Shown here piece by piece: positions 1-64,000 of a stretch of DNA of 64,000 bases. The stretch is from Caenorhabditis elegans. Lineage: Eukaryota > Nematoda > Chromadorea > Rhabditida > Rhabditidae. Location: the NCBI RefSeq assembly GCF_000002985.6, contig NC_003280.10, forward strand, positions 9,854,501 through 9,918,500. The letters run 5' to 3'. How positions within the stretch are numbered: position 1 is the stretch's first letter; each line of letters begins with the position of its first letter. Below the pieces are notes generated by a model. The model was not told the DNA's origin and did no database searches. It saw nothing but the letters and a program-made list of their open reading frames with translations. A program made the position numbers and the translations under genes.

Positions 1-1190
1 TGATAATGTATTGAATAAATATTGAAAAAGTCGACAAACTTTGAAAAACCCATCAAATTGGATAACTGGTTGTCGTAACAGTTGACAATTATACTGATCA
101 CATAGTCTTCTTTCCTATTCAGCTTTTTTTGAAGTTCTATGAATGCGTATCGAAGTTCTTGAATGAATATTAAATAGTTATTCGCATCCTCGTATTTGGG
201 CCATGTCCAAAATATTTCGATTCCATCTATATCGTATTTTTGGACAAACGAGACAATAGAGTTGACGAAGACGTTACGTGACGTTTCATTAGACACCAAT
301 CGCGAAAATGAACGAGAATTTGATTGTCCGCCTATACTGATCATTACTTTCAGTGTAGAGTTTGCCTTCCTTGCTTCATTTTTCATCTCTTCGAATTTTC
401 GGCGAGAACGTTCTCCGCCAAAAGTCATATTTCCATTTTTTGGAATAGCAAACAAGTAAATAATATGCGTTAGCATTTGGAGTTGTTTTCTTGTTAGAGC
501 AGTGTTTTCGAATTCTGCAAAATATCCAACAATTCGCTTCCCACACAATGCAGCAGGAGGAAAAATTGTTTCAGTGCCTGAAACTCGTAATTCTACATCA
601 ACTTTAGGGTTAAAAATTTTCATAAAAAGCTCTTATGATTTTAATTATTTCTAAGTGGCAGGTTAATGCTTCCATCTCGCAGTTTCCCAATGTTCATCAG
701 ATTAACCACTTTCCGATTACTTTTTTAAAAATATTTTTTACTTAAGCTTGTTCCTTTTTACATGTTAGAGCCTTAGGATAGCACAAAAAAGAGCTTAACA
801 TAAACTTACTATATTTAAACAGTTGTTTCGTTGTAGGCAAATTTTTTTCTGTCGTGGTTTTTAATTTTTTCGATGAAGGAATGAACACTCTTATCAAATC
901 TATAAAGTTTTTAATTATTAATTTACGGAATAGCTCCGCTTACTTGAAACTGTCGGACTTTTATGACGAGCCACCATTATTAACTTTGACAATGAAAATG
1001 CAATTGGTGCGGATAACACTAAAATTGTTATCAAAATATAACAATGCTTGATAAAATTTTTCCATTGACGGTTGTTTTTTTGTGTTCTGAAAAAGCATGA
1101 TGGAATTAAATTAGAGACAATCAAACATACTTACATGTTTTGATTTCTTAAAAGAGGGACACTTGTTGAGTTCAAATCAGCAGGATTCAT
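1..1190 (-). CDS. chitinase-like protein (chil family), 3' end cut by window edge
   Basis: Exons read as 1135-1190, 944-1086, 810-899 and 577 down to the left edge. The first exon gives a short cytosolic N terminus. The second holds one hydrophobic segment (about residues 30-55), making a type II membrane anchor. The third is a short Ser/Thr-rich stalk. The last starts a glycosyl hydrolase 18 domain (KRIVGYFAEFENS, then LTHIIYLFA). The catalytic strand reads DGIEIFWTW where active family-18 chitinases have DGxDxDxE, so the third Asp and the catalytic Glu are gone and chitin hydrolysis is unlikely. About 288 residues are visible; the C-terminal half lies outside the window. Same exon plan and phases as the next four copies. 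Nematode chil genes are known as a pathogen-responsive group; that role is inferred here from family membership only. Confidence 0.85.
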
Positions 1191-1435
1191 GAGAACAAAT
1201 TTGAATGGTGGAATAGTTTCTGAAATATAATTTAATACCTGTTTCAAAGGCGTGTTATAGAAATAAAGACAGTTCAAATGAGAGAGGAAACAAGTATCGT
1301 ATCTGATTAATAACAGAACTAACGAATGATAATGATCAGACGTATATATTAATGATTTATCCAATTTTCAAGTTATTGAGACATTCATTTTGAACGGGAA
1401 CAACAGAAAAATGAATTTGAAATAATTACATTCAC

Positions 1436-3357
1436 TCATTCACACTTGTATTTTATCGTATTCTTCTCATCTCCAGTGCATAATTCAGCAGAAGATACAA
1501 CTTTCAAAAGAGTGTGATCATCATCATCCTGATCAATTGTCCACATGGTTATTCCTCCAATATTATGATCAGCAACATATCGATTTTTTTCTCTCAAACT
1601 TCTTTCCTCTTCTAATGTCATAAACCGGGTAGGTGGACCAGGAATCCAAATATATGAAGTTTTCGTTAGATTATGAAATTTAATGTCGGTCAGGTTCCAG
1701 TTGTATTGACGTAGTTGCCTCCGAGGTAAAGCAATTGGTAATCTTCCAGAGTTGTTATCTTTCCATATATCATCAGAATCATCACGTAATGGTAATTCGG
1801 CGCCGTTCCAATATGTTGCGTGGAACGAGACAATTATATTGAATTTACTTGGCTGTCCAGATTTACAAATGTAATACTTCATATTCTCATCGACGATTCT
1901 GCTTCCTCCTCCGTACAATGGTGAGTCTGGTCCAATTTGATTTAAAAAACTATTAAACAGGTAAATGTTTAAAAAGTCGACAAAATTTGAGAATTCCACC
2001 AAATTAGATAAATGGTTGACATTCCTGGAGATCACTAAACTAATCACAAAAGTTTCTTTTCTATTCAATTTCTTTTGGAGTTCCGTGAATGCGTATCGAA
2101 GTTCTCGAATAAACATTAAATAGTTGTTCTCATCGCTGTATTTTGGCCATGTCCAAAATATATCGACTCCATCTATATCGTAATTTTGAACAAAGGAGAC
2201 AATGGAGTTGGTAAACAAATTTCGTGACGTTTCCTTGGACACCAATCCCGAAAATTCACCAGAGCTATACTGTCCGCCTATGCTGATCATTACTTTTAAA
2301 GTACTGCTTTCCTTCCTTGCTTCATTTTTCATCGCCACAAATTTTCGGCGAGAACTTTCATCGCGAAAAGTTAAACTTCCATTTTTTGGAATAGCAAACA
2401 GGTAAATAATGTGTGTTAACATTTGCAGTTGTTTTTTTGATAGAGGAGAGTTTTCGAATTCTGCAAAATATCCAACAATTCGCTTTCCACACGATGCAGC
2501 AGGAGGAGAAACTTTTTCATTGCCTGAAAGTAAAAATTCTGGGAAATTGCGTCTTATAAGCCCACCACCAGAGATGGCAAACCGGACGTCCGGTTTTCCA
2601 AAGGTTTTTTATTCTGATTTTCCAGCAGTTCCCTAATAGTAAGTTAGGCATCAAAAATATTCTAACCGTTTCTAATTAAAAATTGACTTTTGATAAGGTG
2701 TGGTCATGATGTCAGAAAGATTTTTATGTTTTTGGTTTTTATTACAATTGGCAGCTTAATGCACGTCTTAACCTGACTACTCTGAACAGATTAATCAATC
2801 CTATACCACAATAGAGAAGCTACGTTCAGTTATACAAATGAGATCTATGTATGCTAGAACTACTAAAGACGAATTATGGGAAAAAGGTTACTAAATCGCT
2901 CACACCTACACTGTCTTTCTTTTAATATAATCAAACTTCAGAGTGGCACACAAAATCGCACTATACTTACTTTTTTGAACAAGTTTTGTTGTAGGTGAAT
3001 TATTTGTTTTCATCGTAGTTCTTGATGTTTGCGATGATGGAATAAGCATGTTAATCAAATCTAAGAAGGTTTTAGATATTAATTTCCGAAACAATTTCTC
3101 TTACTTGAAACTGTTTCACTTTTATGACGAGCCACCATTATTAACTCTGATAATGAAAATGCAACTGGTGCTGATATAACTAAAATTGCAATTAAAATCA
3201 AGCATGGATTGATGAGATTCTTCCATTGCGCAAAACGGTTGGTTTTTCGTGTTCTGAAGAAGCATGGTCGAATTAAATTAGAGACAATCAAACATACTTA
3301 CATGTTTTGAATTCGTAAAAGAGGGATACTTGTTGAGTTCAAATCAGCACGATTCAT
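1436..3357 (-). CDS. chitinase-like protein (chil family), full length
   Basis: Exons 3302-3357, 3105-3253, 2971-3060 and 1436-2523, total about 460 residues. Order: short cytosolic tail, one membrane segment (about residues 30-53), a 30-residue stalk, then a complete GH18 domain in one exon of 1088 nt. The start ATG at 3357 is the one shared with the paralogues. The catalytic strand is DGVDIFWTW: the second Asp is kept, the third is Phe and the acid/base Glu is Thr, so it is probably a catalytically dead lectin-like or structural member. The C terminus (NIGGITMWTIDQDDDDHTLL and SSAELCTG) is almost identical to the neighbouring copies. It lies head to tail with copies on both sides, about 250 bp apart, typical of recent tandem duplication. 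Confidence 0.9.
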
Positions 3358-3609
3358 GAAAACAAAATTGAATGGTGAAATAGTTTCTGAAATGTAATTT
3401 TATACCTGTTTCATAGGCGTTCTATAGAAATAAATTCGAAAAAACTGAGAAAGAGAAAACAAGTATCTTATAGGATTAATAACAGAACTAAAAATAAGAT
3501 AATGAGCAGAAGTAGACATATATTAATGATTTATCCAATTTTCAATTTATTGAGACATTCATTTTGAACGGGAACAACAGAAAAATGAATTTGAAATAAT
3601 TACATTCAC

Positions 3610-5131
3610 TCATTCACACGTGTATTTTATCGTATTCTTCTCATCTCCAGTGCATAATTCAGCAGAAGATACAACTTTTAAAAGAGTGTGATCATCATCA
3701 TCCTGATCAATTGTCCACATGGTTATTCCTCCAATATTATGATCAGCAACATATCGATTTTTTTCTCTCAAACTTTTTTCGTCTTCTAAAGTCAAAAACC
3801 AGGTAGGTGGACCAGGAATCCAAATATATGAGGTTTTCGTTAAATTGTGAAATTTAATATCGGTCAGGTTCCAGTTACGTTGACGTAGATGTCTCCATCG
3901 TACTGCAAATGGTCCTCGTGCCACGTTTTTCTCCTTCCATATATCATCAGAATAATCACGTAATGGTAATTCGGCTCCTTCCCAAAATGTTCCGTGGAAC
4001 GAAACCATTATATTAAATTTACTTGGCTGCCCAGTTTTACAAATATAATACTTCATTGTCTCATCGATGTTTCTACCTTCTCCTCCATACAATGGTGAAT
4101 CAGGTCCCACTTGTTTTTCTCGAAACTGTGTTGAATAAATATTGAAAAAGTCAACAAACTTTGAAAAATCTTTCAAATCGAATGACCAGTGTTTCTCTTT
4201 TGGAACAATTAAACTTATGATATATTCGTTTTTCCTATTCCACCTTTTTTGAAGTTCAGTGAATGCGCTCCTAAGTTCTTGAATGAAACTTGAATAACTT
4301 TTAATATCTTCGTATTTTGGCCGCGTCCAGAATATTTCGATTCCATCTATATCGTTTTTTTTGAAAAATGAGACAATCGACTTGACGAAAACGTTTCTTG
4401 ACGTTTCATTAGACACCAAACGCGAATATTCCTTATAATAATCATGCCCGCCTACACTGATCATCACTTTTAGAGTAGAGCTTGCCTCCCTTGCTTTACT
4501 TTTCATCTCTTCAAACTTTCGGCGAGTTTGTTCTCCATCGAGAGTAATAACTCCATTCGTTGGTCTAGCAAACAGGTAAATAATATGGGTAAGCATGTGA
4601 AGTTGTTTTCTTGATAGTCCAGCGTTTTCGAATTCTGCAAAATATCCAACAATCCTCTTTCCACAAAATGCAGCAGGAGGAGAAATTGTTTGATGGCCTG
4701 AAAATGAAACCTATGAAAAAATTAGGATCCCCCCCCTGGATACTCACTTTCCTGAATCAAATGTTTCGGAGGAGAGTTTGTTTTTGTCGTAGTGCTTAGC
4801 TTTTTTGATGACGGAATAAATATTTTTATCAAATCTGAGATGTTTTTAGATATTAATTTCCGAAACAATTTATCTTACTTGAAACTGTTTCACTTTTATG
4901 ACGAGCCACCATTATTAACTCTGATAATGAATATGCAACTGGTGCGGAGAACACTAAAATTGCAATCAAAATAAGACAAGGCTTGATAAGATGCTTCCAT
5001 TGAATTAGGCAGCTTATTCTTCGTGTTCTGGAAAATCACTGTTAAATAAAGTTACAAGCGATTAAATATACTTACATTTGTTGATTCTCTAATAGAGGGG
5101 CATTTGTTGAATTTGAAGGAACAGGGTTCAT
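3610..5131 (-). CDS. chitinase-like protein (chil family), full length
   Basis: Exons 5076-5131, 4879-5027, 4748-4834 and 3610-4697, about 459 residues. Same architecture as its upstream neighbour: cytosolic tail, single membrane segment, Ser/Thr/Lys-rich stalk, GH18-like domain. The catalytic strand reads DGIEIFWTR, with Asp to Glu at the second position, Phe at the third and Thr for the catalytic Glu, so no chitinase activity is expected. The middle of the domain (FNIYSTQFREKQVGPDSPLY) is shared almost exactly with the 5368-6967 copy and the 10150-11973 pseudogene but not with the 1436 and 7931 copies, dividing the array into two interleaved subtypes. Confidence 0.9.
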
Positions 5132-5367
5132 AAAATAAATAATTTTTAGGAAAAAATTAGTTCCTGAAATAACCTGTTGATTTTTTTAAACTTGCCCTAA
5201 AAAGTCAAATCTGAGGAGGATGGTGCAAGTATGTCATCAGATTAACAATGAGTGTTTTCCAACTATCAAAAGCCATCAGTAACAGTATGAGGATTTATTT
5301 AACTTTCAACATGTTTCCCAAAAAGCTAATCAAAGAAGAAATTAAAATTAAAAAAAAAAACACTAAA

Positions 5368-6967
5368 TCAATCACATTTGTAATTAATCTCATTCTTTTC
5401 CTTTCCAGTGCATAATTCTGCAGAAGAAACAACTTTCAAAAGAGTGTGATCATCATCATCCTGATCAATTGTCCACATGGTTATTCCTCCAATATTATAA
5501 TCAGCAACATATTTAGTTTTTTCTCTCAAACTTCTTTTGTCTTCTAAAGTCATAAACCAGGTAGGTGGACCGGGAATCCAAATATAAGAGGTTTTCGTTA
5601 AATTGTGAAATTTAATGTCCTCCAGGTTCCATTTCTGTTGAAGTAGCTCTCTCCAACGAACAGCAAATGCTCCTTTTGTCAAGTTTTTGTCTTTGAATAT
5701 ATCATCAAAATCATTCCGTAATGGTAATTCGGCGTCTTTCCAAAATGTTCCGTGGAAAGAAACAAATATATTAAATTTACTTGGTTGACCAGTTTTACAA
5801 GTATAATACTTCATTGTCTCATCGATGTTTCTACCTTCTCCTCCATACAATGGTGAATCAGGTCCTACTTGTTTTTCTCGAAATTGTGTTGAATAAATAT
5901 TGAAAAAGTCAACAAATTTTAAAAAATCTTCGAAATCGAATGACCAGTAGCTCTTTTTCGGAACAAGCAAACTAATGATGTACTCGTTTTTTCTATTTGT
6001 CCTTTTTTGAAGTTCAGTGAATTCGTTTCGGAGGTCTTGAATAAATATTGAATAGTTATTCACATCTCTGTGTTTTGGCCACATCCAAAATATTTCGATT
6101 CCATCAATATCTTCATTTTTGACAAACGAGACAATGGACTTGATGAACACGCTACGTGACGCTTCGTTAGACATTATCGCCGAAAATGCACCAGAATGAT
6201 CATGTCCGCCCACACTGATCATCACTTTCACAGTAGAGCTTACCTCCCTCGCTTTACTTCTCATTTCCTGGAATTTTCGGCGAGTTCGTTCTCCATCCAG
6301 AGTCATAACTCCATTCGTTGGTCTAGCGAATAGGTATATAATGTGTGTTACCATTTGGAGATGTCTTCTTGTTAGACCAGAATTCTCAAACTCTGCAAAG
6401 TATCCAACGATCCTCTTTCCACACAATGCAGCAGGTGGAGAAATGGTTTCATTGCCTGAAAACTGAAACTCTGAGTATCGTCAACTGAACCATTCACGTG
6501 ATAACCATCACTGTTCATACAAAACGGCACAAACGCAATGTGTTCTAATACAACGGTTGCCAGTCACCAATAGGTATTTTTAAAAATGGCTTACTTTTCA
6601 GAGCATGCTGTGAAGTTGTAGAATTGTTTAACATCAAAGCATTAATTGATGCTGGAAAGATGACTTTTTTAAGTTTTTCAACTTAATGTTAAATTTCAAA
6701 ATAACTTTACTCACTTGAAACTGTTTGACATTTACAACATGCCAATATGATTAACTTCGAAAATACAAACACAAATGGTGTGGATATCAATATAATCGCA
6801 ACAAGAATCACACAAGGCTTGACAATATTTTCCCCTTGAGTTAAAGCGCGGGTTTTTAGCGATCTGGAAATACATAAAAGGAACAAGGAATGAATCCAAC
6901 CGAAACAATATACTTACAACTTGTGATATTTTAGAAGAGGATTATAGGTTGTATTCAAAGAATTCAT
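5368..6967 (-). CDS. chitinase-like protein (chil family), full length
   Basis: Exons 6918-6967, 6715-6863, 6595-6651 and 5368-6455, about 447 residues. The stalk exon is only 57 nt, the shortest of the array. The membrane segment (VILVAIILISTPFVFVF) is diverged from the other copies. The GH18-like domain keeps the fold landmarks (KRIVGYFAEFENS, KVMISVGG, GPDSPLYGG) but the catalytic strand is DGIEIFWMW, lacking the third Asp and the Glu. Upstream of the start the array is interrupted by a kinase-derived fragment at about 7150-7560. Confidence 0.88.
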
Positions 6968-7149
6968 AGTGGAAACCAACTTCTTTGAATAACTGAAATT
7001 TTCTTAAAGATGATACCTATTGGTTAATATATACCATTTTCAAGGCGTGTTAAAGAGGCAAGGTTAAATCAAAAAAATAAAACTGAGGAAGAGGAATCAA
7101 GTATCAAACATGACTATAAACGGGGTTCAACCAAACTAAAGATAGAAAA

Positions 7150-7570
7150 TCAGCGATAATACATTCTGACTTATTTAATTATCACAATATTTCCCATCAG
7201 TAAGCCAATTACAAAATCGAAGTTGATGGTTGGTTTCTGAACGGGCCCTTTTATAATCAGGAAAGTACTGTAAAATATGTGATGGAAATTCAAATCAAAA
7301 AGTTCAAAATACTGCATACACATACATATGATGTTTCTCAAAAAACTCAATGCAGCCTAGGGATGCTGCACAACTATTCGTATCGAGATCCCAGCACAGT
7401 TGCATTGCATTGTAATTGTAATTGATGATGATTTAGTAATGTGCAACACATTTTTTAAACTTACGTTATGTATCAGCAGTCGACGTATGTATTTCCAATA
7501 GAAATATTTGTTCATATTGAACAATAAATTCCCGGGCGCTATCCAGAGTTAAGCGGTTGATTTTGCTGGA
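7150..7570 (-). pseudogene. fragment of a receptor tyrosine kinase gene, related to the neighbouring old-1
   Basis: Read on the minus strand, this stretch resembles the C-terminal part of the kinase gene at 12148-14210. It has a WIAP-like start of the post-activation segment, a YFYWKYI piece matching DFYWKYV, a donor and acceptor in matching places, then MQLCWDLDTNS and GCIEFFEK matching the last kinase helices. The tail resembles the old-1 terminal exon around 12160-12240. The segment between WMAPE and the YWKY region of old-1 is missing and an in-frame stop precedes the WIAP piece, so it cannot make a kinase. It is best read as the remains of a second tandem kinase copy or of an ectopic duplication. 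Confidence 0.75.
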
Positions 7571-7614
7571 AAATACACATTAAAATTAAACTAAAACGGT
7601 TACAGAAACTCACA

Positions 7615-7665
7615 ATTTTTGATTTCCTATTTGTGGAAAGTGTCAGAGCAACAGGGTTCATTTCA
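7615..7665 (-). pseudogene. orphan chil-type first exon
   Basis: On the minus strand an ATG followed by NPVALTLSTNRKSKI and then a good donor (GTGAGTTT) matches the first coding exon of the neighbouring chil genes (MNPVPSNSTN-type). The exon expected next, with the membrane segment, is absent: the sequence runs into the kinase fragment at 7150-7570 instead. This suggests a chil copy whose body was lost when the kinase fragment arrived, or the reverse. Confidence 0.55.
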
Positions 7666-7930
7666 AAAACAAAATTGTTCGAATAGTAAGATGTCTATAT
7701 TTTTCAGAGACGTATGATAGAAACTAAAGCAATTAAGAAAATAATTGAGAATGAGAATACAAGTATCATATCTGAATATTAACAGAACTAAAAAATAATC
7801 AACAGCAATGCACAATGAGGATTTATTCGAATGACAATATATTTTTATTATAGATCCAAATATTTGTTCGAGGTTTGATCATTCCCTAGTTGGGGATCCG
7901 TGTTTGACTTTTAAACAAAGATTAATTCAC

Positions 7931-9871
7931 TCAATGACAATTGTATTTAATCGTATTCTTCTCCTCTCCAGTGCATAATTCAGCAGAAGATACAACTTTC
8001 AAAAGAGTGTGATCATCATCATCTTGATCAATTGTCCACATGGTTATTCCTCCAATATTATGATCAGCAACATAACGGTTTTTTTCTCTCAAACTTTGTT
8101 CGTCTTCTAAAGTCAAAAACCGGGTAGGTGGACCAGGAATCCAAATATACGAAGTTTTCGTTAGATTATGAAATTTAATGTTCTCCAGGTTCCATTTATG
8201 ATGAGGTAGTTCTCTCCAACGTAAAGCAACTGCTAATCTTCCCGATTCGTTAACTTTCCATATATTATCAGAATCATCACGTAATGGTAAATCGGTGCCT
8301 TCCCAATATGTTGCGTGGAACGAAATAATAATATTAAATTTACTTGGCTGACCAGTTTTACAAATATAATATTTCATAATCTCATCGACGTTTCTACTTC
8401 CTCCTCCGTACAACGGTGAGTCTGGTCCAACTTGATATGAATAACTATTAAACAAGTAAATGCCAAAAAAGTCGACAGAATTCAAGAATTCCACCAAATT
8501 GAATAATAGGTTGAGATTGCTGGAGGCCACTAAACTGATCACAAAATCTTCTTTTCTATTCAATTTATTTTGGAGTTCCGTGAATGCGTAGCGAAGTTCT
8601 TGAATAAACATTAAATAATTGTTTTTATCTCTGTATCTTGGCCACATCCAAAACATTTCGATGCCATCTATATCGTATTTTTCAACGAAGGAGACTATGG
8701 AGTTGACGAACACGGTACGTGACGTTTCATTAAACACCAATCCCGAAAATGAACGAGAATTATAATGTCCGCCTATGCTGATCATTATTTTCAGAGTAGA
8801 GCTTGCCTCTCTTGCATTACTTTTCATTTCCTCGAACTTTCTAAGAGATCGGTCATCGACAATAGTTATAACTCCATTCCTTGGAATAGCAAACAGGTAA
8901 ATAATGTGTGTTAGCATTTGAAGTTGTTTTCTTGTTAGACCAGAATTCTCAAATTCTGCAAAGTAACCCACGATTCGTTTGCCACATAATGCAGCTGGAG
9001 GAGAAAGGGCTTCATTGCCTGAAAACTGAAAGTCAGAGTATCATTCACTGACGTACAAACAATGAATGAATATTTGGACGCAAAGTTGTGTTTTCGGAGT
9101 CAACATTCTCATAAATTCTTTTGTTTTGTTTTATATGTGAAGACTGGCGGCTTCGTGATTACAATTTGACGGCACATCAGCTTATAAGATTTCAGATTTT
9201 TGTGTATTATTTCATATTTACTTTATACATAGTCATATTGTTCAGAAAACTCAAGAAAAGCACCTAAAAACTTGGCTAGTAAAAATTCAAGCAGTTACGT
9301 TTTACTATTGAACATCTAGCAGTGGACAAAAAACGTATGAAAATCAAAATGTCGAGGTATACCCGCATAATTAATAAATTGATACTCAGTAATGAAAACA
9401 CGACCTAACCCATCAAGTTAATAACCTCATATCTTTCAAAAAAAAAGGCGCGTTCAACAGATACTTACTGTTCGGGGCATCCAAAAGTGGAGGTAGACCA
9501 ACATATTTTGTCGCAGTAGAAGATTTTGTTTTGATCATAGTTCTTGATTTTTTCGATGATAGAATAACTATTTTTATCAAATCTGAAAAAAAATGTATAT
9601 ATTAATTTTCGAAATAGTTCCGCTTACTTGAAACTGTCGGACTTTTATGACGAGCTATCATTATTAACTCTGACAATGAATATGCAACTGGTGCGGAGAA
9701 CACTAAAATTGCAATCAAAATGAAACATGGCTTGACAAGATGCTTCCATTGAGTTAGGCAGCTGGTTTTAGGTGTTCTGAAAAATCATTATTAAATTATA
9801 TTTCAAGCGATTAAATCTACTTACATATTTCGATTTTGTAGAAGAGGACTTGTTGAATTCAAAACATTCAT
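7931..9871 (-). CDS. chitinase-like protein (chil family), full length
   Basis: Exons 9825-9871, 9628-9776, 9469-9582 and 7931-9018, about 465 residues. Type II membrane protein with the longest stalk of the array (114 nt exon) and a GH18-like domain. The catalytic strand is DGIEMFWMW: Glu replaces the second Asp, Phe the third, Met the catalytic Glu. The intron at 9019-9468 shares long stretches with the matching intron of the pseudogene at 10150-11973, showing that a whole gene, not just its coding exons, was duplicated. The domain subtype (YLFNS, GGGSRNVDE) matches the 1436 copy. Confidence 0.9.
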
Positions 9872-10825
9872 ACTAAAAAAAAAGAAACTTTAGATGACAT
9901 CAAGTTTCTGAAAGGTGATGTTATAAAGGAAGAACGTCAAATAAGAAAAATAAAACTGAGGAAGAGGAATCAAGTATCTTATCTGATTAATAACAGAACT
10001 AAATAAAAACAATCAGCAGCAACACACGGTCAGGATTTATGTATTCAACCGATAATGTTGTTTTACTAGTGAGCCAAATAATTAATAGAAGTTTTATCAT
10101 TCCCTAGTTGGGGATCTGTGTTTGACTTAAAATTGATTAATTCGGTCAATCACACTTGTATTTAATCTTATTCTTCTCATCTCCAGTGCATAATTCAGCA
10201 GAAGATACAACTTTCAAAAGAGTGTGATCATCATCATCCTGATCAATTGTCCACATGGTTATTCCTCCAATATTATGATCAGCAACATTTTTCTCTCAAA
10301 CTTTTTTCGTCTTCTAAAGTCATAAACCAGGTAGGTGGACCGGGAATCCAAATATAAGAGGTTTTCGTTAAATTGTGAAATTTAATCTCCTCCAGGTTCC
10401 ATTTCTGTTGAAGTAGCTCTCTCCAACGAACAGCAAATGCTCCTTTTGTCAAGTTTTTGTCTTTGAATATATCATCAGAATCATTCCGTAATGGTAATTC
10501 GGCGTCTTTCCAAAATGTTCCGTGGAAAGAAACAAATATATTAAATTTACTTGGTTGACCAGTTTTACAAGTATAATACTTCATTGTCTCATCGATGTTT
10601 CTACCTTCTCCTCCATACAATGGTGAATCAGGTCCTACTTGTTTTTCTCGAAATTGTGTTGAATAAATATTGAAAAAGTCAACAAACTGAAAAAAAAATC
10701 TTCCAAATCGAATAACAAGGATCCTCGATTTCTTTTTTGGAGCAATCAAACTAATTATGTACTCGTTTTTTCTATTTGTCCTTTTTTGAAGTTCAGTGAA
10801 TGTGTTCCTAAGTTCATGAATGAAT

Positions 10826-10852
10826 ATTATATTATTATTATTATTATTAGTT
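10826..10852. repeat. ATT microsatellite inside the chil pseudogene
   Basis: A run of about eight ATT units interrupts the GH18 exon of the pseudogene at a place where the paralogues have a single AATAGTTATT. It is expected from loss of selection. Confidence 0.8.
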
Positions 10853-11823
10853 ATTCACATCCTTGTATTTGGGCCATGTCCAAAATATTTCGATTCCATC
10901 TATATCGTAATTTTGGACAAACGAGACAATGGACTTTACGAACACGTTACGTGATGTTTCGTTAGACATTATTGCCGAAAACGAACGAGAATTTAATTAT
11001 CCGCCTATACTGATCATCACTTTCAAAGTAGAGTAGAGCTGGCTTTAGTTGTTTTGAAGTTGTTTTCTTGTTAGAACAGAATTCTCAAATTCTGCAAAGT
11101 AACCCACAATTCGTTTGCCACATAATGCAGCAGGAGGTGAAATGGTTTCATTGCCTGAAAACTGAAAGTGAGAGTATCATTAACTGAAGTACAAATAATA
11201 AATAAATATCACTATCTGGACGCAAAATTGTGTTTTCGGAGCCAAAATTTTCATAAATTCTTTTGTTTTGTTATTCATGTGAAGACTGGCGGCTTTGTGA
11301 TTACAATTTTACAGCACATCAGCTTATAAGATTCCATACTTTTTATATTATTTTCTGTTTACTATATGTTCATATTGCTAATAAAATGTCTTTCAAAAAA
11401 AGCGTGTTCACCAGATACTTACTGCTCGGAACATCAAAAAGTGGAGGTAGACCCACAAGTTTTGTCGCAGTAGAAGATTTTGTTTTGATCATAGTTCTTG
11501 ATTTTTTCGATGATAGAATAACTATTTTTATCAAATCTGAAAAAAAATGTATATATTAATTTTCGAAATAGTTCCGCTTACTTGAAACTGTCGGACTTTT
11601 ATGACGAGCTATCATTATTAACTCTGACAATGAATATGCAACTGGTGCGGAGAACACTAAAATTGCAATCAAAATGAAACATTGCTTGACAAGATGCTTC
11701 CATTGAGTTAGACAGCTGGATTTAGGTGTTCTGGAAAATCATGGTTGAAAATTAAAATTAAGCACAAGAAACTCGATATACTTACACATGTTTATTTTGT
11801 AGAAGAGCTCGTTGAATTCAAAG

Positions 11824-11961
11824 TGTTGTGGACGGAACGTAAACCTGAACTTTATACAGACGTGACCTATCGCGTAAGCGACCTTTCTTGATAATTCATT
11901 ACTTCTTACACTCTCTTGTAATAAACTTCTTCTCTCCTTGTCGCTCGCTCAATACACAACA
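11824..11961 (+). mobile_element. 138 bp insertion with LTR-like ends and a 5 bp target duplication (solo LTR-like)
   Basis: The insert starts TGTTGTGGACGG and ends ATACACAACA, giving inverted TGTTGTG/CACAACA ends of the TG...CA type. It is flanked by CAAAG at 11819-11823 and again at 11962-11966. Removing it and one CAAAG restores the sequence expected from the paralogous first exon at 9825-9871. An AATAAA lies near the 3' end in the + orientation and a TTTATA precedes it. These are solo-LTR features; 138 bp is short for an LTR, so an internally deleted or TRIM-like element is also possible. It contains no coding sequence. Confidence 0.7.
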
Positions 11962-12147
11962 CAAAGTATTCATGCTAAAAAAGTAACTTTAGATAGCAAG
12001 TTTCTGAGAGATGATGTGTTAAAGGAAAAACGTCAAATAAGAAAAATAAAACTGAGGAAGAGGAATCAAGTGAGGAAGAAGTATCAAATATGAATAGTAA
12101 CAGGTTTTTAATGGAAAGAAAATCAGCAGCAAAACATTATTTTTTAT

Positions 12148-14210
<2,063 letters not shown>

Positions 14211-14955
14211 TCCACGCCTCTGGGAGCTTACTTCATTTGGGCTGAAAATATTTGAGTACATTCCCGAATTCCCGAAATAGTCTGAAATAATAAAAATACC
14301 ACAACGGAAAAATCAAAAAATGTTACATGTTCAACTATTACAAACGTATGGTATATTTCGAAAATTTGAATTTCCTCCTAAATGCGAACTGCACGACCAA
14401 TCAGCAACTCGCGCCGCCCACTTTTCAGCCAATCAAAAGGAGTATGAGAAGATCGAATGCGCTGATTGGTTGGAAAGTGGGCGTGACGTCTCGTTCACCA
14501 GGGAATTCAATTCTGTTTTGTGTTTTTTTTTTTTTGAAATATAATTTTCATTTACGCTACTTCACTATGTATTAATAACTTTCAATATCAAATATTCAAC
14601 AAAATATAAATATGTTTTATGTTATGTTCGATCAAAAAGTTAAAGGGTTTTAGTTTTATTTTTTGAAGAAAAAAGACAAAACGGAAAGGATACATTACTC
14701 ATCCACTAATTGTCAATTAATGAAAAACATCGCGGTATCTTTCTTTCTACAGAATAAGGTATAATACCACATCGCTTTACAGCAAATCACATCAAAAATT
14801 TGATACAAATTTGTGTTGACTTTTCTGCGGTAAAATGGTTTTTGTGAAAAGAGGTTTCCATCGTTGTGTCATATAATTTTTAAAATATAGAATCTGGTAG
14901 CTGATTTCAAGACTTAAAGTTTGGGAATTTCGTAGATACACAAGTTTATTTAAAT
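14211..14955. other. intergenic interval, kinase promoter and 3' flank of next chil gene
   Basis: Apart from the CCAAT/CRE cluster at 14380-14500, I see AT-rich sequence without coding structure. Confidence 0.6.
14380..14500. promoter_or_regulatory. CCAAT-box cluster and CRE-like site upstream of the kinase gene
   Basis: About 170-290 bp upstream of the kinase ATG there are CCAATCAGC (14397), CCAATCAAA (14431) and the reverse form GCTGATTGGTT (14460), with CGCCCACTTT and AAAGTGGGCG arranged around them as an inverted repeat, then GTGACGTC (14483). CCAAT and CRE-like sites are common promoter elements; direct binding here is an inference. Confidence 0.45.
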
Positions 14956-16672
14956 TCAACCACAAAGTGAAATCAGTGTATTTCCACTTCCTCCTTCACA
15001 TAAATCTGCAGATGAAACCACATTTAATAAAGTATCATTGTTATCATCGGCTCCCAATGCCCATATATACACTCCGCCAATATTATGATCTGCTGCGTAA
15101 TCCATTTTCGCTTGCAGACTTCGTTCATTTTCGAATACAAAGAATTTCCTCTCCTCGCTGTTCCAAATATAAGGGATCTGAGTTTCTTCATGCCACAAAG
15201 CTTCTGATTTATCCCATCCTCTACCAGCTAGGTTCTTCCAAGCAACAAACATTCCTTGTGCTTTACCATTTATTAAATCCGCTTCCTTAAACATTTCATC
15301 TGGCACATTGTCATTCACATTCTCCCAATATCTTCCGTAAAAAGAGAGTGCCATGTTTAGTTTACTTGGAGTCCTTGTTTTACATATCAAGTATTGCATT
15401 GTTTCATCAACATTTTCTCTATTACCTCCATATAACGGGGCATTAGGTCCAACAAACTTTCCATTCACTCCACTCCATGGTGCATAGTATCCATATGTGA
15501 GAACATTCAAAAAATCTACATAGTGAAGGAGTCCATCCATTCTGAGGTAATATTCCAAATCACTTGGAGAGCTTGGAACAATTATGCTCAGAAGATAACG
15601 AGTACCTTTTGGTTGGGCTTTTGTTAATGCAGCTAGTTTTTTCCGAAGTTCCTTTATTGTAGTAATAAAATCATTCATTTCGCTTATGTTGGGCCATTCC
15701 CAAAATAGATCCACACCACTCGCATTGTTGGATTTGATGAATGAAACAATAGAATCTATGAACACACTGAAAGATATTAGAATCGTTGAATTAGAAGAAC
15801 TTAAAATAATAACCTTCTTTTAGTAGAATCTGCTACAACAGTAGAATAATGTTCGGCATTTTTGTGTCCACCGATAGAAAACATAACTTTTACATTCATT
15901 AGCTGGGCTTTTCTGTTAATCTCCAAAAAGCGCCGTCTCTGTGCTAAATTCTCAAAGAACACGTGCCCAGAGGAGTTCATCGGAACATTTGTGAATATCA
16001 AATGAGTCAGTTTTTGTAGTTGTTTTGCAGATATTTTGCGAGGCTCCCAGTCGGTGTAGTATCCAACAATTCGCTTATTACACTTTGCAGATGGAGGTTG
16101 ATCTGGAATTAATTTTTCATTTTTTAATCAATAGAACAGTGTTGCAAGACTCACAATGATGTGACAAGTAATCGCTTTCTGGATTAGTATTGGTCGTGAA
16201 TGAATCTTCATTCAAAGAGTTTTCTATAAACAGTTGGTCAGTGGTAGGATCTCTTATTTAAGTAAAATTTCCACAAATGTAGTTTTTTTTTAACTCACCA
16301 ACGTCTTCAGCCTTCTTTGGCGCATGCAGTGCTCTGACATTTATTGAATTTATAATTATTCCAATGTATTCTGAAATAACTATTTTTTAAATAAACACCA
16401 ATTCTAAAACTAACTTGAAGCAGTTTCATTATTTCGGTATGCGTACATAACTATCTCTGACAGAGTGTATGCAATTGGAATTGCCATGATTAAAATAACT
16501 ACTAGTATACTTATTGAGTACGTGATGGTTTTAGTAGATAGAGCATTTCCATTCCTGCGTCTGCTAAAAATAAAATAAAATTTTAACTCAAAACGTTTAC
16601 TTGCATACCTTACTTGTCTCTATTTTCCAAAAGCAAATCATTAACTCGTGGTGTTATGTTTTCTGATGGCAT
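14956..16672 (-). CDS. chitinase-like protein (chil family) that keeps the catalytic Glu position
   Basis: Exons 16614-16672, 16415-16563, 16299-16370, 16155-16223, 15814-16102 and 14956-15766, about 482 residues. Type II membrane protein: cytosolic MPSENITPRVNDLLLENRD, membrane segment SISILVVILIMAIPIAYTL, a stalk in two small exons, GH18-like domain. More diverged than the 1-10 kb group (GVYIWALGADDNNDTLL at the C terminus) and with an extra intron inside the domain. The catalytic strand reads SGVDLFWEWP: aligned to DGxDxDxE, the Glu is present but the first and third Asp are Ser and Phe. The Asp that orients the substrate acetamido group is therefore missing, so activity is doubtful. Confidence 0.9.
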
Positions 16673-17159
16673 TCGAATGAAAATGTGTAAGTCGATATGA
16701 CAGAAAGTGAAATTGATAATTTGAATCAGGTACAGCAGCGAATCAAATAACAACTGAGTCTGAAAACAAGCTTTCAGAGTGTATTTTGAATGAGCAAGTG
16801 TGAACAAAACGTTTTTGATAGGAATATCTAAACGAATATGACGACTCTCAAACCGGTTCTAGTTACACTTATCAATGCGGAAATAATGAGGAATTGATAT
16901 TGAAGGGAAGATTGATCCATTGTTAATGGCTTTTTGAACCTGTTCATACTTATGCTAATGTTGTATGTTCAAAAGGTTATACTGTATGTACAGTAAGGTG
17001 TGCAATACTAATTTTTGGGCACTTTAGAGACTGCAAAACTATTGGAGGCGCTGCATTTATAAAGAAAAAACGGTACTTGTCTGAAACGAAAAAGCTCACT
17101 TCTAACACTTTTGAGCATTTACTGAACATTAATTGAATCGAACAATCTTCAAACATTAA
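16673..17159. other. intergenic interval between two chil genes
   Basis: No coding exon or clear repeat seen; it holds the 5' flank of the 14956-16672 gene and the 3' flank of the 17160 gene. Confidence 0.6.
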
Positions 17160-18451
17160 TTATCGAGTGCAGTTGTATTTAGTTTCGCCTCCACTTTTCT
17201 TTAAACTTGGAAGATTCGTGACCACAACATTGAGAAGAGTATTTTCCTCATCGTCATCATCAATCGTGTACATTGCTACTCCTCCAATATTGTGTGCAAC
17301 TGCGTAGTTCATCTTTTCTGTCAAACTTTTCTCATTTTCAAATGTCAAAAATTGTTGTGTATCCGCTTTCCAAATATACGGGGTTCTTGTTTCCTCATTC
17401 CATTCAAAATCATTTTGGTCGAATCCATGAGACATCCGTGCGAATTGTTTCCATCCGTACGAGTATGGTCCTTGTGCCGAATCGTCCGGGATCCATACAC
17501 CTTTATCGTCGAATGGAAGTGTAGTGTTACCCCAGTAAATTCCATTGAATGATACCACCATGTTTAATTTGTTTGGTGTTCTGGTCCGACATATCAAGTA
17601 TTTCAATGTATCGTCTACGTTTCCAAACGAGCCACCATAGAGAGGGGAATGTGGTCCAATCTTGTTAGCTTCATAGAAATATTCAAAAGTAATCACATTG
17701 ATAAAATCAACATTTTCCAAGATTTCTGTCCACTTGTAAGGATATTCCGAGTGTGAGCTTGAACTTGGAGCAATAACACTGATAACATACTCATTTGATC
17801 TTCCATTCTCATCTTTCAAATTTGTCAACTTTTTTCGAAGTTCTCGGATGAAAATCAAATAATTCGATTGATCTGTAATAGAAGGCCAATTCCAGAATAT
17901 ATCAACACCATCCAGGTCAAACTTTTTTACAAGTAAGGCAATGGAAGCAATTAGTTTTCTGAAAAATTAACTGTCCTTCAAGATCTACCATATACGTGCT
18001 CACTTTTTCTTTTTCACTAGCACATCAGAAAATAGCGGGGAAGATTCATAACCACCAATTGAAACCATCACTTTCAGCCCTCGATTCAACTCCATCGATT
18101 TTCTTTTCATATCAAAAAATCCATCTTTTGTGCCATATTTGAATTTGATAGTTCCGTCCTTGTGGACCAAGATAAAAGCAAAAATAACATGAGTTAGTTT
18201 CTCTAGCTGTTTAATTGTTATTTCTGATCCCTCGTCACTAGAAACATATCCTATAATTCGTTTTCTATGGAGCACTGATGGTGATTGCACTGAAAATTTG
18301 AATAAGTTCGATTAATTTCAAGATACCTCTGCTTACCTGAGTTTGAGAAGTCATAAAAATAACAAAATAATGATGACACCAGAAAGGAGACAATCCCAAA
18401 AACAAAAAGTAGTACAAAAATTAGAATTGCTAGTTTATAGGTCTTGGGCAT
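17160..18451 (-). CDS. chitinase-like protein (chil family)
   Basis: Exons 18337-18451, 18004-18289 and 17160-17958, about 399 residues with the ATG at 18451 (MPKTYKLAILIFVLLFVFG). An in-frame upstream ATG at 18538 would add 29 residues; I prefer the inner one because it places a short basic segment before the membrane anchor. After the anchor comes a very short stalk, then the GH18-like domain (KRIIGYVS, LKVMVSIGG, GPHSPLYGGSFGNVDDTLKY). The catalytic strand is DGVDIFWNWP: third Asp to Phe, Glu to Asn. It ends GGETKYNCTR. Confidence 0.85.
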
Positions 18452-18763
18452 TCGATTTGACAATTGATTTTCAAAGATAAAAACAATCAGAAATTGAAAG
18501 AAGGAAACTGTCGAAAACGAATCAAAAACTGCAATCAATCACCGATACCATTGAAATAACAAAATAAACACATTTGTGTAATCTTTTGAATTGATTTATC
18601 AAGGAACCTTCAATCGACTTGAGCGTTCGGAAATGTTCCATTGCTTCATCAAGTTTTTTGAAGCTGTTGCAAAACTTCAACTCTACGAATCCTATATTTT
18701 TATATCGAGCTTTACAAATAAGGATATAACTTTTTACACATCAGAAAAAGATATAATAAAGGT
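18452..18763. other. intergenic interval between two chil genes
   Basis: No exon supported except the optional N-terminal extension noted for the 17160 gene. Confidence 0.5.
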
Positions 18764-20102
18764 TTATTGAATACGTTTCATTAACAAATTTGAATTGCTA
18801 CAGCGATATTTCATTGTACCCCCAGAACCTCGTGCGCACATATCCATGGATGTTAATGCATTCAAAAGAGAGTTGTCATTGTCATCTTGATCCACATTCC
18901 ATATAACAAGTCCTCCAATATTCTTGTTTCGAACATAAATCACCTTCTCCGATAAGCTTTTCTCATTTTCAAAAGCTAGAAATATTTTAGATTTCGGGTC
19001 CCAGGCATATGAGCTTTTAGACGAGTCATGCCATTGTGGAATTGTATTTCTTCGGTCCTTAATGAATTTCCTCCATCCAATACTTTTACCCGGGCCATTC
19101 TCATTCTGAGCTACTTTCCAAATATCGTCTTGCTCGTTGAGCCCGTCTTTCACACCATTCCAAAATATTCCCGTGAAAGTGACTCCCATATTGAGAATAC
19201 TCGGTCTTTTTGTAATGCAAGTTAAATATTTCAATGTTCCATCTACATTTCCTCTTTGTCCACCATATAATGGAGATATTGGACCGATATTAGCTCCATT
19301 ACCGGGTAATGGCTCATAATAGTTGATTGATAAGACGTTGAGGAAATCAATGTGATTCATTAAAAGTTTCAGATTGAAGCCTTCCAGCTGTTGAGCTAGT
19401 CGCGGAATAGCAATAGATATGATCATATGTTTCTCAAGTTTTTCTCGAAATTCCTTTATGAATAGATGGAATGTATCCTCGTCTTCTGGCCATGACCAGA
19501 ATATATCGACACCATCAAACTTGTGATCAACGACAAAAGAAGATATAGACTTTATGAAGGAACTGAAGTATGTAAATAAAATAACTTTTTAATTTTTATA
19601 TGTGCTCAATTTTGGCAGAATGACTTACTTTTTCTTTTCATCTTCTGCTAAAACCGAGAAAAATTTGCCATTTATTTCAACCATTATTTTAAGGTTTGGA
19701 TTGTCCATCTTTGCTTTTCTTGCGTAACTTTCAAAATTTTCACAATTTGGCCATTTGATTGTCCCATTTGGAAATATACTAATTGAGGTAAATATGAAAT
19801 GAGTCAGTTTTTTGAGCTGATGATTACTGAGAAATTTTGCAGAGTAAGCAACGACGCGCTTCTGGCATTTGAAATTTGCCATTAGTTTCGAAGAATATTC
19901 GTAGTTTATTTCTGAAAAAATTACTTTGTTACTTCGAAGTTACAGACTCACCATTTGTTTCAAATGCTTCCGAATCTTCCAAATAAAACAAAACTGCACT
20001 CGACAGTCCATAGGCCACCATCGCACAAGTAATCAAAACTAAAGTAATTAGCAGAAAAATTTTGCAAAAATATTTCCATTTCACAGTTATATCTGAAATC
20101 AT
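18764..20102 (-). CDS. chitinase-like protein (chil family), outermost copy
   Basis: Exons 19952-20102, 19629-19911 and 18764-19562, about 410 residues from an ATG at 20102 (MISDITVKWKYFCKIFLLIT). Membrane segment about residues 13-37, stalk, then GH18-like domain (KRVVAYSAKFLSN, LKIMVEINGK, GPISPLYGGQRGNVDGTLKY). The first strand motif is more decayed than in the others and the catalytic strand reads DGVDIFWSWP, with Phe and Ser at the third Asp and Glu positions. It is divergent with the carboxypeptidase gene, 576 bp away. Confidence 0.85.
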
Positions 20103-20678
20103 TGATTGGTTGAAATTTAATGTTTTTTATCAATTTCTGGTTACGTGGAAAGGGAGAATTGACAGTCAAGTTGGGACAGGTTTTTATAAGTTCACTAATA
20201 AAATGTTTATCGAAGTTTTTTTCATAATCTTCTATTCCAAATATTTTTACTTGGGGTTTTAATAAAAGTCTGAATACCTTTAAAAAATTTGCAACCTCTA
20301 TTTTCCAGAATTCTTTTTTGGATACTTTTTGCCCAACATCATCTCAATTACAGATAGATTTTTCCCTCTTTCTCTATAACTCTCTTACAATCATTATCTC
20401 TCTCACATCTCAATGTCAAAAGTCAATTCCAGTTGTCGTTTGACCTCCTGTCAATACAATAAACTATCAAAATAGATCCGCGAGAAGGTTATAGTTGGAA
20501 AAAAGTGGAAATAGAGGGTATTATGTATTAATGCATGGGGGTATCAAATACAATAGGGTAAAGAGGCGTGAGTGGGAAGAAAAAGTGAAAATTGAACAGT
20601 GTGATTTGGAAAAAAAAGTTATTTTAAAAATTCCCAACTTCCGTCACTGATATTACTGCTTGGGAATCAAAAAATCCA
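20103..20678. other. divergent intergenic region, chil gene and carboxypeptidase
   Basis: A TC-rich tract (TCTCTCTAACTCTCT-like, around 20363-20410) is present. No coding sequence seen. It presumably holds both promoters. Confidence 0.5.
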
Positions 20679-23374
20679 ATGTGGTGGACGTCATTAGTAT
20701 TTTCTGTATTATTATTTGATCTCATATTCATTTCAAACTGTGACTATATTCATTTACCTGGAAATTCCGATATTCCAGATCTAAAGTTACAGTCAGGATA
20801 TTTAAATGCCAATGAAAATGGAACTCAAAAAATGTTCTACTTGTAAGCTTCAAGCACAGAAATTTCTAAAATTAATTTTAAAATTTGCAGTCTCCTCGAG
20901 GCGCGGGATATTCCAGTAGGAGAAGCTTCTTTAATAATATGGTTCAATGGAGGACCTGGATGCTCATCACTAAGTGCATTTTTTGAAGAATTCGGCCCTT
21001 TGTATGTCAATTTTGGAGGGAAATCACTATTTGAGAATGTTCATTCTTGGTATCATGTGAGTGTTTTCTAGAAAAAAATTTAATTCAAAAATTCAAACCT
21101 CCGTAATTTTTTTAAAATAAAAACTTTATAATGTTGAAAAACGAATAAATTTGTGTAGTTTGCGGTTTCACAAAAATTATTTAAAAAAAAGGAATCAAAC
21201 AAGTTTTTGAAACGAAAATTATTACTTTTCGTTTCCATTGGAAAACTCAATAAATCATAAATATGTCATGACGGTTTTTAATTTTTGTTGTAGAGGTTTT
21301 GAATTCTATAAAGGACCTAAAAGGATCATCTTCTTCTGAAATTTCTTAAAATTAGTGATTACGGTATTTATTTAGCTTTTCAGAAAGCCAACATTCTGTT
21401 TCTCGAGTCCCCAATTGGCGTTGGATTTTCCTACGACACCGAACAAAGTAACTTCACAAAAGTCAACGATGACAGTATTGCGGAGCAGAATTTCAATTCA
21501 GTTATTGACTTTTTTCAGAGGTTAGTATCATTTTTTAAGTTAAAAATTAATTTGATTTGCTAAATTTTTCCAGAAAACACTCTTCTTATGTGAACCATGA
21601 TTTTTTCATTGCTGCAGAATCATATGGTGGAGTTTACGGACCTATGCTATCGGCACTAGTGGTGGATTCAATATCGAAACGGGAATTTCCCAATGAAAAT
21701 TTCAAGGGATTAATTATTGGAAATGGTTTTATGAATGTCAAGTTATCAACAAATACAATGATATTATGGAGTGCCTATCACGACAGAACATCTCCAGAGT
21801 AAGTTCCTCCCAATATAAAACATTTCTCAAAATTTATGTCCAGTGAATGGGATGAGATCAAGGAGAAGTGTGCAACCTCGGGAGCTCACGATGTTGATTA
21901 TTATGATTTTATGGTAAACAAGCAAGGTCTGAAACTGAGAATGGAAACTTTAATTGCAGCAATTCATGAAAACCACCAATAAAATGGACTATCTTGCTGA
22001 TAACAGTACCGAGTGTGGAAGATTGATTGAACCACTTCTTGGGCAGTTTTCTGAGACTTTTGACGGGTAAGAATCTGAAAATTTTGCAAGTTGATAAAAT
22101 ATTAATATTGAAGCTATAGGCCGCCTTTAAAACTTAGAACTACAGATTGTCAAATAGAAAAAAAATCGGTTTTGAAAATTTCGATGCCTAAAAACAGGTG
22201 GTAAGCTTCCGAAGTTATAATCGCCCAATTTCAGGTATGACTTTTTCAACTACTACCACGATTGCTACACAAACTTCTCGATTCCCAACGCCACTGATCC
22301 CATCAAAGAAACTTTGGCACAAATACCTCGGAGAAGAATTTCGGTACTTCCACCAATAAAAATACTTTGTTACTATCAAAAATTGATTTTTCAGGCCCTG
22401 TTTAATAAGCACTCTACTGACGGTCAAGCTTCGTATAGATGTTGGGCTGATGATGCTCTACATAAATATTTGAATTTGAAAGAAGTTCAAAATGCATTAG
22501 GGATTGATAGAGCATGGAAAGATAGGAAGAAGAAATGGGAAGTCTGCAAGTAAGTTTTCAATTGCTTTGCTATTTCTTATTGCAATTCTTCCGTAGGTGC
22601 GATTTGAAAAATTGCAGAAAATTATTGTGTATTAACATTGTTGTTTCAGTATGCCAATATATGATCAATATGTGATGACTCATCAGGATATGACGCCCTT
22701 CTTTAGTAAAATATTTGATAAATTTACGGTAGGGTTGATAACACGCAAGCTTGCTGGCATTCCAGAGCTTTCAAGGATTTTGTTGAATTTCAGGGTCCTG
22801 CGTTCCGAGTGTTAATTTACAGTGGAGATATTGACACGGCTTGCAACTATTTGGCAGACGGGTATTTTGTACGGGATTTAGCCAGTATACATGGATTTAA
22901 AAAGGGAGGTTACTGAAAAAGCTTAGATTTTCTCAAATGTTTAATTTCAGACGTTGAAACACGGGCCATGGTATCATTCTGAACATAAAGTGATTGCTGG
23001 GAATTTTATGAGATACGAGGGAGCAAATCATTTGGGATCCAAGCTGTCAATTGATGTTGTTACAGTTAAAGTAAGACTTCACTTTAATTTTCTAGGTAGG
23101 CGCCTACGCCTACCTAAAATACATATCAACTTGCATTGGAATTATTTAAATAACGAACATTTTAACAGGAAATTAAAAAACGAGTCTCCTATGGTTTTTT
23201 TGTACTAAAGAAAGGTGCAGGTCGCCTTGAAGGCATTAATTTTCGTAACTTTCAATTTTCCAGGGATCCGGTCACTTTGTGCCACTTGACCGCCCTGGAC
23301 CAGCGCTCCAAATGGTTCACAACTTTCTGACAGGCAAACCTGGAAAAATGACAAACTACACCTCGCCCGTTTGA
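20679..23374 (+). CDS. secreted serine carboxypeptidase (peptidase family S10)
   Basis: Exons 20679-20842, 20891-21056, 21384-21520, 21574-21798, 21844-21913, 21960-22066, 22235-22343, 22395-22549, 22650-22728, 22794-22868, 22951-23070 and 23264-23374, about 505 residues. Signal peptide MWWTSLVFSVLLFDLIFISNC. Family landmarks: WFNGGPGCSS, ESPIGVGFSY, the catalytic serine in AAESYGG, YSGDIDTACNY with the Asp, and the catalytic His in GSGHFVPLDRPGPALQM. All three triad residues are present, so it is likely an active lysosomal or secreted enzyme that trims C-terminal residues. The 3' splice structure is unusual: the sequence after 22868 (VRDLASIHGF) looks coding, but only a GTACGG donor at 22869 keeps the frame into the next exon. 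Length agrees with my memory of C. elegans C08H9.1. Confidence 0.88.
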
Positions 23375-26300
23375 TAACTATCAAAATTCAGTCAGCAAAT
23401 TTACTGTTGGTCTTTTGAGGGTTTTTTTGTAAATAGTTTTTTCAATTGTATATTATTTGCAATTTTGAATACTTTATAAGTTTGTGTAACATTAATAAAT
23501 CAAGTTCCAAATTAGCTATGTTTGTTTTTTTTAGAAAAAGAAACCTAACAGCAACAGTACAAAATGGTAAACAAAAACCTTTGAAAAACGAAGATATTCA
23601 ATTCTATTTTATCTTTTTTTTTGCGAATTTGAATTTTTCGCACAATGCGCAAAAAATAGTTGTTTCATAGGTTTATCCGCTTTCTATGGCAGAGTGTTCT
23701 AGTACGTTTACGTATACACTAAATAGGATTTCCTCGAAAAGACTGGTTATCTATCAGGCTGTATGCTATCTACTTATTTCCACATTCTTTTTTTCTATCG
23801 TTTTCACTTTTAGTTTTCAGTTACGTAACACGTATGCCCACACATATTGCCACTCTCGGTTCATTTTCCGAATTTACTCTAAAAGTTGTCAATCACTTTG
23901 TAGATTTTTTTTTTGTAAAGTTTTTTTGATTGGTATAAACTTTTTTGTCCTGAAACTTGTTAATTAATCAGCCATTTGTTTCCCTAAAAATTTTTGAAAT
24001 TTTGTTTTGGAGACCTTTATTATTTAAAGTGACCGAACACACATTTCTTGGTAGTTTTGTCTGCGTTTTGCATCACTTTTTCTAGTGGTTATCAGAATTT
24101 TTGTAGCATTTTTATTTGGTCGTATCACTGAGTAATACACAAAAAGACAATGACCCCTTAAGTAATAGAAGGGATAGACGGTCAAAAACAATTGCAAAGA
24201 TATCGTTTGACCTTGGTTATAGTCTATTCACCAAATAGCATTTAGAAAAGTAAAGCAGTTTGCGAAAGTTTCAATATTACTATCACTGTTTACTTTTTTT
24301 AGGCTGTAAGGAATTTTTATATTCTGCAAGTTGCCTGTTTGAAATATATTCATCTGGAAGTTTTGAAAAAAATTGCAAAAAAGTAAAGTTATTATTTTGC
24401 TAATAAACAAACAGTTGACTTTGATTGGACCGGTTCTCAAATTTCAACTTTTTTATTTTTCTGGTCATCACTCCAGAAGTAATTCAAAACAAATATTTAT
24501 AATTGCGCCTTTTGTATTTTCAGAAAAATGTGCAACTTTTTGATGGTCTTATTCATATTCAAATCCGTTATTCTTTGTCCAATTCGCCCACGCCTTTTTC
24601 GTTCATCTTTCACTTTTACCAATGTTTCGTTTCTTTTCAATTTTCGGTTCGCTCAATTCAATCACTTTACATTTCCTGCCCTTCCTGAAAGTGGAAAACG
24701 TGGTGGGCGTGTGTGTTGTAAAACAGGCATTTTCTGTTTTCTCATCGGTAAGGTCAAACTTTAGGAGTTGTCACTGGCATTTTTGAGGTTCTCACCTAGT
24801 AGGCTTTTGTTTGAAGATAAGTTCGTCTTCGTGCCTACGTACCTGCCAGAAATTTTTTAGAAATAACACGTTGGAAATTAAATGGCTTTTGATAGGCACA
24901 AAAATACCTGCCTTCAAGGCAACCTACTCGTGTTTTCAGCAGAAATAAATGCGAATCTTTATTTCATATTAGTTATTACCTCTAGAAATTAATCATAAGG
25001 GGAATTTATCAAGTATATTCTGTGCGAACTGCCAATACCGAGCTCATGTCGAAATTCAGAAGATAGCTTGTAGGCGGGCAGACTGGCATATGAGAATGTA
25101 GACGATCTTTCGAAAAATAAGGGAGTATTGAAAAAATAAATAAAAAAGAAAAACTAAAAGATACAACAGTTGAAAATTGAAAATTCAAATTTCAAAATAA
25201 ACAGAAAATGTCAACAATTGAAGCCTACAGAATTTTTTAAACAAAAACTTGTAAAGTTTTCGGTTAACGCTAACAATAAGATTCTGAAAACAACAGTAAT
25301 TAATGTAAGAAAAAAATCCAATTTCTTTAATTTTAATCGCATCTCTCCGAAACCTGCACATCCAACAGTCTCGATCTCATTTTCCGCAAAAGAATTCCAT
25401 TGTCCTCAAATCGTCTCTCCTGATCTTGGCCGCTCTCCGTTTCCATCACATCCAGCACTATTTCCTCATTCATCACTATGTCCAGTTTATACATCTCCTT
25501 CGTCTGTTTCTCGACAAGAATACACGCACTTTCCATTTTTCTTATTCTCTTTTTAATGCGTGGCTATGGAATTTCGATTTAAGTTTCCCTCAATCTTTTC
25601 CTGGACGTTTTTTCCTCGCGTAGGCACAGAAATGCCTACTTGCCTGACATTTGCCTATTTGGTGCTCCTAAACAAACTAGCTATCGGCAGCCAAATCTAT
25701 AGGTAGGCATAGATCAGGCAGGTAGAATACAACAACTTGTTGATTACTTTTTGAATTATTTTTTTCTTCATCTTCACATTTTTTGATTGCGTGTTGATGT
25801 ATTTTCTGGCTGATTGAAAATGTTAGAATGTTGCCGAACGCCGATCGTTTCCCACGTGTCTTTGATGTTCAGTCATGAGTTACTGTTGATGTAGAATATT
25901 ATTTATCTATTGATTACAGTGTTAATAAGTTGAATTCCAATTTGTAAAGTTTTTAGTAGCTATTCTCTTATTAATGGTGGAGTCAAAATTTAAGGGCAAA
26001 AATGTAAAATTAAATATCATAATAAATACCTAACGATTTATTTCAAATTTTTGACATTTTTATCCTTTTTTAAAAGAGCTTGGTATTTTTTAAAAGCTTG
26101 AAAACTGTTGAATATCTTAGCTTGAAATTTTGATACAAACAACAACAATTTTTATAGATCTCTGAAATTAAAATTAAATTTAAAGTTTTGTCTTAATCCA
26201 CCCAAGAAGTCGTTTTTTTTATTTATTTTCATTTGTTTTTTTAAAAGAATTTTCATAGTTTTGTTATTTCATCTCTAATTGTTTTTGATTTCGTAGCATC

Positions 26301-26721
26301 CATCAATTACACTAGAAACACAAAGAATATTTTTCATCGTCAAAAAAACGCCAGACAATTTTTGCAAGTTACGCCCAAAATTTCACAAAAATCACACCAT
26401 AAGCATTATCAATCAGTTAATGAATTTCGTATAAAAAGCTGATCAAAATTTTCAAAAAGTTGTTAGTGTTGGTAACACAAGTTCGCCAAACTTTTCATTC
26501 TTATCAATATCGGGAGGTGACGTCATCGACACTGATTTTCGGTGAAAACACCTTGATTTTCCGTCTTCATTTTTCGACAGTTCAGTTTTATATCTTATAG
26601 TCTCCTTGAGAAAACGGAAAAGTGTTTGCATTGTCTAACTGTTTCTTCTTCCTTTTTTTGTTGAAAGTTTTTACCAAATATCTGATTTGCAGGAATTTTA
26701 AACCACATCCACCTTCACAAA
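23375..26721. other. long intergenic region with dispersed repeat fragments
   Basis: About 3.3 kb without an exon chain I can support. It contains scattered copies of a CCT/TAGGCAGGC-type dispersed repeat (around 24880-24930 and 25620-25730), also present in neighbouring introns. Open frames near 24500-24760 and 25170-25560 lack splice partners and coding character. Confidence 0.6.
26518..26525. promoter_or_regulatory. consensus CRE (TGACGTCA) upstream of the small membrane protein gene
   Basis: A perfect palindromic TGACGTCA lies about 200 bp upstream of the ATG at 26722; a second copy is in that gene's second intron at about 27257-27264. CREB-type factors recognise this sequence; regulation is inferred from position only. 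Confidence 0.4.
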
Positions 26722-27851
26722 ATGGCTCGAACAGCAACATTGCTGCTCTTAATCCTGCCGGTGGCGTATGCAATGGTTCGTTTGAAATTTTATAATTTTT
26801 GAGTAGGCACGAGAACGCCTGCCTACCTCGGACCTACATAAATGCCTGCAACGTACAAGTTAGCATCTCTAGGGTTTAATTGAAATTCCAAACCTTCATA
26901 CCTACATAGGCAGGCAGGCATGAAGCAGACATATAGGCTTAATCACCTTATTTTTATTTTAATATTTCCAGGTTGTATGGCCCGTTCTAGATCGCAACAC
27001 GACGCGCTCAACAATTGTTCGTCCTCGCAACTGGGCCGAGAAGAATTTGGGTCAATGGTGTCGTAATTTCACAGTAAACGAGTGAGTGACGGGAATTGAT
27101 AAACTCAACTTATTAAACATTCAATATATACTATTTCCAAATTCTTAAAACTGTTGAAAAACATTGACCGTTAATTTATTTCGTTCGCCTTTTGACCCAC
27201 ATAGTTTGTCACTAATTTATTTTTGAATGTTGTGACGTCTCGCAATAAAGTTCGTTTGACGTCATATTATTCAAAAATATATCCTCCGCATTTTCTATAG
27301 ATCAAATGAAATGGGATACATGAAAAAGTAGAACGCGCTTTAATAATGTAAAATTCAGACACACTCAATGCCCACAGGCTTCAGCATTCCATCAGTTTGA
27401 TTGTTGCGGTCTCCACGAGACGGAATGTTGTTTTGCTATTCAGGGATGGGTAAGTGTAACAAACATTTGTGGTAATTCATTTTCCGTTCTCGTCGAGAAA
27501 TTACACTATTTAATTGTCCGAGAGGAGTACACGGAAGTAGCCCATAATTAGGCGGGAAGTTCAAATTAGATGAACGTAGATGTTTCTATTCGGTCCACTG
27601 AAGCCTAAAGAAATTTTAGGAATATGAAAGCATACATAGTTGTTAGAGAAATTTATGTCTTTAGGCCCCTAAATAAATGTTTCCAACAAAATCCTATCCC
27701 CATATTTCAGGTGATTGTCATCCTCACAATCGTCGGGACTTGTGGTGCAATCATTTTGATATTCTCCGTACTTCTCAAGATGAATTTGATTTGTCCCATG
27801 CCGTATACAACCAAACAGACTCCATCTACTTATACAGGAATACAGGAATAA
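26722..27851 (+). CDS. small single-pass membrane protein with cysteine-rich ectodomain, unrecognised family
   Basis: Exons 26722-26775, 26972-27081, 27359-27449 and 27711-27851, 131 residues. Signal peptide MARTATLLLLILPVAYAM. The short ectodomain has cysteines in the pattern WC, QC, FDCCGL, ECCF (CCGLHETECCFAIQGW). One membrane segment follows (VIVILTIVGTCGAIILIFSV), then a cytosolic tail KMNLICPMPYTTKQTPSTYT. All four exons join in phase and none is long enough to stand out alone. The C...CC...CC layout before a single helix followed by a Pro/Thr tail recalls small WBP1/VOPP1-like or Shisa-like adaptors, but I cannot assign it. The second and third introns are AT-rich; dispersed repeat copies lie in intron 1. 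Confidence 0.8.
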
Positions 27852-28347
27852 GCTGTTGATCTCTTTTGTTATGCCCCCACCACCCATTATACGGGTTGCC
27901 TACTTTTGCTTAGAGTTTTGAATTATAATTAACGGGTTTATTAAACGGAATTTTTTCTGCAAAAGATGAAATGTTTAGACTATAGAAAGCTTTGTTTGTT
28001 TCAGAAAATTTTTAATAAATTGTGAACTTTAAGTATATTGTTCTACAAAAGGATTAAAAGGTTCCTTCCGGGTTTTTTAAGTTGACATAAAATTACGGTA
28101 CAATGTCTCGACACGATCGAGAAGTTCGCACTGATAATTCCGAAAAAGAGTGTGCGCCTTTAAGACTCACAGTAAACTCCACCTCGCGAATTGGTAATTT
28201 TATTTTTGTTGTGTGGAATTGAATTGTTATGGTATTTATGTTTATTTTTTAACTTCGAAAAACAGAGAAAATAAATTAGCATATAAAAAATAAAAAACCC
28301 CGTAAGTTCCAAAAAATTTAATTACCAGTAACAAAACAAAACAACGA
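27852..28347. other. intergenic interval between two convergent genes
   Basis: Holds the 3' ends of the small membrane protein gene (plus) and the ALG8-EndoV gene (minus). A CGCCTTTAA repeat fragment sits near 28155. Nothing else seen. Confidence 0.5.
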
Positions 28348-31300
28348 TTATTCAAGTTTCTCATTCCCATCGAAATTCTCTCGAACAAGACGTCTAGACT
28401 CTAGATCGGCAGCTCGAATTGGCTCAATCGTCGTGTTGTTGAGCAAAAGTTGTGAGCAAATTTCAGTGGACAGTTCCAAGTCGATACCGTAACCCGCAGA
28501 GACGAATACTCCGTTCTGGAAAATTTTCAGCATTTTTAGAAAGAAAATTTCTATCAAACCAACCATTGAACTACCCATTCTTAGAATGTTCAACACCACC
28601 GGCTCAACGATATCAAATGGGATAAATCCAGGCGATGTTTTATTGTTTTTATAGACCTGAAATTTTAAGGTTTAATTTGTTTTAAATCAAATTATAAATT
28701 TTACCTCTCGGCAATGTTCCACAAAACTGTCAACTTTCGATTTGTTTTCCATGCCAATAGTTTCATAAGTGTGGTGAAGAGTCAAATTTTTGGCAACACC
28801 AATGCTGGCAATTCCGGAAAGAGCTCCCACGTGACAAGCCATTCCACAACCTCTTGAATGAAACTCTCCAAATCCGTCACACAAAATCACATCCGGTCGG
28901 AGCTCTGGACGCTCTGTGATCACACTTTTCAGGAAATCAGCCATAACTTCTGCTTCTCTAACTGCCAAGTATTGTGGGATATACGGTAGTTCGAGCATCC
29001 TGGTGTCAGAAATGGTTGCCACGTGTTTAAGATCTGGATACGTCCAAAAACTGACACTAATATAAACCATATCAGAATTTAGTTTAGCCGCCGATGTATC
29101 AATTCCAGCAACCAACTTCACATCGTCCAAGTCCTCCACAGCTTGTACAGAGTATGTTGAATCGCGGATAAGACGCTCGCGAATCTGACAAGTGGCTTTT
29201 GCCCACCAAATTTCGAATATTCCATCTCCAAATGTGCTCCAGATAAGAGCACCTATCAGTCCGGTAAGCTCGATAGCGGTGAGTATTGATATCGCCATGA
29301 GAGGGGCAAATGGAAGGCGAGACGTCCAGAGCCACTGAAATTGGAAAATTTTTTGAATAAAAAAAAGTAACGTAATAAATTAAATTAAATTAAATTAACT
29401 ACATTTTCCATTAAACTATAAAAATATACAATGTTCTTTCTATATAGTTCTCCACATAAGCCTTCTAGATAGACACAAAAAAACGTGCCAGCCCCGTGTG
29501 TGTGCTTACTGTTAAAAAGCGCTAGGCAGACACGTAGGCATGAAGTACCTTGTGCAAAAATGTGTTATACACCTCCACCATCCCCATTAGTAACCAGCTT
29601 GCAACGTGTCTTGTAGGTATCAAATCCGAAAGTGGCATAAGTGTGACGCGTCTGAAAATTGATTATTAAAGATGGAAAACTCAGATAACATTTGTTTTAC
29701 TTTAGGAACACCAGCTGTATGAAGAAGTACGACACACAAATCGCATATTTCAGAAGTGTTTCGAAAGGTGTGAATAGCAGTGGAAATAGTGAGAACGAGG
29801 CGATGCATGTGAGGTGGATCAGAATTGAATGGTATTTTGGATTCTGAAACAAGAAGAATTATATTTTTCTCGACATTATAAAACATTTAATAAATCTGAA
29901 CCTTTTTGTCTAATTTTAAACCTGGAAAACTTAAAATAACGTAGTCATGTTTCTACTGTATTTTTTTTTAAAGTTAAACCTTAATCGCGAATACGGTCAT
30001 TGGTACCGTAACCAGGATTATCGCCTTTTCGTGGACGTGATATCCGAAATAGAAGAAGCAGAAGGCGGAAAAGACGGCGAACAACGAGAAATCGGCAGAA
30101 TCTGAAAATAAAGATAATTTCAAAGCCAGAAGGATCAGAATGGATCTTGCCTTTCCTACGAATCACCAACCCAGTGAGAACTATCATTGAGGAGATGACA
30201 ACAAGGCAGAGTGTTCCCATGGGTGATACATTTGGTAGGACACTGTGCGAATATTCCTGAATAGTACACATTACGGGAAAAAATAATTTTAAAAAAATCA
30301 CCTGAACCAGACCAGACGTATATGTCGGAGCATCAAACTTTCCGATCTTGAGCAAACTTAAAACTCTATACAGGCATAAGTCTGCGAAATTGTACAGAGC
30401 CCAAAAATTAGGCGCCCAGTAGGCGTGTGTTAGGCCTCGCGATACCGGAAAGAGGCGGGTGGCAATATTTTGAAGGCCCTGGACTCCTGAGGCGTGGATA
30501 AATGGGAAAATTGATGCACAAAATGGAATGAGCAGAGCAATGGCGAGAGAAATTGCTGAAAATATTCAATTTTGATTCTTATATAAAATTATTCGTGTGT
30601 CAAACCTTTTGGCGTATTGGCCAGAAGAACATTTCCAGAGAATTGAAAATAATTGACTAAATAGTAGAAAACGTATCCGAGGGCGTAATAGACGTAGATG
30701 TGCTTGAAATTCAGCAAAATTGAGTAGGAAAGTGCTGCCTGAAAAATACAATTATTACAAAATGTTTGAAAGTTTTAATTTTTTATCTTAAAAGTTAAAT
30801 ATTCTTACCATCAGATATCTTTCCGTATCGATAAAAAACAGAGACATCAAAAAAATCGCAGTGAGCATCGAATTGTATTGAAAATGAATTGAATCACAAA
30901 TAATTAAGGCTTGTAATGATGCCAGAAGCACGAAACAAGCTTCTCGTCCATTTTGTTGCAATTTCTTCGGAATTCTGCTGACTAGACGTGGAGAGCGGAA
31001 GGAGTATAGAGCGCAGACAGCAATCTGAATAATTCTAGATTTTTGATATTTATAGTTTTTTTTTAATTTAAAGAAGTCAAGATTTTTTGTTCTATAAATT
31101 ATATTATTCAGAAACGAAATTTAGGGTTTTTGCGGAAAGGTGACGGTCCTTCTTGACGCGAAAATTGGTTGCAAAATGCAAACGGCCGTGCGCCTTTAAA
31201 GAGTACTGTAGTTCCAAACTTTCGTTGCTGAGGATTTTTAAAAAATTGTTTTTCGCTATTTAAAAAAATATTTATTTATTGAAAAATTAATGTGAAACAA

Positions 31301-31938
31301 TTAAAAACACATAAATTTAAACAAATTGTGGGAAAAACTTTGAAAATTCGATGAAAATACCTTAGCAACAAAAGTTTGTAATTATAGTACTCTTTAAAGG
31401 CGCTTATATTTTACAAAACAGGGTCGTGGCGAGACCCAATATCGTATTATTGGCACAAAATTCACGAAAATTCGCGTCTGGCTTGAGCTACCAAACTTTT
31501 TGAATTTTTAAACAACTCACATACAAAATATCGCAGAAAATTACTGAAAATCGCTGGAAAATCAAAATTCGTCGAGAAAACCGCGGAGTCTTTGATATCA
31601 CCAAACATTCATCGAATCTAAAAACTGAATAAATTCGCCCGAGAAAATTCCAATTGTTACCCAAAAAAGTGCGCAACAGACGCAAGACCCAATTCGAAAT
31701 ATGCGAAAAACGGAGGATAATCGAGTGTCCATTCAGATGTTGCTTCTGTATACCATTCACACAATGGCCGTTGCCACGTCACAGCCATCCAATTACGATG
31801 AACCTGTATGGAGTACTTGGGAAACAGTGTTCAACTCCAATTTACCTCGAAATCTGTAGATACATAAGCAGGAATCAGCAAACATTTGAAGGATATTAGG
31901 ATCGCTGTCACAGCCAGGACCAGCTGCACTTCGCCCAT
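28348..31938 (-). CDS. fusion of ALG8 (ER alpha-1,3-glucosyltransferase) and endonuclease V
   Basis: Thirteen exons: 31846-31938, 31661-31803, 31521-31617, 30809-31024, 30606-30738, 30302-30555, 30151-30256, 29980-30101, 29701-29843, 29549-29651, 28705-29334, 28564-28656 and 28348-28515, total 766 residues. The N-terminal two thirds is ALG8: [71 protein letters not shown], multiple membrane helices. It transfers the second glucose onto lipid-linked Glc1Man9GlcNAc2 in the ER. Exon 28705-29334 starts with the last ALG8 helices ([20 protein letters not shown]) and continues without a break into endonuclease V ([38 protein letters not shown]). Endonuclease V normally acts on inosine-containing nucleic acid. 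The 30151 exon uses a GC donor. Size agrees with my memory of the C. elegans entry (C08H9.3). Confidence 0.93.
31190..31403. repeat. inverted-repeat element in an ALG8-EndoV intron
   Basis: GCGCCTTTAAAGAGTACT at 31190 and its reverse complement near 31386-31403 bound the element. The inner parts (CTTTCGTTGCTGAGG and CCTTAGCAACAAAAG) also pair, giving arms of at least 60 bp. It is probably one of the short palindromic MITE-type repeats of the genome. No ORF. Confidence 0.65.
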
Positions 31939-32541
31939 GCTTCTAGGAACATGAATATTGGATCTATCTGTATTTGTTGGAAAGCGGTAATAACAAGAAT
32001 TCTCACATGTACATTTAGCCTACATCATTATACATTGTTTTGATTACACCAATTCAGTTTATTATAATGAAAATTATAATAAAAAATATGTATGATAAAA
32101 CCAACGTCAAGTGGTGAAAACGGATGGATTGGGGTCGGATAAAACCTTTTGGGGGGAAGTTTACATCGAGTAAAGAAGTTGGAAAAAAAAGAAAGAAAAC
32201 GAGCAACAAACGAAAACGTGTAGAGTGGGGATAACAGGATAAAAGCCCGAAAAGAGTGGGGGAAAACCATGAACAATAAATTATTACTAGACTGGAACGG
32301 GTGGAGAGGAAAGGCACATTCGACTGATTAGATTATCCGCAATAGTTTGTTGGTGGTAACGCGTTGGGGGACATAAATATTAAACAAAAAAGAGTAGATG
32401 GGAGGGCATTTATATCAACAAGAAAAAACTAATAAATACACTTTTTAAGGGGTGATGGGGCTGATTTAAGGAATTCACAAGAAGGAAAGCAGGTGACTAT
32501 GGTTATTGACGTTGGTTGAATCATCCAGATTCGAACGTTCT
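31939..32541. other. interval between ALG8-EndoV start and vigilin 3' end
   Basis: No exon seen. The part nearest 32541 is probably the vigilin 3' UTR. Confidence 0.5.
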
Positions 32542-35500
32542 TTACCAACGACGAGAGGATCCCCAAGCACCGGCTCCTCCGACGGCAGCAGATGATCCGG
32601 CTGCTGGTCCCATGTCTGGGAATTGCTCAGAGCTTCCCAAATCCAATTGCCATGGTGCTCCCTTCATCTGGACAGACGTTGGTTGCTGATGGTGACGGGT
32701 ATTGTTCGACTCTTGTTGGCGTGGAGACATGTATTGGGTCTGTAACAATGAAATAAGAATTCAGAAACAAATTTCTAAACTAACTCTCTCGACGTTGTCA
32801 AGCAAGAACTCCTCTTCCTCAGCGCGCAAATGATCGATACAATCATACACGTCATTTTCATCTTTTCCTGCAACGACAACCAAGTTTGGATCTTCTGCTC
32901 CTTGACGTGGAAGACGAATTTCGACACGATAGTCTTCCATGACCTTTTTCAAGTTCTTTCCTCTTTGTCCAATAAGACGTGGATGATATCTGGCATCAAG
33001 GCTAATTTCTTGAGTGAACATAGATCTCAGCTCAGAAATCATCTCTTCGATGGCAGCGGCGCATTCGTTAGCCTTCTCCTCGTATCCTTGAATGGTAATC
33101 GTTTCGTTTCCATCCTCTCGTGGTACATTGATGATAACACCGTACTTTTCCTTGAGAGCAGTGATGGTGGCTCCACGTTGTCCAATAATCTTCTGATGAT
33201 AATCAGTTGGAACATTGATGGACATTGACCATTGCTTGAGCTTGCGGTCTTCGGCTTGAGCCTCGTATTCGCCAAGTTTTCCACGGAGAGCCTCAAGAGC
33301 TTGATCGACATTTTCAGTCTGACCAGTCACGGTGATATCCTCGCTGGAGTTGTCCTTTGGAATAGAGATGTTGACATCATAGTCTTGCATAAGCTTGCGA
33401 ACCTGAAACATTTAACTCATTAAACTTTGATTCAAAAACTAAAAAAACTAACGGTCTCTCCTCCACGACCAATAATCGAGCGGTGCATGTCAACTGGAAG
33501 TTGAATGACTTTCGAGATAGGAACCATGGCAAGAAGAGCCTCCTTGGCTTCCTCGACTTTGGTGTCACGGCCTGACACAGTAACTTGATCGGATCCTTCT
33601 GAGCCTTCCTCGCGATTGTTGGGGAATCTAATGGAGACATTGTACTTTGACTGGAGCTCGTGGATCTTTGCTCCGCGTCCGGCAAGAAGTCCCCGATGGA
33701 ACTGAGCTGGGATGGTGACATTGTCTGTGATCTGTTTCTCGTAGTCCTCAACGACATCTTCAATACGGTTCTTCGCAGCCTCAACACATTGCTTCGATCC
33801 ACGGATAGAAACTTCACTGCTGTCAGTTCCATTCTTTGGGAATGAAATGACTACTCCACCGTTCTGTTCCTGGATCTCCTTAACGAGTGCAGCTCCACGG
33901 GCGAGGAAGTTTTTGTAGTATTTTGGATCTACAGTAATCTTGATGTCAACAGTCTCTGAAAGTTGCTTGATAGCGTCTTCAAGAGCAGCCTTAGCCTTTG
34001 GCACGTCTTCTTTCTTTCCGAGCAAATGGATCGTCTCCTTCTCAGCATCTCCTTCCTTCGGGAACATAACTCTGACGTTGAGGGTGTCACGGAGTTTGGC
34101 AATCTTGGATCCACCTTTTCCAATGAGGAAACGATGAAACTCTGGCTTAGCCTTGACGGTATCTTCAACATAATTTTCTTCTTTGTCCTTTGCAAGAGCA
34201 GAAAGAAGTCCAACAGCCTTTGCAACATCTCCAGCAGGTCCACGGATGGTAACTTTGGTTGATTCGCTTTTCTCTGATGGGAAACGAATATGAACTCCAC
34301 CGCACTCGTCCTCAATGTCCGAGATCAAACGACGTCCATTTCCAAAGAATCGAGATTGGACTTTCTGTGGAATTTCAATACTTTCTTCAGCAACGTTGGC
34401 GAGTTCCTCTTGAATTTTGTTCAGCTGAGCGACCGCTTTCTCCACATTGGCTTGCTTTCCAGTGACAGTGATTTTTCCATCGTCAGATCCACTCTCTGGG
34501 AGATCAATGCGGGTCTCGGTTTCGTCACGAAGCTTGCGAATGCTGGCTCCTCCCTTTCCGACAATATGCTTCAAAAACTCTTTGAAGATTGCAACAGTTT
34601 GTTGGTAGTTGTTCTCAGCCTGAAATGAAAATTCATTAAAATCGTCTAATAATGTGTTTTCAACTTACATATTCCTTAGAAAGAGCGGTGAGCTTCTTGT
34701 AGACAGCATCAACCTCAGTCTTGTCTCCACGGATGTTAACAACGTCAGACTTCGACTTGGCATCAGGGAACACAACCGATACATTTGGATGAGAATCGCG
34801 AATGACTTGAACTCCGGAGCCTTTCGATCCAATAATAAGCTTGTGGAGACGTTGTGGAATGATGATATCACGCGACTTTTCGTTCTCAATCTTTGTGACA
34901 ATTGCCCGAATTTCGGTAACAGCCTTCTTCACACCTTCCTTCTTTCCTTCAACAACAATCTCGTCAGAGTTGGTTTCCTCGTTAGGGATAGTAATCTGAA
35001 CACCATGTTGATCCTTGATTTTTGAGATGAGTGATCCACCACGTCCAATAACATGACGATGAAGTGTTGGATGAACTTTGACTTTCTCGATAGCGAGCTC
35101 CATTTGAAGACGAGCAACTTCCTTGCTGAGTGGCTCGAAAGCTAGCTTAACTTCTTCTGGAGATCCCTCGAGGAAAATCTGGTTAGAGTTATCAAATTCG
35201 ATCTGCACGTTATTGCGGTTTGGCACGAGAGCGGTAAGAGTTGCTCCTTTTGGTCCGATCAAATGCTTGTGGAGCCAGTTTGGAGCAGAAATAGATTGGG
35301 TGACCACAGATGAAGCACGCTCAATGACAAGAGCCAGAGCCTTGGCAAGATCTTGAGCGTTTCCGATAAGTGTGACTTGGTCAGATCCCGAATCTTCTGC
35401 TGGTACTTCAACAACGCATCCTGTTTTCTGAAGAACATCATGAATTCCGCTTCGAGATTGTCCAACAATGTAACGATGTTGGGTGCGAGCAACTGCAACT

Positions 35501-36441
35501 TGAATGCTCGAAACATTTTTCTTCGACTCGATGATCTGGCGAATTTCAGCAGCAACACGTAGAACTCCATCCTTTTCTCCGGTTACCGAAATAACTTCGT
35601 TCGTTACGTGTGGTGGTGGAATGTTAATTTTGACACCATTGTTTTGAGTAAGGCGATCATATGTCTCATTTTTTGGGCCACGAACAAATGCAACCAAATT
35701 TTTTGGGCAGACGATATGCTCTGTGGCGAGTTTGGCTTCGCGCTCAGAAACGGCCAAAATGTGAGCAGCAGCACGTTGAATTCCCTCGCGTGGTCCAGTG
35801 ATAGTGATCTTCGACGATGGTCCATCGCGATTTGGGATTTGAATTCTACAATTAGTTTCTGCCTCGAGATTTCTGAGAAGAGCTCCCTCCTTTCCAATGA
35901 GACGTCCGTGATGATCTTTTGGGATATCGATTTCACGAGATGCCTGGGTTTGGAGATCGCGGATGATGCGAGCACGAGCTTCTTCAGCCTTTGCGCGCTC
36001 TCCCTTCACCACGACAGTGAGTTCTCCGTCCTTTGACTCACTGAGTTCAATTCTGGTCTCTGAAAGCGGAGATGATTAGATTTTCGTTGGAATTGGGAAA
36101 ACTCACTAGTAGCAGTGGCAATAGCCTGGGCTTTCTTTGATTCTTCTGACGTGCTTCCAAAGCTCTTCACCTTGTTGGAACGCTCGTCCGAGGCCAAACG
36201 GAAAGTGATGTTAACTTCAGATTTCGAGAGAGTCGGGCGAGACCAGACGTGAGTCTGTTTGGCGGTTGGAGCAGATGCAGGGGCAGCGTCAGGAAGGGTT
36301 GGGAAATCTGAAGCATAGCTGAAGCTCATGACAGCTCCGCCAGTGGCTGGGTCGATTTCGACATTATTAGTCTCTTCTGAAACAAAAAAACTTGAAGATA
36401 TATTTTTTTAATTTTAACCAACCAATATGTCCGTTGTCCAT
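32542..36441 (-). CDS. vgln-1: vigilin, multi-KH-domain RNA-binding protein
   Basis: Exons 36423-36441, 36107-36376, 34669-36059, 33453-34619, 32785-33402 and 32542-32739, 1220 residues. After a low-complexity N terminus (AAPASAPTAKQTHVW) come about fourteen KH repeats. GxxG-type loops I can see, in order: IGKEG, RGPKN, GQSRSG, IGPKG, IGRGG, IGSKG, VGKGG, FGNGR, IGKGG, ARGAA, AGRGA, IGRGG, IGQRG, IGQRG. Four of these are degenerate, as usual in vigilins. The C-terminal tail is Gln/Ser/Gly-rich (QQQPTSVQMKG region, SSAAVGGAGAWGSSRRW). Vigilins are ER-associated proteins that bind mRNA and tRNA and affect translation and lipid handling. The first exon is only 19 nt (MDNGHI). A TTTTTTGTAG near 36588 upstream could serve as a 5' UTR or trans-splice acceptor. 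Confidence 0.95.
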
Positions 36442-38288
36442 AATTCGTGTTGTCAGAAGGGTTGGCTGATCCGTGTCCGGGGGTCCGTGCGCAAGGCAAT
36501 TAATCCGATCGGGGGAGTCTGTTGAGGCGACCTGTGATGTTGACCGAACTAGGCTCGAGAACCGTCCGAATCAAACAATACCTACAAAAAAGAAGATAAC
36601 TATTTGTTCAAAGTCATATGGAGCAAAAAAGATAGAGGAAGAAAGGAGAATTGGAAAAGATAAATTGAAATTTTGCGAGGCTTACGAATCGAAATCTGAC
36701 CACAATTAAGAATTATTATTTTAGTATTATTAAAGAAGAGGCAAGTCGACGTGTATTTTTCAAAAGGAGTTCTGAACAGCTAGAAGGTATGATTCACGAA
36801 ATTATTTTTGTCATTGAAAGGCAAGGTATATTCGAAAACCGAAGTCGAAAATCCTAAGCAGTGGTATGAATTTAGCCCAATAGGTCAGGGCCGAATCGTA
36901 TTACGATCAGACTCTCTCTTTCTCTCTCTCGCAGGGCAAACACCACGTATACACAAATCGGCCAACTACACAGTAAAGATGGCAGTAGGATAGTTCCTCC
37001 TCGCATAGTTCCCCGTTGGAACGTAGAACACTCTTTCTCTGCGTCTCTTGCATTTCTTGAACGATGGACAACGTGGCGGTGCTGGTCTTGTGCCGCTCTT
37101 TTTTTTTAAAGTTCCCTAGTTTCACTAGCGTCTCGAGAAGTGTGGCAAAAACATTAAGGAATTCGGAAAAGGGTTATTAAAACCAGAAAGAAATCAGAAT
37201 TGAACGCTATTCATAATTTTTGTAAAATAACGCTAAAAAAAGAAACTTGAACTAAATGAAGGAGCGAAAGAAACAACTATTAAGAAATAAGAAATCTGAC
37301 AAATTGCTAATCGGGAAATGCAAGAAGGATGATTATAGTTGCTAGGTCAGGGCCGTTCCATCAACTATCTTCTTTTTCCATCCACCTCAAATGAAATAGA
37401 TAAAATCAGCCGCAGCTAGCACCGCCACTAGCCTGCGATAGGGATCATGTACCCAATTTTGAGTGATAGATACACGTAATTGCACCTTAAAACTTATTGA
37501 CATTCAATTGATGGACACCAGTTAGATAGAAAAACGAGCCACAAAAATGTCGGGCTACTACTGATAAGATGGCAGTGATAGACTGAGTTGAGTTGTATGG
37601 CAAGAACAATCATAAAAATAATAATGAAAACGAGAGGGTCACAAACTGCAAACATGGCAACTGAGGATTAGAGTTTGAAAAAAGTTTCCTCGCGGGAATC
37701 TCATTTATTTAATACTCCTAGATTTCAATTAATTTATTCATAGAAGACAAATTTAAATTGGGAAAAACCTAGACATTTACCGAGAATTAATTCGCATCGC
37801 AGGATAAATTTTTTGTCATGTTTCTAACTATGATTTTCTCAGAAAGAACATATAGCGTGAAACAAGATAAAAAATGATTTTTTAGAAAGGAGAAGCCTAC
37901 AAAATATGTCTATCGAAAAAACGGTTTTCAAACTCACGACGCAACGACTAAGGGACCTAAAACAAGGTTTCAATGCACAGATATTCCGAATAATCATAAC
38001 GAATTTTAAAAATAAAATCTAAAATTATCGCAAAAATGCAAAAAAAATATCCAGAAACAAGTTTTTTCAGAGCAAACGAACTTGCAGTGTGGCAACTGGT
38101 TCGGAGACGCGTCGGGGTACGGTAACACTCGTTTCAGCTGTGTCAATTTTTTAAAACTTGTTTTTTGTGTTTTAATTGGTTAAAACATGTTTTTGGCGTT
38201 TTAATTTAGGAAATTATTGAAAATAATTACCAAAAATGCTATAAACATATCATTTGCATTAATTTAAGTTTTTTCAGTTAAATATTCA
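36442..38288. other. divergent intergenic region, vigilin and FRA10AC1 homologue
   Basis: About 1.8 kb. It contains a TC-rich tract (near 36910-36930) and no convincing exon. Presumably holds both promoters and the vigilin 5' UTR. Confidence 0.55.
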
Positions 38289-39838
38289 ATGGATCCCCGT
38301 AAAATTCGAAACCCATACCATGGAATTGACGATTTACAATCAGATTTTGGAGATGAGCCTTCAAGTAGCTCTAAACCGAAGAGAAAAGGAGATTTTTTGA
38401 ATAAAGATTATTCGAGTGAAATTCTGAAAAAGCGAAAGACTGATGGACGAGGTGGTTTTGAAGAAGAGCACGGAAGAATGCATAGAAGAATGGCAAAAAT
38501 GATGTCTATGAACGCGTATGATCGACATAAGGAAATGATCAATTTATATTATCTTTCATACCCGGGAGCTACGAAATTGTTAAATCGGAAAATTCAAGAC
38601 GAAACAACTGACCTGGATGTCCTTAAAAAGCATCACAGATTTGTTTGGAGTGAGGACGATGAAATTAACGCTTCACAACCTGATAAAAATTCATGGGAAA
38701 CGAGAATGGCGAAGAAATATTACGATAAATTATTTAAAGGTAAAATATGAGATTAATGATTCTAAATTAATGTTTGTTTATTTCAGAGTATTGCATAGTT
38801 GATCTCTCCATGTACAAAACGAACAAAATAGGTATGCGATGGCGAACTGAAAATGAAGTAAAAGAAGGAAAAGGACAACTATCGTGTGGAGCAAGAAAAT
38901 GTAATGAAACTGCTCATTTATCTAGTTGGGAGGTGAGATTTTCCTTAAAGATTTCTATAATAATAAATAAAAGTATCTTAGGTTAACTTCACTTACAAGG
39001 AAGACAATCGGGTCAAAAGTACGCTGGTGAAGGCGAGATTATGCCCAAAATGCTCGGAAAAGCTCAACTACGGAACACGTAAACGACAAGTTGTTCAGAA
39101 GAAACGAGCAGTTCGGAAATGGGAAAAAGAACGGAAACGAACTAAAAAGGATGAGGAAGAAGATGATGACGTAGAATTGAATCAACATGAAGCGAAAAAT
39201 CAAGAAACCAAAGGTGCAATATTATTTAAAACAAAATTTTAAAAATAATCTAAAATAAACTAAAATTTGCATAGAATTATAATTTAAGTTGAAACCTCAA
39301 TTCTTGTCAGAAAAGTACCGTAATCAGGAGATAAACCTTAAACACAAAACAAGTTTTGAAAATTTCATGTTTCAAAATGTTTTAGAAAATCCATAAATTA
39401 TGAACAATATGTCTGAAAAAACGAACTTTTTTTTTAAATTTTGGGCGAAAAATGTTGTTTCTGGTAAAAAATTGTTTTCAGAAATATATATTTAAAACAA
39501 AACTTCCAGAATTTTCGCCTTTTCCTAGGAATTGAAATCTAGTCTAGTCTGCAAAAATTCATTTTTGAGCAATTTCGCGGAACTCTACAGTAGTTAAAGA
39601 AATAAACTGAAAGTTTTGTAAAGTTTCCAGAATGACTTTTTTCAAGTTCTCTCGATTTTCGTCCATTATAAAAATTATACCTTCACCATCAAAATACTAA
39701 AACATTTTTTTTTCAGTTCAACCATCAACGTCCACACTGTCTGCATCAACTGATATTTGGGAAGGACCGCCTCCTGCTGAAACAGAGAAAACCGTCGACG
39801 ACGAGATTGACGAGTTTTTGGATGATCTCTTTTTGTAA
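38289..39838 (+). CDS. FRA10AC1 homologue
   Basis: Exons 38289-38739, 38787-38932, 38982-39213 and 39717-39838, 316 residues. Recognisable family stretches: MNAYDRHKEMINLYYL, TDLDVLKKHHRFVW, WETRMAKKYYDKLFKEY, RWRTENEVKEGKGQ, SWEVNF and ARLCPKCSEKLNY. Paired cysteines (CGARKC, CPKC) may bind zinc. The C-terminal third is highly charged (Lys/Arg then Glu/Asp runs) and ends in an acidic tail DDEIDEFLDDLFL. FRA10AC1 proteins are nuclear and conserved from plants to man; human FRA10AC1 lies at a fragile site and has been linked to the spliceosome. An AATAAA at about 39853 follows the stop. Confidence 0.92.
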
Positions 39839-41044
39839 TTCATAATTATAATAATAAAATGCCTATCAATAACTTTGTGACTTTTTGTTCAACATCACAA
39901 TCATTTTTAAGGGAAAAAACTTGCGTCAACTTCGAGTTCTCTTTGTGCAAAGTACCACACGAGCGCATAAAATTTAAATGGCCTCCGCGAATTATTTTTG
40001 ATTTTCTGTGACAAAATGATTTAATAGGTGGTATAAAAACAAACAACGCGTTTCAACATTCTTTACTTTCAACATTTCTTTCATTTAATTTTAAAGTATT
40101 CCGCTTCAAGTGTGCAAAAGATCAGTAAATTGAAGTTGTAGTCTGAAATAAATCCGTTTTACATTGCAACCGATTCATGGGATTATGTATCCCTTGCCTG
40201 GCAAAACTTTCATTTTTTAGAATTTATTTTTTACTTTATAGAAAAAATAATAATGTAATAACAACATTTTAAAGTAAATACATTTTATTTTCATTAAGCT
40301 TGTTAATTCTTAGCAAACATACAGGTACAGACTCTCGACTATTTCTAAATATAAATTGAAGTTCCTATAGAATTTCCTAAAATTAACTATTAACATAACA
40401 TTTATAATTATTCATTCTCTTTTATTAAAATTTTTGCGAAAAACTGGGTTCTAACGCGAACGAAAATTTTCAGTTACAGTACCCATTTTCGCAATTGTTA
40501 CTAATTTTTTTCTGTGTATCTTTATCAATTTAGTACTATATTAAGTGTAAATCATCGAATTATAGAATATCTATCACAAATACAATAATAGAAATAAAAA
40601 CATAAATGATTGAAAACCTACCGTACTCTCGGGTACTGTAGCTGAAAAGTTTTTCTGTTTTTCTCGTGTCAGGAAAAAATGAAAAAATAGTATGTACCGA
40701 GCTTATTACTGATTATTATTTTGCTCCTCGAAATTTAATATTTTTGCCAGACACCTAGTTCACTGATAGTAGGCACTTACTTTCTCCTCGACAAAACTTT
40801 TTTCTTATTCAGTTTTTGAACTCAAAATTTTGGCAATTAAATTTTGGCAATCAAATTTTGGCTCGGTGAATGATCAGAACACAAAAAAGTCGTTTAATTC
40901 ATAAAAAGTGTTCTTATCAGTGTCTAGCCTTTTATTGTTTTATTACATCGCGATTTTTTAAAGCATAGAACAGAGTCACGGAAAATATTTTTCAGAAATT
41001 TTAAATTTTATCACTTATGTACCTTACTTTTTTTCAGGAAAAAA
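39839..41044. other. intergenic interval upstream of the acid phosphatase
   Basis: Very AT-rich, about 1.2 kb, no exon or RNA gene recognised. Confidence 0.5.
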
Positions 41045-42839
41045 ATGAACAAACTATTAATTTTTATCATGTTGGTTACTTTTTTGGCAATCGAGAAGAG
41101 TTTCATGTCAGAAGTAGACAACATGAAGTTGGAATTCGTGCAAACTGTAAGTTACTTCATTAATTTATTTTTTTCATCGAACTTCATAGTTCCCGCCATT
41201 TAGGCCGTAGGCAGATTAGGCAGGCCTGAATGCTCGATTTTCAAACTTTCAGATTTGGCGGCATGGAGATCGTTCCGCGCTAGAAGGATTATTCCCGATT
41301 TCCGAAAAGAATTGGACGTTTGGTGGGGGAGGGCTCGGTGAATTAACCCCTATGGGAATGTCGGAGATGAATAATTTGGGAACTATTTTCCGACGGAGAT
41401 ATGTAGAAGATCAGCAGTTTTTGAGTCATCGATATGCAGCAAAGGAGGTAAGCTTCTGGTTTTTAGTAGCGGATGCTCACTGAAGTTTGAAAATTAATAA
41501 GCTGGCAATTCGTTCTGACTACCTTGTCAAGCCTAAAGCATCCCATTGATTCCCTAACCTAGTTCAGATTTACATTCGCTCCACAAATTTAAACCGTACC
41601 ATCATCTCTGCCATGTCTCTGCTGTATGGTATGTTCCCACCTGGCGCGTGGAACATTCAAGGTATTTTTTCTAGTTTTGATAATGCTGATAAGCCCCCAA
41701 CTATTATCAGGCGTTGATTACCCGAACGATGTCGACTGGCAACAAGGCTTCACGTTTATACCTGTACATGTAGATGGAATTGATCAATGTGTACGTATCC
41801 CGACATTGAGAAATTTTGTTATTTTGTTATTTTTTGAAAATCCAGGCAGTTGCTCAACTCTGTAATTGTCGTAGATTTCAAGAGCTTCAAGAAAAATGGG
41901 CAGAACTCGACGAAGTGAAGAACGCTACCGTCGCAATGATTGCTTTGAACCGTCGTGTTGCTGCATTTTACAATGTAACTGATCAACCAGAAAAGTTCAA
42001 TAGATATACTGACGCATGGAAATGTCAAAGAAATTGGTTCAACGATACTATGTATCAACAACTTCCATGGTATAATGAGGACTTGTACAATGAAGCCCAG
42101 CGAACATATGCGCCTTTTAAGAGGTTTACAGAAGGAAATTTTGGTAATCGTTAGATTTAAATTTTGAAACTTTCTTTATTTTTCAGCCAAGCCATCAATT
42201 GTTGATGGAATAGACATTCCGCAAGAAGTGAGCACACTACAAGGTGGTCCTTTGCTCAATGAAATCTTCGAAAGAGGTCGTGAAAAAATTCGATGCGTGG
42301 CAGATGCAGAAAATTGTTCGATCGACTACTTGAAGCCACTGAAGTTTTATGCATATTCTTCGGTGAGTGACCAACAAGTGGTTTCGCTGGGAACCCCTCA
42401 CTATTTCAGCACGATCAACTTGTGTATGCTCTTCTCGTCACTCTTGGCATTACAGATGTTGTGAAAACTGTGGACGGATGGCCTGACACCTCCTCATCAC
42501 TGACCATCGAATACTACAGTAACCCCGGCAATCAGTCATCTGTAAAATTTCTATATCGCGATAATTCCAATGACAATTTTTCCGACGTGACAAGCCAAAT
42601 TCCAGTGTGCAATGGAGCCCAGTATTGCGCCATGTCTGATTTTCAGAATATTGCTTACCAATTCAAACCGTTACCAGATTATATGACGGTGAGACTTTTT
42701 AAAACCAAAACAATATATGCATGAGAGCCAACAAGAACTACAAACTTTATTTCAGCTCTGCGAGACGTCACTGTCATCAATATCTTCAGTTCTCAACAAT
42801 AAAATATGGGTTTTTGTAATAATTTATTTTTTGATATAA
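41045..42839 (+). CDS. histidine acid phosphatase, secreted or membrane-anchored
   Basis: Exons 41045-41146, 41253-41447, 41568-41661, 41711-41790, 41846-42143, 42187-42362, 42410-42688 and 42756-42839, 435 residues. Signal peptide MNKLLIFIMLVTFLAI. Catalytic RHGDR motif in IWRHGDRSALEG (nucleophile His) and the proton-donor HD in the exon starting 42410 (HDQLVYALLVTLG). A YIRSTNLNRTIISA strand gives the second conserved Arg. Six to eight cysteines suit an extracellular fold. The protein ends in a hydrophobic stretch (IWVFVIIYFLI), so it could be tail- or GPI-anchored. AATAAA overlaps the last codons at about 42798. It is my F26C11.1 by memory. A paralogue is cut by the right window edge on the other strand. 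Confidence 0.93.
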
Positions 42840-42878
42840 AAGTATTTATGTAATTGGCTAAAACTAAAATAAAAAGGA

Positions 42879-43256
42879 CTAATAAATTTCAAGAATGTTC
42901 AAGCACCGACCAGCCGGACAAAATTGGTACCAGGAACAGTCGAACTTCGTCTCACATCGAGTTCGTTGATCCAGATGATTGAAATTATTCGATTCAACGA
43001 GAACTACCTGACAATGATATACTTGAAAACTTGATATTGCTGAATTCCTCTATAAAATTCTTTCCCAAGAAGGCAAAAAATGTCTGCCTACATGCCTTCA
43101 ATACAGACTTTTTGTGTCTAGTAATAATATTCTTCGCGGAAAAAGAAGAATAGGTCGAGATTGCCGTAGGCACGCATTGTGATGCCTACGTAGAGAGCTC
43201 GCATTATAACTTACCAATGATAGCATAAGAAGAACAAAAATAGCAATCCTGATCAT
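42879..43256 (-). CDS. very small secreted cysteine-rich peptide, unrecognised
   Basis: Two exons, 43215-43256 and 42879-43007, give 56 residues that no long open frame reveals. The first exon and the start of the second are a clean signal peptide (MIRIAIFVLLMLSLVVLVES). The mature part has four cysteines with spacing C-x5-C-x5-C-x4-C (RCETKFDCSWYQFCPAGRC). Splice sites are canonical (TTG|GTAAGT, TTGTCAG|GTA) and in phase 0. The stop lies about 40 bp past the acid phosphatase stop on the other strand, so the genes are tail to tail, and its promoter abuts the 3' end of unc-4. Four cysteines suggest two disulphides; function unknown. Confidence 0.7.
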
Positions 43257-43359
43257 TTTGATAAAATTTATTAAATTTGAATCTTAGAAATGAAGAAGAG
43301 AAACTGGAGGTACAAATAACCAATGGAGGGCACGGTTCAAAATTGAATTTTAAAAAAAT

Positions 43360-45757
43360 TTATACACTTTTCAGTAATTCAGCAACCGTAGTCAATGCAT
43401 TAGTCGCTACGATCTGAGATTGTTGGGTTGGAAGAGGGGGAGACTTTTCACGAATTACATTCCCACCAGGCTGAGTGATTGGAAACAAAGGAATCATAAA
43501 TGGTGATAGGTTTTTGCAGGCCTGAAAATAGTTTTGTAAAATTTGTCGAAAAACTATACGAAACAAATTACCTGAACCCTGGGATATTTCGCATTTGGTC
43601 GCCTGCCTCGAGGCACTCTACTAACTGCCAAAATACTGTCAATTGAGAATGGAAATGTTGGTAGAGCCTGAATTTTCATCACTTTTAATAAAATAATTTC
43701 TTAAAATCTCACTTTTGTTTCCATTTGTTCTCCATCATCCTTTTTAATCTCACTCGAACCATTTCGGTTTTGCTCTCGCTTTCGCCATTTTGCACGACGA
43801 TTTTGGAACCATACCTGAAAAATAATCAAGTTCTTTTTTTTTTCAAAACTTTCATGTTTCATTTTCAGAAAATAAGATGTTGTTTCCAATCTGGTCCACC
43901 ATAGCATCCTTTTTAAAATTTATTGGCTTCTCCTCGTCTTATCGTGTTTTCCCATTTTTGGTGAACCCTGAGGTTGAGAAGGAGGACAAGATGAATGAAA
44001 TCTTTGAGACATGAAGAAAAAGGATATCTGATTAAAAGCGAAAAGGATGAAAATAGAGTTGCAAGTTAGGAATTAATGGTTTTTGGAATTCAAGTTTTAA
44101 AGAAGACGTGACGGGGAGAAATAATGTTTTTTTCCTATGTAGAGATGCTTCTTTCAGATGAGATTACTTTGAAGTGATTAGGATTCAAGAAGGTGGAAAG
44201 CTTTAAGCTTATTTGAAAGGCGACCTACGCCTGCCTACACTTATAAAATATGTCGCTGACTCAGGAAATCGAAGACAGGAAGGCTTGAGGCATATAAAAA
44301 ACCGATTATATCATCTATTTTTTAAGAGAACAGCCGATTCTTATCACAGTTTTCGAAAATAATTTCGGCCAGGGTACGGTAGGATAAGGTTACTGTAGAC
44401 GGACTGTCGTCTTTGGCAAGTGATTTCAATCTTTAACATTTGCCCCATTTCATCAAATGGCAACATTCCGTTCCATATTCTTGAAGACAGCTACCGTACT
44501 CTTTATTGGTTTTGTTTTGAGAAAAAAATAGAGATGCTTGTGAAGACAAAAAAGACGCAAAGCGCTCACTGGAATAGAGCATGATGGATTATATTCAAAA
44601 CGGAGCTGAATTCCCTTATGAGGGCGGAATAACTAACTACTTGTTTGCTATTAGACGCGGGATACGGTAGTCTATGTTGGAGATTCATGGTGAGAACGAG
44701 CAGTTCTTTCTAGCATTGATTATCAAAAAGTGGAGCAAATTAACACTGGTCACGCAAGGTGAAATGAGTGAAAGGAGATTTAGAAAAATAAGGAAATATT
44801 TGATATGATACAAACCTGAACTCGACTTTCTAGCAAATCTAATCTCATTGCAAGTGCTTCCCGCATGAAAACGTCTGGATAGTGAGAAGCTTCGAATGCT
44901 GATTCGAGCTCTTCCAGTTGCCAACCTGAAAATTTGATTTTTTAGTGATTCAAAAAGTGTATTCTGATGATTTCACTCAACTAAAAGACTGAAGTGAGGC
45001 TAAAAGGGATTGAAAAATTTTAAGATCTCTAAAGAAGGTACGCATGTATCTTCAATGATAGAACAACTAGATTTTCGAATGAAATTCAAAAAAAAATGAA
45101 ACTCTCACCGGAAAAGTTCGTCCTAGTCCTTCGTCTTTTTGCAGCAGATTCACCAGTGTCATTATCATCTTCTAAGGCGATTCCATCGTCTTCGTTCATC
45201 AACAGGTTATCGTCATCCGGTGACGTGGATTGTTCCCGGGATGATGTAGATTTTCCATTGTCAGATGCTAGATACGTTTCCGATCCATCGGATGGATTCA
45301 GGAGGACTGAAATAAATCTTGTGGATTAAGTGGTGATCTCTCCTGATTTCCGTTAGTGACCGTATTTTCCCTATTAGACTTGCACCCCAATGCTCTACTT
45401 TGACAGCGCATGTCTCGGTTCTCTTCGGCACTATCTAAAATTTGCAAACAAACAAAATACGTGCAAAGTATTTCACTACAGTTTTACTGTAAAACATTTT
45501 TCGGTAAAACTTAAGAGAACCAAGGTATAAGCTGTCAAAGCAGATCTATTGCGGTACTGGTCTAATAGGAAAAATACAGTATGTGAAAATTTGTTTAAAA
45601 AATCTAATGGCAACTTTTTGAATAAAAAAAATAAACTTCTAAAGCAAAAAAATAACTAATTCTAACCTGAATTAATTTGTGATTTCCAGAAATCTGCCCA
45701 AATGTCGTTGATAATTTTTGGCTCAGCGTCCACACATGCATGCAGTGCACCGATCAT
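43360..45757 (-). CDS. unc-4: paired-like homeodomain transcription factor UNC-4
   Basis: Exons 45667-45757, 45109-45306, 44816-44925, 43713-43814, 43572-43667 and 43360-43521, 252 residues. The start [13 protein letters not shown] fits C. elegans UNC-4. The homeodomain runs [54 protein letters not shown] (Gln at homeodomain position 50), split by introns after NFS and before VWF. After it, FSIDSIL matches an eh1-type Groucho-binding motif, in line with the known UNC-4/UNC-37 repressor complex that sets motor-neuron synaptic input. An acidic Ser-rich stretch precedes the homeodomain. The 890 bp intron between 43815 and 44815 and the 2.8 kb upstream are the likely regulatory regions. Confidence 0.96.
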
Positions 45758-48558
45758 TTTCACTTTTTGGAAGAAGAAGATCCTCTAATGGAATAGTAGC
45801 TTAATCCTGCTAGACTTCTACCACAAAAAAAAGAAAGAAGAACCCACTTCGGCTCCGCCTTCTTCTCGAAACCAATGAGCCACCGGAAGGGGGGCGTGGC
45901 GATATTCCAGTGAAAAGAACAATTAACATATACTAATATGATGTGATTTCAACGTCCCATGGGGATGTAATTCTTGAAATGGGAAATAGGAGAATATGAG
46001 AAAAGTTTTATTTTTCGTTGGCCGCATGAAAAAGTCGTTATCGTTTTGAATAATCTTTGGGCTCGGTCCCCCCTCCATCCATAGTTATTAGGGGAATTGC
46101 GCAACTTGAATGAAAAGAGATGTGGGAGGATGTGCTTAGTATTATTTGTTATGTCAGATTCGAATATAGATATGGGTTATAAAAATGATGACCATTTGTT
46201 GAACTGCTTGCAAAAATACAGAGTGGAAAAATTTGGACAAGAGTTATACGATTGTTTGCAGCGCTCAACATATTCTATGGGTCTCGCTGGATCTCGCGAC
46301 TCGTTACAGTATTTAAAGATTAAAAAAAAAAATTATGTGTGTTTCGGTATTAGGCACCCGCATAGGCTCAGGTCGCCTTGAAGGCAGGCTAAGGCCAAAA
46401 AACAAAGAAGGATAACATATGTATTTTAACTAAATTTTCAGAGAATTCAAATTTGATTTCTCGCCAATTTTTCTGAAGGTTGACTCTCGCAATATTTATT
46501 TTGAAAATTCTAACTTTCAGTTTCACTTTTTTTTTCGGAAATAAGTTCAGAGCAAAAGCCTTGTGGTTTTGCTTACTTTCCATATCATATTTCTAATTAA
46601 AATTAGAATTATGATTATTTTCCTCTCAACTCATTCTATTTAGTCATCATTCATCGGAAAAAGCAGTGATCTTCTTCAATTTCCATGCAAATTTTCATTC
46701 TGCCCCTGCTCTCTCATCTTTCTCTAATTTTTCTTATTCGTTTTCCACACATAAGACAATATATATAGCAACGACTAATTTGAAACGAGAAATTCGAGAT
46801 GGATCACCAGTCAATTTGTTTTGTGTTTGGTACACGTCTTGCCGAATGGGAACGAGCATTAAAAAGGATGAGAGTTTTTAAATTAAAAAAAAAATTTTTT
46901 TTTTAGAACTGGGAAATTGGATTTAAAAATTGAAAATTTGAGATAAAACAATTTTTAAAATGGTATTGGAGTTCACGCTAGACTGTGGAAGTAGGCAGTT
47001 GGTAGGTAGAAAGTAGGCGTGTCGGCAAAGTCCAGAAGGCGTGCCTCCAATTTTTGTAGATTTCAAAGCAAACTACACAGTGTAAAACTTAGCTTTTTGA
47101 GGGTCTACATGTTCAAGAAGAAGACGCGAAAAGACACCAGTATAAATGTTATGTGGTTTGAAAGTACCGTAGCTTTCTAGGAGGTTTAACCTGCCTCGTA
47201 CATATGCCTTGTAGGCAGGCAGGCAATACCTACACAGACGCCTAACTAGTAGATGTTATAAATGTAATTATTCAAATTTCATAAAACTCCACAAATTAGC
47301 GCATCTTCCATTTCGACACCACATCACTGTTCTTGTCATCCCGTCAATCATCACACTTCTCCCACCCCTCCTGCTCTCATCTCACAAGTAGATAAATCTT
47401 CACTGAACCTTTTTGCAGTGTCTCGTGTGTTGCACCACCCCTCCTTCTATTTGGAAATAGTGTGGTGAAAGTGCGCGAAATCAGCAGATTAGCATAATTT
47501 CCTGAAGGCAAAAGATGGACAGCTCATTTGAGAGTTGAAACTGTGTAGAGTTGAAGTTTTAATAGAGAACTGACGGTGGAAATATCATAATGCCAGGGGA
47601 ACACAGTTTTTTAATAATTTTTTGTTAATATTCTTGTAAAGTTAACATAATTTCTTATTGGTATGGTTAAAGGGCTTTTCTCGAACTTCAGTAGTAAATC
47701 AAAATTCATAAAACTTATGAAAAACTGAACGAACAGACCTTTCAAAAATTTGCCGACTTCAGGTGGATTTTAAAGAATCTATAAATTTCTCTCATTTTGT
47801 GTATCTGATTCAAATTCCGTTGCAAAATCTCAAATACACATCCTTTTTTTGCGGTTTCCACTTCAGCCACCATTATTATTACATATAACTCATCCGCCAC
47901 TTTCTGTGAGATGCCAATTCCCTGATGCCCCATTTAACATTTTGAGCTCCAAACGAGTAAATTTGTGGGAAATGGGCATGTTTTCCACTGATAGAGTAGG
48001 CGCATACAGACGATAATCAAATTCAATGAAAATTTAAAAAAAGCAACATTCGTTAGAGAGGGCAACTATGTAGGAGTTTAAGAACAGTTGACTTTTTTGT
48101 AGGCGGGCACCAAAAAGTGGCATTCCTGGGTTTATTCGTTAAAATATTTCATTTGTTTTGAAACAATTTTTTTTCGATTTCCTCACGCCTTCAAACAAAT
48201 CAATCTTTTCCTTTTTCCAATTTCGTGTTCTTTGTGGAGAAAACCGCCAGAGTGATTGATTGAGTATTTCACTGTTCCAATTTGGGGAAGCTTATGCTAA
48301 TTTGGGTTGGGTTTTTTGAATTATAGTCTCCTGAGCATCCTATATTGTTGCAATTCGAGGATTTCATTCAACAGTGTTTCTGTTGGACCTAGACGCGAGG
48401 TAGGTGTAGGTCGCCTTGAAGACAGAGGTGGAATAATTGTGTCAAGTTAGAAATTATATCCCAGTTCCGGGACAGCATTCATAAATAGGTTAAAGAATAA
48501 AAACAATTATACAACTTTATTCAAAAGTTTTCAAATATAATTTCCCATCAACATGGTC
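45758..48558. other. long upstream region of unc-4
   Basis: About 2.8 kb between unc-4 and the 3' end of the mucin-like gene. No exon chain seen. It contains dispersed AGGTCGCCTTGAAGGCAGG-type repeat copies (near 46370, 46990-47040, 47190-47250, 48400-48425) and a CT-rich tract at about 47330-47460. Open frames near 46097-46381 and 47742-47933 have no splice context. Confidence 0.6.
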
Positions 48559-51500
48559 TCAGAGCTCTGATTTGCCGGTGGCTGAAATGATTTTTTTTTC
48601 TTTTTTTGTGAAATAAAACAAAACCGTACCAACACACTTTTCCGGTGTTCCTGACCATGCTCCACCATTCAAGCATTGATATATTTTCAGAGGCTGCAGA
48701 GCAATTTCAAATGAATAGTCTTTTTCACAAATGTGATATATCTTTTCTCCAACTGAATAGGAATCTTTAATCTCGGACGACGTCGGGCGGGTTGTTGAGT
48801 TGAGATTTAGGTTGAGGGAGGAGCATGTAGCAGTGGATGAGATTACAGTTGTTGGCTTGGCAGTTGATGTTGCTTTCTGGAATAATACTTATTATAAAGA
48901 TGTATGCTAAATCTGAGACATACACATCCTTCAGAATCGGAAATAGTATCAGTTCTAGTCGTATTGGTTGTTGGATTGTAGACCAATTGTTTCAGAACAG
49001 TAGTGCAATTCGGGAATGCAGTCAAGGATTCGGATATGATCTAAAAACTGAAATATTTCGAAACTGTCATTTGCTTGAAAACTACAATTTCTCCAGAGGG
49101 AAGCATCCGAGTAGTTCCACCAGTTGGCCAGGCGAAAGTTGTGGTTTCGAGAGTGGATGAATCGATTGGATTGTTTGAGTTAGTTGTTCTCGAAACCTAT
49201 ACAGATCATGAATTGGATAATGTTGTTTCATTTCAATTTATTTCGTTCATGAAGTTTATTTTCCGAATTTATCTTATTAACTTACAGTGGTTCCTCCTGT
49301 TGTTCCGGGAGACATTGTTGATGTCGTTCCACTGGAAGTGGCTTTCTGAAAAAATTTTGATAATGGTTTAGTTAAAATATAAAATATTCATCAACTAGTA
49401 GTTGAAACAGGGAGTTAATAAAAAAAAATACTCTCGTAGCAGTGAATTTCTAAAGTCAAGAAAAAATTTATGTTCAGTCGAGCTACATTTTCAGGTGTTA
49501 TGATTGAAGTTTCTAATCATTTGGTAAACTTACACATCCTTCCGCATCACTTGTTGTTTCAGTTCGAGTCGTGTTTTTGCTAGGGTTGTAGATCAATTGC
49601 ATTAGCACAGTTGTACAATTCTTATACGCAATCAAGGATTCCGACAGAATCTGAAACATGTATACTTCCAAATATGGATCAGAGAAACCACACTTACAAT
49701 TTCTCCAGATGGCAGTGTTCGAGTGGTTCCTCCAGTTGGCCAGTTGAATGTGGTTGGTGTTTGTGTAGTTGAGGTTGCTTTCTGAAATTAGAAATTGTAT
49801 CTAGGCTGATTTCAAAATGGGAAGAATCATACACATCCTTGAGCGTCACTGGTGGTTTCAGTCCTAGTCTTATTTGTGCTTGGGTTGTAGATCAATTGCA
49901 TTAGAACGGTAGTGCAGTTTTTGTAAGCAATCAGCGATTCGGAGAGGATCTAACAATAATTGATAGAAATGATTGCATAAAAGATTTTTTTTACAATTTC
50001 TCCAGACGGAAGAGTCCTGGTTGTCCCACCTGTTGGCCAATTGTATGTTGTTGTTATTGGGGTTGGTGTTGTGATTGTTGCCTTCTGAACTCGGTATTGT
50101 GATATATCTTTGAAACAAAAAATTTATTTAATTCACTTACACATCCCTGCGCGTCAGTGGTAGTTTCCGTTCTAGTCTTGTTAGTTGATGGGTTGTAGAT
50201 TAATTGCATCAAAACTGTGGTACAGTTTTTGTAGGCAATTAGTGACTCAGATAGAATCTGAACTTTTTTAATGATTAAGTTTGCAAACTTATTGATTGCT
50301 CACAATTTCACCAGATGGGAGAGTTCTAGTAGTTCCCCCAGTTGGCCAGTTGTAAGTGGTAGTTGGAGGAGAAGCAGTTGAAGATGAAGGAGATGTGGGC
50401 TTTAATGAAGTCGATGAAGTTGCCTTCTGAAATTGAAAATGTTTTCATGAGGTATGTACATCTCTGATAGTAAGACGAAAATAAACTGTATTTCATCCAA
50501 TATTTTTACACAATGTTACTCGAATTTCGCAGATTGCTGTTCAATAAACATATATAACTTACACATCCTTGAGCATCGGTTGTGGTCTCTGTTCTAGTTT
50601 TATTGGTACTAGGATTGTAGATCAACTGCATAAGAACTGTTGTGCAGTTTTTATAAGCAATCAATGACTCTGATAAAATCTGAAAAATATTCGCTGTAAG
50701 TTTAGGGTTTCGGTATACTACAACATACAATTTCTCCAGATGGAAGCGTACGAGTAGTTCCACCAGTTGGCCAGTTGTAGGTTGTAGTCATGGAAGTAGA
50801 TGTAGGAGTTGGTTTTGAAGAAGTGGGTGATGTTGGAGTTGTGGAGATTTTTGAGGTGGAGGACGTTTTTTTCTGAATTCACTATTTTTGATACAACTGT
50901 GAAGGAATTGATCCACGTACACATCCTTCTGCATCAGTTGTAGTCTCTGTTCGGGTTTTATTAGTACTCGGATTGTAGATCAATTGCATAAGAACTGTCG
51001 TACAGTTTTGGAAGGCTATGAGAGACTCCGAAAGAATCTGTAAAAACTTTTCTATAACGTGAGAGGTTTAGTGTCGAGCCCTACAATTTCTCCAGATGGA
51101 AGCGTCCTCGTCGTTCCACCAGTTGGCCAATTGTAAGTGGTGGTGCCGGAAGAAGGAGTAGGTGTTGGAGTTATTGAAAACTTTGACGAAGATGAAGAGA
51201 TCGTAGACGTTTTCTTCTGAAACAAGTTTTGTGCTTTTGAATATCTTTTCCAGGATTATCACATACACATCCTTCTGTATCCGTAGTGGTCTCTGTCCTG
51301 GTTTTATTGGTGCTTGGAGTGTAGATGAGTTGCATGAGAACCGTCGTACAATTTGGATAAGCTATTAGAGACTCCGACAGAATCTGAAAACATTGGACTT
51401 TTCTTAAAGCAGTAAAATAAAATATTGAAACTCACAATTTCTCCAGATGGAAGCATCCGAGTAGTTCCGCCAGTGGGCCAGTTGTAGGTCGTGGTTCCTG

Positions 51501-54500
51501 GGGTAGGAGTCGGAGTTGTTGAATGTTTTAACGAGGGCGTAGAAGATGAAGTAGAAGACGTCTTCTTCTGAACACCAACTTGTTAATTCAGACTCGTTCT
51601 TAGAGTAAGATGACTTACACATCCATCGGCATCAGTTGTAGTCTCTGTCCTAGTTTCTTTTGTACTTGGATTGTAGATCAATTGCATAAGAACTGTAGTA
51701 CAGTTAGGATAGGCTATCAAAGACTCGGAAAGAATCTGCAATTTTTTTCTAACCTGAGCATAGAGATGTAAATCGAAACCTACAATTTCTCCTGATGGAA
51801 GCATCCGAGTAGTTCCGCCAGTTGGCCAGTTATAGGTTGTGGTTCCTGGGGTAGTAGAAGGAGTTGCAGTTGTTGAGTGCACCGAAGTTGATGAGGGCGT
51901 TGGTGTCGAAGATGTTTTCTTCTGAATACGATGTTTGAGATTTGAACTTTTGCAAATCAACCAAGCTAACTTACACATCCTTCTGCATCGCTTGTTATTT
52001 CTGTTCTAGTTTCTTTGGTTCTTGGATTGTAGATCAATTGCATAAGAACTGTGGTACAGTTTGGATACGCAATTAGAGATTCCGAGAGAACCTGAAAATA
52101 ATTGAAACTAGAAAAAAAAGTTTTGTGAGCTTGTACAATTTCTCCAGATGGGAGCATCCACGTAGTTCCTCCAGTTGGCCAGTTGTAGGTGGTCGTTGGA
52201 GTCGCTGGTGTTGAGCTAGTACTTGGAGCTGACGTGAAATTAGTTGTCTGCAAAGTAAAAAATTGTTTCAGTTAACTTTAGTGACGCCTATGTCAAAAAC
52301 TAATTAATGTAATAACTTACAGTAGAACCGTTCTCAATAGTCGAAGTTTGGGCATTGGATGATTCTGAAACTTTGGGTTCTATGGAATTTTTTCACATAA
52401 TTTCTATACGAACGTGTACTTGAATCTGAGCTAGAAGATGTTGAGGTTGCTGTAAAATCCGTTGATGTCTCAGGAGTCTCAGATGTTGTGCCAAAAGTGG
52501 AGGTTGAATGTCCTCCTGATGATGTCGAAGTACTCTGCTCATTTGTGGAAAGAGTTGTCAATCCTGTCGTGGGAGTGCTGCCGACTGTAGAACTCTCTGG
52601 AACAGTGGATGTTGATGCCGGAGATGATTGAGACGTGGTAGAAGAGCTGGACGTCTCAGCCATTGGAGAGGACGTAGATGATTCAGATGTCGATGCAGAT
52701 GTGGGCACTGTTGTTGAGCTACTGGGTTTGTCTTCAGCTGAAACAAAAAATTAAAAAAAAAAGTTTCTAAGAACCGTCAATTACTGCTTCAGACATTCTT
52801 AACATTTCCAGTCACCTACATGTTCTAGTTTTCTGGACCGATGAAACTGTAGAACTTTGCTCCATTGGAGTTGTGATTGTAGTAGATGGTTCTGTAGATG
52901 GAGTTGTCGTTTGAGTTGAGCCAGTAGATGATGATTCACGTGTTTCCGTCTCTGTTGTAAGCAATGTTGTAGAAGATAACATGGTAGAACTTGAAGTGGT
53001 TGTTGATAAATCTATAGTTCAATAAAAATTTGAATATGTTGATCCGAAACTTACTTGAGCAGTTAGTCCAAAGCATAGACTGCTGGGGGCAGGCATTCGG
53101 AGTACAATATAGCAGGTTTATCAAAGCGTTTGCCTTGTTCCAAGAATCGGATGTGGTAAGAATCCACCTAGTACTATCACTGCTATTCAAAACTTGAATT
53201 GAAGTTTCAGAGCAGCATCCCCCATTATATCTTAAGTTTGTTTGTTTTCCATCTATCCACTCGGAAAAATTAGATGGTTCGGAGAGCCAATAACAGTTCA
53301 AACTTGGAGATGTTGTTGTTGGCAAGGAAGTGGTTGAAGCGATTTCTAAAAAAACATGATTAATGACAATTTTGCATTTTTATATAAATTTGTTTTCCTG
53401 ATGGATGCACCAAACCTGAGACCGTTAACGTAGAAAGGAACCGACCGAGATGTGTGCTTAAATAGAATTTGACTTCCGAATTTGGATTTTTCAAACTTTT
53501 CAAAGTACTCTCAAAATGTCCAGTCCTAGATTTAATAAATTGGCGAGGAATGGGAAATTGTTGTTTTTGTTTAGAAACAGCTGGAACTGTTATTAATAAC
53601 ATTTCTTCTAGTCTTCAAAACAATTCTTCAATTGAGCACCATGATTTCAACAAGGATTAAACCGGCACTACTAAACACTCTAAAAAACTCGCGGTCTAAA
53701 AATTTAACTGTACCCGTTTCAGTACTGCTTGATGTCAATACGCAATCACATTTCTCCAGTTCTCGTTCATATCCTTTAATTAAAGTGACATTTCGCCAAT
53801 CCTCATATTGTTTCGACAAGCATTCAGTCACTTTGAGATTACAGCATGATGTGTTTGCCAATACTCCACATTGAATAGATGTTGTTGTTGTAGGTACACT
53901 CGTGGTTTCAGCAGTTGTGGAGTCTGAAAATTTTAAATTTTTGGTCAGTTTTAAAATGAAACTTGTTAAAATCCCATTTACCAAAAAAAATTTAACCATA
54001 GCTCATTATTTGTACACAAGAAAATTGTCATGTTGGCTGTCATATTTAGAGGAGCCCTTACATGACCTTACCCCATTCGATGACGGAACCGCGGATGGAT
54101 TTTTGTGGTTGGATATCTAGTTGACTACGGAAACTGTTCATAATAAGTGTTTTTGAAAAATTGAAAGAAAAAAAAGTCAAATGTTACAAAAAACTGTGAG
54201 CAAAACCTAAACTTTTATCCCAGAATTCCATAAGAAACGACGCCTCGCTGCAGCTCAAAAATTATTTTTTGCAGGCAAGTCGCGAATTTACAAAAAACGT
54301 TCACGTTTACTTTGTTTTGGACCCGGTATAATTTTTAAACAAACCTATTCTAACTATCGGAATAAACTTGGTGCTAGTCTCAATTGTTGTAGTTTTAAAT
54401 GCAAGAACCCCACAAATTCCGTTTGACTTCAGTTCGGTTACATAATTAACTCGGTCCAACCATGCCTTTTTCCAATCTTGCCCATATTTTGTGTTTAAAT

Positions 54501-54645
54501 ATGTCACTGATTCAGAGGTGCAACATTCTTTATTATAGTTCATCAAATAATTAGGTAGAGCGAGCCAGTTGCAGTCCACTGTTTGACATAACGATGTTCT
54601 TGTTAATAAAGTCAGAAATATACAAAGAAGAACGGAAAGTTGCAT
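48559..54645 (-). CDS. mucin-like secreted protein with tandem exon-pair repeats and a sushi-like domain
   Basis: About 27 exons and roughly 1270 residues. Exon 1 (54345-54645) carries a signal peptide (MQLSVLLCIFLTLLTRTSLC) and a CC domain (CNWL, ECC, W, C). Exons 53714-53923 and 53055-53345 carry two more copies of that domain (CGVL, SCC; CYWL, GCC). Exons 52820-53011, about 52420-52737 and 52321-52364 are Ser/Thr-rich and mucin-like. Then come nine A-B exon pairs between 52247 and 48924, an extra Thr-rich exon 49286-49345, and finally 48630-48876 with a four-cysteine sushi-like domain (YSVGEKIYHIC, GGAWSGTPEKC) and a 23 nt last exon 48559-48581. There is no membrane anchor, so it is probably secreted and heavily O-glycosylated. 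The donor near 52414-52420 is ambiguous. Exon 1 may be one of several alternatives. It corresponds to F26C11.3 by memory. Confidence 0.85.
48924..52247 (-). repeat. nine tandem copies of a two-exon unit
   Basis: A exons (Thr-rich, ending WPTGGTTRMLPSGEI): 52137-52247, 51784-51921, 51436-51567, 51085-51216, 50729-50872, 50304-50426, 49995-50084, 49698-49781 and 49086-49196. B exons (SESLIAYPNCTTVLMQLIYN, TRTETTTDAEGC): 51975-52091, 51619-51735, 51267-51383, 50921-51037, 50563-50679, 50141-50257, 49833-49949, 49534-49650 and 48924-49040. Every B exon is exactly 117 nt and all exons are phase 0-0, so the gene can gain or lose units without changing frame. The unit length is near 350 bp in the upstream half, with short introns. 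The last copy is the most diverged. Confidence 0.92.
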
Positions 54646-54712
54646 GCTCTAGGCAAATGAACATTTGAGGTTATTTTTTTGCTTTTATGTGTCATTTGAC
54701 TTATTGTTTCAG

Positions 54713-54726
54713 TTTCTCGTAGCAAC
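54713..54726 (-). promoter_or_regulatory. X-box-like motif upstream of the mucin-like gene
   Basis: TTTCTCGTAGCAAC, 68 bp upstream of the ATG at 54645. It keeps the strong AGCAAC half of the RFX X-box (rYYnYYATrrnrAC) but the other half is imperfect. Confidence 0.5.
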
Positions 54727-55168
54727 GAATCGTAAAAAACTAAATTTCTATTTAAGGATGTTTCGGAGCACATGTGATCTCATGTATCAAAAAAACTACG
54801 GAGCAATTGAAAACAATTGCAGATCTCATGATCGTTGCAGAAACTACGATTTAGGATGTTGCCAGGAAACGCTTGCTCGCCGGATATTTTTCTTGCAAAA
54901 CAATCGAAACGCTCTTTAGCTAGATCTAGTGAGAAAACTACCATATTATGTACGCGCTTCGGTGATACATTTCGTGTAGCACTCCTCAAGGACCATAAAT
55001 TTCAATGGAATTATTGTTGAAAAGTGTAAAATTGCTAGTTTTACGAAAGTTGATTAATATTTTTCAGTTTTGCTTTGAACACCCCTGTAAAACCGGCACC
55101 TCAATGCAGTCTTTGCTTAGTACAAACACATTCTTTATAGAACAATATAATTGTTTTTCAGCACTTAC

Positions 55169-55244
55169 TAAAATCTGTAGAAGATGTAAAAGTTTTGGAT
55201 ATCAAAAAGAATATAAATATATGGTAGATACAAGTGTTTCTCAT
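55169..55244 (-). CDS. signal-peptide exon lacking the CC domain (deleted cassette)
   Basis: ATG at 55244 opens MRNTCIYHIFIFFLISKTFT, then SSTDF and a donor GTAAGTGC in phase 1. The 76 nt exon matches the start (MRN...) and the end (STTDF) of the 57207-57537 cassette but lacks the CC domain between them. Position, phase and an X-box-like site 92 bp upstream match the other cassettes, so it is either a decayed copy or a leader-only alternative first exon. Confidence 0.5.
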
Positions 55245-55335
55245 GTTCAGACTGAGCTCTGGTGGGTGTGAAAATAAATTGGAAGTAAAAGTGTGAAATG
55301 TGTTTCTTTTGGTATAAAAAGTTCCCGTTTCCTAT

Positions 55336-55349
55336 TTGTTCCTAGCAAC
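55336..55349 (-). promoter_or_regulatory. X-box-like motif
   Basis: TTGTTCCTAGCAAC, 92 bp upstream of the short cassette at 55244. Strong AGCAAC half-site, imperfect first half. Confidence 0.5.
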
Positions 55350-55517
55350 ATGTCAACTTTTTTCATATTACATAACGACAGGGTGAGAATGCCTGTTTTC
55401 AGTATGTCTACACTACTCGAATCTATTCGAGGCATTTTCTCGCCAAAAACTGTAACAGATATATAAAAAATAAATTGGCACAGATTCCGGCTAGATCATG
55501 AATTCGATGAAACTCAC

Positions 55518-55828
55518 CCAAGTCTGTAATAGAGGTTTCTGTAGTTGTGAAACTTGTCGTCAGTTTTTCTGTTGTAGAGAGAAAAGTACTGCTGTTTTCA
55601 CAAAGTCCTGAGAGATCTCAGTTCAGCAATATACAATGATCGTGTTTCATTAAGTGTGTACTTCCATTTATAGTTTCTATTCAAATAATCAAAAGCTTCC
55701 GACGTGCAACATTCAGATGGGTTTTGGGAATCCAAGCCAAAACCCAACGCGTCGCAATTAGAAAACTGACAAAACACTCCGGAAAGGGGAACAAATATGA
55801 AAATGACGTAGATAACTGTGTTACTCAT
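55518..55828 (-). pseudogene. CC-domain signal-peptide exon with a frameshift
   Basis: MSNTVIYVIFIFVPLSGVFC signal peptide, then FSNCDALGFG, ECCTSEAFDYLN and ETRSLYIAELRS. At about 55615 the frame shifts: the expected GLCENSSTFLSTTEKLTT continues in another frame up to a donor at 55517. The exon is 311 nt where the intact copies are 1 mod 3, consistent with a 1 nt insertion or 2 nt deletion. In the original frame it stops at once (RTL then stop). X-box-like site at 55926. Confidence 0.7.
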
Positions 55829-55925
55829 CTCCTGACTAAATCTTCATGTAAGCGAAAACAAGTATGAAACAATGAAACATATACGGAATGAGAAGCTTTG
55901 CGCCAATGAAACTCTCGTTTCCAAT

Positions 55926-55939
55926 GTTTTCTTAGCAAC
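55926..55939 (-). promoter_or_regulatory. X-box-like motif
   Basis: GTTTTCTTAGCAAC, 98 bp upstream of the ATG at 55828; one mismatch to the X-box consensus (T for A at position 7). Confidence 0.6.
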
Positions 55940-56469
55940 ATGTCAAAAGCTTTAAAGAAACTGAATTTTAATAGATGTCATTGGTTTTCTGCGCTACGGC
56001 GGGCAATGTTGAGATCACGCTTCATATTTTTATTCAGTCTTACTGTAACTGGATTTGATTTGTCATGGGTTTTGACTCAATGCTCGTAAACTGTGGCGTC
56101 GTAAACTAATTTCATATTGCTAACGGGAGATTGTGTTATCATCATATAATTTTTATACATACATGCAAAAACTGGGGGACTGGATTCAGGATAAAAAAAT
56201 TCAGAAGAATCTTCATGAGAGCCTATTTTTCTATATCAACAAAGTCAATCAAAACGCAAAATCATAGATAACTCGCAGCCAACACCATGAAATCTGAAAA
56301 GCAGGGTAACATTCGCAACGCACACGAAGAATACCGGGACACGGAGAATACTCATGCGGGCTATAAGAAATTCTGGATGCGAGTAGTGGACTCCGATCTA
56401 TGTTTCAATCGATGCTAGTGATATTTTAATCACGCCGTACACAAATGCGGTTTGTGTTCTAAAACTCAC

Positions 56470-56797
56470 CCAAATCCGCAGTGGAAGGCTCTAAAGTTGT
56501 CAAGCTTGTGGTAACTTCTTCCGTGGTAGCAATGGAAGCAGTTGAGCTGTTATTACCACAAAACCCGTTAGATTTCAATTCGTAAAAATAAGCGGTTCGG
56601 TTTTCTTCAGACGAAGAAAACCACAATTGACTATACTTAGTTTCCAAATATTCATAAGCTGCCGAGTTACAGCATTCGCTTGTATTCTGGATATCCAAAT
56701 CACCAAAAGCTCGGCCACAGTGATATCTTTGCCCCTGGCAAAACGTTCCAGATAGCAGGGAACATAAGAGAATAAGGCAGATAAATTTATTTTTCAT
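56470..56797 (-). CDS. secreted CC-domain protein or alternative first exon
   Basis: MKNKFICLILLCSLLSGTFC signal peptide, then HCGRAFGDL, ECCNSAAYEYLETKYSQLWF, AYFYELKSNGFC and a Thr-rich end (SLTTLEPSTADLG). The donor GTGAGTTT at 56469 is in phase 1; without splicing the frame ends three codons later (EF then stop). The CC domain matches the one in exon 1 of the mucin-like gene. It could be a 112-residue secreted protein or the start of a longer transcript spliced to exon 53714-53923, which accepts phase 1 (G|AC). I see no other Thr-rich exon before the next cassette. Confidence 0.7.
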
Positions 56798-56885
56798 TTT
56801 CAGACTCAGATTTCATAGATGCAAAAATGAGAATGAAATGACGAGAAAAGTGTTTATATTGCTTCATGAAACTCTGGTTTTCAAT

Positions 56886-56899
56886 GTTGTCATAGAAAC
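56886..56899 (-). promoter_or_regulatory. X-box motif, full consensus match
   Basis: GTTGTCATAGAAAC, 89 bp upstream of the ATG at 56797. It fits rYYnYYATrrnrAC at every position. RFX (DAF-19 in C. elegans) sites of this form drive genes in ciliated sensory neurons. Confidence 0.7.
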
Positions 56900-57206
56900 A
56901 TGTCAAATGTCTCATAGAAACTGAATTTTAATAGATTTTCCGACTTTTAGCGCCTTAGCGGGGTTCATGCGCCTGAGAGATATATATTTATTCAATCAAA
57001 AGAAGATAGCACATGACATAGAGATCACCGGTGAGAAGGATTGAGTAATGATGAGTAATGAGAGATAATAAAATGATCACATAAACCAGACATAGTTAGG
57101 GTGATCCAGTTGGGGGAAGTTAGGATTTTGCCACAAAAATAGCCCATACTATAGCGAGATGCCGTATTCACTAACGCAATCCTACCAGAAATTCTTCACA
57201 ACCCAC

Positions 57207-57537
57207 CAAAATCTGTAGTAGAAGTTTCCGAGATAGTGAGCGTTGTAGTCAGTTCTTCTGTTGTAGAAAACAAAAAAGTTGAACTGCTAATTCTACAATA
57301 TCCTTTTGATCTCAATTCGGAGATGTATGAAGATCGAGTTTCATTAGATCTATTTGGCCAAAATAAATCTTTCGAATACAAATAATTAAAAGCATCTTTA
57401 GTACAACATTCTGACGAGTTTTCTGAATCCAAACCCCGAGTCAACGAGCTACAAGGGTAAAATCCAAGTGATTGGCAAACAGTTTCGGATAGCAGGAAAG
57501 ATACAAGTATAGCGGAGTAGACAAGTTTGTTTCTCAT
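57207..57537 (-). CDS. secreted CC-domain protein or alternative first exon
   Basis: MRNKLVYSAILVSFLLSETVC signal-peptide region (starting MRNKLVYS, ending SETVCQ), then PCSSLTRGLD, ECCTKDAFNYLYSKDLFW, ETRSSYISELRSKGYC and a Thr-rich end (TTTLTISETSTTDFG). Phase-1 donor GTGGGTTG; read-through stops after three codons. Closest to the 56470 cassette. X-box at 57633. Confidence 0.7.
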
Positions 57538-57632
57538 CGTCAGACTACGTTTTCATGTATGCAAAAATTAAATCGACACAACAAGAAGGAATGAATTGAT
57601 TTTCATCGGTATATGAAATTCTCGATTCCAAT

Positions 57633-57646
57633 GCTTTCATAGCAAC
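57633..57646 (-). promoter_or_regulatory. X-box motif, full consensus match
   Basis: GCTTTCATAGCAAC, 96 bp upstream of the ATG at 57537, agrees with rYYnYYATrrnrAC throughout. The flanks (CAATG before, ATGTC after) are shared with the other sites in the cluster. Confidence 0.7.
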
Positions 57647-57959
57647 ATGTCAAATGTCTCATAGAAACTGAATATTAATAGATAGACTTAGTTGCTCCGT
57701 GCTGACGCGAACGATGTTGAGAAGATCAAGTTTTTATCTTACTGTAACTATGTTAGCCCTTTATTCGGCAATGACCATGGCCACCATTTCTAGAAATTGA
57801 TCTATGATCTGACTTTTGACAGTCTTAATCATCAAAAATATAGATACGTATTAAAAAGCTGGCAAGCGCACGCTAGGTCGCTAGGGGCACTATTCCTAAG
57901 TCGTTCAATAAGTTTTGCTGTTTTTTCACTTTTGATTTTTTCTTGGATATTTTTTTGCT

Positions 57960-58140
57960 GTTGTATAGAGGACTGTTAGAAAGCATTCTTCTCCCCTATC
58001 AATTTTCTGAATTTCCCGATCCCAAGATTCTAATTTAAATCATTCTGATGTATGTATGTGGAAACACTATGAGAAATATAAAGTGTGTTTTTCGGCTCAT
58101 AAAAAGCTTGGTTCTACCGATTTCCTAGCAACATGTCCGT
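57960..58140 (-). pseudogene. remnant promoter of a lost cassette, with X-box-like site
   Basis: GATTTCCTAGCAAC at 58119-58132 lies in the same flank as at the intact cassettes (CTAGCAACATGTC, then AGAAACTGAATTTTGTTAGA upstream on the minus strand). At the expected start distance there is only ATGATTTAA, so the coding part is gone. The palindromic element at 58297 sits just upstream. Confidence 0.5.
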
Positions 58141-58296
58141 TCTACACAGAAACTGAATTTTGTTAGACATATTTGGATTTCTGTGCAGATGCGGGTAGTC
58201 ATGGGACTATGAGGTCACACCTTTTTCTTGTAACTACTAGTCTTTCGACAAGGCCTGCTGCTCTGTTGAAATTAAGCCACTAGATTTGTGAGAATA

Positions 58297-59277
58297 CAGT
58301 GCGTACAAGTTCTATACGCCACCCCAAAATGTATTCCTGTGGCCACGTGCGTACTTTTAAGAAAAATTCTGCTAATGCCATTCGATTCCAAATCCTAAAA
58401 AACCTAGGATCATGAATTTTCATGACCTTACCTCAAAAACTAAAGAAATGAGGTCAATAAATCGAAAAATTGGCCGTACAAGTTCTATACGCCACCCTCA
58501 ATTTTTTGTTGATTTTTTCAAAACTTTCAAATTTAGAGAGACAGTTAAACAGCACATCAATAATTTCGAGTGAATATCAGTGCAGTGTAGCTTTTCCTAC
58601 AACCACAGACAGTTTTGTCCCAATTCGTACTTCCGTGGAGCCCTAATGGCGCCGAAGGGCCTGAAACGTGGATCTCGGCTCCCACCTGAGATACAACATC
58701 AAAAATGTGGGGATATGTTCAAGACACTATTCCAACATCTCTCGTGAATTTTGGTCTAAATTGGACTGTTCCTCGTCTCGATAGTAAAACATTTCTGTGA
58801 GATCCCGCCACTTTTTGGCTACTGGCATGCTTAGAGGCCGACATCATGTCTTGAACATATCCCCACATTTTTGATGTTGTATCTCAGGTGGGAGCCGAGA
58901 TCCACGTTTCAGGCCCTTCGGCGCCATTAGGGCTCCACGGAAGTACGAATTGGGACAAAACTGTCTGTGGTTGTAGGAAAAGCTACACTGCACTGATATT
59001 CACTCGAAATTATTGATGTGCTGTTTAACTGTCTCTCTAAATTTGAAAGTTTTGAAAAAATCAACAAAAAATTGAGGGTGGCGTATAGAACTTGTACGGC
59101 CAATTTTTCGATTTATTGACCTCATTTCTTTAGTTTTTGAGGTAAGGTCATGAAAATTCATGATCCTAGGTTTTTTAGGATTTGGAATCGAATGGCATCA
59201 GCAAAATTTTTCTAAAAAGTACACACGTGGCCATAGGAGCAAATTTAGGGGGTGGCGTATAGAACTTGTACGCACTG
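58297..59277. mobile_element. 981 bp palindromic element flanked by TA (non-autonomous Tc1/mariner type)
   Basis: Ends CAGTGCGTACAAG and its complement CTTGTACGCACTG, flanked by TA on both sides. The two halves are inverted copies of about 420 bp (for example CCTAGGATCATGAATTTTCA near 58408 and its complement near 59150) around a central spacer near 58730-58855. GTACAAGTTCTATACGCCACC occurs both at the tip and again inside each arm (near 58473 and 59078). No transposase ORF, so it must move in trans. Terminal ...CAGT and TA duplication are typical of Tc1/mariner. Confidence 0.85.
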
Positions 59278-59446
59278 TATGCGAGGAATATACGCTTCAA
59301 AGGCAACTTCTGAGATAATGCTCCAAGGTTGGCAGTTATAATACCCACTTTTAGGGTATAACTTTCCATAGCTTAAACGTTGAACATTATTTTTTATCGA
59401 CCGATATATATGCTGTACTTCAATCGTAAATCTACATTCTACTAAC

Positions 59447-59780
59447 CTGAGTCTGTAGTATAAATTTCTAAAGTTGTAGAGGACGTTGTCAGTGGTGTAG
59501 TTGTGAGAATAGCAGAAGTTGAAATAGTCTTGTTGCAGCAACCCATGAATCTCAGTTCGTTAATATACGGAGATCGAACATATTTATTGACCTTTCTCCA
59601 GTTCGGGTACTTCTTATCCAAAAAGTCAAATGCTTCCGTGGTGCAACATTCCACAGGGTTTTTGTTATCCAAATCTTGGGACAACGCTTCGCAATCATCA
59701 TTGCTTGTTGTGGTGTTTTGGCAAAAAGTTTCAAAGTGTAGGCAAGATAGAAACATAGTATAGATCAGATTGTTTCTCAT
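59447..59780 (-). CDS. secreted CC-domain protein or alternative first exon
   Basis: MRNNLIYTMFLSCLHFETFC signal peptide, then DCEALSQDLD, ECCTTEAFDFLDKKYPNW, PYINELRFMGCC and a Thr-rich end (SSTTLEIYTTDS). Phase-1 donor GTTAGTAG at 59446; read-through stops at once (G then stop). It is separated from the next cassette downstream by the palindromic element. X-box-like site at 59888. Confidence 0.7.
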
Positions 59781-59887
59781 TGTTTAAAAAAATTTTCATG
59801 AATAAAAAAGTCAGGTCAGTATAAAAAATTTTAAAAAAAAACGAATGAAATGTGCTTTTTTCGGCTCATCAACTTGCAGGACCCAAT

Positions 59888-59901
59888 GATTTCCTAGCAA
59901 C
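59888..59901 (-). promoter_or_regulatory. X-box-like motif
   Basis: GATTTCCTAGCAAC, 108 bp upstream of the ATG at 59780, identical to the site at 58119 of the remnant cassette. Confidence 0.55.
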
Positions 59902-60358
59902 ATGTAAGATAAATTTAGCTTTCCGTGCAAAAGCGGCGGATTATGTGACTATAGTATATATGAGATCATACATATATTTGTTTTCAATATAAATATTCAG
60001 CAAATGACTTTGAATATTGGAAGAAGATTGATACATTTGCGAAAAAAATGTGAGGAAAATACTGTTCAAAAAAGTAGAGTCTCCGCTCGAAAATCAATTT
60101 CTCGTAGGTTTTGAGTTTTGATAGGATAGTCTGTACATATTGGAAGATTCTATTTGAAAAGTTTTCCATAAAACTAACAATTTTCTTTAGATTCATTAGA
60201 GTGTGCGACAGGTAAGTTTGACTTATAGTTTGACTATTATGGTACCCATTCCCCGCAAAATTGGTTTTGTCTGTTCCTCTACCGACACTCACGGAATATG
60301 AACATAATTTTAAAGTTAGTTCCACCTTGTACTTCTTCAAAATATCCAAACCACGTAC

Positions 60359-60599
60359 CTATAGATGATCGACATAAACCTTGAGCCATTGCGTCATTGA
60401 TATAAATATCGGCCACCAAATTTATGTTGGAAATCGACATCCGCCAGACTGGACTATGCTTATTATCCAAATATGAAACTGCTTGTGGTGTGCAGCACAG
60501 TCCATTATTGTATATTGGGTTGCTGAGCCAGAAACAATCAAATGCAATTATTTTTGGAATAAGTAAACTTATCACAACTAGATTTCGAACCAACGTCAT
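60359..60599 (-). CDS. secreted CC-domain protein or alternative first exon, most distal copy
   Basis: MTLVRNLVVISLLIPKIIAF signal peptide, then DCFWLSNPIYNNGLCCTPQAV and SYLDNKHSPVWRMS, ending AQGLCRSSI. It lacks the Thr-rich tail of the others and resembles the domain in the mucin exon at 53055-53345 (CYWLSEP). Phase-1 donor GTACGTGG at 60358; read-through would add about 25 residues. X-box-like site at 60668. Confidence 0.65.
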
Positions 60600-60667
60600 T
60601 TCAAGGAAGAAATAAAACTAAAGTAGTAAAGTATAAAAAAGGGAAATCCTGAACATTTCGTAGACAA

Positions 60668-60681
60668 ATTGCCCTGGCAAC
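60668..60681 (-). promoter_or_regulatory. X-box-like motif
   Basis: ATTGCCCTGGCAAC, 69 bp upstream of the ATG at 60599; a good imperfect palindrome with one mismatch (C for A at position 7). Confidence 0.6.
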
Positions 60682-60937
60682 CTATTCATGGCCCGTTGCG
60701 GAAATTTTTGAATAAATTGCAAATTTGCAGTGGGGACTGGAAAATGGGGCTTCCGTGTTTCTAGGTACGTGTACCTACGTACATACCTATTAACCTGTCT
60801 GACTATTTTTTAAAAACATTTATATATTTTCTCAACCTATTTAATTGTTGGAAGTTTGCTAGAAAGCAATGTTTGTTTGAAATGTAGTATACTTCAAGTT
60901 TTATTCAAATTTTACTAAATAAATTTGATGGAAAATT

Positions 60938-61770
60938 TTATGGAGTTATCCATGTTCCGTTCGGCAGTTTGTATGCGCATCTGAACATTTTGTATTCCTT
61001 GGAAAATTTCTCCAAATGCCATTGTTCAGAGTTAGTGTTGCAGATGAGAGCACCGTCGATTTGGAACTCGTTTTCTTCGATCTAAAAAAGTTGTATGTTA
61101 AATAGGGTCCTCGGGAAAATAATAGAAAGTTCTTGTCGTTCTTTCAAAATTTGATGTTTAAATATTCCGTCATTTTTTCGGAGGAAATATACAACTTGCA
61201 ACAGCAAAACATTTATATATGTATTTGTAACTTGAATTTTCCGCAAAAAAATGTTTTTTATGGAAAAAATGAAATTTGATGTTTCCGCCAAAGCGTGATA
61301 AGTGATGACGTTTGGTAACCAGAAAAGTCATATAAACTTCTTATTTGTGTCCTTCATAGTAAGAAACTTACAATATCAAACTTGTGCCCACCATTTCCAT
61401 CAAATCCAGCAATGCCTGTTGCAGTAAAAGCAAACGATGTAACTTGGCACATTATGGAAATTGGCTCTGAACACTGGAAGGCTGCTGCAGTCACATTCAT
61501 TACAGATACATTAATTGCGTCAACCGGGTAGCCGCAGCAAGCTGGAAATTGATATTGATTGCAGGAAGTAGATGTGTGTTCAGCGGTTATTCCAAAAAAG
61601 CTTATATACAGTTAAATTCAAAAACAGACTCCGTTTAAAATTATTTTAGCCAAAACCATTAGTTTTAAACCCTCATAGTTTTTTGAAGGATTTTCCAACT
61701 CACATTGTCCATTGGTCATAAAAACTAGTGAAGAGAAAAGAACCACAGAGGAGAGAATCTGGTGAAACAT
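60938..61770 (-). CDS. small secreted cysteine protein, paralogue of the 62661 gene
   Basis: Exons 61704-61770, 61372-61541 and 60938-61081, 126 residues. Signal peptide MFHQILSSVVLFSSLVFM, then SCCGYPVDAINVSV, FQCSEPISIMCQV, a Gly-rich loop GIAGFDGNGGHKF, LICNTNSEQWHLEK and RCAYKLPNGTW. Cysteines CC...C...C...C...C before a GxW end recall the nematode C6/DUF281-type secreted domains, a tentative comparison. Introns sit in the same phases as in the neighbouring paralogue. TATAAA lies about 60 bp upstream on the minus strand. Confidence 0.75.
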
Positions 61771-62660
61771 TGTCAACTAAATTGATTTTAAAAAAACTTT
61801 AAAAAAGGAGTTTTTATACCGAACGCGAAAAGGTATAAAATTTATAGTCAGTAATAAATTATTTATTGTTTCGATTTGCTTACATTATCAAAAGATCATT
61901 AACATCGGTGTTTATTACTTGATAATAAAACGATTAAAAAACTCAGTGTTTCTTTTCCAATCTGAAATTCTCAACTAAAAAAATCAAATCTTTGAAAAAT
62001 TATTCCAAATACACATTTTCTCTATTTCTCCGAGATGTTTTGTCTGGTACAACGCAACAGTTTCAACAGTTTTCTGTATAAGCCAGATTGATTTTTTTCC
62101 CAAGTTATTCTAACAAGTTAGTCAACTTTATTCGTTTTCAAAACAAGTGAGAAAGTCCAAACTTTCTAGAATGATTCCAATAATGTAATTGTTTCATTCG
62201 AGCAGTCTTAGATTTTTATATTTTGTAAATAAAGAACAACAATAAAAACTATTAGACCTTTGCCACGTGTCTTAAATCAACGTGGCAAGGTCACGCATTT
62301 AATTTTGTCGTGCAAAACATTTTTCGAATGTTGTTTTATTATGGATTTTGATTCCCAAAAGAACAAACGCTTTGAAAAAAGCGCTCATTGTGACATTTCA
62401 GAAATCTTTGACGCAGATTTTTTAAAATTTTTTAGCTACACTTTTAGATGCAAGAAGTCCCAAAATGGTCTTCAACAATAAAAACTCTTGCGAGAGTTGT
62501 GTGTTCCAAATGCTAGTCGCTAACCAAACTATTTTCCAACTTCCTTTTCAAAAATTAGCCATCGTCTGGCAAAATTAGAATAGAACGAAATAAGCGCATT
62601 TCTATAAGTTTCACACAAATATAGCAGATACAACTTTATTGACGACTACTTTATAAAAAA
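61771..62660. other. intergenic interval between two paralogues
   Basis: About 0.9 kb of AT-rich sequence with no supported exon; an open frame at 62260-62481 has no splice context. Confidence 0.5.
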
Positions 62661-63439
62661 TTAGAGAAACGTCCAAGTTCCATCGGCGGCTCTTTCTCCA
62701 CATTTGATCAATGCGTACTCTTTGACGCCATTCTCCAAATGCCAAAGTTTGGATTCTGTGTTACAAATAAATGTTGCGTTGAGTCTTGAGGGTGCGACTT
62801 GAAGCTGAAAATTCATATTTTTGCTAAAAAGCTAAGTTTTAATGGAAGTTATTTCAATTGAATAATCAAATTTGCTCTTTTTTTCCACAAACTTTGTATG
62901 AAAAAAATACAGTAAATTTTAGTATCAGATTTGAAGACTTCGTACTCGTTGCTAATTGGAAGCTTTGGTTTGAGAAAACATACAATGTCGTAGTTTTCGT
63001 CATTTAATTGATAACCTGCAACACCTGCAGCCTTATCCGGTTCAACCACATAAAGTTGGCACAAAACCGAAAGCGGTTCGGAGCATTCAAAATCCATTGG
63101 AGGCTTACTAGCGCTGTTGGTATATGGCGAAAAGGGCCATTGGCAACAACCTGGAATAATATTACTGTAAACTGAGGAGATACCAATTGCTTTATGTTTT
63201 CAAAGCGATCTACGCCTACTTCAAGCCTTCTGAGAATATTCAGTTCAATCAGTTTTGCTTGAAAAAAAAACGGTACATAGGCAGGTATGCATGAAGAGAT
63301 TCTTATTTTAAACTTGCAGTTTTCATTATTTAAAACTATTAGCTGCAATTTTCAGACAATGTTAATCAAACGCACCTTCAGCAGAAACTACCGTGATAGT
63401 TGTAGAAAGCAAAAACAAGGTGAGAATAGCCACATACAT
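62661..63439 (-). CDS. small secreted cysteine protein, paralogue of the 60938 gene
   Basis: Exons 63376-63439, 62984-63150 and 62661-62804, 124 residues. Signal peptide MYVAILTLFLLSTTITVVSA, then GCCQWPFSPYTNS, FECSEPLSVLCQLYV, AAGVAGYQLNDENYD, FICNTESKLWHLENG and KCGERAADGTWTF. Same exon count, phases (1, 0) and last-exon length (144 nt) as its neighbour, so a tandem duplicate. Function unknown; a secreted role is inferred. Confidence 0.75.
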
Positions 63440-63624
63440 ATTAGAATAGTTGTGAAAACTGAACAGTTTGTAATGGTTTTATACAGGAATTTTAAACGGA
63501 CAAATAATAAAAACATTTAATAGTTGTAGATTTTTAATAGTTTATTGCTGATTTTATTGCTCTATTTATTGATCAATTGAAGTGATAAAACCAGAAAAAT
63601 ATGAACAGACGTATAAGATTGTTG

Positions 63625-64000
63625 TTAGGAAGTGATATTGCACACCTGAAAAAAAAAATACAATTTGACAGAAATGGAAATTATAAACCTACGGTATTTA
63701 TATCAGGAATGGGCTTTAAGACATCTGCCAGATGCTGAAAAGTTGATAAAGGACACATCGAAACTCCTTGGCACATTGGGACTTGACTAGTCACATCCGT
63801 AATTTGTGAACTGGCATCCTGGCGATACAGCACCTAAATTATTTTTTCAGCAGACATGGTTCAAATTTTCTCACTTTGAACAATCTTTTATTCGTCTGGC
63901 TATTTCTGTAAAACTCGAAGAAAATTGCAGCGGCATATGAAGGCCATCCATCTTCGGTTGCGGAAATATGCGGGATTCCCAAGGCTACCAACACAGCATA
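63625..64000 (-). CDS. histidine acid phosphatase paralogue, 5' part beyond the window
   Basis: Exons 63625-63645, 63693-63833 and 63875 to the right edge. The visible protein (GWPSYAAAIFFEFYRN, VLYRQDASSQ, DVTSQVPMCQGVSMCPLSTF, then CNITS and stop) aligns with the C-terminal part of the acid phosphatase at 41045-42839 (DVTSQIPVCNGAQYCAMSDF). The catalytic RHG and HD motifs lie outside the window. Unlike the 41045 gene it ends soon after the last cysteine, with no hydrophobic tail, so it is probably secreted. Confidence 0.8.

Follow-up and report, generated by a model that had tools for sequence, protein, structure and literature searches.

A probable array of alternative first exons upstream of one mucin-like gene in Caenorhabditis elegans

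Introduction

Tandem variable first exons are a classic source of UGT1 and protocadherin diversity in vertebrates and of sDscam diversity in chelicerates. In the 64-kb stretch of C. elegans DNA analyzed here (the window), seven minus-strand exons with signal-peptide-like starts lie upstream of a mucin-like gene. Do these exons serve as alternative starts of that one gene, are they left over from duplication, or do they encode separate short secreted proteins?

Results

Layout of the array

The seven exons that the preliminary description had placed on the minus strand were all located at the positions it gave, between 60599 and 54345, and each begins with a hydrophobic stretch (best 10-residue Kyte-Doolittle mean 2.0-3.2 within the first 25 residues). 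As the calls were made by Kyte-Doolittle hydrophobicity, these starts are termed signal-peptide-like. The units, together with one relic, are as follows.

60359..60599, minus strand: unit 1, most distal; signal peptide and four-cysteine head, without Ser/Thr tail; donor GTACGT
59447..59780, minus strand: unit 2; signal peptide, head and Ser/Thr tail; donor GTTAGT
58121..58186, minus strand: relic unit; retains the upstream element but no recognizable exon
57207..57537, minus strand: unit 3; signal peptide, head and Ser/Thr tail; donor GTGGGT
56470..56797, minus strand: unit 4; signal peptide, head and Ser/Thr tail; donor GTGAGT
55518..55828, minus strand: unit 5; head frameshifted; donor GTGAGT retained
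55169..55244, minus strand: unit 6; signal-peptide stretch, head apparently deleted in frame; donor GTAAGT
54345..54645, minus strand: unit 7, proximal; signal peptide and head; donor GTTTGT

A phase-1 donor had been claimed for these exons, and six of the seven are indeed stop-free with a length of 1 mod 3. The exception, 55518, carries the frameshift that had been described and stops after 76 codons. Unit 55169 is just 25 codons long and encodes a signal-peptide-like stretch with SSTDF at its end; its cysteine domain has apparently been lost by an in-frame deletion. The relic at 58.1 kb was detected by self-comparison as a 67-bp match (74.6%) to 55994-55928. Three of the eight units (55518, 55169 and the relic) are therefore broken or relic.

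The downstream mucin-like gene

Behind the array a gene of 26 shared exons could be assembled, open to a TGA.

53714..53923, minus strand: first shared exon; Ser/Thr linker and head-type domain; acceptor TTTTCAG, phase 1
53055..53345, minus strand: second shared exon; another head-type domain
48924..53011, minus strand: stalk exons; Ser/Thr-rich, with nine tandem WPTGGTT / NCTTV repeats
48559..48876, minus strand: sushi (CCP) exon and last exon; TGA, with AATAAA 38 nt past the stop

The repeat stretch 49345-49086 holds an intron, without whose removal the gene runs into stops; the frame is open with two exons there, 49345-49286 and 49196-49086. A weak resemblance to the head domain is seen again in shared exons one and two, and the first four shared exons are in phase 1 at both ends. 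By splice scores based on nematode splice-site frequencies, the 53923 acceptor reaches 7.8, with a perfect TTTTCAG, and it accepts phase 1 as had been proposed; it is the only strong acceptor leading to a long open frame. The donor of the same exon, GTACAG, is weak (score -1.1). Six heads were joined to the 26 shared exons, the frameshifted 55518 being left out, and all six read through in frame to give products of 1194-1280 aa. By its position, unit 7 (54345) would be the natural default first exon.

Pfam searches covered the first 791 and the last 89 residues of a joined product of 1279 residues: the last 89 matched Sushi only, and nothing with E up to 0.01 was found in the first 791. Five heads searched together with the first two shared exons gave no match above the cut-off.

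Conservation ends just past the donors

All seven units have a donor of the form GTNNGT, which ranks in the top 0.7-3.1% of the GT sites between 53000 and 62000. These donors score 2.7-6.1, and each beats at least 12 of the 18 repeat donors of the mucin gene. Donor positions +1, +2, +5 and +6 are the same in every unit (84 of 84 pairwise comparisons), a test that is partly circular because GT was used in drawing the boundary, +5 and +6 being exempt. Agreement at +3/+4 was 11 of 42, and from +9 to +40 of the intron 183 of 672 (0.27, background). In the tails of 54345, 56470 and 57207, 0.10, 0.12 and 0.12 phase-1 GTNNGT sites, respectively, would be expected by chance; in unit 59447 the read-through stop lies inside the donor, so that the chance-donor test missed it.

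Self-comparison gave 12 direct matches with a second copy above 53000. Homology of the units begins up to about 210-220 nt before the ATG, and the three matches that reach the donor (units 55518, 56470 and 57207) stop 7-8 bases into the intron. Intron likeness among five units was no higher than in shuffled sequence. By comparison of the copies, then, constraint among the duplicates spans the upstream element, the signal-peptide exon and the donor and stops just beyond the donor. A donor kept in this way, with no private exon following, must find its acceptor elsewhere.

A shared upstream element

A 16-base element occurs in six copies in the 64-kb window (at most 2 mismatches; 0.32 expected), all of them at the array. 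It precedes five of the seven units and the relic and was not found at 60359 or 54345.

59890..59905, minus strand: upstream element ACATGTTGCTANGAAA, unit 2; 16-base element search
58121..58136, minus strand: upstream element, relic; exact 16-base match
57635..57650, minus strand: upstream element, unit 3; 16-base element search
56888..56903, minus strand: upstream element, unit 4; 2 mismatches
55928..55943, minus strand: upstream element, unit 5; 16-base element search
55338..55353, minus strand: upstream element, unit 6; 1 mismatch

In a comparison of five units, the best-conserved upstream block lies 61-120 nt before the ATG (0.68, versus 0.51 in shuffled sequence). We infer that the element may have promoter activity.

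Acceptors, stops and polyadenylation signals between the units

It had been stated that no downstream exon fits between the units, which proved nearly right. Five acceptors scoring at least 3 lie between units, and the longest open stretch behind them is 34 codons, in a foldback repeat, which is unremarkable next to the shuffle average of 40; the only strong one, at 56293 (7.8), opens 10 codons. When the cut-off was lowered to 1, stretches of 50 codons (in the foldback) and 44 codons appeared. Because the cut-off of 3 recovers 14 of 18 repeat acceptors of the mucin gene, inter-unit acceptors could be missed. In 9.5% of shuffles at least 69 codons are open behind an acceptor, and an exon of the mucin exon's size, 69 codons, would not be significant by length alone. 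Of the possible private exons behind the units, only the 10-codon candidate at 56293 stays; elsewhere the acceptors are weaker or the stretch belongs to the foldback repeat. The acceptor at 56293 could end transcripts of unit 56470 after 10 codons.

Within 90 nt before the ATG, acceptors scoring at least 1 were not found in six of the seven units, the exception being 60359. Donors without acceptors, as in clusters of the UGT1/Pcdh type, are thus seen throughout except at 60359. Unit 57207 has an acceptor-like site of score 3.0 at 130 nt before its ATG. The acceptor-like ATTCAG, 123-132 nt before three ATGs and also present in the relic, might be taken for a splice-leader site, but this reading was rejected because the scores are mostly weak (1.1, 1.1, 3.0; relic 1.1) and ATGs intervene.

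Read-through past the donor meets a stop within 1-3 codons in four units, after 12 codons in 54345 and after 26 in 60359, in agreement with the early stops noted before; in 55518 it lies 31 codons past the donor, in the frame of its 3' part. AATAAA within 150 nt of the stop was found in none of the seven units, versus 8 of 11 control stops and 0.16 of random stretches. Variant poly(A) signals within 200 nt of the stop were found in 4 of 7 units and 11 of 11 controls (random 0.49-0.52). In this the units stay at the random level and differ from neighbouring genes.

The head domain

Comparison of coding sequences indicates that the heads are under purifying selection: dN/dS was 0.33-0.62 in 12 of 15 pairs (those with finite dS), values that are imprecise because dS is near or above 1. 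Among units 56470, 57207 and 59447, dS is 1.07-1.61. In a neutral simulation at 0.25 substitutions per site, the open frame was kept in only 26-115 of 1000 copies.

In a tentative AlphaFold2 model of head 56470, made from a seven-row alignment (mean pLDDT 61, pTM 0.49), the CC motif is followed by two helices, 16 and 13 residues long. A Foldseek search of this model against the PDB gave a best E of 3.4, and none of the PDB chains matched the sequence profile of the head at E up to 1. For head 57207, no relative was confirmed in bacterial and archaeal genome contigs or viral contigs, as expected for a nematode.

Unit 60359

Unit 60359 is the least certain member of the array. It lacks both the shared upstream element and the Ser/Thr tail, and an acceptor-like AG (score 4.4) lies 49 nt before its ATG. 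Further phase-1 GTNNGT sites stand at 60293 and 60287; its donor is weak evidence because 0.39 such sites would be expected in its tail and three were found, over a longer stretch (216 nt). By tblastn, its head matches that of 54345 (E 8e-7 to 1.5e-6) as well as the 53345 mucin exon (E 4e-4).

Discussion

Tandem homologous first exons are followed by one set of shared exons, the arrangement of multiple-variable-first-exon clusters of the UGT1/Pcdh type. It is probable that the units form an array of alternative first exons which adds different secreted heads to one mucin-like gene. The selectable N-terminus put forward in the preliminary description is the best-supported hypothesis on sequence grounds, from the conserved donors, the limits of conservation and the single strong mucin acceptor. 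The shared phase, which had also been brought forward, is identical as claimed but weak alone, because duplication copies phase and the first four shared exons themselves begin and end in phase 1. Extracellular modules commonly have this phase.

A unit would then consist of the upstream element (in five of seven), a signal-peptide exon, usually with a four-cysteine head and a Ser/Thr linker, and a strong donor. Transcription from a given unit would produce a pre-mRNA whose first donor joins the 53923 acceptor; the intervening units, six of seven without an acceptor-like site close before the ATG, would be skipped. Splicing from the distal units to 53923 is presumed in this scheme. The products would be secreted and would carry different N-terminal heads on two common head-type domains, the mucin stalk, the repeats and a C-terminal sushi domain; 55518 is broken, and from 55169 a headless form would result. 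We think that at least two units are used, and the heads may serve as selectable recognition modules.

With three of eight units broken or lost, decay of duplicated first exons also fits. Promoter and exon 1 would have been copied together, with only the proximal 54345 importantly used, the others decaying and their donors firing as noise. The frameshifted unit, the head-deleted one and the relic are what such decay would leave, and phase identity follows from duplication alone. Yet 56470, 57207 and 59447 have stayed open despite dS of 1.07-1.61, which drift rarely allows, and the donor signature persists within diverged flanks; we regard leftover duplication as unlikely. Still less probable, in our view, is a cluster of genes for short secreted proteins, most of them 106-113 residues long and closed by the read-through stop or by a tiny private exon, next to a separate start of the mucin gene. 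The early stops of most units, the possible 10-codon last exon that 56293 gives unit 56470, the variant poly(A) signals (up to 200 nt) of four units and the other small secreted-looking genes that adjoin (60938-61767 and about 62661-63440, seen by eye) would suit such proteins. Against them, four donor positions are kept in every unit despite flanks diverged to background, nothing is conserved among the duplicates past the donor, and the position of the stop varies from unit to unit; the AATAAA counts, with variants at the random rate, lean the same way.

The preferred explanation overlaps with a mixed case, which we consider a real but lesser possibility: the units bearing the element would be alternative first exons, and 60359 the remains or the start of a different gene. 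The missing element, the several GTNNGT sites and the acceptor-like site before the ATG point in this direction. Against this, its head still has relatives in unit 54345 and in the mucin exon at 53345, donor and phase are suitable, and acceptors scoring at least 3 are absent up to the next unit.

The layout of the array resembles those of UGT1, the clustered protocadherins and chelicerate sDscam. Pcdh alpha and gamma encode adhesion proteins of neuronal membranes; their variable exons are large and consist of cadherin repeats, and the choice of promoter is linked to CTCF. Glycosyltransferase or cadherin domains, expected on descent from UGT1 or protocadherins, were not found by Pfam in five heads, the first two shared exons and the first 791 and last 89 residues of the joined product. 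At UGT1, common exons are preceded by tandem first exons, each encoding a signal peptide followed by a recognition domain at the N-terminus, and marked pseudogene and relic units are included (PMC1885805). The array here is alike in its tandem first exons of signal peptide and N-terminal domain before common exons and in its broken or relic units (seven units and one relic); but the protein family is unrelated, an enzyme there and a secreted mucin-like protein here, and splicing is established there and only predicted here.

Chelicerate sDscam is the closest protostome precedent in the literature searched, with tandem 5' cassettes that are transcribed from alternative promoters and joined to constant exons (PMC4835542). 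Its cassettes consist of two or four exons, encode Ig domains of transmembrane proteins and are backed by RNA-seq and promoter analyses, whereas the present array is known from sequence. A Schistosoma japonicum family has a core promoter and signal sequence made common via duplication (PMC3434034), but is spread over 18 scaffolds, unlike a tandem array before one shared gene. Among the titles, abstract openings and passages of the nematode literature that were searched, no tandem first-exon array was recognized in Caenorhabditis.

If true, the array would place variable heads on a secreted mucin instead of on a receptor or an enzyme, and in C. elegans the case would be readily testable by existing RNA data and gene editing. 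Its signature, constraint that ends just past a donor, could reveal further arrays, perhaps annotated as short genes or pseudogenes. A more speculative and, we think, rather unlikely extension is that the nematode diversifies a secreted mucin of its surface or gut by this system, in which several promoters would each put a different small four-cysteine recognition head on one stalk; the heads without a Pfam match, a UGT1-like birth and death and even a headless form would belong to such a system. Were this so, the worm could change what its mucus binds.

Candidate first exons of the mucin gene

The preliminary description took seven signal-peptide exons for alternative first exons of one mucin-like gene, and all seven were found in place on the minus strand. 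The units are named by their low coordinates; the head is a small four-cysteine domain following the signal peptide.

60599-60359, minus strand: unit 60359, signal-peptide-like start and head
59780-59447, minus strand: unit 59447, signal-peptide-like start and head
57537-57207, minus strand: unit 57207, signal-peptide-like start and head
56797-56470, minus strand: unit 56470, signal-peptide-like start and head
55828-55518, minus strand: unit 55518, frameshifted
55244-55169, minus strand: unit 55169, signal-peptide-like start
54645-54345, minus strand: unit 54345, signal-peptide-like start and head

In 7/7 units the protein begins with a signal-peptide-like hydrophobic segment, as judged by a hydropathy test rather than a trained predictor. 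The phase-1 exon ends also held: six of the seven units are open with a length of 1 mod 3, and 55518 is frameshifted, as had been described. Scored on nematode splice-site frequencies, as all donors and acceptors were, the unit donors reach 2.71-6.06 (top 0.7-3.1% of GT sites in 53000-62000). For comparison, the 18 repeat donors counted in the mucin gene score -5.3 to 3.9; its first shared exon, outside that set, has a donor of -1.1. In six units the 90 nt preceding the ATG hold no acceptor scoring at least 1; the exception is 60359, with acceptor-like AGs at 74 nt (1.0) and 49 nt (4.4). An acceptor-like site (3.0) also lies 130 nt before the ATG of 57207. Where a donor is present and a near acceptor is lacking, the exons look, from sequence, designed as first exons.

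Extent of conservation and selection

The element ACATGTTGCTANGAAA lies in a block 61-120 nt upstream of the ATG. It occurs six times in the 64 kb at ≤2 mismatches (0.32 expected), and its copies are confined to the array, at five units and one relic. In the five closer units this block has an identity of 0.68 vs 0.51 when shuffled, while gapped identity past the donor is at the shuffled level. The upstream copies 56866-56936 and 55906-55976 (minus strand) are 86% identical over 71 bp, which exceeds the similarity of the coding stretches matched downstream of them; synonymous sites among the closer units carry roughly one substitution each (dS 0.88-1.61). The likeness of these two blocks may reflect either regulatory constraint or gene conversion. 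The relic, of an eighth unit (58186-58121), keeps the upstream element with no exon behind it. It lies near a foldback at 58294-59280, between units 59447 and 57207, with two inverted 434-bp arms (97.7% identical), which looks like a recent palindromic transposon.

Self-comparison of 46.6-64 kb gave 12 direct matches with the second copy above 53000, two of them within the foldback repeat. Three, among units 55518, 56470 and 57207, reach the 3' side and extend beyond the donor by 7 or 8 bases (57200, 56463, 56462, 55511 and 55510); no DNA match was found at the 3' side of 54345 or 60359. When the seven units are compared in every pairing, donor positions +1, +2, +5 and +6 are identical in 84/84 comparisons, a count that is partly circular because GT defined the exon boundary, although +5 and +6 are free of this and in the five closer units exon homology set the boundary. 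Identity is 11/42 at +3 and +4, 13/42 at intron +7 and +8, and 183/672, the chance level, from +9 to +40.

dN/dS is 0.33-0.62 in the 12 of 15 unit pairs with finite dS (55518 entered by its intact first 72 codons only and 55169 left out); dS is saturated in three pairs involving 60359. In simulations that ignore indels, stop-free outcomes per 1000 at 0.25 and 0.5 substitutions per site, respectively, were 26 and 7 for 56470, 34 and 6 for 57207, 50 and 13 for 59447, 31 and 6 for 54345, and 115 and 40 for 60359. It is most likely that the units still intact were maintained as coding sequence.

The shared gene and the head family

Assembly of the downstream gene gave 26 shared exons spanning 53923-48559, with an open frame to a TGA and AATAAA 38 nt beyond it. 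Joined to it, each of the six unbroken first exons gives 1194-1280 uninterrupted residues. The product contains two more domains of the head type, encoded by exons 53923-53714 and 53345-53055, as well as a stalk rich in Ser and Thr and nine repeats in tandem that carry an NCTTV motif. Pfam also identifies a Sushi domain in it (PF00084, E 7e-5, 23.7 bits; cut-off 20.7). No C-terminal membrane anchor was seen by eye, and secretion is therefore expected. The repeats (48924-52247; WPTGGTTRMLPSGEI / ILSESLIAYPNCTTVLMQLIYNP...GC) mostly span two exons each, and the portion of them searched matched nothing in Pfam.

By tblastn within the window the heads match one another (E down to 6e-20), including 54345 against 60359 (8e-7 to 1.5e-6). 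Of the first two shared exons, the second has matches in 54345 (3e-4 to 1e-3) and 60359 (4e-4 to 7e-4); the first has them in 59447 (7e-4 to 2e-3) and, only at 0.56, in 54345. Six columns, including three cysteines, are invariant when five heads are aligned with the two shared exons, and a Pfam search of the heads gave no family above its cut-off. By these sequence matches the heads are one family, also present in the first two shared exons. Growth of the gene by exon duplication would be expected to leave a head array in front of a gene with two further copies of the domain.

Separate genes or alternative first exons

Were the units separate short secreted proteins, each would end at its read-through stop or in exons of its own. 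Between the units, five acceptors score at least 3 (6.7 expected from shuffles), and the longest reading frame that they open has 34 codons against a shuffle mean of 40; this cut-off recovers 14/18 homology-supported acceptors of the mucin gene. The earlier claim that no downstream exon fits between the units is nearly right. At a cut-off of 1, stretches of 50 and 44 codons appear, and acceptor 56293 equals the mucin acceptor (both 7.8), with 10 codons open behind it. The 150 nt around the read-through stop contain AATAAA in 0/7 units (nearest 204 nt) vs 8/11 control stops; of these 11 controls, seven are chitinase-like ORFs with presumed ends, and all three misses are among the seven. Since the rate in random stretches is 0.16-0.17, 0/7 matches the expectation for no signal. 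Variant poly(A) signals occur within 200 nt in 4/7 units, 11/11 controls and about half of random stretches. The units appear to have no clear private 3' ends. At least two of them probably serve the mucin gene as alternative first exons.

As alternative first exons, each unit would begin its own transcript, and its first donor would be joined to the acceptor at 53923 across 0.4-6.4 kb, skipping the other units. From unit 55169 the result would be a mucin lacking a head; 55518 would yield no long product.

Also in the window are a cluster of chitinase-like ORFs and a kinase exon (both by eye), a serine carboxypeptidase (Pfam) and a vigilin gene (PDB sequence match); the C. elegans vigilin gene is given as vgln-1, C08H9.2 (PMC5555458, in part). 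The other genes agree with cosmid C08H9 of chromosome II, and the window is probably from C. elegans. The cluster comprises eight chitinase-like ORFs or fragments at 1436-19939 (minus strand), of which 10279-10854 is apparently truncated. Two small secreted-looking genes, 60938-61767 and 62661-63440, mutually alike by eye, adjoin the array; a spliced piece of the former had no Pfam match at E up to 0.01.

Comparison with known arrays

Alternative promoters with distinct first exons have been reported in C. elegans genes (PMC3685541). No nematode tandem duplicated first-exon array is described in the portions covered of the literature searched, including PMC3685541, PMC3338513, PMC8230824 and PMC4835542; WormBase may already list the units as isoforms, genes or pseudogenes. 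In the sections consulted, each UGT1 variable exon encodes a signal peptide and an N-terminal recognition domain, and published UGT1 cluster maps label pseudogene and relic units (PMC1885805). The plan is the same, but the gene here is unrelated: the array is not a member of the UGT1 gene family, and it likely works as UGT1 does. Distal units may be used less, as in chelicerate sDscam, where distal cassettes generally are, with one exception (PMC4835542, in part). From their position and the comparison with UGT1 and Pcdh, the heads may serve as recognition modules.
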